Positions 1 through 64,000 of a DNA stretch of 64,000 bases are shown one piece after another. A model generated the notes under the pieces. That model made no database searches. It saw only the letters and a list, made by a program, of their open reading frames with translations, and was not told the origin of the DNA. The stretch is taken from contig CP036163.1 of NCBI GenBank assembly GCA_019056595.1, forward strand, positions 4,650,001 to 4,714,000, written 5' to 3'. Source of the DNA: Pectobacterium atrosepticum (lineage in GTDB: Bacteria; Pseudomonadota; Gammaproteobacteria; Enterobacterales; Enterobacteriaceae). How positions within the stretch are numbered: position 1 is the stretch's first letter; the number at the start of each line of letters is the position of its first letter. The position numbers and the translations under genes are program-made.

Positions 1-17
1 GCTGGGGACGTAGCCAT
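1..17 (-). CDS. 5' end of a gene cut by the window edge
   Basis: An ATG on the minus strand at base 17 is followed by Met-Ala-Thr-Ser-Pro before the window ends. A good Shine-Dalgarno sequence (AAGGAG, bases 25-30) lies seven bases upstream, which is why I call a start here. Five codons are too few to name a product. Confidence 0.4.
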
Positions 18-182
18 TCAAAAACTCCTTATGCGTGAAAAGAGAGCGAGTTAAGCCAACACCATAACAAACTCACGCAGCTCGCTGATACCGTTCTGTT
101 CTATCTCTACCTCATATTGATATAACACGAGAACCGCACATTGTTCAGGGAAAGCGGCCAATGTGCGGATCGTCGTCAGGGC

Positions 183-350
183 TTAATAACCGACGGTAAA
201 GTGTTGACGAGTGTGTGCTGGGGTTTCAATAATGACTAATGACACAATCATCAATGACACGGTTAGCCAAAAGACATTGCCAGCGGAAAGCCATGCCGAA
301 ATTTGTCGCTCTCGCCGCCAGGCCAAAAAACGCGATGCCTGAATGACCAT
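183..350 (-). CDS. Small single-span membrane protein, unrecognised
   Basis: About 55 residues. An Arg-rich start (WRRERQ) is followed by one strongly hydrophobic segment (FWLTVSLMIVSLVII), so an inner-membrane protein with one helix is likely. I chose the ATG at 350; a TTG at 365 is also possible. No strong ribosome binding site is visible. The RR-x-AWLS-FW arrangement loosely recalls small enterobacterial proteins of the YmiA type, but I cannot assign it. The neighbours give no functional clue. Confidence 0.35.
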   Translation of the reverse strand: MVIQASRFLAWRRERQISAWLSAGNVFWLTVSLMIVSLVIIETPAHTRQHFTVGY

Positions 351-417
351 TTGACTCTTAATCAATTGGCCTATCTACGCTAAATATCACTGCATCGTGC
401 GACCTTGCTCGCACATC

Positions 418-1422
418 CTACTTATCTACACCGGCCGTCGCCTCATTAAGCAGCGTGAGATAACGTGAACTCGAAATGTTCCTACCGGTGACAACGCAGA
501 CGGTTTTACGTCCCCCAATCTCCTTCGCGTAGCGAATGGCTCCCGCGACGGCTGGCACCCCTGAAGGTTCGACAACATGACGGTGAAGTTCGAGCATTGA
601 CAGCATTGCGGCTTTGATTTCAACTTCTGATACCGTGAGCACGCGATCGACACGGTCACGAACCAGCGGCCAGGTCATCGCACTGGGCTCAATATAGCCG
701 CTAACGCCCTCAGCGATGGAGGGAGTCAGTTCGACGGGAAGCGTTTCACCGGCGTCTTTCCAACGGGCAAATGTCGGGCTGACTTCACTTTGTATCCCCC
801 ATACTTCGATAGCGGGGTTGATTGCTTTTACTGCCGTCGCAATCCCCGAAATAAGCCCGCCGCCGCCGATATTCACCAGGATTATCTCTGCATCCATCCA
901 GTCTTCCATAATCTCAAGGCCGACGGTGCCGCCACCAGCAATCATATGCGGATTATCGTAGGCTGAAACGAAGGTAGCACTAGACTGTTGCGCTGCTGCT
1001 ATTGCCGCCTGCCTCGCTTCTTCGATGTCATCAAAAAACGTAATGTGGGCACCACAACCTTTCATGGCCGCGACTTTCATCGGGTCTGCTGAGCGTGGCA
1101 AAAAGATGGTTACGGGGACGCCCGCCACTTGTCCGGCATAGGCGAGCCCTAATCCGTGATTTCCTGCCGTTGGGGCGATGACGCCAATACGGCGTTGTTC
1201 TGCACCCAGATTGGCAAGAACGTTTGCCGCGCCACGTAACTTGAAGCTACCGGTCTGTTGGAGGTTTTCCATCTTGAGCCGAATTTCTGCACCAACAAGA
1301 GCGGATAATTCCTGCGAGCGGTCTAGCGGCGTTCTGCGTATCGTCGTTTTAATCTGCTGAGATGCCGTGTAAATATCTTTCAACGTTACAGAGTCGGTTG
1401 CTCTTTGGTATTTGCTTGTCAT
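418..1422 (-). CDS. PLP-dependent threonine/serine dehydratase-like enzyme
   Basis: A 334-residue fold-type II pyridoxal-phosphate enzyme. The Schiff-base lysine sits in GSFKLRGA (Lys61). The substrate/cofactor loop TAGNHG is at about residues 85-90, and the glycine-rich phosphate-binding loop GGGGL is at 186-190. It has the length of single-domain (catabolic or hydroxyaspartate-type) dehydratases and lacks the C-terminal ACT-like regulatory domain of biosynthetic IlvA. Such enzymes deaminate threonine, serine or hydroxyaspartate to a 2-oxo acid in the cytoplasm. It is divergent from the ArsR-type regulator starting at 1475, which probably controls it. The exact substrate cannot be told from sequence; Ser/Thr ammonia-lyase or threo-3-hydroxyaspartate ammonia-lyase are the main options. 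Confidence 0.85.
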   Translation of the reverse strand: MTSKYQRATDSVTLKDIYTASQQIKTTIRRTPLDRSQELSALVGAEIRLKMENLQQTGSFKLRGAANVLANLGAEQRRIGVIAPTAGNHGLGLAYAGQVAGVPVTIFLPRSADPMKVAAMKGCGAHITFFDDIEEARQAAIAAAQQSSATFVSAYDNPHMIAGGGTVGLEIMEDWMDAEIILVNIGGGGLISGIATAVKAINPAIEVWGIQSEVSPTFARWKDAGETLPVELTPSIAEGVSGYIEPSAMTWPLVRDRVDRVLTVSEVEIKAAMLSMLELHRHVVEPSGVPAVAGAIRYAKEIGGRKTVCVVTGRNISSSRYLTLLNEATAGVDK

Positions 1423-1474
1423 AGTATTTTCCTATCAACTGTATATGGAAATAACTATATAGGTGTTTGGCTAT

Positions 1475-1825
1475 ATGAACAAGTATGCAACGACAGCCGC
1501 CGATCTACTACGTGCGCTCGGCAATGAGCAGCGGCTCATCATTCTGGAATGGTTGGCCAATCCTCGGGCAAATTTCCCGGAACAGCAGGATGGCGACTTG
1601 GTTGAGGACGGGGTATGTGTAGGGTTTATCACTGAGAAAATTGGCCTGAGCCAACCGACCGTCACTGGCCATCTTCAATATCTATCGAAAGCCGGAATTG
1701 TCACATCGAAACGCATCAAGAACTGGGTGTTCTACAAGCTCGTCTCTGAGCGTTTAGACGAGGCAATCGCCGTATTGTCTGATCTTGCGAAGGTTGCCGC
1801 GCGTCACCATAAACCGTCAGAGTAA
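1475..1825 (+). CDS. ArsR-family winged-helix transcriptional regulator
   Basis: About 116 residues with the ArsR-type layout: an N-terminal helix (LLRALGNEQRLIILEWL), a recognition helix region (IGLSQPTVTGHLQYLSKAGIV) and a winged part (KRIKNWVFYKLV). No Cys metal-binding motif of the ELCVCD type is present, so it probably senses something other than arsenic or a heavy metal. The ATG at 1475 has an AGGTG nine bases upstream; a GTG at 1463 would add four residues. The start is only about 50 bases from the divergent dehydratase gene, so it likely regulates that gene and itself from the shared intergenic space. Confidence 0.85.
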   Translation: MNKYATTAADLLRALGNEQRLIILEWLANPRANFPEQQDGDLVEDGVCVGFITEKIGLSQPTVTGHLQYLSKAGIVTSKRIKNWVFYKLVSERLDEAIAVLSDLAKVAARHHKPSE

Positions 1826-1889
1826 ACCGTTAACTATCTGTTTTTACTTCGGCTATTGATTTTATTATTTATGGTATCGGCAGCAATAT

Positions 1890-3089
1890 TTAACTGCTCG
1901 ATTTCGTAACGCGTGTAGTTAGCGCTGTTATCGCACTGGCTGTGGTAAACAATGCGATGATCCATGCCATCGTCCACGGTGTCCCATCGCTCAGTAGCGC
2001 AAGTAGCAGGGAAGATATAATGCCGCTGCCGTACTGTAGCGCCCCGATTAATGCCGATGCCGAACCAGCAATGTTTGGCACTGCATCAAGCGCTGCGGCA
2101 GTTGACGTTGCGGCGATGATGCCGTTCATCGAAAAGAACACAAACACTGAGATCACAATCAGGGGCATTCCGCCGATATTCAGTTTTGCGCCAATAGCAA
2201 GAATGAACGACGCGACGGTTGCGATTAGCACGGCAAATTTAAGCAGCGTCTCAAGCGGATAGCGCTGAACCAGACGACGATTTACCATGCTCATGCCCAT
2301 CACGCCGACGATATTCAGCGCAAATAGACAGCCGTAGTGCTGTGGCTCGACGCCGAAATAGGTGATGTAGACGAAGGCCGAACCAGTAATAAAAGCGTAG
2401 GCGGAGACATAATAGAACGTCAGGCATAAGGTGAAACGCATGAAGTTAGCGTTTGTCAGCAGTGCATAATAGTTGCGAAAGGCGCTGGGCAAAGAAGCCT
2501 TTACCCGCCTGTCTTCGGGTAATGTCTCGGGCAGCCAGCGTAATGAAATCAGCATCATGATACCAATAATCGCCAGCAGCCAAAAAATAGCGTGCCATGA
2601 CGTTACTTTGATCAACTGCCCGCCGAGTAATGGCCCTGCAATCGGGGCAATTGCCATCACGATGATTAACGTAGAGAGCATTTGCGCCGCACGGGTACGA
2701 CTAAAGAGATCGCGGATCATCGCGCGGGCCAGCATAGGGCCTGTACACGCCCCCAGCGCCTGAAAGACACGCCAAAAAACCATTTGCGATATATCCGTAG
2801 ACAGTGCGCAGCCTACCGATCCGATGATAAACAACACCATACCAATAAATAGCGGTGTGCGGCGGCCCAGATGGTCGCTTAACGGCCCCCAAACCAGCTG
2901 CGCGATGCAAAAACCCATTAAAAACCCGGTGATGGTGAGTTCTGCATCGCCTTGTAAATCTTTTGCCATGATGGGCATGGCGGGTAAATAGATGTCCGTC
3001 GATAAAGAGGTAAACGCCATCAGTGCACTGAGAATGGCAATGAAAAGTAGCCCTGAAGTTTTTTCTGAGCGCGTTTGAACGTGAGTCAT
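1890..3089 (-). CDS. Bcr/CflA-type MFS drug efflux transporter
   Basis: A 399-residue major facilitator superfamily protein with twelve predicted helices. The N-terminal helix carries the Bcr/CflA-like stretch TDIYLPAMP, and the loop 2-3 motif A appears as GPLSDHLGRRTPL. The motif C-like segment is in helix 5 (AIAPIAGPLLGG). Family members are proton-driven inner-membrane exporters of drugs such as bicyclomycin and chloramphenicol, or of small metabolites. It stands alone on the minus strand between the ArsR gene and a second, convergently oriented MFS gene. The substrate is unknown. Confidence 0.88.
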   Translation of the reverse strand: MTHVQTRSEKTSGLLFIAILSALMAFTSLSTDIYLPAMPIMAKDLQGDAELTITGFLMGFCIAQLVWGPLSDHLGRRTPLFIGMVLFIIGSVGCALSTDISQMVFWRVFQALGACTGPMLARAMIRDLFSRTRAAQMLSTLIIVMAIAPIAGPLLGGQLIKVTSWHAIFWLLAIIGIMMLISLRWLPETLPEDRRVKASLPSAFRNYYALLTNANFMRFTLCLTFYYVSAYAFITGSAFVYITYFGVEPQHYGCLFALNIVGVMGMSMVNRRLVQRYPLETLLKFAVLIATVASFILAIGAKLNIGGMPLIVISVFVFFSMNGIIAATSTAAALDAVPNIAGSASALIGALQYGSGIISSLLLALLSDGTPWTMAWIIALFTTASAITALTTRVTKSSS

Positions 3090-3258
3090 ATCTATCCGTC
3101 TGGTTTTACATGCTTTGGATTATCTTACCGGGATTGCGCCCAGTGATAATCGTGCGCTGCAGGATAGACGTTATGAATGACACTCATAAATCAGCGGTGA
3201 TTTAAGCAGAAAGGGGGATGTAATCCCCCGTGAATCCCAAAGGCGTATGTTTAGCGTG

Positions 3259-4494
3259 TTATCGGGTAACCCGTTTCCACCTTGGCAGGTGGGTGAATGC
3301 AAGGACGGCAAGTATCATTCCGCCAGACAGAAAAAAGGTCAGTTGCATCCCGTTAGCGAGGGAAGCGGGCGTGGCATGGGTAAAATCTTCCGTTCCGACG
3401 CCTAACGCGAAGGCCTGTCCCATGACTGAGGCTCCGGCGATCAGCCCAATGTTGCGCGACAGGTTAAGCAGACCAGAGACCGTACCTCGCTGGTTCCCAG
3501 GAACGTCGGCAAGAGTCGCAGTGTTATTTGCAGCCTGAAAGAGCTGGTAGCCTGGCGTCAGGACAATAACGGAAAGGATATACCCCGTGACGCCGAGCAG
3601 AGGAGGCAAGATCGCCAGCATCAAGGTGCCAGTAACCACGAGGGAGAGTCCGGCGGTGAGCGCGCGACCAAATCCCCAAGTGTCTACCAGCCGCCCAGAC
3701 GGAATTCCGCAGAAAATCGCAGTAGCAGGGCCAATTGCCATAACAATCCCTACCAGCGTTTCCTTCAAGCCCAGGCCCGGACCAAGATAGTAAGGGCCGA
3801 CGATTAACGTCGTCATCATGACGGAAGTGACGGCCGCATTGATAGTGAGATTCGATAAAAGCGTGGGGTTCCGAATGGGTGATACACGTTGAGCGAGAAC
3901 CTTCTCTTTAACCGATGCGGTTGGCAACAGGGTAAAAGCCAGAAACAGGACGATCGCTACCAGTGGGATCTGCACCCAGAATAGGCTACGCCATCCCGCT
4001 GTCGTAAGAATAAATCCTCCGACAGAAGGGCCAAGCGCAGTACCCAGTGCGGATACCGTTCCCAGTACCCCCATCGCGCGCCCAACATGCTTTTCACCGG
4101 CAGTTTGCCTCAGCAGTGCCATGCCGAGCGTCATCAGGAAGGCTGCACCGATCCCCTGAAGTGTTCTTGCCCCGATGAGTTGCCACAGATGGGGCGCAAG
4201 GGCACACAGCAGTGACGCGACAGCAAAGAGCACAAGGCCTGCAATGAAAACGGGCTTCAGTCCATAACGATCGCCAAGGCGGCCTGCGATGACAACCGAA
4301 AGCGCCATGGCCGCAAGATAGGCGATGACGACGGCCTGTACCTGTGCGAATGGTGCAGAAAATACCGCCGTTAGTGTCGGAAGGGCAATATTGGCAATAC
4401 TCGTTCCCAGCGAGGCCGACAGTATCGACAGTGCCAGTGTGATGGTGATCCCCGGTTTGTTTTTCTCCGGTTCGCCCAGACTATTAATTGCCAT
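3259..4494 (-). CDS. MFS transporter (EmrB/QacA-like, DHA2-type features)
   Basis: A 411-residue MFS permease. The start resembles the DHA2 group (LGTSIANIALPTL), motif A reads GRLGDRYGLKPVF, and motif C appears as LGTALGPSVGG. It has about twelve helices rather than the fourteen of classical EmrB. The start has an AGGA six bases upstream. It is transcribed divergently from a MerR regulator, and the 66-base gap contains a MerR-type promoter facing this gene, so efflux is probably switched on by a ligand sensed by that regulator. The substrate cannot be predicted. Confidence 0.85.
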   Translation of the reverse strand: MAINSLGEPEKNKPGITITLALSILSASLGTSIANIALPTLTAVFSAPFAQVQAVVIAYLAAMALSVVIAGRLGDRYGLKPVFIAGLVLFAVASLLCALAPHLWQLIGARTLQGIGAAFLMTLGMALLRQTAGEKHVGRAMGVLGTVSALGTALGPSVGGFILTTAGWRSLFWVQIPLVAIVLFLAFTLLPTASVKEKVLAQRVSPIRNPTLLSNLTINAAVTSVMMTTLIVGPYYLGPGLGLKETLVGIVMAIGPATAIFCGIPSGRLVDTWGFGRALTAGLSLVVTGTLMLAILPPLLGVTGYILSVIVLTPGYQLFQAANNTATLADVPGNQRGTVSGLLNLSRNIGLIAGASVMGQAFALGVGTEDFTHATPASLANGMQLTFFLSGGMILAVLAFTHLPRWKRVTR

Positions 4495-4527
4495 TTTTTA
4501 TCCTTGTCAGAATGTGAGTTCCAGAGC

Positions 4528-4558
4528 ATGCTACAAAGTAAAGTCGACTTGAGGTCAA
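4528..4558 (-). promoter_or_regulatory. MerR-type promoter for the MFS exporter
   Basis: Read on the minus strand: -35 TTGACC (4553-4558), a 19-base spacer, then -10 TAGCAT (4528-4533). A 19-base spacer is the hallmark of promoters activated by MerR-family proteins through DNA distortion. The spacer contains the perfect dyad AAGTCGACTT, and the CTTGAGGTCAAG palindrome (4548-4559) overlaps the -35 element, much as in SoxR-type operators. The regulator gene starts at 4561, so it is probably autoregulated from the same site. Confidence 0.6.
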
Positions 4559-4560
4559 GC

Positions 4561-5022
4561 ATGAAATTTCTGGATATTGGCGACGTCTCGGAGAAGAGCG
4601 GAATCAAGCCTTCAGCGTTGCGCTATTACGAAGATATCGGCCTGATTGCTTCGGTATCCCGGCACGGGCTCCGGCGGCAGTTTTCTGAAGACATACTGCT
4701 GCAACTCAGGTTGATCTCGATGGGGAAATCGGCGGGGTTTTCACTTCAGGAAATCGCTGGCATGTTTAACAAAAATGGGATGCCGGATTTGCCGCGTACC
4801 GCGCTTCATCTGAAGGCTGACGAAATCGACCAGCAAATCCATGAGCTACGGGTATTGCGTGATACGCTGCGGCACGTCGCCGACTGTTCTGCGCCATCGC
4901 ATATGGAATGCCCAACCTTCAGGAAACTCGTTGAGGTCACGCACCGAAGGGGCCAGATGCGTGAAAAGACGAGCACCGCAGCCATTCGAAAAGTGCCGCA
5001 AAGTATGAAAAAGAAAGTTTGA
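4561..5022 (+). CDS. MerR-family transcriptional regulator
   Basis: A 153-residue MerR protein. The N-terminal winged helix-turn-helix reads IGDVSEKSGIKPSALRYYED, with the family RYYE motif, and is followed by a long coiled dimerisation helix (ADEIDQQIHELRVLRDTL). Two cysteines near the C-terminus (in DCSAPSHMECP) could bind a metal or be redox-active, but the SoxR iron-sulfur pattern is absent. I chose the ATG at 4561 over the TTG at 4504 because the family motif begins there and GAGGT lies six bases upstream. It is divergent from the MFS exporter, its likely target. Confidence 0.85.
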   Translation: MKFLDIGDVSEKSGIKPSALRYYEDIGLIASVSRHGLRRQFSEDILLQLRLISMGKSAGFSLQEIAGMFNKNGMPDLPRTALHLKADEIDQQIHELRVLRDTLRHVADCSAPSHMECPTFRKLVEVTHRRGQMREKTSTAAIRKVPQSMKKKV

Positions 5023-5354
5023 TACTCCGTTTGGGGCGAGTTCTTATTCACGTTTATATTCGAGTTGTCATATCTTCAACCTTTTAAATGCGTTGCTGCA
5101 CATATACTGGCAGGTGAAACTATCACGCTGCTAATGGGTAACGACATCATTTATAAAAACCACAAAGTGGACGGCTGGCTAAAGTGGATCAGTAATATGA
5201 GACGTTATTTAGTTAAAACTTTTGGGAAGTAAATCATTATTATAAAATGGTTATTGGTTATTCATGATTTTAATAATATGCTATAGGTGGCACCATGTTA
5301 TTGACTGCAAGAAAAGTCTACGTAATACATGGTATTTTAGGGAGTTATATTTAA
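5023..5354 (+). other. Intergenic stretch with a short orphan reading frame
   Basis: No convincing gene. A frame from 5098 to the stop at 5232 is open (ending in RRYLVKTFGK) and looks protein-like, but it has no good start except an internal ATG giving about 32 residues. It may be the tail of a deleted gene. The rest is AT-rich leader DNA of the lipoprotein gene at 5355. Confidence 0.3.
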
Positions 5355-5978
5355 ATGGGAGTATTTTACTTGAGATTTTTCATGGGGATGGTTGGTGTTT
5401 TATTGTTAACAGGATGTTCGTCAATCTCGACTGTCCGTGACTATAATAAAAATATAACGAATTACACAGGAGATAAAAAAGTGGGAGTTGCATTTGACAC
5501 TGATAACAATCAGGTCAGAGTTTACCCTGAAACGAAGGCTTGTATTGATTTGTATTCAGCGAGTAATGGTTTTTTGCCGCGCGGTGCTTTTGATTTTCGA
5601 GGGTTGTCTGACAAGAAAAGAATAGGTATTCCAGAAGTAGAGGGTATGAGAAAAATCAGTCAGGAGTATTGGGTTAGTGCTAATAATAATATAGCCATAA
5701 GAGTCATTTATACTGGGGATACGGGAACTAATAATTTCTTTTCACTTAAACAAATCGTGTCTGAAAGCGTTATAGTTTTCAAACCCCAACCTGGAGCATT
5801 TTATTATGTGAAAGTTGACTTTGATAATCAGAGTGTTGAAGCAAGAAAATACCTGAGGGTCTATCAGATTATTGAGGGCAGTACAGGGGGGGAACAGCTT
5901 AAACATGTGGAAATCTTGAATGTTAAAAACTGTCCGGGACAGAAACCATGGTATATGAAGGGTGGTGCCATTATTTAG
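5355..5978 (+). CDS. Putative lipoprotein of unknown function
   Basis: 207 residues. The N-terminus is a lipoprotein signal: a short basic/hydrophobic stretch and the lipobox LLTGC with Cys21, so it is probably lipidated and anchored in the outer membrane. The mature part carries no domain I recognise; it ends with a Cys-containing segment (NVKNCPGQKPW) that could form a disulfide with an upstream Cys (KACIDLY). The gene is AT-rich compared with its neighbours and is followed by a relic of an IS3 element, so it may be acquired DNA. Confidence 0.6.
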   Translation: MGVFYLRFFMGMVGVLLLTGCSSISTVRDYNKNITNYTGDKKVGVAFDTDNNQVRVYPETKACIDLYSASNGFLPRGAFDFRGLSDKKRIGIPEVEGMRKISQEYWVSANNNIAIRVIYTGDTGTNNFFSLKQIVSESVIVFKPQPGAFYYVKVDFDNQSVEARKYLRVYQIIEGSTGGEQLKHVEILNVKNCPGQKPWYMKGGAII

Positions 5979-6068
5979 TATCCTTGTTTTTTTGATAATT
6001 ACGTGGGCACCTTGTTGAATAGATAATATGCCTTTTGGTTCTATAGGCGAATTGAATCGTTGCGGGTT

Positions 6069-6247
6069 TGTTAGACACCTCGGAGTCATTTAAAATTGCT
6101 TAAAAAAGAGGTGCCCATGAGCGGTAAACGTTATCCCGAAGAGTCCAAAACTGAAGCAGCTGGGTGAGATCGTTCCGTCCCAAGTGTCCAAATGTCGCTT
6201 AATGAATATGAACAGCAGCACTATCAACGGCTAGGAAGTGTCTAGAC
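6069..6247 (+). mobile_element. Internally deleted IS3-family element
   Basis: A relic of about 180 bases. At 6117 a reading frame begins MSGKRYPEE, the usual start of an IS3-type OrfA, but stops after 16 codons. Shortly downstream, another frame reads NEYEQQHYQRLGSV then stop (to about 6243), which matches the end of an IS3-type OrfB. The edges carry matching terminal sequences: TTAGACACC on the left and its imperfect complement AGTGTCTAGA on the right. Everything between has been deleted. Confidence 0.7.
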
Positions 6248-6343
6248 TACGTATAGCGACTCAGAGCAGGTCCAGCAATCTGGTACAGTCTCAAAAATTA
6301 CAGGTATAATCCCACACATTATTTAACGGGTTTAGGAACGAAG

Positions 6344-6883
6344 ATGACAAAGCTCACCTTACAAGAGCAGATGCTAAAAGCTGGATTAGTGACCAGCAAA
6401 AAAATGGCCAAAGTCCAGAGAACGGCTAAAAAATCACGCGTTCAGGCTCGTGAGGCAAGAGAGGCTGTGGAAGAAAATAAAAAAGCACAACTTGAGCGTG
6501 ATAAACAGCTAAGCGAACAACAAAAACAAGCTACTTTATCTAAAGAATATAAAGCTCAGGTGAAACAGCTCATTGAAATGAACAGAATCAACATTTCAAA
6601 AGGCGATGTTGGTTTTAACTTCACAGATCAGAATTTAATTAAAAAAATTGTTGTGGATAAGCTTACTCAAGCTCAGCTGATTAGCGGTCGTCTCGCCATT
6701 GCTCGTTTGGTGGTTGATAACAGTGGAGAGAGTGAATACGCCATTATCCCCGCGATCGTAGCCGATAAAATTGCGCAGCGAGATGCGAACAGTATTGTAT
6801 TAAACAGTGCGCTGAGTCAGGAAGATCAAGATGAAGAAGATCCGTATGCCGATTTTAAAGTGCCCGATGATTTGATGTGGTAA
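6344..6883 (+). CDS. yaiL: YaiL/DUF2058 family nucleoprotein
   Basis: 179 residues. The start (MTKLTLQEQMLKAGLV) and the following lysine/glutamine-rich coiled region (residues about 20-75) are typical of the DUF2058 family, known in E. coli as YaiL. The C-terminal half holds the globular part ending in DPYADFKVPDDLMW. Members are described as polynucleotide-associated proteins; the molecular role is not settled. It is a single-gene unit with an intrinsic terminator directly downstream. Confidence 0.88.
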   Translation: MTKLTLQEQMLKAGLVTSKKMAKVQRTAKKSRVQAREAREAVEENKKAQLERDKQLSEQQKQATLSKEYKAQVKQLIEMNRINISKGDVGFNFTDQNLIKKIVVDKLTQAQLISGRLAIARLVVDNSGESEYAIIPAIVADKIAQRDANSIVLNSALSQEDQDEEDPYADFKVPDDLMW

Positions 6884-6910
6884 TTAACATTTTGCATGTG
6901 CTTATGTATG

Positions 6911-6930
6911 AAAAGCCCTTCAGGGCTTTT
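6911..6930 (+). terminator. Intrinsic terminator after yaiL
   Basis: AAAAGCCC, a short TTCA loop and GGGCTTTT form a compact hairpin flanked by A and T runs, so it can work in both directions. It lies 27 bases after the yaiL stop. Confidence 0.8.
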
Positions 6931-7042
6931 CATTAAGATTTTATGTTCAGCCAGTTGATGAAAAATAGAGTGTTATTGTCGTTGCCAATACCTTTTCCGC
7001 CAGCACACTGATGATGGGTTAATCAAATCAGGAGAACACAAG

Positions 7043-7933
7043 ATGTCAGACCATCCCACAATTGCTCTTATTGGTCCGGGTGCTATCGGTACCACCATCG
7101 CTGCTGCATTGCATGAAGTTGACCGAACGACAGTCCTTTGCGGGCGCACCGCGCATCCGCAGTTAATTTTGCGTCACGATGATGGTGAAGTTGTGGTGCC
7201 AGGTCCGGTATTGAACAATCCTGCGGCGATCAGCCACCCGTTCGATTTGGTGTTTGTCGCAGTGAAAACCACTCAGGTAGCTGACAGTGCAAACTGGTTG
7301 GCCGCGCTGTGCGATGAAAACACCGTAGTATGTGCGCTGCAAAATGGTGTCGAGCAGAAAACCCTGTTGGAGCCTTTTGTCAACGGTGCAGAGGTGTTGC
7401 CTTCGGTAGTGTGGTTCCCGGCACAGCGCGAGCCGGATGCCTCCGTCTGGCTGCGCGCCAAGCCGCGCCTCACGCTGCCGGATGTGCCGCAGGCAAAACG
7501 AGTAGTCGATGTGCTTAGTTGCACACGCTGCGTGGTTGAGCTGTCGACCGATTTTACCTCCATCGCATGGCGTAAACTGCTGCAGAATGCGGTTGCTGGT
7601 CTGATGGTACTAGCTAATCGCCGTGCTGGGATGTTTTCACGTGGGGATATAACTGAACTGGCACTGGCTTATCTGCGCGAGTGTCTGACGGTGGCGCGTG
7701 CGGAAGGTGCGGTACTGAACGATGACGTTCCGCAGGAGATCGTTGACGGTTTTCATCATGCCCCTGTGGATTTAGGCACCTCCATTCTCGCCGACCGCCA
7801 GGCAAACCGCCCACTGGAGTGGGATATCCGCAACGGCGTGGTACAGCGTTATGGTCACTTACATAATATTTCTACGCCCATCAGCGACGTGTTGGTACCG
7901 CTGCTGGCGGCAGGGAGTGAAGGCCCAGGTTGA
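7043..7933 (+). CDS. Ketopantoate reductase-like NADP-dependent oxidoreductase
   Basis: 296 residues. The N-terminal Rossmann fold has the dinucleotide-binding loop GPGAIG (residues about 10-15), followed by the family's VAVKTTQ and ALQNGVEQ motifs. The C-terminal helical domain contains WRKLLQNAVAG, whose Lys and Asn match catalytic positions of the PanE/ApbA family. PanE makes pantoate from ketopantoate in CoA biosynthesis. This protein is more likely a paralogue, as often seen in enterobacteria, so I give no symbol. AGGAG lies upstream of the ATG. Confidence 0.82.
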   Translation: MSDHPTIALIGPGAIGTTIAAALHEVDRTTVLCGRTAHPQLILRHDDGEVVVPGPVLNNPAAISHPFDLVFVAVKTTQVADSANWLAALCDENTVVCALQNGVEQKTLLEPFVNGAEVLPSVVWFPAQREPDASVWLRAKPRLTLPDVPQAKRVVDVLSCTRCVVELSTDFTSIAWRKLLQNAVAGLMVLANRRAGMFSRGDITELALAYLRECLTVARAEGAVLNDDVPQEIVDGFHHAPVDLGTSILADRQANRPLEWDIRNGVVQRYGHLHNISTPISDVLVPLLAAGSEGPG

Positions 7934-8122
7934 AGCCGTTAACTCTTCTGCCACGACTGACCACAGTGTTTCACTTCGTGTCGCTTATGCTTTCATCTGG
8001 CCGACCCTCGCACACCAGAAATTTATCGTCCAGACTTAAACCAAAGACGTAGTCTGCGCAGGCATTGTGCTTTACACTGCGCGCTGCAAAAACTGAGTAG
8101 ATAAACGATTAAGTAGGCGGTA

Positions 8123-8605
8123 ATGGCGATGAACGGAACGATCACAACCTGGTTTAAAGATAAAGGTTTTGGATTTATCAAAGATGAAAACGGTGATAAC
8201 CGTTATTTTCATGTGATTAAGGTCGCCAATCCTGATCTGATTAAGAAAGATGCGGCGGTCACTTTCGAACCCACCACGAATAACAAGGGTTTGTCAGCTT
8301 ATGCTGTGAAAGTCGTACCGGAAAGCAAATACATCTATATCGCGGGTGAGCGCCTTAAGCTCACGTCGATCAAGTCTTATCTGGTTTACAGCGAAGAAGT
8401 GCCTGCCGATACCCGCATTGACAAAGAAAATACGGTGCTGTCTGTGGGGGTACTGATGAATAGTATCAGACCGAAATCAGTCGCTGAGCCTGATGAAATA
8501 CGCTCACTGAAAAAACTGGCAATAACCACCTTCCAGGGAACGACGTTAATCTTCTCGGAAGATGAGATAGACGTGGATGCCACGGTGAAAATGCTCAAGG
8601 TCTGA
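8123..8605 (+). CDS. Cold-shock-domain protein with a C-terminal extension
   Basis: 160 residues. The first 65 or so form a cold-shock domain with both RNA-binding motifs, KGFGFI (RNP1) and RYFHV (RNP2), as in CspA-type RNA chaperones. The remaining 95 residues are a second, unrecognised domain, unlike the usual 70-residue Csp proteins. It probably binds single-stranded RNA or DNA. The segment after the domain (YIYIAGERLKLTSIKSYLVY) is rich in beta-forming residues. It is a single gene. Confidence 0.75.
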   Translation: MAMNGTITTWFKDKGFGFIKDENGDNRYFHVIKVANPDLIKKDAAVTFEPTTNNKGLSAYAVKVVPESKYIYIAGERLKLTSIKSYLVYSEEVPADTRIDKENTVLSVGVLMNSIRPKSVAEPDEIRSLKKLAITTFQGTTLIFSEDEIDVDATVKMLKV

Positions 8606-8737
8606 AACAATACGGACTGACTCTATGCCGAAATCCTATGCCGTGCATAAGCCAGGTTTCGGCATTGCTTACTCACCGCAGTGCGCCGTGATATACGGCT
8701 TTTTCACAAACTCCGCCAGCAACCTTGGGAGCGATTT

Positions 8738-8983
8738 ATGAACAATGAAGTATCACTTAAATATTATGACATCGTGGATGAGTATTCGACGGAATCAGCA
8801 GAGCCGGTGAGCGAGTCTGAACGTGAATCCCTGGCGCGCTATTTCCAACTGCTGATCACCCGTTTAATGAATAACGAGGAAATCAGTGAGAATGCGCAGA
8901 AAGAGATGGCCAGTGAAGCCGGTATCGACGAGCGACGTATCGATGAGATAGCTACGTTCCTGAATCAATGGGGCAATGAATAG
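8738..8983 (+). CDS. ymjA: YmjA/DUF2543 family protein
   Basis: 81 residues, starting [16 protein letters not shown] and ending FLNQWGNE, a pattern I recognise as enterobacterial YmjA. It is an acidic, helical protein with no known function. The family-like start is the ATG at 8738 rather than upstream codons, which would add an unrelated leader. Confidence 0.75.
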
Positions 8984-9063
8984 CTTATTAAGGCCATCTG
9001 GAAAGGGTTAACGTTCGCGCTGTTATGCCGAGGTCCCGCTCTTAACCTACAGTCAGAATCTGC

Positions 9064-9146
9064 TAAAAAATCCCGCTTAAGTTTCCTTGAGCGGGATTCT
9101 CTAAATTTGGTTTCCTTACTGGGATTACTTTTGCTAGAGGTGGCTA
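9064..9146 (-). ncRNA. Candidate small RNA, copy A of a repeated pair
   Basis: Read on the minus strand there is a consensus -35 TTGACA (9176-9181), a 17-base spacer and a weak -10 (TAGCTC, 9153-9158). About 80 bases later comes an intrinsic terminator: a GC stem (9069-9098) closed by a GAAA loop and followed by a T run. A diverged second copy with the same promoter spacing, loop and T run lies at 22845-22960. Conservation of promoter and terminator around a less conserved middle is what a small RNA gene would show. It could instead be a worn mobile repeat. Confidence 0.35.
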
Positions 9147-9207
9147 ATATTTGAGCTAAAGGTTGCATTCCTTTCTGTCAAAACCACCCGAATGACCGCC
9201 ATTTAGC

Positions 9208-9390
9208 TTGAGTGCTACGTCTTCGTACGGTCGGCCGCATCGTTATGCTGAGTTGGCTATTCCCACTGTACTGATGCTTAAGCGAGTTTTTTGCCTCACC
9301 CTGCCTGGATTGACTGATAAAGTACTGAAAAATATTGTATTTCATGGTCTGAGTGATGGCTGTCCGTTGCTTTATGACACACCAGTTTGA
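9208..9390 (+). pseudogene. Fragment of an IS5/IS903-type transposase
   Basis: A 60-codon frame whose first half (YGRPHRYAELAIPTVLMLKR, then VFCLTL) matches the N-terminal part of IS903-like transposases, where the equivalent reads GRPQRYSDLAITT and continues LMLKRVF. After that the match is lost, and the DDE catalytic region is absent. It is a remnant without function. Confidence 0.55.
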
Positions 9391-9510
9391 CAGGAACCCG
9401 CAGCCTGCGTTTCTTTAGCAGAGAGAACAATCGGTCACGTCCGATATGCAATCCATCATCTGATTGTTTATTCAGCAGGTAATTTAACGAGGACGGGGTA
9501 CAGATACAAT

Positions 9511-9541
9511 AAAAGCCCTGACCATTGCAGTCAGGGCTTTT
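9511..9541. terminator. Strong bidirectional intrinsic terminator
   Basis: AAAAGCCCTGAC (9511-9522) and GTCAGGGCTTTT (9530-9541) form a perfect 12-pair stem with a 7-base loop. No intact gene ends here, so it belongs to a lost gene or an unannotated transcript. Confidence 0.75.
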
Positions 9542-10287
9542 AAGGTACTACAGACTTAAGATTTAACATTAATGGACTTAATATGGATACTGCTAATGAT
9601 ACTGCTTTTAAATGTACACGTTTATCACAGATAATATTGGGTACTGATACTAACTAAATCCTCCCTCTATTTTCTTTGTAACCTATTCCGCCATCTTAAT
9701 AACACTAATAAATGGCACTTTAAACAAGTACATCTCCCCTCGCGACATAAAATATTTGATGCGTGGCCTTACTTTCGTTGCGATAAATTAACTCAACTGA
9801 CTTACGCTACCCAATCGCAAACAATAACTCTTAAAACAGGGCCTCACATCGTCGCGCTATCTTCACAAATTTACGATTAACTATTATCACTACATAACCT
9901 TGAAGCATTACCGACGTAAAAATACTTATCTTATCGTCAGTTATCCCATACAACAAACTACGTAACCTTTTATCGTAAATTACTTTTCGTGCTTTACCAA
10001 TACTATTAACTTAACAGCGAACTACCATTTAACCGCTGTTGAAAGCTAATTTACGGATTTTGAAAACGCTGTCAATACTGTTTTTAATAACATGTTTTTA
10101 TTTACAGCAGGAATATAAACCCTCTATGGAATGGCTTCTGAGAACTTTCTTGTTTATTCATCAAGCAAGAACATCACTGACGTATTTCCTGATGACTTGT
10201 TTCACGGTGGAAAGACTTACCGTGCCTGAACGGGCAGCAATAAAATAACAGGCTGCCGTTTACCCGTTCCAATCGGGCATTTAAATT
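9542..10287. other. Long non-coding, G-poor and C-rich stretch
   Basis: No supported gene in about 740 bases. Between 9781 and 10020 I counted 61 C and only 23 G in 240 bases of the plus strand, a strong strand bias, and TTAC/GTAA words recur (for example near 9802, 9871, 9915 and 9961). Near 10225-10270 a nested hairpin can form (GAACGGG with CCCGTTC, and GCAGC with GCTGC inside). A TTG-started frame of 69 codons at 10039-10248 is not convincing. Confidence 0.5.
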
Positions 10288-10453
10288 TCATAACTGCTTG
10301 TTTTGTAGGTGCTGTTTTTTCGTCTCTTTTTGACGCCGACAACGCTCAGAGCACTTACGCACGTCCTCCCAGCATTTTTCCCACTTCTTCCGCCAGCTAA
10401 ACGGGAGTCCGCATACTGTACAAATTTTTGTCGGAAGTTCGCTTTTTTTTCAA
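10288..10453 (-). CDS. DUF2256 zinc-finger protein, frame interrupted at an A8 run
   Basis: Directly after the photolyase, a 53-codon frame reads [20 protein letters not shown] and continues with a WEKCW motif and CSERC. This is clearly a DUF2256 protein with four Cys in two pairs, probably binding zinc. DUF2256 genes often neighbour FeS-type photolyases. The natural start would be the TTG at 10453-10451, overlapping the photolyase stop (TTGA) with GGAG seven bases upstream. However, the run of eight A (10443-10450) puts the body one base out of frame; seven A would be in frame. It is either a real frameshift, slippage at the run, or a sequence error. Confidence 0.7.
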
Positions 10454-11988
10454 AGTGACTCTCCAGCGTCAAGTTTTGCCAGCAGCATTTGGCCGCGCTG
10501 CCAGAGTGCCTGCCGCTTAGATTCAGACAAACGATCGAGGTTTTTGTATGTCATGCCCATGCGGTGATTGCCGCGCAGTAGTTCGCCGTGTCGCATGATG
10601 AAATGCCAGTAGAGCGCATTGAAGGGGCAGGCATTATCCGCAGTGCTCTCACTGACTTTGTACACGCAACTGCGGCAGTAGTCAGACATACGATTTATAT
10701 ACTGACCGCTCGCGCAGTAGGGTTTAGAACCCAGATAGCCCCCATCGGCGTGCATTACCATGCCGAGTGTGTTGGGTAGCTCAACCCAGTCGAACGCATC
10801 CATATAAATGGCAAGATACCATTCGCATATCTCAGCCGGTGCAATGCCAGCGAGCAGCGCAAAATTGCCCGTCACCATCAGCCGTTGTATGTGGTGGGCA
10901 TAGGCGTGTTCAAGACTCTGACCAATGGCTTGCTGCATGCAGTTCATTTGCGTTTTACCGGTCCAATAGAACTCAGGCAGTGACCTGGTGTTACCAAAGA
11001 CGTTGCCACCTGCATAGTCAGGCATCTTCAACCAGTAAACGCCGCGAACATATTCACGCCATCCTATAAGCTGGCGAATAAATCCCTCGGCCGCATTGAG
11101 CTTAATTCTGCCAGATAAATAGGCGGATCCCACATCACTGCATAACTGCCGCACATCCAGTAGACCGATATTGAGAGCGGCACTGATACGGGCGTGGAAT
11201 AGAAAGGGTTCATCACAGGCCATCGCATCCTGATAATCTCCAAATCCGGCCAGACCATAATCAAGAAAATAATCCCACAGCGCCTGTGCATCAGCGTGCG
11301 TCACCGGATAATCAAAAACGTCGATTGAACCGTAATGGTTTGCAAAATGTTCACGTACCAGTCGAAGCACTTCCTGAGTGATGGCATCTGCACTAAATCG
11401 TGCCGGATAGGGCGCGGCCACGCCTTTGGGGAGAGCCTTCCGGTTGTCTGCATCAAAATTCCAATTGCCGCCTATCGGACTGCCATCGATATTCATCAAC
11501 AGCCCGCTTTTGCGGCGCATCTCCCGATAGAAAAACTCCATGCGCAACTGTTTTTTATCTTTAGCCCAGGATGAGAACTCATCACGCGTGCACAAAAAAC
11601 GTGTGTCGGGATGCCACTGTATTGACAAGCCGCAATTTTTAAGCGACTGCTCAAGACGCCAGTCACCGCATTCTGTCAGGTGCAGTTCCTCAGGCTGTAA
11701 CAGCGACTGCCAGCGCATCAATTCACTCGGTACAGACCCGGTATTGAGCGGGTCATCGAAGCTAACGTAATGCACACCAATACCCTGCTGCTGCAACGCG
11801 CTGGCAAAGTGGCGCATTGCACTGAAAATGAGAACTATTTTTTGCGGATGGTGGGGGACATGGCGTGCTTCCTCCCTGACTTCGACCAGAAGAACGGCAT
11901 CTCGTTGGGCATCCAGTTCCGTCAAAGAAGCGAGGTCAAATGATAGCTGATCGCCCAGAACCAGGCATAACCGGCGGATCTTATTCAT
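10450..11988 (-). CDS. FeS-type photolyase/cryptochrome (PhrB, (6-4) photolyase-like)
   Basis: 512 residues. The N-terminal photolyase-related domain (LVLGDQLSFDLASL) is followed by the helical FAD-binding domain. Four cysteines at residues 350, 438, 441 and 454 match, by my recollection, the 4Fe-4S ligand positions of Agrobacterium PhrB, and the conserved segments YAHHIQRLMVTGNFALL and WVELPNTLGM are present. Members repair (6-4) photoproducts with blue light using FAD and an iron-sulfur cluster. It is followed at once by a DUF2256 frame. The start ATG is at 11988. I leave the symbol empty because phrB is also used for the unrelated CPD photolyase. Confidence 0.9.
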   Translation of the reverse strand: MNKIRRLCLVLGDQLSFDLASLTELDAQRDAVLLVEVREEARHVPHHPQKIVLIFSAMRHFASALQQQGIGVHYVSFDDPLNTGSVPSELMRWQSLLQPEELHLTECGDWRLEQSLKNCGLSIQWHPDTRFLCTRDEFSSWAKDKKQLRMEFFYREMRRKSGLLMNIDGSPIGGNWNFDADNRKALPKGVAAPYPARFSADAITQEVLRLVREHFANHYGSIDVFDYPVTHADAQALWDYFLDYGLAGFGDYQDAMACDEPFLFHARISAALNIGLLDVRQLCSDVGSAYLSGRIKLNAAEGFIRQLIGWREYVRGVYWLKMPDYAGGNVFGNTRSLPEFYWTGKTQMNCMQQAIGQSLEHAYAHHIQRLMVTGNFALLAGIAPAEICEWYLAIYMDAFDWVELPNTLGMVMHADGGYLGSKPYCASGQYINRMSDYCRSCVYKVSESTADNACPFNALYWHFIMRHGELLRGNHRMGMTYKNLDRLSESKRQALWQRGQMLLAKLDAGESL

Positions 11989-12141
11989 TAGATTGAACCT
12001 TGCAGTAAAGGCAACGGGCTCTCTGAGCGTGATAACATTCTTTCTTCATGGGGGGAATTCTCAGGGGACATAATCAGTATGTCAGAAGATCTCTAAAAGT
12101 GAATGGTTCGGTTAGTCAGGATGCTTAAAGAAGGTTGACGA

Positions 12142-12485
12142 TTAATCGCCTGGATTATTGAGTAATGACTCCCTTAATAAGTCTGCGTCTCGTGCTGGTG
12201 GATGGCCAAATAAGCGTTTGTACTCCCTTGAAAATTGTGGGCTATCTCGTAACCACCAGAGAATCCAGCCATTTACCTCGCACAACGCGTCGATACGAAG
12301 GCGGGTACTGTAATTGTCCCTGAGGGCCCTGCAGGATGAAACAGTTCATCGAACGATACGGGCAGGGCGCTTTGTCTGTAGAGACATGTCCAATGCAGAG
12401 GTCTGCAAGGGATCCGTGTGATAGTCAAACCCTATGGTCCATGTCGTAGAGCAATATCAAGATGTGCTGCAAGAGAGTCATTCAT
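12142..12485 (-). pseudogene. Degraded AraC-family regulator
   Basis: Only about 340 bases remain of a gene normally near 900. The start (MNDSLAAHLDIALRHGP) is followed by a stop and a frame change. Then FDYHTDPLQTSALDMSLQTK is readable, followed by a stop, a large deletion, and the C-terminal helix-turn-helix end, which reads SPQFSREYKRLFGHPPARDA. The SQFSREYKRLFG motif is diagnostic of AraC-type regulators. It was divergent from the SDR gene at 12646, the common arrangement for a regulator and its target, so that operon has probably lost its control. Confidence 0.8.
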
Positions 12486-12645
12486 GGCACGATTATAGCG
12501 ATGACCCAGCACTGCGTAAGACGACTGATACAATCAGGCAATAAACTGAGCTTATCAGGCGTAGGTTACCCGCCGGTCATTATCTATTATGAGCAGGTCG
12601 AGAAAGCACCAACAGGTGCACCTAACAACCTGAAAGAGACAACTC

Positions 12646-13404
12646 ATGACTCACCCTATCGCACTTATCACCGGCGCCAGCCGTGGCCTCGGCCGCAACA
12701 TGGCACTTCACCTCGCCAGACGCGGCGTCCACATCATCGGTACCTATCGCAGCGGCGCAGCAGAAGCCCAGACGCTGAAACAGGAGATCGAAGCACAAGG
12801 CGGCAAGGCCGTCATGTTACCGCTCGACATCACCGATAGCGCCAGTTATCAGGCTTTTTCAGACGCCGTGACGGAAACGCTGAAAACCGATTTTGCCCGT
12901 GAGCGCTTCAACTTCCTCGTCAATAATGCAGGCAACGGCCTCTTTGCAAACTTCGTTGATGCAACCGAAGAACAGTTTATTTCACTGGTAACCACCCATC
13001 TTCAGGGCCCGATGTTTCTGACTCAGAAGCTGTTGCCGCTGGTTGAAAACGGCGGACGTATCCTGAATGTATCGTCCGGTTTTGTACGTTTTACGTTGCC
13101 TGGGTACAGCATTTATGCGGCGGTGAAGGCTGCCGTTGAAGTTCTGACCCGCTACATGGCCGTAGAGCTGGGTTCACGTCAGATCCGTGTCAATGCCATT
13201 GCCCCGGGTGCCATCGCAACTGATTTTGGTGGTGGCGCGGTGCGCGATAATAATGATGTGAACGCCTGGGTGGCGCAGGGGATTGCTCTGGGCCGTGTCG
13301 GTCTGCCGGACGATGTAGGTGGTGCAGTAGCCGCCATCCTGTCCGATGATATGGCCTGGGCTAACGGCACGACCTTTGACATTTCGGGCGGGCAGTTGCT
13401 GTAG
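12646..13404 (+). CDS. Short-chain dehydrogenase/reductase (SDR)
   Basis: 252 residues, classical SDR length. The cofactor motif TGASRGLGRN is at residues 8-17, NNAGNG is at about 90, the catalytic Tyr/Lys pair sits in YSIYAAVK, and the family PGAIATDF follows. It is an NAD(P)-dependent cytoplasmic oxidoreductase with unknown substrate. It heads a small cluster with a glutathione transferase (47 bases downstream) and an epoxide-hydrolase-like protein, suggesting detoxification of a reactive compound. The dead AraC gene upstream was probably its regulator. Confidence 0.88.
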   Translation: MTHPIALITGASRGLGRNMALHLARRGVHIIGTYRSGAAEAQTLKQEIEAQGGKAVMLPLDITDSASYQAFSDAVTETLKTDFARERFNFLVNNAGNGLFANFVDATEEQFISLVTTHLQGPMFLTQKLLPLVENGGRILNVSSGFVRFTLPGYSIYAAVKAAVEVLTRYMAVELGSRQIRVNAIAPGAIATDFGGGAVRDNNDVNAWVAQGIALGRVGLPDDVGGAVAAILSDDMAWANGTTFDISGGQLL

Positions 13405-13451
13405 TAACCGCACGTTATTCCATCACTTCGCCACCTTATTAGGGGATTTAT

Positions 13452-14144
13452 ATGCTTAACGCTCAGTTGACGCTTATCAGCCATCCGTTGTGCCCGTTCG
13501 TTCAGCGGGCGGCGATTGTGCTGCTGGAAAAAAACGTCTCCTTTGAAAGGATCGACGTCGATCTCGCAGCTAAGCCTGACTGGTTTCTGGCGCTTTCGCC
13601 TATGGGTAAGGTGCCATTGCTCAAGGTGGAATTAGCGGGCCATTCTGACGCGATTCTGTTCGAGAGCGCAGCTATTTGCGAATATCTCAACGAAACGCAG
13701 GCAGGAGCCAGCCTTTATTCCAGTGATGCACTTTCCCGTGCACAGCAACGTGCCTGGGTAGAGTTTGGCGTGGCGGCTCTCTCCGATGCCTGGCAGTTCC
13801 TGAATGCTAAGGAGCTCGCCGTTGCTAACGATAAGAAAGCTGCCTTTCGCGATAAGTTGCAGCGACTTGAGAGCACTCTTGAGCAAGGTCCCTATTTTTC
13901 AGGCTCCGCGTTCAGTATGGTCGATGCGATGTTTGCCCCGGTCTTTCGCTACTTTGACTTGCTAAGCCCCGACGTTTCGCAGCCGATTTTCGACAATCTT
14001 CCCCGTGTATCGGCGTGGCGGGCTTCACTGGCACACAGGCCAAGCGTCATTGCTGCCGTGCGAGACGATTACGTCGACAGATTTAAGCAGCACCTTGTTA
14101 AGCAGCAGGCAATACTCTCAGACTCAATGTGTAAGACAACCTGA
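13452..14144 (+). CDS. Glutathione S-transferase family protein
   Basis: 230 residues. The N-terminal thioredoxin-like domain has HPLCPFVQRA, placing a Cys at the active-site position as in omega/zeta-like or SspA-like classes, and the glutathione-binding cis-Pro loop PMGKVPLL. ESAAICEYLNE is the gamma-glutamyl-binding Glu-Ser motif. The C-terminal half is all-helical with FSMVDAMFAPVF. It probably conjugates or reduces small electrophiles with glutathione in the cytoplasm. It lies between an SDR and an epoxide-hydrolase-like gene on the same strand. Confidence 0.88.
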   Translation: MLNAQLTLISHPLCPFVQRAAIVLLEKNVSFERIDVDLAAKPDWFLALSPMGKVPLLKVELAGHSDAILFESAAICEYLNETQAGASLYSSDALSRAQQRAWVEFGVAALSDAWQFLNAKELAVANDKKAAFRDKLQRLESTLEQGPYFSGSAFSMVDAMFAPVFRYFDLLSPDVSQPIFDNLPRVSAWRASLAHRPSVIAAVRDDYVDRFKQHLVKQQAILSDSMCKTT

Positions 14145-14196
14145 GTTTACAGAGCATCGGCATTTAAATTTAGCTAAGCCTTTAAAGGACATCGAT

Positions 14197-14580
14197 ATGG
14201 CAACGCCGATTAATACCGTAAATGCATTTTTCAACGCTTATCCTAAAGCAAAAGGTAAAATTGCCATACAGCGGTGGTTCACACCCTACAGCGTCTGGGT
14301 CAATGAAGGCGTCGCCACTACTACCGGCATTGATGAAGCGTTCGCGCTGATTGATAAACTCGAAGAGGCATTTGGCATCACGACGGTACGTATTGAAATG
14401 CTTTCGATTGCCGCTGACGGTAATAAAGTGCTCACTGAACGGCTTGACAGGTTCGAACGTGCTGATGGCAGCGAGATTGGCGCAGCAAAAGTGATGGGGA
14501 TACTTGAAGTCGAGGGCGATAAAATCATTGCCTGGAGAGATTACTTTGATACCAGCTTCATGCAGAAAACGGCTGAATAG
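14197..14580 (+). CDS. Limonene-epoxide hydrolase/SnoaL-like protein
   Basis: 127 residues with an NTF2-like cone fold. ERLDRFE and WRDYFD carry the Arg/Asp and Asp residues that form the Asp-Arg-Asp triad of limonene-1,2-epoxide hydrolases, so hydrolytic activity is plausible. The start at 14197 is chosen because AAAGGA lies about eight bases upstream and the domain begins there. The gene ends the SDR-GST cluster; together they look like a small set of enzymes acting on epoxides or aldehydes. Confidence 0.78.
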   Translation: MATPINTVNAFFNAYPKAKGKIAIQRWFTPYSVWVNEGVATTTGIDEAFALIDKLEEAFGITTVRIEMLSIAADGNKVLTERLDRFERADGSEIGAAKVMGILEVEGDKIIAWRDYFDTSFMQKTAE

Positions 14581-14709
14581 CGGATTAATAATCATGAAAC
14601 GGCAGTAAGCGTCATGCTGGAAAGTAAAATAGGGTAGTCAGACTGACGCTGTGGTTGTGTTGTTTCCCCTCCACAGCGGTTGATATATTAACAATGTTGC
14701 GAGTCAATT

Positions 14710-17700
14710 TCAGTTACCCCAGTACAAGCCTTTAGGCGCGCTGGAAAAGCCAATCGCCTTCAACGCTGGGGTCAGTTTGCTCATACGTACCGGCACACCG
14801 TTGACCAACTCGAGTGTGAACCGATTACGCTTGTCGCGCGAAAGTGCAGTGGATAGCGCTGCCAGTGCTGCGGCAATAGCTTCCGTTTGTGCTGCATCAT
14901 CCGGGTCAATATAGGTGAACAATTGGCGGCCGCCTTGCGGCAGATAAAACACGAGATGACCGCCATCAATGACTACGATGGCTCCTGTTCTTCGGGCCGG
15001 CCGCATCAGGGATGCATGAGAGGGCCAGGGCAGAATAGTCCCGAAAGGATTACCGGGATCCACGGCACTGAGAGCGACTGGAGTGGGTACCGAAATCGTT
15101 TCTTCGGCCAGTTCGCGCAGGCGGTCCACTGTTGCGCGCTCGGCGAACTGGGCAGCCCCAAGTCCGAGCACAAAGCGACCACGGATCACGCGTCCGGTGT
15201 CTTCCATGCCTCTGAACACGGGTTGCAATGCCGAAAAGCCGCCGGGGACGTTTTCATAGACGGTGACATTGCGCGTTACCACAGCGTAACGATCCAGCAG
15301 ACCTTCGGTCCAGGCGATAGCCTTCACTGTATCGGGAAGGGGGTCTGTGCGTATCATCGACCACCGGCCCGCCAGGGTTGTCGCATTGAGTGCCGTGAAT
15401 TCAGGATGCAACGTTTCGGAAACCGCGGCCGACGAGAGTCCGCGCAGACCCCGCCTTCTGCGCGAGGACAATGCACGAGGCCGGGGTTGTTGCGCTACCT
15501 GTGCAAGCGCACGTAACAGTGTCAATGTGTCATTCGTGATACAACCCGCCCAGACGAGATCCCACAGGGCTGTGTGTAAATTATCAATCAATATGTCGGG
15601 GGATCCGTGTCGTTCGGAATATTCCTGGGACTGCGTGATCTGCACCTGCGCAGCCAACTGACGCACAAAATATGCGCCCCCGCCGGAGAGCAATTCTAGG
15701 ATCGCCGACTGCAGAGGTGACATGTCTAGCGTACCAGCCGTGTGTGCTGTCATGGACAGAGTTTCGGGGGCAAACTCCTGGAGGTGGAAAGCCACCAGAC
15801 CGTCGTCGTTACCCAGTCTGCCGTGGCCCGACCATAATACCGTACCGCTGGAGAGTAGTGCGTCGAGCATGTCAGGCGCGTAGTCGCGTACGCGTACGGG
15901 CAGGATCTGTTGTTCCCAGACCGACACTGGCAACGGTATCCCCGCCAGTTGCTCGATGACGTGCAGTACGCCTTCCTGGCCTTCCAGCGCACCGCGCGCC
16001 AGATTCCAGCCCTTCACAACGACACTTTGTGATGAATCGGCAACAAGCCCTTGCCGTTCGAGCAGAAGGCGGGCGTAGGCATGGCGGGGTACCGGCTGGG
16101 TAGCCTTGCGGGCGGCCTGTAATGACCGGACACGTAAACGCCGGAACACCTCGTCGCCCACCCATTCGTTCTGTGCGAGCGTTCCGGTATCACCGCTGAC
16201 CAGAGGGGGGGATTTCATGCCGCGCCTGACCCCGAAGCGACCGGAGAGAAGCTTGCCCTGTTCGGCAATCTGCCGCAGTACGGCCTCGGCCACCGATGCA
16301 CCCAGGCCGAAGGCCGAGGCCGCGTCACCCGTGGTAAATGGCCCGCGGGTGCGGGCGAATCGTGCGATCAGACTGCGCAGCGGATCGGCTGTGGATTCCA
16401 GAAATGCCGCCGGTAGCCCGATAGGAAGAGGCACACCCAGCGCATCGCGCAGTCGTCCGGCGTCCTCGATACTGGCCCAGTGCTCCCGTGCGCCGATCAT
16501 GACACGGATGACACGTTTCTCGGACTCGAGACTGCTGAGGAAAGTGGCCGCTTCGTCGCCCTCACTGTCCAGCCGCGCGGCAACGTCCTGCGTGCAAAGT
16601 GGCCCAATTTCGCGCAGCAGATCGGCCACTCCCTCCTTGCCCTTTGCTCTGTAGCCAGTCGCCAGCCTCTGCAGCTCCTGATCAAGCTGAGCCATCACCA
16701 GAGGATCGAGCAGTTCACTCAGTTTGACCCGTCCAAGAAGCTCCCCCAGCAAGGTACTGTCGAGGGCAAGCATCGAGGCACGTCGTTCGGCCATCGGCAC
16801 GTCCGTCTCGTACATGAACTGTGCCACATAGCCGAACAGCAGGTCAGTTGCAAAAGGGGAGGGTACCTCAGTGGTGACTTCAACCAGCCGCACCGAACCT
16901 GTGCTCAGTCGCCGCATGAGTTCATCTAGCGCATCGAGGTCATACACGTCCTGCAGGCACTCGCGTGCGGTTTCGATCAGTATCGGGAACTCTGGATAAT
17001 CCCGGGCGCTTTCCAGTAACTGACTGGCACGAAGCCGCTGCTGCCAAAGTGGAGAGCGACGTCCGGGCGTTCTCCGCGCAAGCAGCAGCGCACGCGCGGC
17101 GCACTCACGAAACCGTGCGGCAAACAGTGCTGAGCCCCCGACTGCCACGGCAACGGTGCGGCGCAGCTTGTCAGGATCGAAGAGGAACAGTTCCGCGTCG
17201 GGAACCCGGCCAGTATCCGGGAGGCGCGCCACGATACCATCGTCACTGGACACGACGGCCGGATCGATTTTCCAGCGCTCCCGGATACGCTGGGCAATGG
17301 CCAGCGCCCAGGGCTCATGAACCCGACGCCCATAGGGCGAATGCAGGATCAGACGGCAGTCACCCAGCTCGTCACGGCATCGCTCGATGATTAGCGTGCG
17401 ATCGGTGGGCAGTACGCCCGTGGCGGCTCGCTGTTCTGACAGGAGAGCCAGCATGTTGCCGATGGCGTTCCCGTCCAGGCCGATGGCCTCCAGGCGCGTC
17501 CGGGTATCGAGTTCGGAAAATGGGGTGTTAGTGGCCCCGGAGATGTCTGGTTCGAGCTGGCCGAGGAAAGCACCGATGGCTGCCCCCAGCTCAGCAGGAC
17601 GGCCGATACCGTCTCCGCGCCAGAATGGCAGGCGGGCGGAACGGCCCGGAGCTGGGATGACGACCACTTGGTCGCGGGTGATTTCCTGAATGCGCCAGGA

Positions 17701-19506
17701 GGTCGCCCCTAGAGTGATGACATCGTTGATGCGCGACTCGTAGACCATTTCTTCGTCGAGTTCGCCCACGCGGCGTGAGCCAGCACGTTCTTCACCTTCG
17801 GGCAGAACGACGCTGAACATGCCGCGGTCGGGAATAGTGCCCCCGCTGGTGACCGCCAACTGCTGTGCGCCCGGACGTGCCGACAGTTGGCCGGTTTCCC
17901 TGTCCCAGACCAGCCGGGGCCGAAACCCAGAAAAATCGTCAGAGGGATAGCGACCTGCCAGCATATCCAGCGTGGCATCGAACGCTGTGCGAGGCAGTGT
18001 GCGATAGGGCGCGGCGCGGCACACGGTGGCATACCAGGCGTCGATATCAAGCGGCTCCATCGCGACGGCGGCGACCGTCTGCTGTGCAAGCACATCCAGT
18101 GGATTGCGAGGTGGGGCGATAGCTTCAATACGTCCGTTCAACATCGCATCGACGATAACAGCGGAGTCGATGACGTCGCGTCGTGAACGAGGATATACGA
18201 GCCCGGTAGAAATGCCGCCAACCTGATGCCCGGCACGCCCAACACGTTGCAGTGCGCTGGCGACAGACGGGGGGGCTGATACCTGAATCACCAGGTCGAC
18301 CAGGCCCATGTCAATGCCCAACTCCAGGCTTGAGGTAGCGACCACGCAGCGTAACTCACCGGATTTGAGGGCTTGCTCGATCTCAGCGCGATGCTCTTTG
18401 GACACCGATCCGTGGTGAGACCGGGCGATGGTAGCGGTAGCGGCAGCGGAACGCGCCTGGGTGCTGCCCGCTATCGATTCGTACTGTGTGGAAGGGAAAC
18501 TGTCCGCAGTGGATGCAGTCTGCCCGGCACCTGCCAGTCTTGCTGCATACGCCTCATTGAGGCGCGCGGTGAGCCGCTCTGCCACGCCGCGGGAATTGGC
18601 GAAAACGATAGTGGAGCGGCGTGAAAGCACCTGATCCAGAATACTGGCCTCCACGTGCGGCCAGACAGACCCAGGTCGGCCATTGCCAGCGTCTTCGCCG
18701 GGTTCAGATTCCGGGATGTTCGACATGTCTTCCACCGGTACTACGATGCGCTCGTCAAGGTGACGACTTGCTGGCGGAGCCACGATAGTGACAGGACGTT
18801 CGCCTCCCAGGAACTCAGCCACCCGTTCCACAGGGCGTACGGTGGCGGATAACCCGATGCGCTGCGCAGGCGTTTCAAGCAGCGCGTCCAGCCGTTCCAG
18901 GCTCAGTGCCAGATGCGATCCGCGTTTGGTACCCGCCACGGCATGGATCTCGTCGATAATGATGGTACTGACGTCGCGCAGCGCGTCTCTTGCCCGGGAG
19001 GTCAGCATCAGGAACAGTGACTCCGGCGTCGTGATGAGAATGTCGGGAGGCCTGCGTACGAGACGGGCTCGTTCGGCTGTCGTCGTGTCACCGGTACGCA
19101 GGCCTACCGTTAGCACCACTTCGGCATCGCCCCGTTGCTGACGCGCCTGCATGATCCCCTGAAGTGGCAAAGACAGATTGCGCTGGACATCCGCCCCCAG
19201 AGCCTTAACAGGCGAGATGTAGAGGATCCGTGTTTTCGTTGCAGGTCGCCGAGCATTTTCAGGAGCCGGGGTGAACGTCTCAGTCTGCTCAATGAATAGC
19301 CGATCGATGGCATGCATAAACGCGGCAAGCGTCTTGCCTGAGCCGGTGGGGGCGATGACCAGCGAGTGGTGCCCTCCACCGATTGCCGTCCACGCAGCAT
19401 CCTGTACTGCTGTGGGCGTACCGAACGTGGAGACAAACCAGTCTCGGGTGGCTGCTGTGAACTGTCCGCCCGACAGAAATTCGTTTGATTGGGAGTTTGT
19501 CGTCAC
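14710..19506 (-). CDS. lhr: Lhr, large helicase-related protein
   Basis: 1598 residues, the length class of Lhr. Superfamily 2 motifs appear in order: Walker A APTGSGKTLAAF (about residues 52-63), motif II IIIDEIHAV (a DEIH box), motif III LSATVRP, and motif VI ALQRVGRAGHQ. The long C-terminal half contains the winged-helix and Lhr-C domains typical of bacterial proteins. Lhr is a 3'-5' DNA translocase/helicase with RNA:DNA unwinding activity, linked to DNA repair. Seven bases separate it from the TfoX-like gene upstream, so the two are probably co-transcribed. GC content is high and uniform. Confidence 0.95.
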   Translation of the reverse strand: MTTNSQSNEFLSGGQFTAATRDWFVSTFGTPTAVQDAAWTAIGGGHHSLVIAPTGSGKTLAAFMHAIDRLFIEQTETFTPAPENARRPATKTRILYISPVKALGADVQRNLSLPLQGIMQARQQRGDAEVVLTVGLRTGDTTTAERARLVRRPPDILITTPESLFLMLTSRARDALRDVSTIIIDEIHAVAGTKRGSHLALSLERLDALLETPAQRIGLSATVRPVERVAEFLGGERPVTIVAPPASRHLDERIVVPVEDMSNIPESEPGEDAGNGRPGSVWPHVEASILDQVLSRRSTIVFANSRGVAERLTARLNEAYAARLAGAGQTASTADSFPSTQYESIAGSTQARSAAATATIARSHHGSVSKEHRAEIEQALKSGELRCVVATSSLELGIDMGLVDLVIQVSAPPSVASALQRVGRAGHQVGGISTGLVYPRSRRDVIDSAVIVDAMLNGRIEAIAPPRNPLDVLAQQTVAAVAMEPLDIDAWYATVCRAAPYRTLPRTAFDATLDMLAGRYPSDDFSGFRPRLVWDRETGQLSARPGAQQLAVTSGGTIPDRGMFSVVLPEGEERAGSRRVGELDEEMVYESRINDVITLGATSWRIQEITRDQVVVIPAPGRSARLPFWRGDGIGRPAELGAAIGAFLGQLEPDISGATNTPFSELDTRTRLEAIGLDGNAIGNMLALLSEQRAATGVLPTDRTLIIERCRDELGDCRLILHSPYGRRVHEPWALAIAQRIRERWKIDPAVVSSDDGIVARLPDTGRVPDAELFLFDPDKLRRTVAVAVGGSALFAARFRECAARALLLARRTPGRRSPLWQQRLRASQLLESARDYPEFPILIETARECLQDVYDLDALDELMRRLSTGSVRLVEVTTEVPSPFATDLLFGYVAQFMYETDVPMAERRASMLALDSTLLGELLGRVKLSELLDPLVMAQLDQELQRLATGYRAKGKEGVADLLREIGPLCTQDVAARLDSEGDEAATFLSSLESEKRVIRVMIGAREHWASIEDAGRLRDALGVPLPIGLPAAFLESTADPLRSLIARFARTRGPFTTGDAASAFGLGASVAEAVLRQIAEQGKLLSGRFGVRRGMKSPPLVSGDTGTLAQNEWVGDEVFRRLRVRSLQAARKATQPVPRHAYARLLLERQGLVADSSQSVVVKGWNLARGALEGQEGVLHVIEQLAGIPLPVSVWEQQILPVRVRDYAPDMLDALLSSGTVLWSGHGRLGNDDGLVAFHLQEFAPETLSMTAHTAGTLDMSPLQSAILELLSGGGAYFVRQLAAQVQITQSQEYSERHGSPDILIDNLHTALWDLVWAGCITNDTLTLLRALAQVAQQPRPRALSSRRRRGLRGLSSAAVSETLHPEFTALNATTLAGRWSMIRTDPLPDTVKAIAWTEGLLDRYAVVTRNVTVYENVPGGFSALQPVFRGMEDTGRVIRGRFVLGLGAAQFAERATVDRLRELAEETISVPTPVALSAVDPGNPFGTILPWPSHASLMRPARRTGAIVVIDGGHLVFYLPQGGRQLFTYIDPDDAAQTEAIAAALAALSTALSRDKRNRFTLELVNGVPVRMSKLTPALKAIGFSSAPKGLYWGN

Positions 19507-19513
19507 GAGATAA

Positions 19514-19864
19514 TCAGCCCTTAGCCGTTTTGAGAGCGGCGCTCCATGCCTGCTGTGCCCATACCGTCAGTGTTTCATTATCTTCAAGCACATCTACAGG
19601 TACTTCCCAGTACGATTTTAGCGCATGGTCGTTGCCATCGGCGACATAGCCCAACGCATGTGAGCCTGCCGCCACGTAGTCGGCCCGGCTTGCATCGTCC
19701 ACCTTGAAATACAGAGATCCCTTCCAGACCATCGCGAATACGAGCCCGTCACGATAGAGTGCGACAGCGCCAAACAGGGGCCGTGTTGTGATGGGAGCCC
19801 AACCTGAGAGCTCCCCGGCGTAGTGCGCGGCCAGTGCTTTGCCTTGTCCGGTGAGTTTGGTCAT
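19514..19864 (-). CDS. TfoX N-terminal-domain protein
   Basis: 116 residues made of one TfoX N-terminal-like domain: ITTRPLFGAVALYRDGLVFA followed by SLYFKVDDASRADY, the signature part. The C-terminal TfoX domain of Sxy regulators is missing, so it is not a full competence regulator. Single-domain members are common and of unknown function. It is immediately upstream of lhr in the same direction (7-base gap), which suggests an operon. Confidence 0.82.
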   Translation of the reverse strand: MTKLTGQGKALAAHYAGELSGWAPITTRPLFGAVALYRDGLVFAMVWKGSLYFKVDDASRADYVAAGSHALGYVADGNDHALKSYWEVPVDVLEDNETLTVWAQQAWSAALKTAKG

Positions 19865-19952
19865 TAGTTACTCCTGTTAAATTGAAAATGGCCTTCGACG
19901 ACACTTAGCAGGACCCGGCCACAGGGTGACGTATCCGGCTTGTCGGGCGGCT

Positions 19953-20690
19953 TTACACCGGAGGCTTTAAACGTTGAGGCACTGCTTTGAGCGCCAGTCG
20001 GTAGGACTGTTTGATCAGGTCTTCTACCAGTTCCCGGGTCACTCCTTTGCCACCTTCAACGGACACCCAGTGGTGCTTATCGAGATATCTCCCGGGCGTT
20101 ACGTTTTCATACTGCTCACACAGGGTACCAATCTGGCCCGGTTCTGCCTTAACCGTGATGATCGGTTCACCAGGATCATCGGTGACGATGAGAAAGACTT
20201 TGTTGACGACCTTGTAGACGTCAAGTTTTTCGACAAACGGGCGGCTATGAGTGACGCCAGGCAGTTCAGTCGCCAGACGACGCGCCAGAGGCTGCAACTG
20301 GCGTCTGGATACGCTTTTATGTGCTGGCTGTCCGACATTGCGTATGCGTTTTTGCGGCAGGCTCGCCTTGACCAGCAGGTAAGACTCCTTGATCTCCCGA
20401 TGCAACAACGCTTTCGTGATGGACTTGCCCGCAACGATTGACAGCCAGTGCCGTTTGCTCATGCGATGACCCGGTGAGATTTCCTCAAATTGCCCGCGCA
20501 GGATCGCAGCCCTAATGGGATCGGCCTTGACGATAATGGTGGCCTTTCCGTCCACCTCGCTGATCAGCATGAACACTTTGCCATGCAACTTGTAGGTCGC
20601 CCATCCGCTCCCCAGAGAGTGGTCAGCCGTGATGCCCGTAAGCGAACGTGCATAGTCATCGGCGACGTGAACCAGGTTCTGTGTATCCAT
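19953..20690 (-). CDS. Tandem double-domain YjbR/MmcQ family protein
   Basis: About 245 residues made of two copies of the roughly 115-residue YjbR/MmcQ (CyaY-like fold) domain. The first has KVFMLISEVDGKATIIVKAD, then ISPGHRMSKRHWLSI. The second has KVFLIVTDDPGEPIITVKAE, then VTPGRYLDKHHWVSV. E. coli YjbR is a single unit, so this is an internal duplication. The fold binds DNA in some studied members; the role here is unknown. Start at 20690 (MDTQNL) because AGGAG lies five to six bases upstream. Same strand as the TfoX-like gene and lhr. Confidence 0.82.
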   Translation of the reverse strand: MDTQNLVHVADDYARSLTGITADHSLGSGWATYKLHGKVFMLISEVDGKATIIVKADPIRAAILRGQFEEISPGHRMSKRHWLSIVAGKSITKALLHREIKESYLLVKASLPQKRIRNVGQPAHKSVSRRQLQPLARRLATELPGVTHSRPFVEKLDVYKVVNKVFLIVTDDPGEPIITVKAEPGQIGTLCEQYENVTPGRYLDKHHWVSVEGGKGVTRELVEDLIKQSYRLALKAVPQRLKPPV

Positions 20691-21004
20691 GGGAACTCCT
20701 GACAATATCTGCGCGACTCAGCGAACTCGGGAATGGATGTATGTACCAGATATTCTGGACCGCTTTTTCCGCTTCGGGGAAGCGGGTAATGAAGAATGGC
20801 CAGTTATGTATCATCCCGTCCCCGCTAGCCTGCGATACCGGTACAAGGCTGCTCTTTCGTGCCCATATATCCGTGGACAGAGACCGCAGTAACGTTCTCA
20901 GTAATTGCTATTATGGGCCATAAATGGCATGGTTTGTACAGTTTAATGGCTTTTTAATTGCAAATATCGGACATTTGGTGGGGCGATAGTGAAAGAGGTA
21001 GTCG

Positions 21005-21940
21005 ATGAGTGCGATGGTGCGACCTACAGTTGAACGGCTGACGTATAGCCCAGTCAGCCCCTATCCTTATGATCTTGAGGTGTTCCGTTTGTCGGACCTC
21101 AAGCTACGCTCGACGGTACAGGCCATGCGTAGGACGTACTGCTACGAGTTCTACATGTTGATCTGCGTGACCGAAGGGCAATGTACGCACTTTGTCGATT
21201 TCGAGCCGGTGGAATGCAGCGCGGGGACATTGCTCACGTTGCTACCCGGTCAGGCCCACAACTTCGGAAGCGAGGAGGGCTGGGATGGATGGATGGTGCT
21301 GCTGCGTCCAGAGTTTCTGCTGTCGGCAGGGGCTGAAATAGCCCCTGTTCTGGATCGCTTGCCTGGAAGCATTTGCCTTGATCCGGCGGAGCTTAGACGA
21401 GCCACGCAGGATATTCAGTACATCCACGACGATGCCAGTTTGGGGTTATCAAAGCGACCTGAAGAGCAATCTGGAATTGAGGCGGCGGATGTTTCGGCAA
21501 GTTGCCTGAGTGTTGAGGTGCATGCGTTGCTGCGTTACCGTTTCTACGCGCTTCTGACCTGGCTGGCTTTCCTGCACGGGCAGCGCCAGGAACCTGCATC
21601 TCAGCAGTCGGCCATGCTGCTACGATTCCGGCAGTTTCAGAAACTGGTAGACGAGCGTTTCTCGCAATGGAGCCAGGTCGGTGACTATGCAAGCTACCTT
21701 GGTTGTACTGAGAAGAGCCTGACGCGCGCAACACTGACAGTTCAGGGGATCAGCGCCAAAGCCTATCTCTCAAAAAGGATTGTGCTGGAGGCCAAACGGC
21801 TACTCACGCATACCGATTTGTCCATCGGTGCGCTGTCCGGGCGTCTAGGGTTCGGTGAGGTCGACAGATTCTGCAAGTTCTTCAAACGGGAAACCAATTT
21901 TACGCCGAAGGATTTCCGCAAACGAGAGGCTATCTCTTGA
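21005..21940 (+). CDS. AraC-family transcriptional regulator
   Basis: 311 residues. The first 170 resemble the AraC cupin-like sensor (VTEGQCTHFVDFEPVECSAG and a LLPGQAHNFG metal/ligand loop). The last 90 form the double helix-turn-helix, with YLSKRIVLEAKRLLTHTDLS, GFGEVDRFCKFFKRETNFTP and then KDFRKRE. It senses a small molecule and regulates nearby genes; the double YjbR gene is divergent from it and an NTF2-like gene lies downstream on the same strand. The ligand is unknown. Confidence 0.88.
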   Translation: MSAMVRPTVERLTYSPVSPYPYDLEVFRLSDLKLRSTVQAMRRTYCYEFYMLICVTEGQCTHFVDFEPVECSAGTLLTLLPGQAHNFGSEEGWDGWMVLLRPEFLLSAGAEIAPVLDRLPGSICLDPAELRRATQDIQYIHDDASLGLSKRPEEQSGIEAADVSASCLSVEVHALLRYRFYALLTWLAFLHGQRQEPASQQSAMLLRFRQFQKLVDERFSQWSQVGDYASYLGCTEKSLTRATLTVQGISAKAYLSKRIVLEAKRLLTHTDLSIGALSGRLGFGEVDRFCKFFKRETNFTPKDFRKREAIS

Positions 21941-22077
21941 CCTCATGAGGATCAGCCTACGTCACAGCAAAATATATGCGAAATGCTCGCTGGAACTTGA
22001 TGCGCGTTTCTATCCGGCTGTAAGCGAGGTTTGCTTTCCTTTGCCAATATTTTTTTCGAATACAAAAGGATAAATGT

Positions 22078-22536
22078 ATGTCAAATGCACTGCCTGTTTA
22101 CGAGCAAAACTACGGTAATGAAGAACGTAACCTCGCGGACCATCTTATCGGTCTGGAAATATCAGCACTGGATAAGTGGTTCAAGGGGGATACATCTGGT
22201 TATGAATCGCTCTGGTCAGAACGCAGCTTTACTTACTTTGATGCGGTAGTGACCGAAAGGGTCGATGACTATGAAACGATTAAAGAGTTTCTGAAATCCA
22301 TTGACGGCAAGCTGTTTGCTGACAGTTATGATTTCTGCCATCCACGGGTGCAGGCCGTAAACGATATGGCCGTGCTGACCTATCAGCTGTACGCGAAAAC
22401 CAACCGAATTGATATGGAATACAACGTCATCGAGGTTTTTCAGAAGGAAGACGACCACTGGCGTGTGATCCACTCTACTTGGTCATTTATTCGTCCAATG
22501 GATAAAAAATTTCCTAAAATTGATGCTGTTATCTGA
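22078..22536 (+). CDS. NTF2/SnoaL-like protein
   Basis: 152 residues with an NTF2-like alpha+beta barrel pattern. An N-terminal helix region (LADHLIGLEISALDKWFKGD) leads to a YFDAVVTERVDDYE strand pair, and the C-terminal strands end HWRVIHSTWSFIRPM. Members act as small-molecule binding or isomerase/dehydratase-type enzymes, or as association domains. No catalytic residues can be assigned. It is 137 bases downstream of the AraC regulator, a likely controller. This is the last gene before the accessory region. Confidence 0.7.
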   Translation: MSNALPVYEQNYGNEERNLADHLIGLEISALDKWFKGDTSGYESLWSERSFTYFDAVVTERVDDYETIKEFLKSIDGKLFADSYDFCHPRVQAVNDMAVLTYQLYAKTNRIDMEYNVIEVFQKEDDHWRVIHSTWSFIRPMDKKFPKIDAVI

Positions 22537-22844
22537 CTAGGTGGTTCGCTCAGAGTAGGGGCGAGCGACAAAGAGGCAAGGTTCCGGCCCAGAATATTTA
22601 TAAACCGATGGTAGTGTCTATGCAGGTAAGGTATAGACCGTGAGAATCAGAAACTTTGAATGGTTTTGCGGATGATTTTAAGTTGCGGATTTTTGAGTCG
22701 TTAAGGGGCATTTGGGGGTCACTCCGTCATCGAACCAACTTGACCCCAAATCTGACCACCAAATTCTCCCGATGCGGAGTGAAAATGGAATGCGTATCGG
22801 GAACGCTGTGAACATGAATTTATTGAACAAAGTGCTAAAAAGCA

Positions 22845-22925
22845 AAAATCCCGCTTAAGTTTCCTTAAGCAGGATTTCTAAATTTGGCTCCTCTGACTGG
22901 GATCGCCTTTGCCAGTAACTGGCTA
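22845..22925 (-). ncRNA. Candidate small RNA, copy B of a repeated pair
   Basis: Diverged copy of 9064-9146. On the minus strand: -35 TTGACA (22955-22960), a 17-base spacer, weak -10 TAGCTT (22932-22937), and a terminator hairpin with GAAA loop and T run ending near 22845. In the stem, one C of copy A is replaced by T (a G-T wobble) and a mismatch in copy A is repaired, so pairing is kept. It sits at the boundary between backbone and the defence island. Confidence 0.35.
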
Positions 22926-23214
22926 ATATTAAAGCTAAACCTGAATTCCCTTTCTGTCAAGACCACCAGAATGACCACCAATGAATATAGGTTACATTAA
23001 GCTCGATACGCTTCCCGTTTTGCATGAAGTAATCGCTAATATGTAGTTACCATCAGTTGGAGGAGAGGATCTAAAGACCTTTCCTCCTAAGAAGTCTGAG
23101 AAGGCCATCAATAAACGAGCGTTAGCGGCTTGAGCCCGGAACAATGCGCATGGCTTATCCGCATAGACTCGTACTGAGGTGACCTTGAAGTTGTCCAAAA
23201 TGCCCGACCTGTAG

Positions 23215-23421
23215 AAGCACATTTTTATTGATATCCAGTGGAATGCCGATGGGTTTCTCAACGAAACCCTATTGCAGGCGAAAGAGGATCTTGCCTTGAA
23301 CGATCTGCTCGTTGGCACGCTGCATGCCTCTCCATTTGTGGTAGTGCAAACGCACAAACATAACCGTCTGGAAGAGGGACCCTTAACCCCCAACTGTAAG
23401 CACGGCCGCCATACGAAATGA
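23215..23421 (+). pseudogene. Start-less coding fragment in the 1.2-kb gap before the defence island
   Basis: In the gap 22537-23780, a frame of 68 codons reads like protein (FLNETLLQAKEDLALNDLLV, then GTLHASPFVVVQTHKHNRL) but has a stop just upstream and no start codon near its beginning, so it is a truncated gene. I do not recognise the family. Another short frame at 22981 (MNIGYIKLDTLPVLHEVIAN) ends after 22 codons. The rest of the gap is copy B of the small-RNA-like repeat and nothing I can name. Confidence 0.35.
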
Positions 23422-23780
23422 GAGCAGCAGGCAGAAGCAGAAATACGCGAGAACCCGCCACGCTCCTTGCGAATTACCTAAAGGAGTTACGAGCAGCCCT
23501 TAAGGGAATGGTTTGCATCGGTGCAACTGGTTGCTGTCAAGTGTCTGTGGTGTATCCGGAGTGATGGCACTGCGCGGAATTGGTTCTAATAGCTGCGCTG
23601 ACGGACATGAAATTTTTTTGTGGTTGTGTGTCATCTCTGAACCCCTACTGCGATGAGAATGCCGCTCACCGTGCGCTTCTCAACGAGGGCAGTAAATTTC
23701 CGGCCGCCAGCGCGCTACCTTAGCGCTGGCGGTAACAGGAAAATGAGTGCCTAATTGCTGAACTTTTTGCTCTCACTGGG

Positions 23781-24101
23781 TCAAATATGTTTTTTGAAAT
23801 TTTCCTGAGTTGGATGACATACGCTGCCTTTTATCGCCTCCAGCACACGATGATAGCGGGCTCGCTCAGCTTCGATTAGCTCCCGATCACTTTCCTTTTC
23901 ACCCGCAGATAGTGCTTCATAGGGCGTTGAAATCTGTTCCTTCCAGCGTGTTACAAGCGCTGAGGGAATGGTCAAAGAGCCATCGTCGTTCATCGTGCAC
24001 TGGCTGTGCAGATAACTTTGCCACTTTGCCCAGCGCTCATGTTCTATGCTTGCTAGGATCTCAATCACAGCAGGTGAAATTTCAAAATTAGTTTCAGACA
24101 T
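23781..24101 (-). CDS. RyR-like domain protein
   Basis: 106 residues. The pattern IEHERWAKWQSYLHS, then TPYEALSAGEKESDREL and RYHRVL, matches the compact RyR-like helical domain found in prokaryotic proteins and named from ryanodine receptors. It is seen in nucleotide-signal and defence contexts, where it is thought to bind a ligand. Start at 24101 is supported by GAGGA a few bases upstream. It is divergent from the TIR/caspase operon with 238 bases between, so it may be a sensor, regulator or accessory of that system, or simply a phage-type gene. Confidence 0.6.
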   Translation of the reverse strand: MSETNFEISPAVIEILASIEHERWAKWQSYLHSQCTMNDDGSLTIPSALVTRWKEQISTPYEALSAGEKESDRELIEAERARYHRVLEAIKGSVCHPTQENFKKHI

Positions 24102-24291
24102 TGGATCCTCATGTTTTTCAACGGGCACATACCCTCTCTTAATCAGAAAATTTAGCATAGCCTATCAGTGCATGCCGTCTGTGGTTGTATCCATTCATAT
24201 TGTGCTGATAAGCAGGAATAAATTTAGCTGCATTCCCATAAACCACACTCGTAATTACTAGAAAAAACGCCTTTTTATCAGACCTTTCCTA

Positions 24292-24340
24292 TGTTACATT
24301 TTGAAATCATTTAAAAAAATTCAAATTTTGGAATGTAACA
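24292..24340 (+). promoter_or_regulatory. Inverted repeat overlapping the start of the TIR gene
   Basis: TGTTACATT (24292-24300) and its exact complement AATGTAACA (24332-24340) flank a 31-base AT-rich loop. The right arm ends on the A of the ATG at 24340, and the only Shine-Dalgarno-like bases (GGA) lie at the edge of that arm. It could be a protein operator that blocks transcription, or an mRNA hairpin that hides the start. Confidence 0.5.
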
Positions 24341-24837
24341 TGAGCGTTTTCATCAGTTATCGCCATTCCGATTTTGCACTGGCGATCAGTATTAATAAGA
24401 GACTCAGGGACGTTAATATCGAGACCTATCTTGATAAGCTGGATGCAGAGTCTCAGACCACAGACGACATCACGTCAGTCATTACCCGTAATATTGCCAG
24501 AAGCACACATCTTATCGCGGTTGTGTCATCGCAGACCGCTCAATCTTGGTGGGTTCCTTTCGAAATAGGAGAGGCGACGATACTGGGACGCAGAATTTCT
24601 TCTTATCAGAACGGTTTCCTGAGTCTGCCTGAATATCTCTCCAAATGGCCACAGATGAAAAGTGCGGAACATCTTGAGCTTTTTATCAGTGCATATCAGC
24701 GTGATCTTTTTGAACACGTAACTGAAGGAATGGAAGCTTACAGTACATCAGCTGCAGGACGATCGCTTGATAGCGACCGTTCTGCAGCTGATGAGTTCCA
24801 CCGTAATCTCACTAAAAACATTTTGCACAGCCGATAA
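24340..24837 (+). CDS. TIR-domain protein, first gene of a TIR/caspase/subtilase operon
   Basis: 165 residues. MSVFISYRHSDFALAISINK is a typical TIR beta-A/alpha-A start, and WWVPFEIGEA holds a Glu (residue 75) at the place of the catalytic Glu of NAD-cleaving TIR enzymes, so NADase or cyclic-ADP-ribose synthase activity is likely. The remaining 60 residues are helical and unassigned. It is followed after 35 bases by a ThsB-like protein and then by two proteases. In known systems TIR proteins sense phage and make a nucleotide signal; which of the two TIR proteins does so here is unknown. Confidence 0.8.
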   Translation: MSVFISYRHSDFALAISINKRLRDVNIETYLDKLDAESQTTDDITSVITRNIARSTHLIAVVSSQTAQSWWVPFEIGEATILGRRISSYQNGFLSLPEYLSKWPQMKSAEHLELFISAYQRDLFEHVTEGMEAYSTSAAGRSLDSDRSAADEFHRNLTKNILHSR

Positions 24838-24872
24838 CCGGGTGCGTCTTAAGCGTGTTCGAGGAGAAAATA

Positions 24873-25259
24873 ATGAAAAAACGCGTTTTTATCAGCTTTG
24901 ATTATGATCATGATGCCTCACTGAAGGTGCTGCTGGTTGGTCAGTCAAAAAATGAAGACAGTCCATTTGAATTGGCTGACTGGTCTATTAAGGAGCACAT
25001 TGATCAGAACTGGAAAGATAAAGCCAGAAGCCGGATCCGTGCAGTGGATGTTGTGTGCATCATCTGTGGTCTGCATACCAATACGGCCACTGGCGTTAGT
25101 GCTGAGCTGAAAATTGCTATTGAAGAGAAAAAACCGTATTTCCTACTGTGGGGCTACACGGATAAGACCTGCGTTAAGCCAACAGCAGCACTAACCACCG
25201 ACAAAATATACAACTGGACCTGGCCAAATCTTAAAGCGCTCATTAAAGGAGATCGTTGA
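24873..25259 (+). CDS. ThsB-like TIR-domain protein (MTH538/DUF1863 type)
   Basis: 128 residues. MKKRVFISFDYDHDASLKVL is the start of the MTH538-type TIR-like domain found in Thoeris ThsB. ARSRIRAVDVVCIICGLHT and GVSAELKIA (Glu78 at the catalytic-Glu position) complete the core, and the end carries the family-like YNWTWPNLKAL. Thoeris ThsB proteins detect phage and produce cyclic ADP-ribose isomers. Its stop overlaps the caspase start (TGATG), so the two are translationally coupled, arguing that signal maker and protease act together. ATG at 24873 follows GAGGAG. Confidence 0.82.
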   Translation: MKKRVFISFDYDHDASLKVLLVGQSKNEDSPFELADWSIKEHIDQNWKDKARSRIRAVDVVCIICGLHTNTATGVSAELKIAIEEKKPYFLLWGYTDKTCVKPTAALTTDKIYNWTWPNLKALIKGDR

Positions 25260-26248
25260 TGAGAAAGGCGCTTCTTATTGGCATTGACGACTATCCGGAC
25301 CGCCCGCTTAAAGGTTGTGTAAATGATGCTATAGAGCTGGCTGCGCTTTTTGAAACACATGGTAACGGAGATCCTAACTTTGACGTAAGAAAGCTTACAA
25401 GCAATGACGATGAGGTGACGGCTTATGCCCTTCATAAGCACGTGTCCGAACTCTTTGAGGGTGATGCAGACATTGTTGTACTGTATTTTGCGGGCCATGG
25501 CATTATCGTTCCTGAAACAAACGCTGGTTACATCATGCCTCAGGATGCCCGTGCCGGCGCGTGGGGGATGTCTATGGCTGAAATTTTGGGGATGGCTAAT
25601 CAAGCGCATCCTCGTATTAAGTCGACCGTTATCATTCTAGACTGCTGTCACTCCGGTTTTGCCGGTCAGGTGGTCGGGCTTGATAGTCAGAATGTGTCAG
25701 TTATCGGTACGGGGGTGACGATACTGACGGCCTCGCATCGTGAGGGGAAAGCTGAAGAAGCGGCCGGACACGGTATTTTTACCGATATTCTTCTCGATGG
25801 CCTCCGTGGGGGGTGTTCTGATATACGTGGCAACATTACGCCCGCGGCGCTTTACTCTCATGTTGATCAGACTCTGGGCCCTTGGAAGCAACGGCCTATC
25901 TACAAAGCCAATGTACAGAATTTTATTTCTCTCCGGCAGGTTGAACCTAAGGTGTCATCAGAAATACTGCGTAAGTTACCCAAGTATTTTCCTGAGCCAA
26001 ACTTCGTTTTTCCACTTGATCCTTCTTTTGAACCGGACAGAGATAACGTCCCCGCAGAGCTTAAACATATCCCTGTTAATGAAACCAATGTGGAGATTTT
26101 CAAAGAGCTGCAGAGATGTAATCGCTATGGTCTGATTGCCCCTGATGGGGCTGATCATATGTACTACGCAGCCATTGAGTCTAAAGGCTGTAAGCTTACC
26201 GCTCTTGGCGCACATTACAGGAAACTGGCCGAAACAAAACGATTATAG
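25259..26248 (+). CDS. Caspase-like (C14) protease
   Basis: 329 residues. Residues 1 to about 200 are a caspase fold: KALLIGIDDYP, the His in VVLYFAGHG (His80) and the catalytic Cys in ILDCCHSG (Cys130). The C-terminal 125 residues form a separate domain ending HMYYAAIESKGCKLTALGAH, a type of tail found on other bacterial immune proteins; it could be the signal-binding part. No signal peptide, so cytoplasmic. Coupled to the ThsB-like gene (TGATG) and followed after eight bases by a subtilisin-like protease. In TIR-caspase (type IV Thoeris-like) immunity, a TIR-made nucleotide activates such a protease, which then degrades host proteins. Confidence 0.85.
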   Translation: MRKALLIGIDDYPDRPLKGCVNDAIELAALFETHGNGDPNFDVRKLTSNDDEVTAYALHKHVSELFEGDADIVVLYFAGHGIIVPETNAGYIMPQDARAGAWGMSMAEILGMANQAHPRIKSTVIILDCCHSGFAGQVVGLDSQNVSVIGTGVTILTASHREGKAEEAAGHGIFTDILLDGLRGGCSDIRGNITPAALYSHVDQTLGPWKQRPIYKANVQNFISLRQVEPKVSSEILRKLPKYFPEPNFVFPLDPSFEPDRDNVPAELKHIPVNETNVEIFKELQRCNRYGLIAPDGADHMYYAAIESKGCKLTALGAHYRKLAETKRL

Positions 26249-26256
26249 GTTTCATT

Positions 26257-27447
26257 ATGACCCGATACAGCATACTCAGAAGAAAGGTGGGTACGTCAAG
26301 TGGGCGAAGCATCGACAATGCCAGCATATTGACTGGCGCAGAAGCTTTTACGCTTGTGTCTGAAAATCTCTCTTTACGAGAATTGACCGAAGTGGCAGGC
26401 GATCCTGAGACAGAACTCATTGCTCAGGATATGCCTGTATCATTGATAAAACCCGTTACAAAATCTTCTTGTGAAAATGCAGCGGAGTCTTTTTCTAAAA
26501 AGCAGACGACTCAGGGGTTAGAGGATATATTGGCCGTATCGTCACCCTTTTCCGGACGCGGCGTCACTGTTGCCGTCTTGGATACAGGTATTGAATTGAC
26601 GCATGACTGTTTCAGGGATCTGTCGATAATCAGTAGGGATTTTACCGGTGAAGGCATTCATGACAGAAATGGTCATGGAACCCACTGTGCAGGCACTATT
26701 TTTGGGCGTGATATCAGAGGTTCACGCATTGGCGTTGCCAGGGGTATTGATACGGCCTACATTGGCAAGGTTTTGGCTGACTCGGGTAGCGGCAGTTCAG
26801 ATATGACATACAATGGGATGCTGTGGGCACTGGAGCAAAAAGCAGACATTATCTCCATGTCGCTGGGATTTGACTTTCCCGGCATGGTCGTGAATCTCAC
26901 TAATGACGGATGGCCGACCGATCTGGCAACGTCTACAGCCCTTGATGTATATCGTGACAATCTCAGGATGTTTGATGCCATCATGGCTATCGCCCGTGCA
27001 CAGTCATCATTTGGATATTCTCCGCTGATTATCGCCGCGAGCGGGAACGAAAGCCGCCGCTCTGTCGACAGAAAACTGAAAATTTCCTGTTCCCTGCCTG
27101 CTGCAACTGATGGAGTTATATCGGTTTCAGCCGTCTTTAATAGCGGTAATGGTGTATACAACGTTGCTGATTTTTCGAACACAAAAGCGACGCTCTCTGC
27201 GCCCGGAGTCGATGTTGTCTCTGCCTGGCCGGGCAATACCACCAAATCGCTGAGTGGTACCAGCATGGCTTGTCCGCATGTGGCGGGGGTGGCTGCATTG
27301 TGGTGGGAGGAACGGCGTCGGTCGGGCGTCCGCCCCACCGCTAAAAACGTTTCGGCCAAGCTTATCGCAACGGCAAGAGGTGACCTATTTTCATGTGAGA
27401 ATAATGAGCTGGATACGGGGCAGGGGCTTGTCACCTCACCCCAGTAA
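26257..27447 (+). CDS. Subtilisin-like (S8) serine protease, last gene of the operon
   Basis: 396 residues. The catalytic triad is complete: Asp109 in VAVLDTGIE, His140 in RNGHGTHCAG and Ser336 in SGTSMACPHVAG, with the oxyanion Asn263 in AASGNES. The first 95 residues are an unassigned N-terminal domain that could be an inhibitory or regulatory prosegment. There is no signal peptide, which is unusual because most S8 proteases are secreted, so this one should act in the cytoplasm. It follows the caspase gene by eight bases. It may be a second effector or be switched on by caspase cleavage. Confidence 0.85.
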   Translation: MTRYSILRRKVGTSSGRSIDNASILTGAEAFTLVSENLSLRELTEVAGDPETELIAQDMPVSLIKPVTKSSCENAAESFSKKQTTQGLEDILAVSSPFSGRGVTVAVLDTGIELTHDCFRDLSIISRDFTGEGIHDRNGHGTHCAGTIFGRDIRGSRIGVARGIDTAYIGKVLADSGSGSSDMTYNGMLWALEQKADIISMSLGFDFPGMVVNLTNDGWPTDLATSTALDVYRDNLRMFDAIMAIARAQSSFGYSPLIIAASGNESRRSVDRKLKISCSLPAATDGVISVSAVFNSGNGVYNVADFSNTKATLSAPGVDVVSAWPGNTTKSLSGTSMACPHVAGVAALWWEERRRSGVRPTAKNVSAKLIATARGDLFSCENNELDTGQGLVTSPQ

Positions 27448-27755
27448 TCTGGTGCCTTAAATCATAACATTAGTCATTTAAGCCAAATATGACGTGCTCA
27501 TTTCACCCGGGCATTTATGTAAGCATTTTTTCGGAGCAATGCCAAAGGGGCATATTGTTAGTTTTTCTTGCCAACACGCATCCCAAACGAAGAGTGATAG
27601 TCCATAGCATTGATATGTCTCATATATGAGACAGTATTCTTGTTTAGATTTGTATTAATCGAGAGCGTAATATATTTCTTCGCGATATATCTTCTTAGTG
27701 GCTGTTTTTGCGATCATGCTGCAGATAAGACAAACAATAATTATGGGGAAGATCC
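27448..27755 (+). promoter_or_regulatory. Gabija leader with an 18-bp perfect palindrome
   Basis: No gene in this 308-base gap. TGTCTCATATATGAGACA (27616-27633) is a perfect 18-base palindrome, 122 bases before gajA. This is the size of a typical operator for a dimeric helix-turn-helix repressor. No regulator is encoded next to it. The GGGGAA before the GTG at 27756 serves as the ribosome binding site. Confidence 0.5.
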
Positions 27756-29492
27756 GTGGTTAGAATTTGCAAAATCGAGATCCAGAATTTCCGAACTATC
27801 CGCTTATTGAACTGGCAACCTTCACCAGGACTCAACTGCCTGATTGGCCCAGGAGACAGCGGCAAGACCACTATTCTCGATGCTATTGACCTTTGCCTTG
27901 GTGCCCGCCGCAATATCAGTTTCGCCGATACTGATTTTTATGGGCTGGATGTCACCCAGCCCATCAGCATCACGCTGACGCTCGGTTCGTTGCCTGATGC
28001 TCTGATGCGTTTGGATTCGTACGGAAATTATTTACAGGCCTTCAACCGTGCAAACGGGTTGGTCACCGAAGAACCTGAACAGGGCCTGGAAACGGTTCTT
28101 TGCTTACGTTTGATGGTCGATGGCGAGCTGGAGCCTGTCTGGTCGCTAGTATCACAGCGCGCTCAGGCACATGGGCAGGAGCGCAATATTGCCTGGAAGG
28201 ATCGGTTACTTTTAGCCCCAGCCCGGCTCGGGACTTATGCTAGTTCCAACCTGTCATGGACACGCGGTTCGGTACTCAATCGACTGACCGCGGAACGACC
28301 AAATCTTGGTGCTGAATTGGCCAATGCGGCACGCCAGGCCCGAAACGGTTTCGGCGGTCAGGCTGGTGTACAGCTGGCCGCAACACTGCAAATCGTGAAC
28401 CAGAAAGCCAATGAACTTGGCGTGCCAGTGGGTGGCGGCACCCAGGCATTGCTGGACGCGCACGCCGTATCGATCGGAGACGGAGCCATTGCGCTACACG
28501 ATGCTACAGGGGTGCCCTTGCGCTCACTGGGAACAGGCTCATCCCGTCTACTGGTCGCAGGAATGCAGCGTGCAGCAGCGCAGCAGGCATCTGTCGTTCT
28601 GGTCGACGAAGTTGAGTATGGTTTGGAGCCGCATCGCCTTACCCGATTGTTGAATTCCCTTGGTGCGAAGGAAAATCCCCCACCCCTTCAGGTATTTCTA
28701 ACCACCCATTCCCCGGTCGCTGTCCGCGAGCTTAACGGCAATCAGCTCTTCGTGGTACGCAAGTCTCCGGATGGTGCACATCAGGTTCTCCAGGTAGGTG
28801 TCGCTGATGATATTCAAAGCACCGTCAGGGCTGATCCGGAAGCTTTTCTCGCCCGAAGTGTCATTGTCTGCGAAGGTGCCAGTGAAGTCGGCCTGATCCG
28901 TGGTCTGGACCACTTCTGGACGAACGCAAACGGAGCGTCAATGCTGGCCGCTGGGACTGCGTATGTGAATGTCGGCGGCGGAGAGCCTGACCGGTGCTTT
29001 GTTCGCGGACTCGCATTGCGCCAGCTTGGCTATCGGGTATTGGTCATGGTTGATGCGGATAAGCCGCCCACTGCGGCGACCGTACAGGCATACGTGGATG
29101 CTGGTGGGGAGTACATCACTTGGCGAGAAGGGCGTGCTCTGGAGGACGAACTGTTTCTGAGTCTGCCAGATGCGGGTGTGGATGCGCTGCTTCAGCGAGC
29201 CATAGACCTTGTGGAAGAAGACCTGGTGGAGGCGCATATACAGACTCAGTCAAGTGGACAACTGACTCTCGCCCAAATCCGGCAGCAGCGTCAACAACTA
29301 GGTGTGCCATATCCTCTCGCAACGCGACAGCTACTGGGACTGGCAGCGCGTAATCGTCGAAACGGCTGGTTTAAATCGGTCACCAAGTTCGAGGATGTGG
29401 CCCGCGATATTCTCGGTCCTTATAGTCAAATATCAGAGCCAGAATTTGTCACCCTGATCAATCGTCTCTACTGGTGGCCCCATGCCGCCTGA
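27756..29492 (+). CDS. gajA: GajA, Gabija OLD-family nuclease
   Basis: 578 residues. An N-terminal ABC/OLD-type ATPase (Walker A GPGDSGKTT at 31-39, signature and Walker B around VVLVDEVEYGLEPHRL) is followed by a TOPRIM nuclease domain with VIVCEGASEVGLI and MVDADKP, whose Glu and Asp bind metal. It begins with a GTG. The next gene, gajB, overlaps it by 11 bases. GajA nicks or cuts DNA when nucleotides are depleted during phage replication, and assembles with the helicase GajB. The length matches known GajA proteins. Confidence 0.88.
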   Translation: MVRICKIEIQNFRTIRLLNWQPSPGLNCLIGPGDSGKTTILDAIDLCLGARRNISFADTDFYGLDVTQPISITLTLGSLPDALMRLDSYGNYLQAFNRANGLVTEEPEQGLETVLCLRLMVDGELEPVWSLVSQRAQAHGQERNIAWKDRLLLAPARLGTYASSNLSWTRGSVLNRLTAERPNLGAELANAARQARNGFGGQAGVQLAATLQIVNQKANELGVPVGGGTQALLDAHAVSIGDGAIALHDATGVPLRSLGTGSSRLLVAGMQRAAAQQASVVLVDEVEYGLEPHRLTRLLNSLGAKENPPPLQVFLTTHSPVAVRELNGNQLFVVRKSPDGAHQVLQVGVADDIQSTVRADPEAFLARSVIVCEGASEVGLIRGLDHFWTNANGASMLAAGTAYVNVGGGEPDRCFVRGLALRQLGYRVLVMVDADKPPTAATVQAYVDAGGEYITWREGRALEDELFLSLPDAGVDALLQRAIDLVEEDLVEAHIQTQSSGQLTLAQIRQQRQQLGVPYPLATRQLLGLAARNRRNGWFKSVTKFEDVARDILGPYSQISEPEFVTLINRLYWWPHAA

Positions 29493-30900
29493 GTATAATT
29501 TATTCGCTTTTCGTCGAGGCGCGATCACGGCCCCTGCAGGTTGTGGGAAGACGCAACTGATCGCAAATACATTGTCCCAACATACCGAGGCGAAGCCAGT
29601 TCTCATCCTCACTCATACCAATGCAGGTGTCACGACACTGCGTCTGCGCATGCAAAAAGCCGGAGTGCCCGCTTCGGCTTACCACATTGCCACAATCGAT
29701 GGTTTTTCCATGCGGTTGGTGGCGATGTTTCCGCAGCGAAGCGCTGTTGCCGCTGCAGTCCTCCTGCTCCGGAATCCCGGAGCTGACTACCCGGCAATAC
29801 GCTTGGCTGCTAGGCATTTACTCCAAAGCGGGCACCTCAATGAGGTTCTTGCAGCAAGTTATGCCCATCTGATTGTCGATGAGTATCAGGACTGCAATTT
29901 AGTGCAACATGATCTGGTTACAGCACTTTCCGTGGTACTTCCCACCTGCGTTCTTGGAGACCCGATGCAGGCTATCTTCGGCTTTCGCGGTAATCAGCTG
30001 GTGGACTGGAATACCCATGTGCTTCCCCATTTTCCTGCTATCGGCGAGCTGAATCAGCCCTGGCGTTGGACGAACGCAGGCAAGCCCGAATTTGGTCAGT
30101 GGCTCCTGGAGTGTCGGAGAATACTCCTGGCAGGAGGTGGCATTGATTTACGCCAGGCGCCGGCCGAAGTCGTCTGGGTCGAGTTGCAGCCGGCTACTGC
30201 CATTCAGCAGCGGCTCACCGCTGCGTTAACTCAGGCTGTTACGCGGGAGGGAGACGTGTTGGTGATTGGCGACAGTCGCAATCCTCGAGGTCGTCGTCAA
30301 ATGGCCAGCCAGACGCCAGGGGCGGCGGCTGTAGAGCCCGTAGACTTGGCGGATCTCACACTGTTTGGAACGACTTTTAATCTGCAAGCTGCCAACGCAC
30401 TAATTCGTCTAGTGGAGTTTGCCGCGGAGGTGATGACGCAGGTCGGCGCTGCTGCCTTGCAACCCCGATTAGAGAGCTTACGCCGGGGAACTGCACGCAA
30501 TCCTGCTACAGAGGCAGAAGCTGCACTGCTCGCTTTCGCGAATGCTCCAAGTTTTCCCTTGGCTGCCAAAGCTCTACGCGCGTTGACCCTGCAAAACAAT
30601 GCCCGAGTCTATCGTCCGGATGTTTTGTATTGCTGTCTGCGCGCGATGCAAATGGCTGCGGGAGACAGTTGCAGTTTTGCCGAGGCTACGGTGCGGGAGC
30701 GCGAACGCAACCGGCACGAGGGCAGACCCCTTGCTCGGCGTGCCATTGGCAGTACCCTCTTACTGAAGGGGCTAGAGGCGGAAGTAGCCGTCATAATCGC
30801 TCCTGAAGAGATGGATGCCCGACATCTCTACGTAGCCTTCACTCGTGGCTCGAAGAAACTAGTTATCTGTTCGTTTACTCCAATTTTGATGGCCCGCTAG
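29482..30900 (+). CDS. gajB: GajB, Gabija UvrD-like helicase
   Basis: 472 residues of superfamily 1A helicase. Walker A APAGCGKTQL is at 17-26, Walker B reads LIVDEYQDCN, motif III VLGDPMQAIFGFRGN, and the C-terminal motif VI region LYVAFTRGSKKLVI. It is a compact UvrD/Rep-type enzyme without the large 2B insert. Overlap of 11 bases with gajA gives tight coupling. In Gabija, GajB joins the GajA complex and its ATPase activity is stimulated by GajA-cleaved DNA ends, helping to deplete nucleotides. Confidence 0.88.
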   Translation: MPPEYNLFAFRRGAITAPAGCGKTQLIANTLSQHTEAKPVLILTHTNAGVTTLRLRMQKAGVPASAYHIATIDGFSMRLVAMFPQRSAVAAAVLLLRNPGADYPAIRLAARHLLQSGHLNEVLAASYAHLIVDEYQDCNLVQHDLVTALSVVLPTCVLGDPMQAIFGFRGNQLVDWNTHVLPHFPAIGELNQPWRWTNAGKPEFGQWLLECRRILLAGGGIDLRQAPAEVVWVELQPATAIQQRLTAALTQAVTREGDVLVIGDSRNPRGRRQMASQTPGAAAVEPVDLADLTLFGTTFNLQAANALIRLVEFAAEVMTQVGAAALQPRLESLRRGTARNPATEAEAALLAFANAPSFPLAAKALRALTLQNNARVYRPDVLYCCLRAMQMAAGDSCSFAEATVRERERNRHEGRPLARRAIGSTLLLKGLEAEVAVIIAPEEMDARHLYVAFTRGSKKLVICSFTPILMAR

Positions 30901-30960
30901 CGCCGACGTAAAGCGCTTTTTTTCTTCGACGGAGCACTGGCTATTCATAAGGAACTGAGC

Positions 30961-31941
30961 GTGATAAACAAAAAAGTACTTTCCCTCATAAAGGATGTGA
31001 CTGATAGCGGCAATATGTCTGCCGCAGAGATGGCTGAGTGGATCGACACTCATTCTGAAGACATAGAGAATTTTGTAGCGCTAAAAATGTTCGAGTACCT
31101 AGATGAAGCTAAAGGGGAAGTATTAAAGGAACATTACGAAAATTTAGATGCATTTAGAAAGAGACTATTTGCAACTTGGGAGTCCCCTATAAAGCGGCTG
31201 GATGCATTAATTTATGGCTGTACTGAAATTAGCGATGAGGTAAATAGCGAATATCGCACTAATCCTGGCATAAGGTCTGCAAAGCTGAACATAGATACCC
31301 GACTGCATGCACGTGCAGTCCAGGTTTCTTGCGAGATATCTCACCTTCTAAAAGGTGGGTTTGCAGATGGTGCGATGGCCCGCTGGAGAACACTCCACGA
31401 AACCACTGCCATATTGATATTTATTGCAGAAGGCGACGAAGACCTGGCGAAAAGATTCACGGATTTTCAGAGTATTCAGAGGAAGAAAGCTGCTAATCGA
31501 TATAACAAATATAGTGGAGAGTTGGGTTTTACTTCCTTCTCTTCAGAGGATTTAAGTCGGTTTGATCTCGAAAGGGAAGGCATCGTCGGTAAATATGAAG
31601 CGGGATTCGGTAATGATTTTGGTTGGGCCGCTAAAGCCTTAGGAAAAGAACCCAGTACCAGAACTAAGGTTCGCTTTAGTGATATTGAGGAATTTGTCGA
31701 GCTGGACTTCTTGCGACCGCACTACGGCTTTGCCAACCAGTATATTCATGCAGGAATTGACAGCATTGGCTTCAAGCTCGGTACATCGCTTTCAAATAAA
31801 GATCTCTTGCTATGTGGGCCATCTAATGAAGGGCTGTTAGAGCCGATTCAGTGCACCAGCTTGTCCTTGATACAGGCCACTCAGGCGATAATCTCAGTTT
31901 CACCAGACGATCAACGTCTGCTATATAGCGCCGTGCTCTAG
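30961..31941 (+). CDS. DUF5677 domain protein
   Basis: 326 residues, all-helical. The segment FADGAMARWRTLHETTAILIF, followed by a C-terminal HYGFANQYIHAG, is the signature of DUF5677, a domain seen in defence and mobile regions but of unknown function. The conserved Arg-x-x-x-Glu and His residues recall HEPN-like RNases, though the classical R-x4-6-H motif is not clear. GTG start with AAGGA upstream. It lies 60 bases after gajB and 116 before a SEFIR gene; Gabija is normally two genes, so this is probably separate or an add-on. Confidence 0.65.
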   Translation: MINKKVLSLIKDVTDSGNMSAAEMAEWIDTHSEDIENFVALKMFEYLDEAKGEVLKEHYENLDAFRKRLFATWESPIKRLDALIYGCTEISDEVNSEYRTNPGIRSAKLNIDTRLHARAVQVSCEISHLLKGGFADGAMARWRTLHETTAILIFIAEGDEDLAKRFTDFQSIQRKKAANRYNKYSGELGFTSFSSEDLSRFDLEREGIVGKYEAGFGNDFGWAAKALGKEPSTRTKVRFSDIEEFVELDFLRPHYGFANQYIHAGIDSIGFKLGTSLSNKDLLLCGPSNEGLLEPIQCTSLSLIQATQAIISVSPDDQRLLYSAVL

Positions 31942-32057
31942 TTGTGGCATGAGAGGTTGAAAGAGGAAGTTGTCGCCGCATCAGATACACTCATGAAGAA
32001 AGGCGAAGCTTATAGCTGTGAATAAAATTCAGGAATTTTAATTTCAGAGATACGAAG

Positions 32058-32990
32058 ATGACACCGACGGTATTTATATCTTACTCACACGATAACGAAT
32101 TACATAAAGACTGGGTACTGCAACTTGCAACAAGGCTGAGATCCAATGGCGTTGAGGTTTTGCTGGACCGCTGGAATCTAAAGCTGGGGCAAGATTTGGC
32201 TGCCTTCATGGAACGTGGCTTATCGTCATCCAGTCGGGTAGTATGTATTTGTTCGGAAGCATACGTCGCAAAAGCGAATGGCGGCAAGGGGGGCGTGGGC
32301 TATGAAAAGCAAATTATTACGGGCGAGCTATTAGCCGACTTGAACAAAAATTGGGTTATTCCTGTTGTCAGAAATAATTCTCAGTCCAAAAAAGTGCCAA
32401 CTTTTTTGGTGGGTAAGTTTTACGTTAGTTTTGAGGATGATAAGCTGTATGAAAATCACTATGAACAACTTTTGAGAGAATTACTGGATGAACCTGTATT
32501 ACCAATACCACCTGTAGGACCTAATCCATTCAAAACAGCGAAGCAATATACCAAGCAAAAATTCTTTCCTGCGAGTGAGAAATACGTATCGCCAGCGTCA
32601 AAGGGGCGAGTAACATTTGATTATTCCAATAATAATGGTCGTTATTATATTGGGCAAAAAGAGCTGGCGTTTGAATTGGATTTTTCAAAGTCGAGCGATC
32701 ATGATATCCAATTATTAAATGATCCAAGTAGTATAAATACTATCGCTATTGTTAAAGATAAAAATGAATTTATAGAAATAGATGACGCACGTATTTATGA
32801 TGGTTCATCAAGAGTTAGACGACCAAAAATAAATCAAATAGCAATATTGCAGAACAATAATGGTTTTTATGCTGCCATCAAAATTCTGTCTATCCAAGAC
32901 GATACTCGTGGTGCTGAGTATGACGAGGTGACGTTTGACTACGTAATTCAAACGAACGGTAGCCCAGACTTTACGTCATTAAAATTTTAG
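32058..32990 (+). CDS. SEFIR (TIR-like) domain protein
   Basis: 310 residues. The first 140 match a SEFIR domain: VFISYSHDNELHKDWVLQLA, DRWNLKLGQDLAAFME and VCICSEAYV, with a conserved Glu in GVGYEKQII (Glu83). SEFIR proteins cleave NAD in some phage-defence systems. The C-terminal 170 residues are AT-rich, beta-rich and unassigned, probably the sensor or oligomerisation part. It could act alone, since stand-alone SEFIR proteins are known defence genes, or with the DUF5677 protein upstream. Confidence 0.75.
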   Translation: MTPTVFISYSHDNELHKDWVLQLATRLRSNGVEVLLDRWNLKLGQDLAAFMERGLSSSSRVVCICSEAYVAKANGGKGGVGYEKQIITGELLADLNKNWVIPVVRNNSQSKKVPTFLVGKFYVSFEDDKLYENHYEQLLRELLDEPVLPIPPVGPNPFKTAKQYTKQKFFPASEKYVSPASKGRVTFDYSNNNGRYYIGQKELAFELDFSKSSDHDIQLLNDPSSINTIAIVKDKNEFIEIDDARIYDGSSRVRRPKINQIAILQNNNGFYAAIKILSIQDDTRGAEYDEVTFDYVIQTNGSPDFTSLKF

Positions 32991-33199
32991 TAGAAAAATG
33001 CATTGTGTTGTTTTCAACTTCTACGCTTGTGTCAGATCCTCTTTTCGGTCATAGCCACTGAGTGATCTGCCTCTAGAGTTGGTTCAACACCTGTCTCAAA
33101 TCAGCATTCTGCTATTGGTACTCAAGAAAGAGAATCGCATTTAACTCAATGGACTTTGTAAGCGGAAGGATGTGGCATTGGTCGGTAAAGCTTATTCCT

Positions 33200-33811
33200 C
33201 TAATGAACGTCAAGATCCTTACAGGTATTGGATTGTTGACATGTGTTTACGGAAAGCCACGGTCCTTTGGGTTCTCGTGCATCGAGTCGGTACATAGTTA
33301 AGATACCTGCGTAATAGCTGTCTGGAATGCCAGGGAATGCGACTTTTTCACCGTCGCTAAATCGTCCCTCATAAACTTTAACGTTATGATTACTTTGAGA
33401 CGCAAGGGATATCGAGATGCGTCCAGAAGGTCGACAAGTGATGTGCATCATTACGTTGGTTTGATGTGAGGCGGCGGAATCATCAAATGCACGCACGATG
33501 CTATGGCCGTTTGGCTTAAGACAAAGTGACCCAGGAATCGTCGCAGACACAGCTTCTGCAAATGTTTCTCCAGCCTTAGCGGAAGGTATGTAAAAGGTCA
33601 GGTTTAGTCCAAACTGGGCGCTTTCCGGAACGGGGGAAAACTGATCTTCAAAGAAGTACCTTGTAGCCACCAGACCTGGTTCAAAATTATTCTTGATGAG
33701 ATCCGTGCTGGCCTCAAGGCACGCACCACCTACTGCAACTAGGATTGCGGTAAGTCCCTTTGATATCTTTTTTTTGAGCGACTTTGTTTCACTTCGCTTT
33801 TTAAACGCCAC
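33200..33811 (-). CDS. Membrane-anchored protein of unknown function
   Basis: 203 residues. A basic start (MAFKKRSETKSLKKKISK) is followed by one hydrophobic helix (GLTAILVAVGGACLE), so it is an inner-membrane protein with the rest probably periplasmic. The periplasmic part has several Cys (SLCLKPNG, ITCRPSG, NTCQQSNTC) able to form disulfides. It is not recognised. It is convergent with the SEFIR gene and lies in the defence island. Confidence 0.5.
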   Translation of the reverse strand: MAFKKRSETKSLKKKISKGLTAILVAVGGACLEASTDLIKNNFEPGLVATRYFFEDQFSPVPESAQFGLNLTFYIPSAKAGETFAEAVSATIPGSLCLKPNGHSIVRAFDDSAASHQTNVMMHITCRPSGRISISLASQSNHNVKVYEGRFSDGEKVAFPGIPDSYYAGILTMYRLDAREPKGPWLSVNTCQQSNTCKDLDVH

Positions 33812-34405
33812 ATTGATTCCTTTGGTCTCTTGGTCCGTCTGCTTTTTTGAATTCGTAATTAGCGCTTTGTACGAAAAAATTGTTTAGCAAATGGCTATGT
33901 TATATTGATTTTTAATCCTGATTACCTCAGTTTTGTGTTGTCCGTTGCTTCAGCTCATTCGCCTGAAGTGCCAAGTATACTGGATATTTTAATTACCAAG
34001 CAGGCGTATCTATAAGTGTCCCAGCAAATCGTGTAATTCACTTTTAAGGCTTAAAGCAACCCTATCAAGTAGATGTTCGCTCTTCGCTCAAAGCTGAATG
34101 TCAGATTTGAGTGTGTTCTACCCCAGAATACTACTAACTCACGTCTGAATTGATGCAGCTAAATCCAACCCTCAACCATTTCACCGCTGCGGCCTAAGGG
34201 GCGCTACGCCCGTCTATGCAGTGTCAGTTTTTCTCCGTGTGACTTCCGTTCTCGTATCAGCTTCCGGTTAATCGTTTCCCAACACAACCCGTCCCGCAAG
34301 GGTAAATGGCACGCATTCTGCGCCCTTGCTGGCCGGAACGATGCCGGGAAAGCGAACCGTCAGGCGATACGAAGACGAAAATCACACCACTGACGGAGAA
34401 AAAAC
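33812..34405 (+). other. Non-coding leader before the ArdC-type gene
   Basis: About 590 bases with no supported gene; composition changes from AT-rich to GC-rich near 34180. The last 200 bases (from GGCCTAAGGGGCGCTACGCC on) look like the conserved plasmid-type leader that often precedes ardC-like genes. A good ribosome site (ACGGAGAAAAAAC) sits before the ATG at 34406. Confidence 0.4.
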
Positions 34406-35350
34406 ATGACCATTTCCCTGCATACCCATACTAGCGCCCCTAACACCGCAGCGGCGACCAGCGTATCCCCGCTGGAGCAGTCAGGCTCCTCAAAAACGAA
34501 ATTTTCTAAAGCCAAAACCGATATTTATCAGACTGTCACCAACAACATCATTGCAGCGCTTGAAGCCGGTGTAAAACCGTGGTCTTGCCCGTGGAAACGA
34601 GTGGCGGGCATGTCTGGGTTGCCTTCCAACTTCGCAACCGGTATCGCGTATAGCGCAATGAATATCATGCTGTTGTGGTGCAGTGCATCAGAACAGGGCT
34701 TCTGTGATTCACGCTGGATGACATACAAACAAGCACAGGCAGTAGGTGGACAGGTTCGCAAAGGTGAACACGGCACGACAGCCATTTTTTATACAACCTT
34801 AGAGAAGGAAAACGAAGACGGCGAAATCGACCAAATCCCGATGCTGAAAACCTTCAATGTATTCAATGTTGAACAAATTGATGGCCTTCCACTGACAACT
34901 GAAACAGTCAGCACAGAAGCAACCTTTGACCCGTTGCCGGAGGCTGAAAATCTGTTCCAAAAGAGTGGCGCAAACATCACCGAGAAAGGACAAAATGCCT
35001 TTTTCCAACCCTCAACTGATGAGGTCTGGCTACCAGAGCGTCATCTGTTTTCAGATGCAGCTAATTTCTATGCTACTGGCCTGCATGAGCTGGTTCACTG
35101 GAGCGGTGGTAAAAAACGCCTTAACCGTGAAATGAAAGGGAAATTCGGCAGTGCAGATTATGCGGAGGAGGAATTAGTGGCGGAGCTGGGAAGTGCTTTT
35201 CTGATGGCGGATTTGGGGATTATCGGAGAGGTGCAGCATGAAAGCTATATTGCCTCATGGCTCCAGGCGTTAAAAAACGACAAGCGCTATGTCTTCAAAG
35301 CAGCCAGCGCCGCCTCAAAAGCGCATAGTTATTTAATGGATAAAGCCTGA
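34406..35350 (+). CDS. ArdC-type antirestriction protein (zincin metallopeptidase)
   Basis: 314 residues. The N-terminal ArdC domain binds single-stranded DNA (DIYQTVTNNIIAALEAGVKP, then WSCPW), and the C-terminal zincin-like domain has the HELVHW metal motif in ATGLHELVHWSGG, plus a downstream glutamate (EEELVAELGSAF). Family members protect entering plasmid DNA from restriction and are typical of conjugative elements. Its presence within an island that also encodes restriction enzymes suggests it travelled with the transfer genes. Confidence 0.85.
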   Translation: MTISLHTHTSAPNTAAATSVSPLEQSGSSKTKFSKAKTDIYQTVTNNIIAALEAGVKPWSCPWKRVAGMSGLPSNFATGIAYSAMNIMLLWCSASEQGFCDSRWMTYKQAQAVGGQVRKGEHGTTAIFYTTLEKENEDGEIDQIPMLKTFNVFNVEQIDGLPLTTETVSTEATFDPLPEAENLFQKSGANITEKGQNAFFQPSTDEVWLPERHLFSDAANFYATGLHELVHWSGGKKRLNREMKGKFGSADYAEEELVAELGSAFLMADLGIIGEVQHESYIASWLQALKNDKRYVFKAASAASKAHSYLMDKA

Positions 35351-35427
35351 GGGCAGGGGCAAGAAGCCGCAAAGGAATGTGGCTTTAACCTTTCATAGCG
35401 GTGGGAGGAAAGGTGTATAATTCCAAT

Positions 35428-35464
35428 GCGAATTTTCCTGGCATACAGTGTCAGGAAAATTCGC
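35428..35464. repeat. Perfect 13-bp inverted repeat
   Basis: GCGAATTTTCCTG (35428-35440) and CAGGAAAATTCGC (35452-35464) around an 11-base loop. There is no T run, so a simple intrinsic terminator is unlikely. It lies about 80 bases after the ArdC stop. Confidence 0.65.
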
Positions 35465-35918
35465 AGACTGCGGGGCGGGCGGCAAAGAGCCCGCTCATTC
35501 CTTTCAGATGCATTAGAGCAGACTTGATCTGGCAGTGTTCTCTGTTAGAACACGATTTCACCTGATAGTCGGCAACGAGCGAGGAGCGGAAGTTCGCATT
35601 TATTTGCCAACTTAAAAGCGCTTGCAGCCCGTCTCGGATATTTTCTTGCAGACGAATGACCGCGGGCCTTTGAAATTCTGCCTCAGGAACACCAATCTGC
35701 ATCTGGCTTATGTTCACACCAGCGTCACAGGGGTGGGTTCTAGCGTGAGAGTGAAACACGGGAAGAAGTTGTTTTATATTCCCACTCGCTTTCTGTATGC
35801 CTGTACCTTCAGTTGATGCGAAGCTTTGGATATGACGATTAGTTAAAAGGCTCATAAAGGTTAAAATCATTACATAATAACTATTATTGTTCTTTATCAA
35901 TAAATTATGGAAAAACAT
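35451..35918 (-). CDS. Doubtful 155-codon reading frame
   Basis: An open frame on the minus strand, AT-rich at its start and GC-rich later. It has no recognised domain, no clear ribosome binding site, and its end falls in the 13-bp inverted repeat. It may be a decayed gene or chance. The surrounding stretch 35351-36178 holds nothing else I can support apart from a short frame at 35907 (MEKHILTTASPVLCLREAAQ) that stops after 29 codons. Confidence 0.2.
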   Translation of the reverse strand: MFFHNLLIKNNNSYYVMILTFMSLLTNRHIQSFASTEGTGIQKASGNIKQLLPVFHSHARTHPCDAGVNISQMQIGVPEAEFQRPAVIRLQENIRDGLQALLSWQINANFRSSLVADYQVKSCSNREHCQIKSALMHLKGMSGLFAARPAVCEFS

Positions 35919-36178
35919 ATCTTGACCACGGCATCCCCAGTGCTATGTTTACGGGAAGCGGCACAGCGCCTGGACTGCACTCCAGATGGACCATGACCTT
36001 CAAGGATAACGCCTGTCTGCTATGCCAGGTTGGTCAAGCCCTTAGCCCCGCAAGCGAGACAATCAGCAGTGAAGATTAACAGTATTGGCAATCTGTAGCG
36101 AAGAGCTACAGTACTGCCCCTTCCATCATCCACAATGATAGCTATCAGTAAGTTAACGAAAATGAGAGGGCATCGGAA

Positions 36179-38335
36179 ATGCTCGAAGTTGAATTTCAGG
36201 AATGGTTGAAGAACAGAGGTGCCAAAACACAAGCAGGCCTCAACTCCCGTATTTATGCTGTCAAAACTATCGAAAAAAATCTCGCAGCGCTTGGTTCTCC
36301 TCATGCAGATCTGGATGCAGCCTACAAGGCGGATGGGTTTGCGCAATTGCGACAGCGGATCAAAGAGATTCGCCGTGATGCTAAAGACAACGGCGAAGAC
36401 TATCGGTTGCTAATGCCCGAATCAGAGCAACCGCTTAACCGATTGTCCAACTGGAATAGCTGGCTCGGACAATATGGACGCTTCCTGAGTGGTGATGATT
36501 CTCAGGCCGACGAAATTCGGGATTATGTCCTTGAAAACTACATCATCCCAGGCAGAGAGCGAGGTGACGCCAGTGTCACCCTGGTAGTTGGCCCTCTGAA
36601 TACTGAAATGGGCCTCGACAAGGGATGGCCGAACATCTGTCAGGTTCTTGATGGTCAAAAATTTCAGGAGCTAGCGGATGTTCCCCCTCCGGTGACGGAA
36701 GGGCCTAAAAAGAGCACAACCCGGAAATATACGTTCATCCTTACGGAAGGAAGCGAACTGGTGGCCCAGAATAAACCGACTCCGACTAACCTTATTTTTT
36801 ACGGTCCTCCTGGTACCGGAAAAACCTATCACACGGCGAGGGAAGCCGTAGCGCTCTGCGATGGCAAAGACGCCTATCCGAACTCAAAAGATGGGCGTGC
36901 GGCCCTGATGGCGCGCTATAACGAACTGATGGCAGAAAAGAGGATTTCTTTCGTCACATTCCACCAGAGCTATGACTACGAAACCTTCGTTGAGGGCCTT
37001 CGCCCAGAAATCGGTGAAGATGAGTCTTCGTTTGCAGGATTCAGACTCATGCCTACGCCGGGGCTCTTCAGAGAAATTTGCGCCCTTGCCGATCAGGCCA
37101 GAACACAACCCCGTGCACAGACGGATGCCTCGGCACTGCAACTGTCCCAAAAACGCTTCTGGAAAATGGGGCAAGGGACAATTGGCACCGAAGACGATGT
37201 GTATGAAGATGCCCGCGACAACGGGTATATCGCTCTGGGTTGGGGTGGGACCATAGACTGGAGCGCGGATGGATTTTCATCGTTCAACGCGATTCATGAT
37301 GAATGGATCAAGCAAAATCCTGGGAACCTGACGCCTAGTAACTGGACGCAAACCTATCCCTTCCGTTGCGAAATGAAGCCTGGCGATATCGTGATTGTCC
37401 CTTACGGGAACACTGCGTTTCGCGCTATCGCTGAAATCACTGGTGATTACTATTTCGTTCCTGAAGCCGAAGGTTACTATGCCCACCGCCGCCCAGTTCG
37501 CTGGCTACTGACTCTTGATGAACCACTGCCACTCGATACCATTATCGATGGTAACTTCACCATGCGAACGCTCTATTCCATTGCCACCAGTCGTGTGAAT
37601 ATCCCGGCGCTGGGCAGACTGCTGTCGAGTACAGAAAACCCGGATAATCGTTCCGATGTTAAAGGGCAACCAGAACAGTTCGTCCTCATTATTGATGAGA
37701 TCAACCGGGCAAATATCTCGAAAGTGTTCGGTGAACTGATCACGTTAATTGAGCCGGATAAACGTCTGGGAATGCCTGATGCACTCACCGTAACTCTGCC
37801 TTATTCGAAAAAGAAAGATTTTGGCATCCCCGCCAACCTTCATGTCATAGGCACCATGAATACCGCCGATCGATCCATCGCATTACTTGACACAGCATTA
37901 AGGCGGCGATTCAACTTTCGGGAAATGGCTCCCGACGCGACCCTGCTAAGTGAAGTCGAGGGGATCGATCTCAAAGCCGTTCTGAATACCATCAACCAGC
38001 GAATTGAATATCTTATAGGCCGGGAATATCGCATTGGACACGCCTTCTTTATCAATTGTGAATCCAGGGCACAAGTTGAAGATGCGGTGCGCAATAAGGT
38101 CATACCGCTGTTACAAGAGTATTTCTTCGAGGACTGGAGCCGAATCGCGGCAGTTCTGGGTGATGGTTTTATGCAGGAAGAGCAGATCTTACCGCCGCCT
38201 GGAATAGAGGGTGAACCGTTATCAAGCTGGTCAGTACGTGCACCATTCAGAAATGACGCCTTAGATCGACTGGTAGGCAAAGCCAGAACGTTAAATACCA
38301 CTGCTCCCGAGGTGGCTGGTGAATCGAAAGAATGA
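36179..38335 (+). CDS. mcrB: McrB-type GTPase/AAA+ protein with an EVE-like insert
   Basis: 718 residues. An N-terminal domain (about 1-195) is followed by an AAA+ module: Walker A FYGPPGTGKTYHTAR (near 208), Walker B IIDEINRANISKVFGEL (near 504) and the McrB signature MNTADRSIALLDTALRRRF. Between Walker A and B lies a 170-residue insert starting KRFWKMGQGTIG and containing YIALGWGGTIDWS, which looks like an EVE-type modified-base reader. McrB proteins bind modified DNA, hydrolyse GTP and drive the nuclease McrC. The stop overlaps mcrC (ATGA). Confidence 0.87.
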   Translation: MLEVEFQEWLKNRGAKTQAGLNSRIYAVKTIEKNLAALGSPHADLDAAYKADGFAQLRQRIKEIRRDAKDNGEDYRLLMPESEQPLNRLSNWNSWLGQYGRFLSGDDSQADEIRDYVLENYIIPGRERGDASVTLVVGPLNTEMGLDKGWPNICQVLDGQKFQELADVPPPVTEGPKKSTTRKYTFILTEGSELVAQNKPTPTNLIFYGPPGTGKTYHTAREAVALCDGKDAYPNSKDGRAALMARYNELMAEKRISFVTFHQSYDYETFVEGLRPEIGEDESSFAGFRLMPTPGLFREICALADQARTQPRAQTDASALQLSQKRFWKMGQGTIGTEDDVYEDARDNGYIALGWGGTIDWSADGFSSFNAIHDEWIKQNPGNLTPSNWTQTYPFRCEMKPGDIVIVPYGNTAFRAIAEITGDYYFVPEAEGYYAHRRPVRWLLTLDEPLPLDTIIDGNFTMRTLYSIATSRVNIPALGRLLSSTENPDNRSDVKGQPEQFVLIIDEINRANISKVFGELITLIEPDKRLGMPDALTVTLPYSKKKDFGIPANLHVIGTMNTADRSIALLDTALRRRFNFREMAPDATLLSEVEGIDLKAVLNTINQRIEYLIGREYRIGHAFFINCESRAQVEDAVRNKVIPLLQEYFFEDWSRIAAVLGDGFMQEEQILPPPGIEGEPLSSWSVRAPFRNDALDRLVGKARTLNTTAPEVAGESKE

Positions 38336-39654
38336 CGCACCTCACGGTTCGCGAATGGGGTGCTGTTTATGTGAGCACGGAAAGCAGCATAAATGCTCCT
38401 CATGCTTTTACACGCCCTCAGGCTAACGCGCTGCTTACGGCGGCGCGCGAGCATCCGCTGGCAAATCAGCACGGAACCAATATCTTAATCGATCGCCATA
38501 ACAAAATTATTGCCGGGCAAATGGTTGGGGTCATTGCCGCTCCGGGATGTAGCCTTGAGATTCTGCCTAAATTCGACGACGAGACGATAGAACCGGACGC
38601 CACAATACGCAATCGCCTGATACGTATGCTTGATGTTGCCCTCGGCCTTAAACTCGGCAATGGACAGGCTGCAACAATGGCGAGACAAGCTGAAAGCTTG
38701 CTAGAGATACTTATCCGCTTGTTCGCCGATCTACTCTTGTCTGAAGTACATCGGGGATTACCACGCGCCTATTTGGCACAGGAAGACGATTTGCCCTCAT
38801 TGCGTGGAAGGCTCAATATCAAACGACAATTCACTACGCTTGCCGTCCGCCCTGACCGTCTCGCCTGTCGTTACGACGTTCTGTCGGCTGATACCAGCCT
38901 ACTTCGAATTATGAAGGCGTGTGTAGTTTTGCTTCACCATTATGCCCGAGCTGCTGATACGCTTCGCCGTCTGAATGAATTGCGTATCCTGCTGACGGGT
39001 GTTAGCGACGTTCCCTTAAGTCACCTGCCTTGGTCACAGGTGCGGATCGACCGAACCAATCATCGCTGGGAAGCACTCTACAATCTGGCACGTCTTCTCC
39101 TGCGACGCGACTGGCAGGCTACACACCACGATAAACGAGCGCAGAACGGGATTACGCTGCTTTTCCCGATGAACGACCTGTTCGAGGCATATATAGCGGC
39201 ACTGGCGAAGCGTGCTGTACGCGGTACGGAATGGACAGTTCGTGCACAGGCTGGCAGATTATACTGTCTGATCGAGGATGGATTAGAAGGTAAACCACGT
39301 TTCCAGACCCGGCCGGACCTGCTTATCGAGCGGGACCATCAGACTATTATGATCATAGACACTAAATGGAAGCGTATTGGGCGTCATCCCGAAGATGCCC
39401 GGCATGGCGTATCGCAGGCTGATGTCTACCAGATGATGGCCTATGCCCGGCTTTATCACTGCCCACAAGTTATGCTTCTCTATCCACACCATACAGGTCT
39501 GGGAGCTCAACCTCTGAATGCAGGCTATAGGATTCGAGAAGGTGAAGAACAATTACAAGTGGCGAGTGTCAATATGCTCCTTGATGAAGACGAGATTGTC
39601 GGGCAGTTAATTCACCTTATCGGCATCAACACGCAGATAGGCTCTGGCTTGTAA
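38332..39654 (+). CDS. mcrC: McrC, nuclease subunit of the McrBC system
   Basis: 440 residues. The first 300 residues form the McrC adaptor part (TVREWGAVYV, GCSLEILPKFD). A PD-(D/E)XK nuclease core follows: RPDLLIERD and IIDTKWKRI near residues 322-345, then QMMAYARLYHC. Together with McrB it cuts modified DNA entering the cell. It is coupled by ATGA overlap to mcrB. An IS110 element follows directly after its stop. Confidence 0.88.
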   Translation: MTHLTVREWGAVYVSTESSINAPHAFTRPQANALLTAAREHPLANQHGTNILIDRHNKIIAGQMVGVIAAPGCSLEILPKFDDETIEPDATIRNRLIRMLDVALGLKLGNGQAATMARQAESLLEILIRLFADLLLSEVHRGLPRAYLAQEDDLPSLRGRLNIKRQFTTLAVRPDRLACRYDVLSADTSLLRIMKACVVLLHHYARAADTLRRLNELRILLTGVSDVPLSHLPWSQVRIDRTNHRWEALYNLARLLLRRDWQATHHDKRAQNGITLLFPMNDLFEAYIAALAKRAVRGTEWTVRAQAGRLYCLIEDGLEGKPRFQTRPDLLIERDHQTIMIIDTKWKRIGRHPEDARHGVSQADVYQMMAYARLYHCPQVMLLYPHHTGLGAQPLNAGYRIREGEEQLQVASVNMLLDEDEIVGQLIHLIGINTQIGSGL

Positions 39655-39699
39655 CAATAGATGAAAAACCTGATGACCTGAATTGTTATGTTCGCTTTT

Positions 39700-39965
39700 T
39701 GCACCCAGCAGCCCCTCGAAGCCTGCAGCTTTGAGCGAAGTATAGTCATTCGCACCCTGAGAATTACACTTTGAAGTGATTCAGGGTATGCGCTTACTGG
39801 TTACGAATATTGAGCGAGAATCATGTGATGATCGCCGCTTTTCTTTCGAGCCAGTAGGTGCTCCACGTTCGCTAACGAATACTCAGGGCATGCAGATAAA
39901 CTGCTGGCTATATTTCTTTCGAAGAGCGTGGAATGCATACCAATCCCCGATGAAAGGAGTTGGTG
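39700..39965 (+). ncRNA. Candidate bridge RNA leader of the IS110 element
   Basis: A non-coding left end with clear structure: ACCCTGA (39754-39760) pairs with TCAGGGT (39781-39787), with a CACT/AGTG stem inside. Further on, a stretch at about 39860 (GCTCCACG) can pair with CGTGG near 39930. IS110 elements express a bridge RNA from this region, whose two loops pair with target and donor DNA. The exact RNA ends and loops cannot be set by eye. Confidence 0.45.
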
Positions 39966-41204
39966 ATGACTGCGACTAATCAATTTGCTGCGCACGTTGG
40001 TCTGGACTGGGCAGATAAAAAACACGATGTCTGTGTTCAGTTTAAAAACGGTGAACGCGTATTCCATGTGATTGAACATACAGCAGAAGCGCTTGATGTC
40101 TGGCTTACCGAGTTACACCAGAAGGTAAAAGGCAGGATCGCTATCGCCGTTGAATTGAAGAAAGGCCCCGTGGTGTATGCTCTTCAGAAATATCCGTTTA
40201 TCACCGTTTTCCCCGTCCACGCTTTGTCCCTGGCTCGTTACCGGCAAGCCTTCTCGCCCAGCGGCGCTAAAGATGATCCGCAGGATGCCGAGCTGGCATT
40301 AGAGTTAATGCTGCGTTACCCCCAGAAGATAAAAGCTATTGAACCCGCCAATGCGGATATTCGCTTACTTCAGCAGCTGGTTGAGCAACGTCGTCAGTTG
40401 GTTGAAGATAAACGCCGTTTTGTGAACCGGATAATCAACACGCTTAAACAGTATTATCCTCAGCCACTGGAGTGGTTCTCACATCGGGGTAGCTTACTGT
40501 TGTGTGAGCTGATTATCCGGTGGCCCAGTTTGCAACAACTGAAACGAGCCAGGCGCGAGACGATCCGCAACTTTCTGAATGCCAAAGGTGGCCGCGCAAT
40601 AGCCCTTACCGAGCAGCGTGTTGCGAGTATTGATAACGCGATCCCATTGACGACAGACCCGAGTGTTATAGAGGCTAATGCTTTGATGGCAACAGCACTG
40701 GCGACACAAATTAAAGTCGTGAGTGAAATCATCAAAACCTATGACGAACGAATCGAAGCGCTGTTTGACACATTGCCAGATGCGGGGCTGTTTAAATCAC
40801 TTCCGGGCATGGGGCCGTGTATGGGCCCACGAATGCTTGCTGCACTTGGTGATAACCGTGATCGGTTTAACAGCGCTGAAGAAATTCAAAACTACGCAGG
40901 TATTGCACCGGTGACAGAACGAAGTGGCCAGAAATCCTGGGTTCACTGGCGATGGCAATGTGCGAAGTTCGTCAGGCAGACCTTTGTTGAATGGGCTGCC
41001 AAGACGGTTAACTCCTCATACTGGGCCAGATTTTATTACCAGGGCCAGCGAGACAAAGGGAAATCGCATCAATCAGCCATCCGGGCTCTGGCGTTTAAAT
41101 GGATAAGGATCATTTATCGCTGCTGGAAGACCAGAACCCGCTACGACGAAGCGAAATATTTGCTGGCACTTGAAGCGCGACACTCGCCCTTACTTAGGCC
41201 ATAA
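39966..41204 (+). CDS. IS110-family transposase (recombinase)
   Basis: 412 residues. The N-terminal RuvC-like DEDD domain has Asp14 (HVGLDWADKKH), Glu63 (AVELKKG), Asp104 and Asp107 (KDDPQDAEL). The C-terminal Tnp_20 domain has LPGMGPCMGPRMLAALGD and the conserved Ser of ERSGQKSW. The family carries out RNA-guided site-specific insertion. The start is ATG 39966, with AAAGGAG six bases before it. The gene appears intact, so the element may be active. Confidence 0.92.
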   Translation: MTATNQFAAHVGLDWADKKHDVCVQFKNGERVFHVIEHTAEALDVWLTELHQKVKGRIAIAVELKKGPVVYALQKYPFITVFPVHALSLARYRQAFSPSGAKDDPQDAELALELMLRYPQKIKAIEPANADIRLLQQLVEQRRQLVEDKRRFVNRIINTLKQYYPQPLEWFSHRGSLLLCELIIRWPSLQQLKRARRETIRNFLNAKGGRAIALTEQRVASIDNAIPLTTDPSVIEANALMATALATQIKVVSEIIKTYDERIEALFDTLPDAGLFKSLPGMGPCMGPRMLAALGDNRDRFNSAEEIQNYAGIAPVTERSGQKSWVHWRWQCAKFVRQTFVEWAAKTVNSSYWARFYYQGQRDKGKSHQSAIRALAFKWIRIIYRCWKTRTRYDEAKYLLALEARHSPLLRP

Positions 41205-41294
41205 AAAGCTTATCGAATGTCTCAGGGCGTGATGCAGACGTTACCCCAAACCTGTTCGAGCAAGAAAGGGGAGCGCCAATATTCATCTTAGTGT

Positions 41295-42020
41295 TCAGAT
41301 GGTTAATCCAAAATCCCATGGGAATACATCAATTTCTGATGTATTTGACACTGCAGCCCAGTTAATTTTAATATCTTTTGGTTGACTAATGAGCGTATTT
41401 TTATCCCTATCCCAGTCAAAGCTGACATCTAGCAGAGGACCTGGAATGTGAGGCGATAAAGCTCCGAAGGCTATATAGTGCCAAGCACCTTTAGGTCCCT
41501 CTCTTCCAGTTATCAAAAGCTCGCTGTGCCGTATGGATTCTTTATATTCCAGAGAAAGATGTTCCGCAGCCAAAAGCTTATCTAGCCTCAACCTCCCAAG
41601 ACTCGGACAATCAAAGTGCCAAGCCGGAAAATCAAAAGTCGTTTTATCGTCGATCAGTGCTACGCTGATAATATTGACTGAATCATTTGAGTCAAAACAA
41701 AGCGAAAGTAAGGAATCGGAAAATCTGTATCCCCACCACCTTTCCCCTATCTTTGTAGGCGCCCCGAGTTGCTGTTCAACCCACCGCGCTGGCGCACCAA
41801 GCTCTATCCCTGTAAAGATGTTTTCTGGAGTTTTCCGTGGTTCAATACGTAAACTTGGACGTTCTAGTTTCTCTCTCAAAAACCGAATTCCACGTTTACT
41901 CATTGCTAGCCACAAAAGGGCTGCCCATCCCAAAAAACTACCGATAGCGTTAACAATAATGTCATTGATTGGGATTTGAGTAAAAATATCTTTAACATAT
42001 ACAAAAATGGAGTCTATCAT
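41295..42020 (-). CDS. ETEC_3214-like membrane-anchored protein
   Basis: 241 residues. One N-terminal hydrophobic segment (IIVNAIGSFLGWAALLWLA) anchors it in the inner membrane; the rest is a soluble domain with GIELGAPARWVEQQLGAP, the start of an ETEC_3214-type domain as I recall it. Function unknown. It lies 73 bases downstream of the PD-(D/E)XK gene on the same strand, so they may be a two-gene unit; an IS110 element sits just beyond its stop. Confidence 0.5.
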   Translation of the reverse strand: MIDSIFVYVKDIFTQIPINDIIVNAIGSFLGWAALLWLAMSKRGIRFLREKLERPSLRIEPRKTPENIFTGIELGAPARWVEQQLGAPTKIGERWWGYRFSDSLLSLCFDSNDSVNIISVALIDDKTTFDFPAWHFDCPSLGRLRLDKLLAAEHLSLEYKESIRHSELLITGREGPKGAWHYIAFGALSPHIPGPLLDVSFDWDRDKNTLISQPKDIKINWAAVSNTSEIDVFPWDFGLTI

Positions 42021-42093
42021 CTCTTATCACCTCTGTTTGATTAATACTTAAATGATACATTTTAAGAGATTAAAACATTTGAATTAAAGAGTA

Positions 42094-43167
42094 TTATTTC
42101 CCGGTATGAACGAGCGTATTGAATTCAGCGTTCGAGTGTTGACTTATCATCCATAGCGGTAATTTCTCTCCCTTATAACCTTTGGGTATATTTATAGAGA
42201 AATCAATCGGATCCAGCTTAGTATCTATGGAAGTTATCTGGCAATCATTTACCGTCAATTCGTTGAATGCTGTGGTAATCATAGAGCTGAGGTTACCGAT
42301 AAAATCAAAACCATTTAATTTTGTATTATTAGGCTCATTAGGTCTGAAGGTATATCTTACGCTGTGCAATTCTCCATTTCCATCTAAAATAGCTTCTGGG
42401 CCATTGCAATCCCAATCTCCAAATCGCATGAAATAAAATGCCAAATTTTTTTCGTGGTTGTCGTCAACTTCATTATCATCGCAGTATATTTTTAAATCAC
42501 CAATAATGAAGCGCGCCTGTTTTTTTTCATCAATTGAAATTTCTTTATTTTTATCAGCAATGAGTTCTAATGCTAAATCTGGTTTTGTACCTATCATCAA
42601 GTCACCAAGCATCCCCAAAGTGTTATTTGCCAGAGAATGAATTAAGTTGGTCGCATATTTACGTTCAAGTTCGATAAACGCACTTTTGGGAAGCATTACC
42701 CATCGGTTAATGCAGCGATAGTAGATTGCATAATAGACAGGTATGCAATGTAGTTCACCATACCTTTCAATCTTGTCAATGTTGCCTTTATGTAAAAGGA
42801 ATGAGGATTGAGGTTTTGCTTGGTTGCAATTCTTCACTTCAACGAATATATGAGCGCCATTATTAAGTATCAATTTATAATCAGGTGGTTGTATGTCAGG
42901 GTTGGCAGCAAAACTCTCTCCTGCATCCTCAGATTTGATAAATTTGCAGCCACCAAGCCCTGCTGCAAGGTTTCCAAAGAGTGCTTCGACTCTTTTGCCA
43001 TGAACAAGCATTTCGTTGCTTTGTGATGCTTTTAAAAGCTCGCCAAAACTTGTCATGAATGCGTCAAAATCTTCTTGAACGTGCAGTTTGTAACCTCGTC
43101 CACGACTGAATTCTGAATAAACTTCGAGGGGGGCGTATTTCTCAGGATTTCTCGTTATACGTTTCAT
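42094..43167 (-). CDS. PD-(D/E)XK nuclease-like protein
   Basis: 357 residues, family not recognised. A restriction-endonuclease-like core is readable: Glu61 in a helix (KRVEALFG), Asp96 in PPDYKLI and Glu110-x-Lys112 in HIFVEVKN, the classical D-ExK spacing. The rest (residues 130-357) is unassigned. It sits in the defence island with a membrane-anchored neighbour downstream. A role as a stand-alone restriction-like or abortive-infection nuclease is an inference. Confidence 0.6.
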   Translation of the reverse strand: MKRITRNPEKYAPLEVYSEFSRGRGYKLHVQEDFDAFMTSFGELLKASQSNEMLVHGKRVEALFGNLAAGLGGCKFIKSEDAGESFAANPDIQPPDYKLILNNGAHIFVEVKNCNQAKPQSSFLLHKGNIDKIERYGELHCIPVYYAIYYRCINRWVMLPKSAFIELERKYATNLIHSLANNTLGMLGDLMIGTKPDLALELIADKNKEISIDEKKQARFIIGDLKIYCDDNEVDDNHEKNLAFYFMRFGDWDCNGPEAILDGNGELHSVRYTFRPNEPNNTKLNGFDFIGNLSSMITTAFNELTVNDCQITSIDTKLDPIDFSINIPKGYKGEKLPLWMISQHSNAEFNTLVHTGK

Positions 43168-43217
43168 TTTATAGTGATTTTTAGAGGGGGAGAAGGCTTC
43201 AAGTTACACCTCAACAA

Positions 43218-44091
43218 ATGATAATTCCAGTGCCGATGCTACGGTTAAGACGTCCGTTTCTGGCACCAAGCCGTACTTTTCGAACAATCTGCATTTTTGG
43301 TGTGCGCATTGCTGGTAAGGAACGCGCCATTCTGGCGAAATATATCCAGTTCAATCAACCTCACGCCATGTTCGGGCTGGGATTCGACGTTGATCGCGCC
43401 GGAGCCGCCATCGACTGGGGCGACCGCAACGCCCCCGCGCCCACGCTGACTATCACCAATCCCGACAACGGACATGCGCACCTGCTTTACGCGTTGCAAA
43501 CCTCGATCCGCACCGCGCCGGACGGGAAAATGAAGCCGCTTCGCTAAGCCGCCGCCGTGGAGAACGCGCTACGTAAAAAATTAGAGACTGACGCTGGGTA
43601 TTCGGGGCTAATCTGCAAAAATCCAAACCACGGCCACTGGAAAATTGCAGTATGGCAGCCGGAACTCTGCACACTGGACTGGCTCGCCGATTTTCTCGAT
43701 CTGAACGCGGCGAACGACAAAGAAATCGTTGCCGACTACGGTTTAGGCCGTAACTGCACCTTGTTCGATAAAACCCGTAAATGGGCATATCGCGCCATCC
43801 GTCAGGGATGGCCTGAGTATGCTGCTATGAACGAGCTAGTGCCTACAACCTAAAGTGTTCTTTTCATTGGACGATAAAGAAGTTAAAGTTATTGCAAACA
43901 GCATATCTAAATGGACTCATGCTAATTTCTCTGATGTAGCGTTTAGATAATACGTAATAAAAATGCACTCTCCAGAAATACAATCAATTAGAGGAAGGAA
44001 AAGTAAGGGGGGAGGACGACCTAAGATGGTTGATGAACCCTGGAAGGATATGGGAATTAGTAGGTCAACATGGTATAGGAAATACAGGTGA
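43218..44091 (+). pseudogene. Broken ColE2-type plasmid replicase (Rep)
   Basis: Pieces of a ColE2/ColE3-like Rep in order: AILAKYIQFNQPHAMFGLGF, then DVDRAGAAIDWGDRN, NGHAHLLYAL, a nonsense codon at about 43545 (TAA where the family has Tyr), AAAVENALRKKLETDAGYSG and LGRNCTLF, then RKWAYRAIRQGWP. A stop follows at 43851. Further on, KVIANSISKWTHANFS and a Rep-type end (GGRPKMVDEPWKDMGISRST, then WYRKYR) follow, with stops between. At least two stops and probably a 5' frame break make it dead. The last third is much more AT-rich than the first, as if two related genes had recombined. Confidence 0.85.
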
Positions 44092-44094
44092 TTT

Positions 44095-45354
44095 ATGGTT
44101 ATAAGTTGTAGGTTAAAATGTGATTTATGCGATCATCTATACAGGATAAGAGTTGGTGTGGGATTTGATGGCTATCAGAAGCACTACTTTGACTGTTCTA
44201 ATTGTAATGCAAATATAGTCTTTGCCCTAAGGGCTAAAGCTCCAGAAGCTAATGTGGAATCAGTAGAAAATTGTTCTCGCTCGTTTGATGAATCGGACGT
44301 AGAGCCAGAAGTCTTAAATTTTCATCCAAATTGTGCATTTGATAAGGATGATTTGCGCAATCCTTTTTCCTTCCCTTCGTTAGTTTTGTCAAATTTAATA
44401 TCTCCACATATGAGGTATATTCAGGGGAGAATTCAAAGCGTTGCTCATCAATTCGATATACCAAATGCACCACATAAATGGTCTTTAATTAAAGGAATGA
44501 TGACAACTATCCATAAAGATAACAAGAAAGCAGCAAGGTTTGTTCAGCAGTATACTAAGCAGAGAAACAATGACATGAACCCATCCTCATCTGATGGTTT
44601 TTCTGATGGAGAAGATGTCATAGTTTATGAGTCAGGTACTGCTTACCCTGAGTCCTACATCATCCATGAGTTTTTTGATTCACTTTTCTATCCGAAGTTG
44701 GGAGATATAGTAAGGCCTATTATTGATGCGATTGACGCGATTGATAAGGATGCTCTTTCTGATTTTGTTAGTTATTGGCAGAGTGAGCTGAGGGAGCAAA
44801 ATCAACATCGGTATTTAAACACATTTTCTGATTATTTTCGTCATAGAGACCACTTTGGTCAAATCGTTATATATTCCAGAATTGAATACAACGTCGATGA
44901 GTTGGTTGTGTCATCTAAAGGGTTTGATCAGATAAAGTTATATTATGGTGACGCCTATGAGGCGCTAACTTCAAATATGACTATTCTTGCCTGCCTAAAT
45001 AATGTCATGGATGGTAGGAAGTTCGATGAGTTTAAATCAATGACGCTTACAAAATATTTGGAAGTAAATAAGGCAAATAAATCCAATCCTTTCAAATCCA
45101 ATCCTTTATTCTCGGTTTTCGCAGAAGAAGATGTAGAATCTTCTATTAGAAATGGTTCTCATCATGCATCAATATGGCATGATGGAGAAAAAATAATGTA
45201 CAGAAGTGGAGGGACTGGAGCTCAACATGACATCCCGTACACTCGCTATTTGGATTTTTGCAACAAGCTAACCATTAAACTGGCTGCGATATTTATAATC
45301 GAACATTACCTCAGTAAACATGTTAGCGGTTCGGGATATTTCATCGTTGATTAA
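44095..45354 (+). CDS. Unrecognised protein with N-terminal zinc ribbon
   Basis: 419 residues, AT-rich. Four cysteines, CDLC (9-12) and CSNC (34-37), form a probable zinc ribbon; the rest is mainly helical with no domain I can name. The ATG follows AGGTGA and lies three bases after the Rep frame's stop, so it was once translationally coupled to a plasmid replicase gene. It is followed by a strong terminator. Position beside defence and transfer genes suggests accessory cargo, but I assign no function. Confidence 0.6.
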   Translation: MVISCRLKCDLCDHLYRIRVGVGFDGYQKHYFDCSNCNANIVFALRAKAPEANVESVENCSRSFDESDVEPEVLNFHPNCAFDKDDLRNPFSFPSLVLSNLISPHMRYIQGRIQSVAHQFDIPNAPHKWSLIKGMMTTIHKDNKKAARFVQQYTKQRNNDMNPSSSDGFSDGEDVIVYESGTAYPESYIIHEFFDSLFYPKLGDIVRPIIDAIDAIDKDALSDFVSYWQSELREQNQHRYLNTFSDYFRHRDHFGQIVIYSRIEYNVDELVVSSKGFDQIKLYYGDAYEALTSNMTILACLNNVMDGRKFDEFKSMTLTKYLEVNKANKSNPFKSNPLFSVFAEEDVESSIRNGSHHASIWHDGEKIMYRSGGTGAQHDIPYTRYLDFCNKLTIKLAAIFIIEHYLSKHVSGSGYFIVD

Positions 45355-45406
45355 ATCCACAGCCGCTACCTTGTGTTGAGACAAAACAACCTATATCAGA
45401 TAACAG

Positions 45407-45431
45407 CCCTCTTTTGCAGAGGGTTTTTTTT
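45407..45431 (+). terminator. Intrinsic terminator
   Basis: CCCTCT (45407-45412), loop TTTGC, AGAGGG (45418-45423), followed by eight T. It ends the transcript of the zinc-ribbon gene. The rest of 45355-45601 is without a supported gene. Confidence 0.88.
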
Positions 45432-45601
45432 GCAGCCAGCACAGGATCTGACATACTCCACGGTACTTTTGTAAGTATCCCTGCAAAAAGAACCATCAAC
45501 TTTTAGAGAGGCTCTGGCACTCCAACTTCCGCTGTTGGCACAAAGCTGCCTGTCAGATTAGGTTTGGCCCTATGTTGTAGTTCTGCCAGATCAAGTCTGA
45601 G

Positions 45602-45889
45602 CTAATACAAATTATCAGTATCTTTCTGAAGCATCTGAAGGCGCTGTTCCAGACTATCCAGTCTTTCTTCGAGGTCATGACTCTGCTGCTCAATATCTTC
45701 CATCGTTTCTGACAGAACATCACGTAGCAGCACAAAATTTGCCTGTAGGGCATAGACAAAATCGCTGCCGCCAGTCAGTAATGCTTCGCGCGGTATGTCC
45801 TCCAATGCGGAATGCGTCATCCACGTGACCAGCGCTTTTGCGCTCATTTTGGTTAGTACATCCGAAAGTCGGTCAGTTTCTCTGTTCAT
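45602..45889 (-). CDS. Small coiled-coil protein next to the relaxase
   Basis: 95 residues. The second half (SETMEDIEQQSHDLEERLDS, continuing LEQRLQ) is a coiled coil with heptad-like leucines. The first half (LSDVLTKMSAKALVTWMTHS) is helical. Same strand as, and 99 bases downstream of, the MOBC relaxase, so probably the last gene of the mobilisation operon. It could be an accessory factor; not recognised. Confidence 0.55.
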   Translation of the reverse strand: MNRETDRLSDVLTKMSAKALVTWMTHSALEDIPREALLTGGSDFVYALQANFVLLRDVLSETMEDIEQQSHDLEERLDSLEQRLQMLQKDTDNLY

Positions 45890-45988
45890 TCTGGAGTCCT
45901 GTATGTTCTGATGTCGAGGGAGTATTTCGGAAGGGCATTAGTTCTGGTCATTGCTCTGCGGGTTGGGGCCGTTGGTGATACAGAACAA

Positions 45989-46735
45989 CTATATGCAATG
46001 GCTTGCATCGAGCCGTTGCAGCTCGTCGAGCGTGTAGATGCGAAAGACATTCCGGTGGCGGGTTTCCAGCGGGATGTATTGATGGTTAACGATGACGTGC
46101 CGGATGCTGTCAAACAGCCGTTCAAGACCGCGCTTTTTCTGCGGGTCCAGCACGATATAAAAAACGTAAATCCAGTCTTTACGGGTTCGGGCAAGCAAAT
46201 GACTGGCGATGATCGACTGATAACGGGCTTTGGTTTTCAGACGGCGCTCGGTCTCAATGGCGATCACGATGTCGCCGGGCAGGGTAATCAGTCCGTCCGG
46301 GCGGTGGCTGGTCTGATAACGATTGAGGAAGGTTGTGCGATCGCCGTTTATCCATCCGTATGCGCCTTTTTGCTCAAGGATGATACGGGCGGTCTGATTA
46401 TCAAGGTGGTGCTCCAGCGTCCAGCCGGTAATTTTTGAAGGCTCAAACCTCGCCGGGAAAAACGCATCGTCGGGGGTCAACACGACGGCTATCCCGTCAC
46501 TGGTTATTCCCCACAATGAAATTTTCATCGTCCGCGATACCAGAACATGCTTATGTATTAAGCCCAATCCCTCGACTTTTGAAAGCAGGGAATACAGCGA
46601 TTTATGATCCCTGAAGCCAAACAGCAGCATCAGCGTTTTAAAATCACTGTACGTTTCTTCTTTCAGGAAATTCAGCAATCGTTGTATTTTTTCACGGTGT
46701 CGCGTCTGGCGTTCACTGTATGCGGTGATCAGCAT
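45989..46735 (-). CDS. mobC: MOBC-type relaxase/mobilisation protein (MobC-like)
   Basis: About 248 residues. A winged-helix start (SDFKTLMLLFGFRDHKSLYS) is followed by a nuclease-like core RPDGLITLPGDIVIAIETE with RRLKTKARY, which gives Asp, Glu and Lys in PD-(D/E)XK-like order. This fits CloDF13-type MobC, a relaxase lacking HUH residues. It should nick oriT and pilot the DNA. Start: ATG 46735 (or 46738) after a strong AAGGAGG. It directly follows the coupling-protein gene, as in CloDF13-like mobilisation modules. Confidence 0.72.
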   Translation of the reverse strand: MLITAYSERQTRHREKIQRLLNFLKEETYSDFKTLMLLFGFRDHKSLYSLLSKVEGLGLIHKHVLVSRTMKISLWGITSDGIAVVLTPDDAFFPARFEPSKITGWTLEHHLDNQTARIILEQKGAYGWINGDRTTFLNRYQTSHRPDGLITLPGDIVIAIETERRLKTKARYQSIIASHLLARTRKDWIYVFYIVLDPQKKRGLERLFDSIRHVIVNHQYIPLETRHRNVFRIYTLDELQRLDASHCI

Positions 46736-46745
46736 CATTCCTCCT

Positions 46746-48617
46746 TTAAAAATCCAGCAATGACGGGTTTTCCTCTTTATTGGTATTCGGTGTTGTCGTG
46801 TCTTTTTCATCCTTATCAAAAAAAAGATCGGATCGAGTTGCTGTGACATCCGGTATTGATGCGGGTCCGGGGGAAGTTTCCTCCTCGCTAAAATCCAGGG
46901 CGATGTTTACCGTTGCGGCGGTGGCGGCAATCGCGGGCGACACGGCACAGATCTCCAGTTCGCGTTTTTTCACCCTGATGGGCGAAATCAGCGAAGCAGA
47001 GGGGAGTGCTTTTGTCGTGAAGATGAAGCTGACAAAATCGGGTAGGTTCAGGATCATATTGCTGTCGGTAAAGAAACGCTCGGCCTGCCTGATGGTGCGT
47101 TCACTGTCGATAGTCTCTGTCAGCACGGCGTTGGTTTTCGCTTTGCGGACCTCATCATCGACTAATATGGTGCCTGACATCCTGGCTACCCATTCAGCGG
47201 TGTCCGGATCCATGACACGATAAACCAGTTTGAATTTAGCGTTCTCAACGACCGCGCCGACAACGGCGTCACCTTTCAAATCTGCCGGACAGTCTTTTAA
47301 ATCGGCAATCGACTGATGGTCCATAATAATATGCACACCTTTATCGCGTGCCGCGCCTAAACCCTCCAGCGCGGGCCTGGATAAATGGTATTTCAGTTCG
47401 GAAAGATAAATAGCAATGGGGCGGGGCACGTTTTTCACTCGCTCGCGCCTTTCTGCCAGCTGGTACAGGCGAACCAGCAACATACGTTGAGCGGTAATGA
47501 TTTTGCTGTTGCGCATTGAGCCAATCACATAACAGCAACCGCCTTCCTCAAATATCGTATTAAGCGAAAATCCTGTCGGCGCATTGATGGCATTAAGCAA
47601 GGCAAGCTCTTCAATTTTCCCGAAAAAGGCTTTTATCTTATCTGCAATACCCTGAACGTAGTCGCCGTTATAAACATCCCGAATGGTTGAGGCAGTATTA
47701 CGGGTGACAAATTGTGCGGCTATCCGGGCCGCTTTCCGATCGTCAATCCGATAAAAGTCAGATTCCTGACCTTTCTCTGCCAGGCTGAACCCGGCAACAA
47801 AAAGCTCTTCCAGTTCATCGGCGGTGATCTCTTCAATCAGGTTTAACTGGTATTGGGGTTTACGCAGGTCAATCAGGGCAAAAGGTTTGCCTGCATCCTC
47901 ACAGGCCTTGCGGTAAAGGTGGGGTGCCCATTCATCATCCTTCGGGTCCATCACAAATACGCCTTCACCAGCCAGAATACTTTGATAAAGTAATATCCCG
48001 GTGGCAACCCCTTTACCGGCGCCGGTGGTGCCGATAATATCCGCGTGTTGTTTTTGCCAGTCTTTTAATGGCAGGTACATCGGCTGAATATCGCGGTCCA
48101 TACCGATAAAAATACCCTTGTTGAGGTCGATATAATCCAGCGGGTCATAATGCAGTGTTTCCGGCAGCAGGGATTTCACCGTGCGGACATCGGTGCGTAA
48201 TTCCCGTTCAAGCGTGGTTTTCCTGACGAGGCGTTTCTTTATTTTATCTAACTCAGGTGTTAATACCCTGCGCAGCAGAATATGCAAAATAAAACCCGTC
48301 AGGGTAAAGGTAATCAGCACCGGCCATGCCAGAACGGGAATGCTGGCGATTACCCGGCCTTTATAAAGCCACTGGAAAATCCAGATAACAACAGGGGCCA
48401 TCGTACCGGAAAGAAAACACAGCAGGGAAAAAGCAATCATCAGCTTTTGCCATAACGGGGCTTTTTGCCGTTCATCGCTTTTCATCGACGCGAAAAACGG
48501 CATCGTCAGCCCCGATAACAGCGCCAGCATCAGCTGGTGCTGTTGCATAAAAGCAATGAAGCTCAGCGCGCCATTCACTATCGGCGACAGTGAAACAGCC
48601 AGCTTATTTAAAATCAC
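46746..48617 (-). CDS. mobB: Type IV coupling protein (MobB/VirD4-like ATPase)
   Basis: About 623 residues. Two or three N-terminal membrane helices (MLALLSGLTMPFF, ASIPVLAWPVLITFTLTGFI) are followed by a RecA-like ATPase: Walker A GTTGAGKGVATG near residue 196 and Walker B GEGVFVMDPKDDEW. GTG start at 48617 with GGAGG just upstream; the longer ATG frame is not needed. It links the relaxosome to the VirB channel. The pairing with a MobC-type relaxase downstream points to the CloDF13/ICEKp1-type MobB-MobC module. Confidence 0.85.
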   Translation of the reverse strand: MILNKLAVSLSPIVNGALSFIAFMQQHQLMLALLSGLTMPFFASMKSDERQKAPLWQKLMIAFSLLCFLSGTMAPVVIWIFQWLYKGRVIASIPVLAWPVLITFTLTGFILHILLRRVLTPELDKIKKRLVRKTTLERELRTDVRTVKSLLPETLHYDPLDYIDLNKGIFIGMDRDIQPMYLPLKDWQKQHADIIGTTGAGKGVATGILLYQSILAGEGVFVMDPKDDEWAPHLYRKACEDAGKPFALIDLRKPQYQLNLIEEITADELEELFVAGFSLAEKGQESDFYRIDDRKAARIAAQFVTRNTASTIRDVYNGDYVQGIADKIKAFFGKIEELALLNAINAPTGFSLNTIFEEGGCCYVIGSMRNSKIITAQRMLLVRLYQLAERRERVKNVPRPIAIYLSELKYHLSRPALEGLGAARDKGVHIIMDHQSIADLKDCPADLKGDAVVGAVVENAKFKLVYRVMDPDTAEWVARMSGTILVDDEVRKAKTNAVLTETIDSERTIRQAERFFTDSNMILNLPDFVSFIFTTKALPSASLISPIRVKKRELEICAVSPAIAATAATVNIALDFSEEETSPGPASIPDVTATRSDLFFDKDEKDTTTPNTNKEENPSLLDF

Positions 48618-49180
48618 GATGCCTCCTTCGTCAGCGTTTCGCCCCATGATATCGCCCCATCAGTTCGCCCCACGGTGTCGGGCGAAAAGGCGGGGCGAGC
48701 GTATGGGGTAAAGAAGGTGGCCGCATTGCGGCCATGTACCGGAAAGCATGCTTCCCAGTACGACACAGCGTGCGCCAGTACAGGCGGGCTGGACGCCCTT
48801 ATTGCCTGTCGCATGGGGGTAATGTCGCGGCTGGACGCTGCGCCAAAACCCCCCAACATCAAAGGCGGCACACCGTCGCCCGCTACGCGCGACCAACCCC
48901 TTTAAGACGGTCGCTTTTGCCTTTTTATTCCCTTTGCTCGTTCCTCGCAGCGTGAATAAAAGGGAAGCTGACCTTTAAAGGGGTTGGTCGCGCCACGCTA
49001 CCGGCTTTTGGCCGGAGACTTAGCTGCGACGGTGTGCGGGGCAAGCCCCCCAAATAAACCGCTATCGTGGGCGATAGCTTTTCGCTCGCTGGGGCGGCGA
49101 AATTTATTCGGCTCCCCCCGGCCTGCAAAACCCGCGTGGGCGCGGCTGTTTGCAGATGGGTTCGGCGACGCAAATTAGCT
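48618..49180. other. Probable oriT region with nested inverted repeats
   Basis: A non-coding, partly GC-rich stretch between the coupling-protein gene and the tra operon. A perfect 19-bp inverted repeat (48887-48905 with 48975-48993) is nested inside a perfect 12-bp one (48868-48879 with 49026-49037). Smaller palindromes lie at 48718-48734 and 48741-48755. Position next to mobBC and such nested repeats are typical of origins of transfer. The nic site is not identified. Frames in this part are low-quality shadows. Confidence 0.55.
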
Positions 49181-49346
49181 ATTTCTGCGAAATAGAATTT
49201 ACTCGCCTTACGCCACTTTTAAATTTCTGCTATTCGCATAAATTTAAAAGCCTAAAACCGTTACGACCAGTGCAGAGTTTTCCATCCAGAGTTGACTGGG
49301 GGATCGGTAATAATCCGGATATTGTTATTGCCATTTTTCTTTGCAT

Positions 49347-49649
49347 TCAATTACGCACGCGGCCAAATTTATTGATTATCTGGTCGATAATTTGCGTGTC
49401 GGCTGATTTGCATTCGAGCAATAAGTCTCTTCGGGCATCGGCGGTACGGTTAGGGTGAAATCCGTGTCTGTTCTTTTTCACAATAGTAAAGAAAGAGCGT
49501 TCGGCAGATTGACATTCATTTCCTCCGCCATTACCGGTTGTTTTACCATACAGACATAAAACAATCTCACAGGCATCAGCGGCCATTACGGAAGAGGGTA
49601 GTAGTAAACTCATGCAGAAAAGGCAGATAGTGAATATGATCGTTTTCAT
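49347..49649 (-). CDS. TrbM/KikA-like conjugation protein
   Basis: 100 residues with a signal peptide (MKTIIFTICLFCMSLLLPSS, cleavage after VMA). The mature part has Cys pairs (ACEIVLCLYGKTTG, NECQSAERSFFTIVKK) typical of TrbM/KikA proteins, periplasmic factors of IncN-type and IncP-type transfer systems. It is the last gene of the virB operon and lies 43 bases after the virB11 stop. Confidence 0.75.
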   Translation of the reverse strand: MKTIIFTICLFCMSLLLPSSVMAADACEIVLCLYGKTTGNGGGNECQSAERSFFTIVKKNRHGFHPNRTADARRDLLLECKSADTQIIDQIINKFGRVRN

Positions 49650-49692
49650 ATTGAATACCTTTATTGGAAATAACAGGTGATTTAGCTATTTT

Positions 49693-50709
49693 TTAACTGA
49701 AGGTTTCTTTCATTTGATGAAGGTGTATCGGTTTGAAATAAATATCCCCCATCCGACGAATATCACCGTGAATATCTACGCTGACGATGATATCCACGCA
49801 TTTAAGCACCTTGCGTAACAGCACATCGAACGGGATATTTTTGCAATCTGGATTTTCATAACAGCGGTCAATGATCCCTTCAATACATTCTTCCAGGCTG
49901 CCTGCGTGCAGGGAGGTGATAAGACCTTCATGCCCAGAACCGATAATTTTCAGCGCATCCCACGCCTCCCGCCCACGAATTTCTGCCAGCAGAATCCGAT
50001 CTGGATTCATTCGATAATTTGCCCGAATTAATCGACTGGGGGTGACAATGGCATCCTCTCCAGCATCCGCCGGGTAAAATAGATGAACATAATTTGCGTG
50101 GTGGTAAAACCGGATTTCGGGATTATCTTCAATCGTGGTTAGCCTGAGATGTGGCGGAATATAGTGCAGCAACGTCTTCATATAGGTGGTTTTACCGGAG
50201 CCGGTTTCACCAACAATAAAGAGGGTTTTGCCGTACTCGACGGCTTTTTCGATAAAGTGGGGAATATCACCCTTGTTATAGCATCGGGTCAGTTCATCAT
50301 CTTTGCTTTCGTTTCTCTCCTTACCGGCTATCCGGTTATAAAACCCGGCATCAATCCAGGACTGATGAGTTTTCTGCTCAAATGACGGGTTTCGCAGCGT
50401 AATAGATACGGTATTCCGCTCGCAGGCTGGGGGGATAATGGTCTGGACACGTTCACCTGATCCTAATGTAGCGGAAAGGATAGGGGAGGTATCATCGATA
50501 TTGTCCTCATTCCATGAGGCCAGTGCTTTGGCAAACGCATGGCACTGACGCAACGTAACCGGAGAATCATGCTTCTGCCATCGACCGTTTATTTTGGTGT
50601 GGATCTCTCCGGGGCGGTTGATAGCAATTTCCGTCAGGCCATCTAGTTTGAGATAATCGCCGAACAACTGAGTTTTCATAAAATCCAGCGACAGGTTTTC
50701 AGCGTTCAT
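49693..50709 (-). CDS. virB11: VirB11 ATPase
   Basis: 338 residues. Walker A VGETGSGKTTYMKTLLHYIP near 170, Asp box, and DRILLAEIRGREAWDALKII with the Walker B Glu and His box GSGHEGLITSLHAGS. A hexameric cytoplasmic secretion ATPase that switches the T4SS between pilus assembly and DNA export. The start overlaps the end of virB10 by 11 bases. Confidence 0.93.
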   Translation of the reverse strand: MNAENLSLDFMKTQLFGDYLKLDGLTEIAINRPGEIHTKINGRWQKHDSPVTLRQCHAFAKALASWNEDNIDDTSPILSATLGSGERVQTIIPPACERNTVSITLRNPSFEQKTHQSWIDAGFYNRIAGKERNESKDDELTRCYNKGDIPHFIEKAVEYGKTLFIVGETGSGKTTYMKTLLHYIPPHLRLTTIEDNPEIRFYHHANYVHLFYPADAGEDAIVTPSRLIRANYRMNPDRILLAEIRGREAWDALKIIGSGHEGLITSLHAGSLEECIEGIIDRCYENPDCKNIPFDVLLRKVLKCVDIIVSVDIHGDIRRMGDIYFKPIHLHQMKETFS

Positions 50710-51931
50710 ACCACCTCTTTTTTAGACGTAGTTGATAAACGGAAGAGAAATCGATATCCGTACCGGTCATGATGCCGATCACATCGCCCTGATTGAGGTA
50801 CATCGTGGGCGGGATATTGATGCTGTTTTCTAAGGCCGTTTTCGCCATTTCTGACGCGGCAGCGCGGGTGTTTTCGGTGTAATCGGTATTGCGGTCTTTC
50901 CCCGGTGCCGAATCTGATGCGGCGGCAGCCACATCTTGTACGGTGCTCAACATCAACGCATTGCCGAACCGTTCCCAGAAATGGGTATCAATCCATCCGC
51001 TAATTCCAGCCTCACCCAACGGGCCGGTGGCTTCGGTATCAATCAGCGGGATTTGCAGGCTGCCGGGTTCCGGTGTGCGTAATTCCGTCCAAATGACAAA
51101 CATTCGGCTCCGGCCATGTTGCAGCGCCCCGGTGCGGTAGATGCCTCTGGCGACGCTTCCGGCAGGGAGCAACTTCACGTGATGGTTAGCGCTGTAGACA
51201 TCTTCGCCGATAAGGCAGGAAATCCGGCCACCCACGTCAGAGACAAAACGTCGCATCATTGAGCACGGAATATAACGATCAACCGGAAGATAGAGATTGG
51301 GATCGAGACCCAGTCGCCTGACGCTGGTCACTTTTGCGACACCGGGATTGGCGTCGTTAGCCTTGGTGTCAGACGTGATTGCTGGTGTGCCTTTGCTCTG
51401 ATTGCGTTGTGTGCCGGAAGGGGCTGTTTGTGAAGCCTGAGTATTACCGCGTTGTGTGGACTCAGCGGCACTACTTGACCCATCGACCAGTGCCGCCGCC
51501 TTATTTAAAGCAGGTGGCTCTGACGGTGGTGCCGTCTGTATTGGGTGATTATCTGTTGCGGGTTCCTGTTTGTCCTGACCGAACAGGCCGAACGGATTAT
51601 TGTCCATGCCGAGGTTTTTACGCTCATGTTGCCCTGTATTGGCTGATGGCGGTGCTGGGGTTTCAACCGACTTATTATCGCGTTGCTTTAATGCGACAAG
51701 GAAGCGATCTCCACCCAATGCCAGAGCAATCAGCACGCTCAGGCTTAGCAGGCTGACCAGCAGTGTCCGGCGGCTGGAGGTTTTTTTAAAGCGCGTCACT
51801 TCAGGTTGGCCGGGAGGTGTGTTTTGCTCTGGTGCCTGACTCGCCATCGCTGAACGGGCGCGTTCACGGGCTTCAGCCTCCAGCTCCGCCACGGTTTTTT
51901 CCGTTGTCTCTGAGTCTGCTTTATCAGTCAT
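50699..51931 (-). CDS. virB10: VirB10 scaffold protein
   Basis: 410 residues. A cytoplasmic start, one membrane helix near residue 55 (LLVSLLSLSVLIALALGG), a Ser/Thr/Pro-rich periplasmic linker, and the C-terminal barrel region (NLYLPVDRYIPCSMMRRFVS, LPAGSVARGIY, GDVIGIMTGTDIDFSSVY). It spans both membranes and forms the outer-membrane core with VirB7 and VirB9. Overlaps virB9 by ATGA. Confidence 0.92.
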   Translation of the reverse strand: MTDKADSETTEKTVAELEAEARERARSAMASQAPEQNTPPGQPEVTRFKKTSSRRTLLVSLLSLSVLIALALGGDRFLVALKQRDNKSVETPAPPSANTGQHERKNLGMDNNPFGLFGQDKQEPATDNHPIQTAPPSEPPALNKAAALVDGSSSAAESTQRGNTQASQTAPSGTQRNQSKGTPAITSDTKANDANPGVAKVTSVRRLGLDPNLYLPVDRYIPCSMMRRFVSDVGGRISCLIGEDVYSANHHVKLLPAGSVARGIYRTGALQHGRSRMFVIWTELRTPEPGSLQIPLIDTEATGPLGEAGISGWIDTHFWERFGNALMLSTVQDVAAAASDSAPGKDRNTDYTENTRAAASEMAKTALENSINIPPTMYLNQGDVIGIMTGTDIDFSSVYQLRLKKRWYER

Positions 51932-52821
51932 CTGGCCTCCAGTGTGACGACAGGTGAAACGGTGTCACCGCTGCCAGCGCTGGCGTTGCCGAATGACGTA
52001 TTCTCAATCCCGACTACCGCGCTGCCGTAGCGCAATACCAACTGTGGCGACATTGCCCGCACGACGACCACGGTGTAGTTTCCGTGTTTGGCTATGCGAG
52101 GCGTTACGGTCTGTTCCTGCCCGTTAACGACCCGGAAGATTGACGGAAGGATTTTGACGGGGGAAAAACCGAGATAGATAAAGCGGCCATCATCATAAGT
52201 GAAATCTGGTGCAATGGAGGCTGAACCGGCTGCGACTCGCTTGGTATAAAGCCAGTTACGCGGCGTGGTAGCTTGCTCGAAGGCTGTCGTTATTCGCTGA
52301 TTTTCCTGTGTTTCACGCAGGAGTTTCAGACGCGCTGCGCTGGCTGCGTCTGCTTGCCTGCGCTCGTCATCCGGATAGCGAAAACGGATAATAAAGGCCT
52401 GAGAAGGCGAGTCGTTCTCCAGCACGTTCAGTTCCAGACTGTATTCGCGCTTCGATGTAACGACAAAGAGATTGGTTCTCCACTCGCTCGCCGTTGGCAG
52501 AAACACCTTATTGATGTTGTTGCCGTTATCATCGGTTACCGGCTGGGTGATAGGGTTTGGACTGACACCGACCCGGTTATCGTTTTTGGTGACTTTCCAG
52601 CCCTTTGGAAAACCCGCTTGTGCGTCGATGACTTCTTCATCGTCATCAAACAGGAGTGTGGTGAGGTAGCCGGGGCGGGTGTTGACGATGGTAGCATTCT
52701 GACTGTTATAGGTGACATTCTGCATTCGGCTGTCATACGTGCTGCTGCGCGGTATCGCTGCGCTCCAGGCTGTTGATGACATCAGAAGGAGCCACAAGAT
52801 CACTATTGTTTTCAGCATCAT
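51928..52821 (-). CDS. virB9: VirB9 core-complex protein
   Basis: 297 residues. A signal peptide (MLKTIVILWLLLMSSTAWSA) is followed by the VirB9/CagX fold (YLTTLLFDDDEEVIDAQAGF, KVFLPTASEWRTNLFVVTSK) and the C-terminal domain (SIAPDFTYDDGRFIYLGFSP). Periplasmic partner of VirB7 and VirB10. ATGA overlaps on both sides indicate strict translational coupling. Confidence 0.92.
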   Translation of the reverse strand: MMLKTIVILWLLLMSSTAWSAAIPRSSTYDSRMQNVTYNSQNATIVNTRPGYLTTLLFDDDEEVIDAQAGFPKGWKVTKNDNRVGVSPNPITQPVTDDNGNNINKVFLPTASEWRTNLFVVTSKREYSLELNVLENDSPSQAFIIRFRYPDDERRQADAASAARLKLLRETQENQRITTAFEQATTPRNWLYTKRVAAGSASIAPDFTYDDGRFIYLGFSPVKILPSIFRVVNGQEQTVTPRIAKHGNYTVVVVRAMSPQLVLRYGSAVVGIENTSFGNASAGSGDTVSPVVTLEAR

Positions 52822-53501
52822 TCACCCCTCAGTTCTTTATCGCGTTGGTAGCTGGTTACGATGAACCCCAGCGGATTGACTTCTCGCTGGCTGTCTGTCA
52901 GTTGTTTGCGGGGGAGATAGCGATAAGTCAGGCGAATGTTCCAGACATCTGTTTTAACCGAGTTATCGACAATGCGGCGGATAGTCCGTTTAATGCGTAA
53001 GGTCGCCAGATGGTCAGGTGCTGTCGCGGTCGCGTGAACGTTGGAAATAATGTCGATAGACACGACATATTCCGCTTTATTGAAAATGATATCGGGTGCC
53101 TGATTGCTGTTAAACCCGTCGAGATAATCCCTGTTAACGCTGTCGCTATTGAATAACTGTACATCGTCGTAATCGCGCTGGAGAGCAAAATAGTTATAGC
53201 CCTCGCGGAGCCTGACATAATGCGCCGCTAACGCCTGAGCCAGTGCTTTCTCAGTGGAAATACTCTGCTCTTTAATCCGGGTCATATATTCATAACGTCC
53301 GGTCTGTTTATCCACCGACCATAATTCGATTTCGGTGGTTTTCAGCGGTAGCAGAATAATCAGTGCGGTGATCGCCTTTGCGGCCAGAGCAAACCCTATG
53401 GCCGCTATTCGCCACGCCATCTTTTTTTCCCGTTCATCCTTTTCCAGCAGGACAGATTCAAAGGCGCGGGATGACGCAATGATGTTTTCTGTTTCAGACA
53501 T
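52818..53501 (-). CDS. virB8: VirB8 inner-membrane scaffold
   Basis: 227 residues. A short cytoplasmic tail, one membrane helix (IAAIGFALAAKAITALIILL) and a periplasmic NTF2-like domain with DYDDVQLFNSDSVNRDYLDG and WNIRLTYRYLP. It bridges inner membrane and core complex. It overlaps virB7 and virB9 by a few bases. Confidence 0.92.
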   Translation of the reverse strand: MSETENIIASSRAFESVLLEKDEREKKMAWRIAAIGFALAAKAITALIILLPLKTTEIELWSVDKQTGRYEYMTRIKEQSISTEKALAQALAAHYVRLREGYNYFALQRDYDDVQLFNSDSVNRDYLDGFNSNQAPDIIFNKAEYVVSIDIISNVHATATAPDHLATLRIKRTIRRIVDNSVKTDVWNIRLTYRYLPRKQLTDSQREVNPLGFIVTSYQRDKELRGE

Positions 53502-53634
53502 GCTTTGTCAGCTCCTGAATAATTGCGGGAGAATTAACTGGTTGAGGATCGCCAGATACCGGCGGGAGGTCGTGCCGATGTTGCGCGCAGCCCGTGAGGA
53601 CGCACAGCATCAGAAAGACGAGGCTGGATTTCAT
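53494..53634 (-). CDS. virB7: VirB7 lipoprotein
   Basis: 46 residues. MKSSLVFLMLCVLTGCAQHR has a clear lipobox (VLTGC, Cys16). The mature peptide is short and Pro-rich, as in VirB7 proteins that hold VirB9 at the outer membrane. Position between virB6 and virB8 matches the standard order. Start chosen at 53634; the longer TTG-started frame is not plausible. Confidence 0.8.
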   Translation of the reverse strand: MKSSLVFLMLCVLTGCAQHRHDLPPVSGDPQPVNSPAIIQELTKHV

Positions 53635-53721
53635 ATCGATTCCTGTGTTTGTCGAAGACAGAAATACCATACCGATGGCGGTTGCCATGGTACGAGGTAG
53701 AGAGATGGGATTAGAAGGAGA

Positions 53722-54762
53722 TTAGCGGTTACGCTGTTGGTTGAAACGCTTCATGCTGTCGATAGAAGCCACACGTTTTTGCCATGCGGATAGGGCTTTG
53801 CTGGTGCCTGCGGCGATAAGTGTACCGGTGGCATTAGCGGCGCTGACGCCCCCTTTTGCCGCCAGTCGAGCACCCGCCGCCCCGGCTTTCATGGCCGGTT
53901 TCGCTGCATCAGAAGAGGGTTTCGCCAGCCCACGCAGACCGCCCATAGCGGCACCCTGTAGTGCAACCTGAACGGCGACGCCGCCTAATGCATTCGCGAT
54001 TTTTGCTGAAAACCAAATAATGATGCCTGAAATAACACCTGCAACGCAGCACTGAACACCCAGTGTGATGATATTGGCGCTATCTGCAAAATTAACCGCT
54101 TTATCTAATAGCCCATTAAGATAGTTGATGACAATCCTGATAGATAACGCGGAAAACATAATCGTCAGGATCACCGTGAAGATAATTTTCAGCCAGTTGT
54201 TAAACATCGGAATAAGGAATCCATACAGTAGGCAGAAAATAAATAACGGTGCGGTGGTGGTCATTAATACAATGATTATTCCGGCTAACAGGTTAACCGC
54301 CGAACCAAATAGCAGGGTGACGATTGCGCCTCCCCAGACCAGAAGTTGGGCAATACCGCCGTTGAGTTTTACATAGGTGGAATCATCCTGCTGATAAAGC
54401 TTTTGTCCTATCGTTTGCGCTTTCGCCCAAACGGTATCCAGTAACACCCAGACATTGTCATCACCGCTGACGCCGTCGGTTAATCCGTTAATGGCCGAAA
54501 TGGCTAAATCCAACCAGCCATCGAGATTTAAAACGAATGTCATGATTAATAGCATTCGCCCAACATCCCATATGACATCTTCTGCAGGCGTTTGGAGTTT
54601 TCCAGCCAGGGTTTGATAACCCCGATAAGTGACAAATAACGTGAAGGAGCTGACGGCAATAACGCTTACCATATCGCCGTACACGGAGGTTTGTCCCCGC
54701 AGTACGGCATGTAAACCGTCAGTGATCGTGTTGTTCATTCCAACAAACATACCACCTGACAT
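53722..54762 (-). CDS. virB6: VirB6 polytopic membrane protein
   Basis: 346 residues with at least five membrane helices (VSVIAVSSFTLFVTYRGY, LLVWGGAIVTLLFGSAVNLL, GIIIVLMTTTAPLFIFCLLY and others) and a positively charged, Ala-rich tail. TrbL/VirB6 fold: inner-membrane channel part of the T4SS. Between EexN and VirB7 genes on the same strand. Confidence 0.9.
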   Translation of the reverse strand: MSGGMFVGMNNTITDGLHAVLRGQTSVYGDMVSVIAVSSFTLFVTYRGYQTLAGKLQTPAEDVIWDVGRMLLIMTFVLNLDGWLDLAISAINGLTDGVSGDDNVWVLLDTVWAKAQTIGQKLYQQDDSTYVKLNGGIAQLLVWGGAIVTLLFGSAVNLLAGIIIVLMTTTAPLFIFCLLYGFLIPMFNNWLKIIFTVILTIMFSALSIRIVINYLNGLLDKAVNFADSANIITLGVQCCVAGVISGIIIWFSAKIANALGGVAVQVALQGAAMGGLRGLAKPSSDAAKPAMKAGAAGARLAAKGGVSAANATGTLIAAGTSKALSAWQKRVASIDSMKRFNQQRNR

Positions 54763-54773
54763 AGATGACCCCT

Positions 54774-54998
54774 TTAATTCAAATCGGGAACCTTGGCATT
54801 TTCCTGACGGAGTTCAAATCGCGCCTCTCGTGCATTTTTGCAATCCTGGGAGTCATCGCCGGATGATTCACACGCTTTATATCGCTGACTCAGTTCATCC
54901 GGATGTTCTTTGTACCACTGCGTTGATTTCGGGTTGTCACATCCCGCCAGAAATAATGAGGCTAAAATAATCGGAAAAATGCAAAGTGACGTTTTCAT
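54774..54998 (-). CDS. EexN-like entry-exclusion lipoprotein
   Basis: 74 residues. MKTSLCIFPIILASLFLAGC gives a lipobox, followed by DNPKSTQWYKEHPDELSQRY, the typical EexN motif. EexN proteins block redundant transfer into cells that already hold the element. Located between virB5 and virB6, its usual place in VirB-type elements. Confidence 0.82.
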   Translation of the reverse strand: MKTSLCIFPIILASLFLAGCDNPKSTQWYKEHPDELSQRYKACESSGDDSQDCKNAREARFELRQENAKVPDLN

Positions 54999-55008
54999 TC
55001 TTACCCTC

Positions 55009-55725
55009 TCAATGATTAAAGTCAGGAATCGGGGAGACGAGTTGTTGTTCATTGAATGCTTTTTGGCGTTGTTGAGTCAACATCACGGATCGCTGTTCAG
55101 CCTGCTTGACTGACATTTCCCATTGGCTGGTTAATGCGTTCAATTGTACGCTTTTGGCTGCCACCGCGTTAGCCAGGTCCTGTGACTCTTTCGAGTCTTT
55201 GGCGTTTGCAATGCGGTCGGATAAATCTGATATATCGTTTAATGTGCTATTAATCCGGTTTTGGACATCGCTCGTATTCTCAATCGATACCGCCTGATTG
55301 AGGACAAGCTGTTTGCAACTTTCAAGATAACGTTGCGATGAACTGGACTGATTACAAATATCAAACGATTGATATTTGCTATATAAGCGCTGAAGGTCAG
55401 AAGAATAATAACCGCTTGGGTTGGTCAGCAGATCATCCAGTGAAATACCATTTTTACGTAGATGTTCGATATCGTTTTTCAGGGATTTTGCCTCGCGGAG
55501 AAATCCCTGAATATCTCGTATGCCTGTTGCGGTCGCTAATTGCTGCTTATAAGCATCAAGCTCACTTTTATAGTGAGTGACCGTTTCCTGCCATTGCTGG
55601 AGTTTCTGTACCCATTGGTTAATCGACTCGGTATTACTGGCGGCATCAAACACAGGGATACCGGCACTAAGTGCGGGTGTGGAAACCAATAGCGATAATG
55701 CCAGAAACATCTTTCTGGTTTGCAT
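55009..55725 (-). CDS. virB5: VirB5 minor pilin
   Basis: 238 residues. Signal peptide (MQTRKMFLALSLLVSTPALS-A) then long helices (INQWVQKLQQWQETVTHYKS) and a final helical bundle. VirB5 caps the T-pilus tip. Only 23 bases separate it from virB4 upstream. Confidence 0.85.
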   Translation of the reverse strand: MQTRKMFLALSLLVSTPALSAGIPVFDAASNTESINQWVQKLQQWQETVTHYKSELDAYKQQLATATGIRDIQGFLREAKSLKNDIEHLRKNGISLDDLLTNPSGYYSSDLQRLYSKYQSFDICNQSSSSQRYLESCKQLVLNQAVSIENTSDVQNRINSTLNDISDLSDRIANAKDSKESQDLANAVAAKSVQLNALTSQWEMSVKQAEQRSVMLTQQRQKAFNEQQLVSPIPDFNH

Positions 55726-55748
55726 GGTAGCGACCTCCGAGGTGAATA

Positions 55749-58496
55749 TCAGATAGCGTGGTTAAGGAACGTGTCTTTCCAGTCTTGAGGGGACATGCCT
55801 TCCTGATAAATAGCATCAAATATTTTCAGGTTGTCTTCACTGCCGCTCAGGATCTTAGTGATGTTCCCGAGGCCCGATAAATCCATTCTTGCCATGGCGA
55901 CAAACGGGCGAGTTTCACCGGCACGCAGCGGTGTTTTCAGGACAACCGTATAGTGCTCGCTGGGATCAAGGGTGCGAACCATGTCGTAAACGCTTTCCGG
56001 GACTTTCATTTTATCTACGTAATCCGCATGGTTGGCCTTGGGATTGGCGAGAAAAATCTGGGTACTGCACTGCTCAATAATCGCCGGAGCGATAGGGTGC
56101 CTGACGATTTCATCGGGCGACTGGGTGGCGGGGATAAAAATGCCGTTCAGCTTGCGGATCACCTTGAGCATATTGAGTGAGAATTTAGAAAACTCGACAT
56201 CCGCCAGCCATTTCCAGAACTCATCCATGAACATCACCAGTCGGCGACCATCCAACAGGCTGGTGACGCGGTACAGCAGATAAAAGGTGATCGGCCCGCG
56301 AATGTCGTCATCATCCAGGAATTCCGTGCCGTCGATACCAAAGTTATCAATATTGTTGATGTTGAAGGTGTCCTCCTCGTTATCGAATACCCAGCCGAAT
56401 TCACCGCCCTGCGCCCACTGTTTCAGTCGGATTCGCAAGCCGTTAGTTCGGGCCTCTTTGGTCGGTGGCTCTGGCAAGACTTCTAACAGCCGGGTAATAC
56501 CATAACGGCGGTATTCCGGCGGATAGTCCAGCATGATGGTATCCACCGCAGTGCTGATACGCTCTTCATCGCGGGGATCGAGAGGCTTACCGTCACGACG
56601 GCACAGCATCCGGATCAGTCGCTTGATAAAGCTGATATTCCGTCGTGTGGGAGCAAGTGAGAACGGGTTGAATCCGGTAGGGATACCTGTCCGGATACGG
56701 AAGTAGCGACCGCCCATCTGGCGGATCGACATTTCTGCCGCTCTGTCTTTATCAAAATAAACGGTGGTCAACCGCTTGATGGTGGCTGAGGCGGAAAATG
56801 TCGCCGGATTGCGGTACTTCTGCATCAACTGTTTCATCATCGTCATCAGCAGGGTCTTTCCTGAACCTGTTTTACCGATGATGGCGGTATTCCCCGGCGT
56901 TTTCTCATTAAAGTCATTCCGTCCTGCGTGACTGTCATGCAGGTTAAGATAATAACCGCCACCACCAGGTGATTTCAGGATGGCGATAGCCTCACCCCAT
57001 GGATTGCCGTTTCTCTTGTGAGAATGAAAGTTATGCAGACTCCCCATATCCGCGTAATTCTGGCTACTGACCACCACCAGACGGGGTCGTAACGTATAGA
57101 CGCCGGGAAGTTGAGCCAGATAGGCGGCTGGTAACGACAACGTAGATAGGGATGTCATGATGCCGAGATCGTTAAAAGGCTGGGCCAGCGCATTGGTCTC
57201 CTTGACTACCTGAGCGGCGCTGACGGACGAGACCAGCAGCGAGAAGTGATACTTGCCGCAAGACACATGCCCGGACTGGAGCAGGTCGCGTAAGACGATC
57301 AATTCCTCTCGCTGTGAAATAGCGTCATCGTCGGTTGAGTTCAGCCGTTTTTCTGCCAGTCGGATATGATTTTGTGCTTCATCCCGTGCCATACAGGTGA
57401 AAGACTGCGTCAACACATACTCGCTTTCGGCATACAACAGCGCATCCAGCAGGCCGGTATAGGTTTCCGGTGAATAGTCTTTAATTTCCAGATTGCGGAA
57501 GAAACGAGAACCGCCGACCGTCTGACATTCGGCGGTATCGGTGGTAAAGAACACATCCGGTGTGCTGAGTGCGTGATAAAACGGTGTGCGTGTCACCGCC
57601 ACGTTCTGCCATTTGCCCATAATCAGCCGATGGTAGAAAGCCAGTTGTGAAGAGTAAACCCGACCTTTTTCCTCATAGAGGCCCAATGGTGTTGCCACGT
57701 AACGTGACAGGGCGGTGTTGATGGCTTCATGGTGCTCCAGCATCCCTTTCAGAGCATCATCCAGTGCTGCTTTCCTTTTTCCGGCGGTCTGCGTCTTCAT
57801 GATTTTTTTCTCCAGCGTGGAGAAAGGGGCATAACAGACGCTGAAAAACAGCCGATGTCGCCATAGTGGTTTCTCTTTTATTGGCTGGTAATAGCGTTCC
57901 GTGACGTCATCCGCAAAGGGAATGCCCGAACTGGCCTCAAAGCCATCCTGATATTTCTCTCGTATGCGGTGGATATAGAAGGTGATCGGTAGCCCTTCAT
58001 ACGAGCGGATCAGGTTGTTAAGGTGGCTTGCCAAAAATGTCAGATGATGTTCATCTTCACATTCAAAAACAGTACCGTCCAATTCCCAGGTAGCGACTAA
58101 ATCACCGGCACGATTTCTTATGATGTGTGGGTGAATGTGGGAGGAGTAGGGAATGTATTTATCCAGCGTGATGCGCTCGTTTAATTTCATCTTATCGGTA
58201 AACTCCGAAACATCGACGGCGTCATAGTGGCTTGCCAGCATGGCACTAGCACCGAAATGGCGATCCGTGGCAAATCGCCCACGGGTTTTAAAGGCCAGCC
58301 ACAGAAGTTCGAAATAATGAATATCCGTTCGAGCTTTTGCCTTCATTTCCAGCCAGGCAGGGATCAATAACGACGCAAGGTAATAGCTGATATAGACCGA
58401 CAGCAGGACGATAGCCCCGCTGACGATCACGAACGGGACGAGAGGGATACCCATAATGGCGGCAGGGCGGGTCAGCGCTTTGTTCAGGGTGGTCAT
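55749..58496 (-). CDS. virB4: VirB3-VirB4 fusion ATPase
   Basis: 915 residues, longer than VirB4 alone. The first 90 residues are a VirB3 segment (LTRPAAIMGIPLVPFVIVSG and a second helix), then the VirB4 body with Walker A IIGKTGSGKTLLMTMMKQLM near residue 538 and Walker B region LVMFMDEFWKWLADVEF. It is the main secretion ATPase at the inner membrane. No separate virB3 is present, as in several plasmid systems. Confidence 0.92.
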   Translation of the reverse strand: MTTLNKALTRPAAIMGIPLVPFVIVSGAIVLLSVYISYYLASLLIPAWLEMKAKARTDIHYFELLWLAFKTRGRFATDRHFGASAMLASHYDAVDVSEFTDKMKLNERITLDKYIPYSSHIHPHIIRNRAGDLVATWELDGTVFECEDEHHLTFLASHLNNLIRSYEGLPITFYIHRIREKYQDGFEASSGIPFADDVTERYYQPIKEKPLWRHRLFFSVCYAPFSTLEKKIMKTQTAGKRKAALDDALKGMLEHHEAINTALSRYVATPLGLYEEKGRVYSSQLAFYHRLIMGKWQNVAVTRTPFYHALSTPDVFFTTDTAECQTVGGSRFFRNLEIKDYSPETYTGLLDALLYAESEYVLTQSFTCMARDEAQNHIRLAEKRLNSTDDDAISQREELIVLRDLLQSGHVSCGKYHFSLLVSSVSAAQVVKETNALAQPFNDLGIMTSLSTLSLPAAYLAQLPGVYTLRPRLVVVSSQNYADMGSLHNFHSHKRNGNPWGEAIAILKSPGGGGYYLNLHDSHAGRNDFNEKTPGNTAIIGKTGSGKTLLMTMMKQLMQKYRNPATFSASATIKRLTTVYFDKDRAAEMSIRQMGGRYFRIRTGIPTGFNPFSLAPTRRNISFIKRLIRMLCRRDGKPLDPRDEERISTAVDTIMLDYPPEYRRYGITRLLEVLPEPPTKEARTNGLRIRLKQWAQGGEFGWVFDNEEDTFNINNIDNFGIDGTEFLDDDDIRGPITFYLLYRVTSLLDGRRLVMFMDEFWKWLADVEFSKFSLNMLKVIRKLNGIFIPATQSPDEIVRHPIAPAIIEQCSTQIFLANPKANHADYVDKMKVPESVYDMVRTLDPSEHYTVVLKTPLRAGETRPFVAMARMDLSGLGNITKILSGSEDNLKIFDAIYQEGMSPQDWKDTFLNHAI

Positions 58497-58505
58497 CGGT
58501 TCCTC

Positions 58506-58787
58506 CTATGATGCCCAATAGGCACCAAAGCCCGATGCACCGACAATCAGGATGGCTCCGATAATGACGTTGCGCATATCATGCAAACTTTTACCGTCAA
58601 ACAGCACCTTGTAACCCACCCACATGGTTGCCAGCGTGATCGTGACGGCGGCCAGCCCGAGCAAGCCGGTGGAGGTATTACTCAGCGTGTCGTTGGCTTT
58701 ATTAAACCCGCTCCCAGCTGCCAGCGTTTGGGTCGATATCAACAGGGAAGAAAACGCAGGCCAGTATTTACGTGTTTGCATCGTCAT
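58506..58787 (-). CDS. virB2: VirB2 major pilin
   Basis: 93 residues. A signal region (ending QTLAAG) precedes two hydrophobic helices (LLGLAAVTITLATMWVGYKV and NVIIGAILIVGASGFGAYW) joined by a short basic loop, the standard TrbC/VirB2 pilin. ATGA overlap with the virB1 stop decides the start at 58787. Confidence 0.88.
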   Translation of the reverse strand: MTMQTRKYWPAFSSLLISTQTLAAGSGFNKANDTLSNTSTGLLGLAAVTITLATMWVGYKVLFDGKSLHDMRNVIIGAILIVGASGFGAYWAS

Positions 58788-59449
58788 TTCTCCTCATTAA
58801 TTACAGGTAGGGATACATCGCCGCGAAGGATGGCGTCGGGATAGTGCAAGGAGGTCACAACAGGTGTGGTTTTATCGGTGAGTTCACCGCGTAGGACGGT
58901 GGTCGGATAATGAACATATGATGTGGATTGGCTGGTGGTACTGCGCTTTAGATCTTCCCGCGTTGACCGGACCGCATAGCCAATACGCTGGATATAACTG
59001 GTTTGGTTAAAGGCGGATTCTGGCTGCTGACCCGTATCGAAATTGCCGGAATAGTAGCAACTGAGTGCTCTTTTCAGCGTGCCACCGCGTTGGTAGCAGT
59101 CGGTGAGGATGCGCTCAAAAATGGACAGATTGATGCAGGGGTCTAACAAGTCATGGGCTGTTACGCCGTAATGGCGAAAGTTGGTACTGGTGATTTGCAT
59201 CAGCCCGACCGAATAGCGGCGACCTTTTGCTGCCACCCGCTTGATGATGTTGATGGCAGTTTGTTTGCTGGTAGGTTGATGAGAAATGACACCTAGGCTG
59301 CCGGGCGCTCTTTCTTCCTTTGGCACAATTTCAGCGACGGCATAAGGATTAAAGCTGGATTCCACTTTAGCCACATCAAACGCGGTGGAGGGGTGAACAG
59401 TGACGGCACACTGTATGGTCGCCGCCAGAAAGGCTGTGGGGGAAAGCAT
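58784..59449 (-). CDS. virB1: VirB1 lytic transglycosylase
   Basis: 221 residues. SLT fold with catalytic Glu in VAKVESSFNPYAV and YSVGLMQITSTNFRHYG, ALSCYYSGNF. It cuts peptidoglycan to let the channel through. The start is ATG 59449 with GAGG upstream; the longer frame adds 52 unlikely residues. The C-terminus carries two copies of a short motif (HYPTTVLRGEL, HYPDAILRGDV). Confidence 0.87.
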   Translation of the reverse strand: MLSPTAFLAATIQCAVTVHPSTAFDVAKVESSFNPYAVAEIVPKEERAPGSLGVISHQPTSKQTAINIIKRVAAKGRRYSVGLMQITSTNFRHYGVTAHDLLDPCINLSIFERILTDCYQRGGTLKRALSCYYSGNFDTGQQPESAFNQTSYIQRIGYAVRSTREDLKRSTTSQSTSYVHYPTTVLRGELTDKTTPVVTSLHYPDAILRGDVSLPVINEEK

Positions 59450-59528
59450 AGTTGCCTCGGTAAAAGGTCGAGCCACACACAGCCAACAGACTGTTGCTGG
59501 CAAGGGAAAAGGTGCGTGAGGGGACAAG

Positions 59529-59750
59529 TTAATCGTGGTGGGGAGCTTGCGGAGTGTCGCTATCGTCTCTCGGCTCAAGGAGCACCAGCTTACCGGAGAC
59601 CGCAATATCGGGTGTCAGTACGATGTTCAATCCGGGTTTGCCGTTATGGGCGAACGCCACGCCGACCTTTGTCCAGTAAGTGTTTTTCTCTCTGTTGGAG
59701 TCGGGCTGACTTTTTTGCGTGACAAATACGTGATAGGTAGGTTTTCTCAT
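59529..59750 (-). CDS. Small conserved element protein
   Basis: 73 residues starting MRKPTYHVFVTQ, with the pattern YWTKVGVAFAHNGKPGLNIV followed by GKLVLLEPRDD. Very similar short proteins (with FWTRIGVAFPNKDG and GRLVL) are common in conjugative plasmids and islands, function unknown. AGGA lies seven bases before the ATG. It is the first gene of the virB operon. Confidence 0.7.
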   Translation of the reverse strand: MRKPTYHVFVTQKSQPDSNREKNTYWTKVGVAFAHNGKPGLNIVLTPDIAVSGKLVLLEPRDDSDTPQAPHHD

Positions 59751-60260
59751 GTGATTTCCTTTAATAAAAAGCCATAGTGAATTAACTAAATCGATCACAT
59801 CCCGATTCTGCATTCCGGTTTCAACGGGTCAGCGAGAACATTCAGCGGCACCCTGAATTGTGGTTGTGTGACAGCCCGATTCGCATTGTTAAAGAGCAAT
59901 ACCCGCCCCGGACGAATAAACGTCCATAAAGCTCGCCAGTGGAAGGTGGCGCGATAAGCGTGCGATATCGGCGTCAGGATGAGAATGAGAAAATCAAAAA
60001 GGGAATGAGAGAAAAAAAGAATAGCGTGGTAATTATTTTTAGTATATTGGATTTTTTGTGTTGGCACTATTGTAGCTCATGTGTATATCTAATCTGAGAG
60101 ACAGTTTTGTGCTGTGAATTCAACGGGTCGATGCATCGAAATATTTCTATTTCTTGTCAATTTAACTGTGATATCTTAATTCAAACACTAGTTTGAATGA
60201 AATGAAATAAAATCTTAGTTAATTATAAGTATTTGCAACGAAAATAGTGGGTGTATTATA
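59751..60260. other. Divergent intergenic region upstream of the virB operon
   Basis: About 510 bases with no convincing gene. It must hold the promoter of the minus-strand virB operon and of the plus-strand nuclease-like gene at 60261. A 90-codon GTG-started frame on the minus strand has no supporting features. The part from about 60060 onward is very AT-rich. Confidence 0.4.
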
Positions 60261-61829
60261 ATGAACGGAATATTTAGACCTTTTCAGAAATACGAAAATG
60301 AACAATATCAACGAGTAAAAGCAAAGGTGTTTTCAGTATTCACATCTGGACACATAACCAAATTAGATGAAGTGATTTCTGTTTGTCTTGTTATGTTTGA
60401 TGAGCATGAAGCTGTGTTTGTGGAAAATATTGATCGAATTGATACTCTCGATCTTATTATTTTTGCGCTAAACGAATATGAAGCGTATGCAAGAGTGAAT
60501 TATTTATATTATAACCACTCCTTATCTGCATCTGATGAAAAAGAATGGTTGAGTTACGCCAGCCACGCCAGAAGGGGCATTAAATATTTAATGGAATATC
60601 TATGTCAATTTTACATGACGCTTTCTCGAACTAAAAAAAATAAATTAAGCGATAGTGAGAACGGTGCAGTTTTATCGAGAATATTTATTTCAATCGAAGA
60701 AATGTGCTCTACTTACATGCGCGTTGATAGTTATAAATTCTTGTACGATCGTGTAGACCTTTTCCTTAATGAAGAAGAATTTGTCTATTTTAATGTGCCT
60801 CAAGACGCCGAACCTAAAAATAATTTAGACATTCGTAATGAAAAAAAACAAGTCTTACCCCTTATTAGTGGAAAGCCTTATGGACATAATATAGAAGAGC
60901 ACAGCAAAGTGTTAGAAACTTCCTTTTATAAAAACTTGGGGGTCAGCTATCACCAACTAATAAATTTTCTACGCAGTTATATAGAATCGCAACATTCATC
61001 CGTTGCTATTATTCCTAAAGAAAAAATAATTTCAGATTTACAGCAAGCCTGCCAAATAAGTTATGAACAAGCAATTAATGCCATTCACGGCTTTAGCGTA
61101 AGAACTGTTAAACTAGAAAATAGGAAATTATTCAACCCTAAACAAGAACATCGAGCCTATCATCGAGGTTTTTTTGAGTTCATGGACGAAGATATTCCTG
61201 TGCTGATATTTTCAAAAGTAATGGCACTAGAAGCCCTAGATATTTTGATTAATAACACATGCTACCAAAAACTACCAGAAGAGTGGAGAACACCGGCAGT
61301 TGACCTGCAACTAGCTTCTTTATCTAATAAGGCAGGGAAATGGTTTGAAAAAATTCTGAATGATAATCTTAAAACTGTAGCAGTCAGCGCTATTTCTTCA
61401 GTAGAACGCTACCGCTGGCAAAAAAAAGTGATCACGCCACCGGATAATGTTGGTGAGATTGATTTTATTGGTTATTGTCCTAAGAATGATTATTTATTTG
61501 TCATTGAGGCTAAAAACGTACGGTTTAATACAGAGCCAAAGCTATTTCGAGATGACTTAAGTAAGTTTATTACTGGAAGTAAATCCTATGCCAGCAAGTT
61601 TAATGCGAAGCATCAATGGGTTGTTGAAAATCTACCGATAGTGATTAGTGAACTTAAAATGAGAGGAATAGAAGTACGGAAAGTTAAGAAAGTTTTCAAA
61701 GTAATGGTGATTTTTTTTCCATCGCCTGTAGAGGATAGAATATTTGATTTTAGTTGTGTTAATTTGGTTAAGTTTATGCAAATCATGAAAGGCGGAGATC
61801 TATCCTCTTTAGCATCAATTGACGTTTAA
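60261..61829 (+). CDS. Large protein with a C-terminal PD-(D/E)XK nuclease-like domain
   Basis: 522 residues, AT-rich, not recognised as a named family. The first 380 residues are mostly helical. Near the end NVGEIDFIGYCPKNDYLFVI and EAKNVRF give Glu399, Asp401, Glu416 and Lys418, a well-formed D-ExK nuclease core of the restriction-endonuclease-like or NERD-like kind. It stands alone between the transfer operon and the regulatory block. A nuclease role in defence or in element biology is an inference. Confidence 0.6.
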   Translation: MNGIFRPFQKYENEQYQRVKAKVFSVFTSGHITKLDEVISVCLVMFDEHEAVFVENIDRIDTLDLIIFALNEYEAYARVNYLYYNHSLSASDEKEWLSYASHARRGIKYLMEYLCQFYMTLSRTKKNKLSDSENGAVLSRIFISIEEMCSTYMRVDSYKFLYDRVDLFLNEEEFVYFNVPQDAEPKNNLDIRNEKKQVLPLISGKPYGHNIEEHSKVLETSFYKNLGVSYHQLINFLRSYIESQHSSVAIIPKEKIISDLQQACQISYEQAINAIHGFSVRTVKLENRKLFNPKQEHRAYHRGFFEFMDEDIPVLIFSKVMALEALDILINNTCYQKLPEEWRTPAVDLQLASLSNKAGKWFEKILNDNLKTVAVSAISSVERYRWQKKVITPPDNVGEIDFIGYCPKNDYLFVIEAKNVRFNTEPKLFRDDLSKFITGSKSYASKFNAKHQWVVENLPIVISELKMRGIEVRKVKKVFKVMVIFFPSPVEDRIFDFSCVNLVKFMQIMKGGDLSSLASIDV

Positions 61830-62218
61830 CACTTTTTTTCATTAAAAATTAGATGTTTTTTTGTTGGCATTCCTAGAGTGCCAACAATGCAATTCACTAA
61901 GGAATGGTGGTGATAGCCATGTAGTAGTTATCGGAAAGTTAATTAGTAGAGAGGTTTAAATTGTGACTTTTACGCCTCATAAATCCAACTAATATTGATA
62001 TGTCAACATCTGAGTTTCGCTCATTTCCGGATATCATTTTTAATTGTGCTCAACACAGAGCGTTTTCAGATAAAGTTTGAGCCAATGCAGATAAATAATA
62101 ATGACTGTGGTTTTATATTCATTATTTTGAAACTTAAAATACTCATGGTTTCTTACTTATTCAGATAATAAAAAATGCGCAAAGAAGAATGCCTCTCTGC
62201 GCGTATATCTGCATACTA
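61830..62218. other. AT-rich intergenic region
   Basis: Nearly 390 bases with nothing I can support. It lies between two convergent genes. The palindrome-like word TGCCAACA repeats near 61866 and 61880. Confidence 0.4.
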
Positions 62219-62428
62219 TCAGCGCTGACGGCGCTCAAGAATAGTCTGGCATTCCGTACAGGTTGCCACGCCCGGCAGGGTTAGACGTCTCTGCTCGGGA
62301 ATGGATTCACCGCACAAACGACAGTAATGTAATGAGGGTGTAGTCGCTGGCTTGAAACGGTTCTGTTCAATCATCTCTTCCAGGCGTTGCTCATTAAATT
62401 CCTGATCGCGATCGATCTCATCTGGCAT
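62219..62428 (-). CDS. TraR/DksA-type zinc-finger protein
   Basis: 69 residues. Four Cys (CRLCGESIPEQRRLTLPG, CTEC) form a DksA/TraR C4 zinc finger after a short helical start (MPDEIDRDQEFNEQRLEEMI). TraR-type proteins bind RNA polymerase and mimic DksA with ppGpp. It is the last gene of a minus-strand block with the DUF2857 gene, overlapping it by 11 bases. Confidence 0.85.
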   Translation of the reverse strand: MPDEIDRDQEFNEQRLEEMIEQNRFKPATTPSLHYCRLCGESIPEQRRLTLPGVATCTECQTILERRQR

Positions 62429-63002
62429 GCGATGTCCTCCTATTCAGTGCTTCTTTTTCACAAAGGGTGATACGGTTCCAGACTGCGGTCAGGGAAGGCC
62501 CTTTTTCCCTAGAGGACAACGATTCAGTGACCTGCATCATGGCTTCTAGTGCGTCAGGTGTATCAAGGTTTTCAGTGCGTTTCTTTTGCCATGACAGCCA
62601 GATTTCGGCATCAACGGTTTCATCTGGAATAGGCGTTCGGCCATAAGGGATGGTGACACCCAGCAACCGGCGACGAGTGCAGACCTCATTTGAGGTGAGT
62701 CCAAAAAAATGATTAAGGAGTGCGATAGATCCCCCTAATATGATGGCCCGATTAATCTGTTGCTGGCGTTGCGCCTCTTGGCGGGACAACGCCAGAATCT
62801 GTTGTAGAACGTCGTGACGAACAGTGATCGACATAAACTGCGCGGATACCCGGCTGACGATAAACAGTTCGTCGAGGGATAGTTGATTGAGGGCATTCAA
62901 TTCGTCGAATGTGAATCCTAACGTTTCGCAATAACGAAAATTGCCTTCCTTAAGCGCGGCAAGGGCGTTTGTTAACACCGCGTAATTCAGTGAGGGGAAC
63001 AT
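62418..63002 (-). CDS. DUF2857-type integrative-element protein
   Basis: 194 residues. LNQLSLDELFIVSRVSAQFM, then the central AILGGSIALL-like helix (AIILGGSIALLNHFFGLTSN) and RRRLLGVTIPYGRTP, match DUF2857 (STY4526-type) proteins of SPI-7-like and related integrative elements, linked to element replication or regulation. It forms an operon with alpA upstream (16-base gap) and traR downstream. Confidence 0.75.
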   Translation of the reverse strand: MFPSLNYAVLTNALAALKEGNFRYCETLGFTFDELNALNQLSLDELFIVSRVSAQFMSITVRHDVLQQILALSRQEAQRQQQINRAIILGGSIALLNHFFGLTSNEVCTRRRLLGVTIPYGRTPIPDETVDAEIWLSWQKKRTENLDTPDALEAMMQVTESLSSREKGPSLTAVWNRITLCEKEALNRRTSHAR

Positions 63003-63018
63003 AATGCTGTATCTCCCT

Positions 63019-63213
63019 TCAGCGCGTTAAGCGGTTAGCTAATTTGAGGTTTATCCACTCGTCAATTTCAGATTCAAGCCAGGCTACGCTGGCAGGTCCA
63101 ATCTTTATTGAAGATGGAAAGGAGCCTTCTTTCATGTACAGGTAGATTTGTGAGCGTTTCAGACCGGTTTTTACTTCTACTTGTTTCAGACGTAATAACT
63201 GATGAGATGTCAT
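63019..63213 (-). CDS. AlpA-family regulator
   Basis: 64 residues, a MerR-like winged helix typical of AlpA/excisionase proteins: LLRLKQVEVKTGLKRSQIYL, then MKEGSFPSSIKIG and WLESEIDEW. Such proteins activate integrase/excision genes of islands and prophages. Start at 63213 with GGAGG five bases upstream; codons further upstream are unrelated. Confidence 0.87.
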   Translation of the reverse strand: MTSHQLLRLKQVEVKTGLKRSQIYLYMKEGSFPSSIKIGPASVAWLESEIDEWINLKLANRLTR

Positions 63214-63292
63214 AAATACCTCCAGTGCAGAAATGGGATATGCCCGGAGATGACAAAAAAACACAGTGAAGGAAGGAGTGAAAGTAGAAGAG

Positions 63293-63330
63293 CCCGTATT
63301 ACGGACACCACGATCCTTAATACGGGTTTT
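63293..63330 (+). terminator. Hairpin between the last ORF and alpA
   Basis: CCCGTATTA (63293-63301) and TAATACGGG (63318-63326) form a 9-bp stem with a 16-base loop, followed by TTTT on the plus strand. It is about 80 bases ahead of alpA on the minus strand. It could end a plus-strand transcript or attenuate read-through into alpA. Confidence 0.5.
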
Positions 63331-63366
63331 CAGATTGGAACGTGTAACATCATTTTAATTGGGGAC

Positions 63367-64000
63367 CTAAATGGACGTAGGTGAACCACGTTCAAGCGCT
63401 GTTTTTAAGGTATCGCCGCTGAGTCGGTCGGTCATGCCTTCGGCTGATGCCCACTGTTCAAAGATGGACAGAAGCTTGTAAGGTTGCCTGATTAATGGAC
63501 TGATAGACTCATTATTTTTACAGGCAAGCCAGAAAAACCGAGATAGTGGTGTTGATATTCGTGTTGAAGATAAAGGGTTCATTCTGTTCTTAGTCATGAT
63601 GTTAATTAATTTATCAAGTTCAGCATGTCGAATGACAAAACAGGCATCACGAGGTAGAACATGAGCAGGGAAATACTCTTTTTCCAAGTAATAACTTATC
63701 CTCTGAGAAAATATTTCTTTGTGTACATCTTGTGCAATATTTTTAGGTAGTTGCATGATTTTTTGTTTTATCCTTTGCTTCCATGTTACCCTTTCAAATA
63801 GTTGAAATATTTCCCCATGTAAGTTTACTGTTATGCCGTGATTAAATTCAATGGCTCCTGTTACCGGTGGACGAATTTTAAGGGAATAGGCAAGCAATTT
63901 CTGTATTAGAACATGTTCATACCCAATTAATTGGGTGTCAAGAATTCTCTGTGTGGGTGTTATATATGCACCGTTAGTGCTAACAATAGAATTACACTCG
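63367..64000 (-). CDS. Integrative-element protein, 5' end beyond the window
   Basis: The frame stays open to the window edge: upstream of the TTG at 63897 it continues through YITPTQRILDTQLIGYEHVL, so the protein starts outside the window. The visible part has PPVTGAIEFNHGITVNLHGE and HAELDKLINIMTKNRM, ending with SGDTLKTALERGSPTSI. It is the next upstream gene to alpA and DUF2857, the kind of place where SPI-7-type replication proteins occur, but I do not firmly recognise it. Confidence 0.6.
   Translation of the reverse strand, partial: ECNSIVSTNGAYITPTQRILDTQLIGYEHVLIQKLLAYSLKIRPPVTGAIEFNHGITVNLHGEIFQLFERVTWKQRIKQKIMQLPKNIAQDVHKEIFSQRISYYLEKEYFPAHVLPRDACFVIRHAELDKLINIMTKNRMNPLSSTRISTPLSRFFWLACKNNESISPLIRQPYKLLSIFEQWASAEGMTDRLSGDTLKTALERGSPTSI

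Follow-up and report, generated by a model that had tools for sequence, protein, structure and literature searches.

A two-TIR, caspase-like protease operon of Pectobacterium atrosepticum as a probable type IV Thoeris variant flanked by an RyR-domain gene

Four genes of Pectobacterium atrosepticum, all on the plus strand, encode two TIR-type proteins (TIR1 and TIR2), a caspase-like protease and a subtilisin-like S8 protease (subtilase), and a fifth gene, for a protein with an RyR domain, diverges from them (Table 1). The window is the whole stretch of DNA that was analyzed, 64,000 nucleotides of contig CP036163.1. Along the operon the genes are spaced by 35, -1 (TGATG) and 8 bases, and the subtilase ATG, 8 bases past the caspase stop codon, puts the subtilase in the same transcription unit as the TIR-caspase pair, as had been predicted from the sequence. 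Open frames, Pfam matches and alignments bear out all four genes, their spacing and their active sites. Pfam likewise recognizes the predicted pair of different TIR-type proteins and the two proteases, and the predicted catalytic residues are invariant among relatives: Glu75 of TIR1 (10 sequences aligned), Glu78 of TIR2 (15 sequences), His80 and Cys130 of the caspase (18 sequences), and Asp109, His140 and Ser336, together with Asn264, of the subtilase (45 sequences). The original prediction placed the four plus-strand genes correctly but missed the divergent fifth gene on the minus strand. An Rfam scan of positions 22000 to 28500 gave no match. The operon lies on an integrated element that carries a 71-base exact repeat at both ends and, at its far end, a tRNA-Asn and an integrase gene. 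Gabija lies next door to the operon.

Table 1. Features of the locus, numbered by position in the 64,000-nucleotide window of P. atrosepticum CP036163.1
Feature	Position	Strand	Remarks
TIR1, 165 aa	24340..24837	+	TIR_2 family (Pfam 3.7e-11); Glu75 in WWVPFEIG
TIR2, 128 aa	24873..25259	+	ThsB-like TIR (Pfam ThsB_TIR 7.7e-9); Glu78
Caspase-like protease, 329 aa	25259..26248	+	Pfam Peptidase_C14 1.4e-19; His80/Cys130
S8 protease (subtilase), 396 aa	26257..27447	+	Pfam Peptidase_S8 2.5e-38; Asp109/His140/Asn264/Ser336
Subtilisin-prodomain-like part of S8 protease, residues 1-66	26257..26454	+	AlphaFold2; family profile against 3whi_A
Linker between prodomain-like part and catalytic domain of S8 protease, residues 67-85	26455..26511	+	Partly low confidence
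RyR-domain protein, 106 aa	23781..24101	-	Divergent from operon; His21, Trp24, Asp72
Spacer between RyR gene and TIR1, 238 bases	24102..24339	.	Both promoters presumed inside
71-base exact repeat	22709..22779	.	Same sequence at other end of integrated element (L328 6189-6259)

TIR2, TIR1 and the RyR-domain gene are each recurrently linked to the caspase. A TIR2 profile matched in 24 of 25 caspase loci, weakly in L030, L221 and L228, and missed the annotated TIR gene of the remaining locus, L034; 15 of the 24 matched genes are rows of the profile itself, and the 25 loci were partly selected through RyR, TIR1 and S8 matches. Loci L215-L218, L225 and L226, which repeat L219-L224, L227 and L228, were excluded from the counts, as was L224 with its partial caspase. 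TIR2 also accompanied the caspase in all 3 further plasmid loci (L320-L322) and in 18 of 18 viral-contig loci, where the caspase is full length except in one end-truncated case (L285) and 7 of the TIR2 matches are weak (28-38 bits). With the caspase alignment as the query, viral contigs yielded 49 loci, of which 17 hold a full-length caspase and one more breaks off at the end of its contig; the single caspase protein as the query found no match there. A distant blastn search against complete genomes of E. coli gave no match. TIR1 shares a locus with the caspase in 12 of the 13 plasmid records examined (17 were found). Both the type IV Thoeris-like TIR-caspase pair and the second TIR protein beside it thus hold up, the latter as a recurrent companion. 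A C-terminal region of about 110 aa is conserved within the caspase family. Among solved structures, the caspase matched only metacaspase-4 (2.6e-5) and TIR1 had one weak match (0.028), while TIR2 had no relative.

Type IV Thoeris was reportedly described by Rousset et al. in 2025. As quoted second-hand, it consists of a TIR protein and a caspase-like protease with N7-cADPR as the signal (PMC12847820). In type IV Thoeris, the TIR signal activates the caspase, which degrades cell proteins. Matched to that second-hand description, the window likewise has the gene for a ThsB-like TIR immediately ahead of that for a caspase-like protease and keeps the catalytic Glu and His/Cys residues; it differs in adding a second TIR gene, a subtilase gene and an RyR-domain gene. 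None of the NCBIfam matches at an E value of 0.1 was to a model named for type IV Thoeris. On balance, we read the locus as probably a two-TIR variant of type IV Thoeris with a recruited protease zymogen and its own RyR signal regulator. We infer its signal, its order of events and the roles of the RyR protein and the subtilase as follows. When a phage infects, NAD+ would be cleaved by TIR1, TIR2 or both, yielding a signal of the cyclic ADP-ribose type, which would bind and activate the caspase-like protease, and the activated caspase would degrade cell proteins such that the phage is stopped. The subtilase would be a zymogen from a widespread family, often found apart from TIR and caspase genes, that serves as an extra effector and matures either by itself or when the caspase cuts its linker. 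The divergent RyR protein may bind or hydrolyze the TIR signal and so set a threshold or end the response.

The original proposal of the four genes as one conserved system is not supported. Among the loci opened, the subtilase directly follows this caspase in one other, a Sphingomonas plasmid (L027) with the same caspase-subtilase order and a 16-base gap, and an Agrobacterium pTi locus (L029) holds a subtilase along with the caspase. Profiles for TIR, this caspase and RyR found none of them in the fetched flanks of 80 S8-centered genome loci, the best 80 of 537. We conclude that the subtilase stands outside any conserved four-gene unit, and the flank profiles rule out such a unit as a general statement; for the subtilase, the genes are largely not conserved together, which the original prediction had itself named as the outcome that would count against it. 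A clade of the window and Sphingomonas subtilases was not rejected (p 0.42), and one that also took in the Agrobacterium subtilase was (AU p 1.4e-6), in an alignment and tree that left out 15 of the 59 loci L042-L100. Close relatives in L042-L045 and L047 sit among unrelated genes, according to gene calls made for this analysis that are approximate in high-GC loci. Of the other 391 genomes of the host family, 22 gave S8 matches; these were only weak and fell in open frames 558-1090 aa long. Viral contigs held at least 80 S8 loci, with one full-length relative (L122), the only one scanned for neighbors, which had no TIR or caspase nearby; plasmids held 313 records, with neighborhoods opened for 6. 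It is quite possible, if short of probable, that the subtilase is a stand-alone cytoplasmic protease, perhaps a defense gene in its own right, that landed behind the caspase: the S8 flanks without TIR, caspase or RyR, the unrelated neighbors of its close relatives and the separate position of the Agrobacterium protein all favor such an origin. The tight operon in both the window and Sphingomonas argues against it, however, as does a third locus that also holds TIR1, TIR2, caspase and S8 genes. IetAS is a pair of an AAA ATPase and an S8 peptidase. The window shares the S8 peptidase but differs in that its subtilase matches the PADLOC IetS model weakly (1.2e-6) and its operon has no AAA partner. 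In L046, a relative of the window subtilase lies beside an AAA-S8 pair that looks IetAS-like in our own reading, which is not a PADLOC result.

By eye, the subtilase has no recognizable signal peptide. For its N terminus, AlphaFold2 predicts strands at residues 2-9 and 31-38, a helix at 40-47 and strands at 52-57 and 60-63, followed by a linker with a mean pLDDT of 53 over residues 71-80. The best stretch of the S8 family profile on 3whi_A (subtilisin E, 365 aa) pairs 5-210 with 8-217 and begins some 90 residues further forward than on mature chains. Against a prodomain, Pfam Inhibitor_I9 matched 0 of 45 family members. On balance, the subtilase combines the S8 catalytic triad with an N-terminal part that resembles the prodomain of an ordinary subtilisin, and a similar N terminus is present in S8 relatives that appear to be solitary. 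That part had been proposed as a substrate of the caspase, but a prodomain-like segment common to solitary-looking relatives indicates no caspase-specific adaptation and lends a caspase-subtilase cascade no support. Self-cleavage of the prodomain, usual among subtilisins, also speaks against a cascade, and direct adjacency of the two protease genes was found in 2 loci only. Rather doubtfully, then, the TIR signal might activate the caspase and the caspase might cut the N-terminal part of the subtilase, switching on a second protease; consistent with this are the shared operon with its 8-base gap, the repetition of the gene order in Sphingomonas and the low-confidence linker behind the prodomain. 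The canu caspase-nuclease systems offer a precedent of a caspase that activates a downstream proenzyme (PMC12799240): they share with the window a caspase followed by an enzyme whose activity may depend on proteolysis, and they differ in that the gated enzyme is a nuclease, whereas here a subtilase lies downstream and TIR proteins are in the locus.

The RyR-domain gene is provisionally recognized through its family. Although its open frame could begin already at 24158, related proteins start near 24101. Alone, the window protein scored 0.041 against Pfam RyR (PF02026), below the cut-off, and its relatives scored 0.0006 to 0.027, all likewise below it, with one of five unmatched. A profile of 31 sequences matched RyR structures at best at 4.2e-9, a value summed over tandem copies in which the best single stretch is 0.038, and matched the single-domain structure 3nrt at 1.8e-4. 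Structure prediction gives the protein four main helices (pLDDT 87.9, pTM 0.66). His21, Trp24 and Asp72 are invariant in an alignment of 9 sequences; among the 31, His21 and Trp24 remain invariant and Asp72 nearly so. Phage RyR proteins degrade or sequester the TIR signals 2' and 3' cADPR, most tested phage relatives of high conservation only bind the signal, and in RyDEP, His75 and Asp117 are catalytic, Trp78 contacts the adenine and His100 the phosphate; animal calcium channels with an RyR domain have been implicated in answering to cyclic ADP-ribose (PMC13232231). The window protein probably shares the RyR (R12) family with RyDEP and appears to have His21, Asp72 and Trp24 at the motif places of His75, Asp117 and Trp78, as matched through RyR chains rather than a RyDEP sequence. 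RyDEP is phage encoded, however, whereas the window gene lies beside a defense operon, and at the place of His100 the window protein, by spacing, reads Gln56; we therefore call it an RyR-domain protein and not RyDEP.

In plasmids, the RyR gene recurs with the caspase. Each of the 21 plasmid relatives found has the caspase, or a remnant of it, in its locus (19 assessed by coordinates, 2 by profile), and in 17 of the 19 with coordinates the RyR gene directly follows the caspase in the same orientation, after 4-61 bp. These plasmids come from Alphaproteobacteria, Gammaproteobacteria and Actinomycetota, and in Rhodopseudomonas and Methylobacterium the operon runs TIR1-TIR2-caspase-RyR-metallophosphoesterase, matching the window up to the caspase. 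The window gene, unlike the 19, is on the strand opposite to its operon. RyR is present in only 8 of the 25 caspase loci, a set partly selected by RyR, TIR1 and S8 matches. Around viral-contig RyR genes, no TIR or caspase was found within the fetched flanks in 40 of 41 loci, so the family also serves phages; the RyR alignment excludes 11 of these 41 loci. A literature search whose coverage did not extend to the main type IV Thoeris papers found no paper on an RyR gene in a TIR-caspase operon.

What the RyR protein does with a signal admits two further readings. SLOG senses the signal in ThsA of type I. In five loci (L034, L210, L211, L239 and L320), RyR and caspase occur together with a metallophosphoesterase gene, and a SLOG-like protein takes the place of the latter in L209, L029, L032 and L270, with a weak YpsA match in L209 only. 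Both associations, and the phage relatives that only bind, are consistent with an RyR receptor that senses the signal without removing it and contributes to the activation of an effector, be it the caspase, the phosphoesterase or the subtilase, but the His and Asp retained where RyDEP has its catalytic pair make catalysis a possibility, and we doubt the receptor as much as we doubt the cascade. It is unlikely that the RyR protein is instead a sponge or hydrolase of the mobile element that silences Thoeris and that the element retains next to the operon, as the phage proteins that degrade or sequester cADPR, the viral loci bare of caspase and TIR and the opposite strand of the window copy could suggest, because linkage to the caspase or its remnant in every plasmid record, mostly just downstream on the caspase strand, is unexpected for a free inhibitor.

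In the favored reading as a two-TIR type IV Thoeris variant, the locus is expected to be a suicide-type antiviral switch on a mobile element, in which TIR turns on the caspase, and the RyR-domain protein could be the switch's own brake. Tentatively, and with less confidence than in the variant itself, we propose a TIR-caspase immunity in which a host-encoded RyR off-switch hydrolyzes or soaks up the signal, the phage RyR proteins that defeat Thoeris were stolen from this off-switch or are shared with it, and the RyR domain of animals is a distant relative. An RyR gene located beside the caspase in plasmids offers a concrete, testable candidate for how TIR-signal immunity is silenced and switched off. 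Ring nucleases belong to type III CRISPR, and the RyR off-switch, if true, would be their counterpart for ADP-ribose signals. The locus shows outputs that can be added behind the caspase, a subtilase or a phosphoesterase, and its RyR gene would link the control of TIR signals with a domain that animal calcium channels also carry.

How the operon is built is clear. The four reading frames, the gaps of 35, -1, and 8 bases between them, and the active-site residues are as originally predicted. Family scans assigned genes one through four to TIR_2, ThsB_TIR, Peptidase_C14, and Peptidase_S8, and the active-site residues were invariant across alignments of relatives, a match of frames, families, and residues far beyond chance. 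The operon is real and functional looking and appears to be, for the most part, a new variant of TIR-caspase immunity. An integrated element about 47.8 kb long houses it, 1 to 1.7 kb in from one of the ends; at the far end, a second copy of an exact repeat adjoins an integrase gene and tRNA-Asn. In G1470, a genome from this genus, the element is missing; both flanks and tRNA-Asn are present, with about 2.3 kb of different DNA in between. Gabija follows the operon (GajA, 2.2e-241; GajB, 2.8e-196), and a TIR/SEFIR protein (TIR_2, 2.1e-22; SEFIR, 4.8e-18) gives the same element end a third TIR-like defense candidate. The ArdC-like/AAA_5 region is perhaps another restriction-type system.

Features of the integrated element, in window positions
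Feature	Position	Strand	Remark
tRNA-Asn integrated conjugative element	22628 to past window end		G000:C2 (own genome) about 4672628-4720432
Repeat, exact	22709-22779		71 bases
RyR gene	23781-24101	-	106 aa; immediately upstream of operon, opposite strand
TIR1	24340-24837	+
TIR2 (ThsB-like)	24873-25259	+
Caspase	25259-26248	+
S8 (subtilase)	26257-27447	+
GajA, GajB	27756-30900	+	Gabija pair, directly downstream of operon
DUF5677 protein	30961-31941		after Gabija pair
TIR/SEFIR-domain protein	32058-32990	+	310 aa
ArdC-like antirestriction protein, then AAA_5 ATPase and neighbor	34406-39654	+	718 aa; neighbor 440 aa
Type IV secretion genes	49693-58496

The caspase is rare, and TIR2 accompanies it. 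At 1e-10, it was found in 5 of 369 genomes of the window's class (two partial), and at 1e-20, in 6 of 398 genomes of the phylum (one partial), own genome included each time, and in 3 of 385 genomes of the class of G936. We counted 25 caspase loci, namely, the window, 17 plasmid or phage records, and 7 genomes; two have the caspase in pieces (L033 and L208), and L224, with an incomplete caspase at the edge of its contig, was excluded. The TIR2 profile matched 24 of the 25, weakly in L030, L221, and L228, and 15 of those 24 genes are rows of the profile itself; the profile did not pick up the TIR gene annotated in L034. TIR2 was also present in three further plasmid loci (L320 to L322). Among 49 viral-contig loci with a caspase match, TIR2 matched in all 18 with a full-length (17) or end-cut (1) caspase, seven weakly (28 to 38 bits), and the other 31, matching part of the caspase domain only, had no TIR match. 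Seventeen plasmid records carry TIR1, and a caspase lay in the locus in 12 of the 13 examined (10 fetched, 2 by coordinates), the single exception being Aureispira (L213); three of the remaining 4 appear to duplicate a record among the 13.

The genes after the caspase vary between loci. The order is TIR1-TIR2-caspase-S8 with RyR divergent in the window, TIR1-TIR2-caspase-RyR-metallophosphoesterase on Rhodopseudomonas and Methylobacterium plasmids, TIR2-caspase-S8-CHAT-TIR1-RyR in Sphingomonas, TIR2-caspase-SLOG-like-TIR1 in Rhizobium bangladeshense, and SLOG-like-TIR2-caspase-TIR1 in Methylorubrum. The metallophosphoesterase gene recurs downstream of the caspase (L034, L210, L211, L239, L270, and L320). 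The SLOG-like protein (about 160 aa), named for a weak YpsA match below cutoff (0.0033), is present in only four of the TIR-caspase loci examined (L209, 6510-6989; L029; L032; L270) and in none together with RyR.

The subtilase is found in 3 of the 25 caspase loci, the window, a Sphingomonas plasmid (L027), and Agrobacterium pTi (L029), the latter two having entered the set through S8 matches, and in none of the 18 viral loci or L320 to L322. S8 relatives are widespread (at least 537 confirmed by genome scan), and in the best 80 loci, which were kept, the fetched flanks, some short, contained no match to TIR1, TIR2, the caspase, or RyR. Neighbors include CHAT proteases (L052, L071, L083, and L094) and trypsin-nuclease fusions (L077, L082, and L086). 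Near relatives L042 to L045 and L047 lie among unrelated genes by approximate gene calls, and in L046 (4549-9161) an AAA ATPase and 736-aa S8 pair, which we read as IetAS-like, precedes the relative. In a tree of 49 S8 proteins, the window and Sphingomonas proteins fell with L042 to L047 relatives in a clade of 8 (99/97), and holding the two together was not rejected (P = 0.42). Grouping the Agrobacterium S8 with them was rejected (P = 1.4e-6), and therefore the subtilase probably became linked to TIR-caspase on two or more occasions.

The original prediction highlighted a cascade in which the caspase would cleave the subtilase N terminus. The S8 model (45 sequences; mean pLDDT, 92.2) begins with strands 2-9 and 31-38, helix 40-47, and strands 52-57 and 60-63, after which comes a linker, modeled with low confidence around residues 71-80. 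For the S8 profile, the best stretch in subtilisin E chain 3whi_A begins at position 5 (chain 8-217) and so, by its range rather than its residues, spans the part preceding the mature enzyme; in other listed pro-form chains (Tk-subtilisin precursor), the best stretch lay in the catalytic part, and the Pfam inhibitor family matched none of 45 members. A prodomain shared across the S8 family does not point to control by the caspase, and the comparison lends the cascade no support.

The RyR gene offers a more interesting lead than the cascade. We used the start where relatives begin (a longer alternative is at 24158). The protein matches Pfam RyR weakly (E = 0.041), and a Sphingomonas relative matches better (0.0006), yet below the curated cutoff. 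A profile of 31 sequences matched ryanodine-receptor domain structures (best, 4.2e-9 as a sum across tandem copies) and 3nrt, a single bacterial RyR-like protein (1.8e-4). Tblastn of 72,556 plasmid records gave 21 relatives, 19 with a caspase relative in the locus by coordinates (16 from the caspase plasmid search, 3 from annotation). In 17 of the 19, RyR shares the caspase's strand and comes directly after it, the two matches being 4 to 61 bases apart; it lies 273 bases upstream in Rhizobium rhizogenes and about 3 kb downstream in Sphingomonas. Profile checks of the remaining two found, in NZ_CP125649, a caspase in two pieces and, in NZ_AP017657, a caspase remnant about 60 residues long, located behind an IS element. 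Some records look like mutual copies (four Rhizobium, two Sphingomonas paucimobilis), and thus the independent cases are fewer than 21. A literature search, which did not reach the main type IV Thoeris papers, found no description of RyR genes within TIR-caspase operons.

Viral contigs give the opposite picture, as the fetched flanks, some short, held no TIR or caspase at 40 of 41 RyR loci (L229 to L269). Those without TIR or caspase are candidate anti-Thoeris proteins. Ten phage records have RyR, of which 2 were inspected; L031, an unverified scaffold, has TIR2-caspase-RyR, and Microcystis phage LMM01 (L214) has RyR alone within 6 kb. RyR is also carried by Microcystis phages.

In type IV Thoeris, the caspase is activated by N7-cADPR from a TIR protein and then degrades cell proteins (PMC12847820), and the same core probably operates in the window. 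The phage protein RyDEP hydrolyzes 2' and 3' cADPR via His75 and Asp117, and its Trp78 engages the adenine; six of eight phage homologs tested bound the signals, and homologs other than RyDEP did not break them down (PMC13232231). The window protein is modeled (AlphaFold2; mean pLDDT, 87.9; pTM, 0.66) with four main helices, as described there for RyDEP, and by spacing and alignment to RyR chains, His21, Asp72, and Trp24 correspond to those three residues, whereas RyDEP His100 is replaced by Gln. The RyR protein could be an inhibitor borne by the element, or it could be a receptor. We prefer a putative role for RyR as a brake or buffer for the TIR signal.
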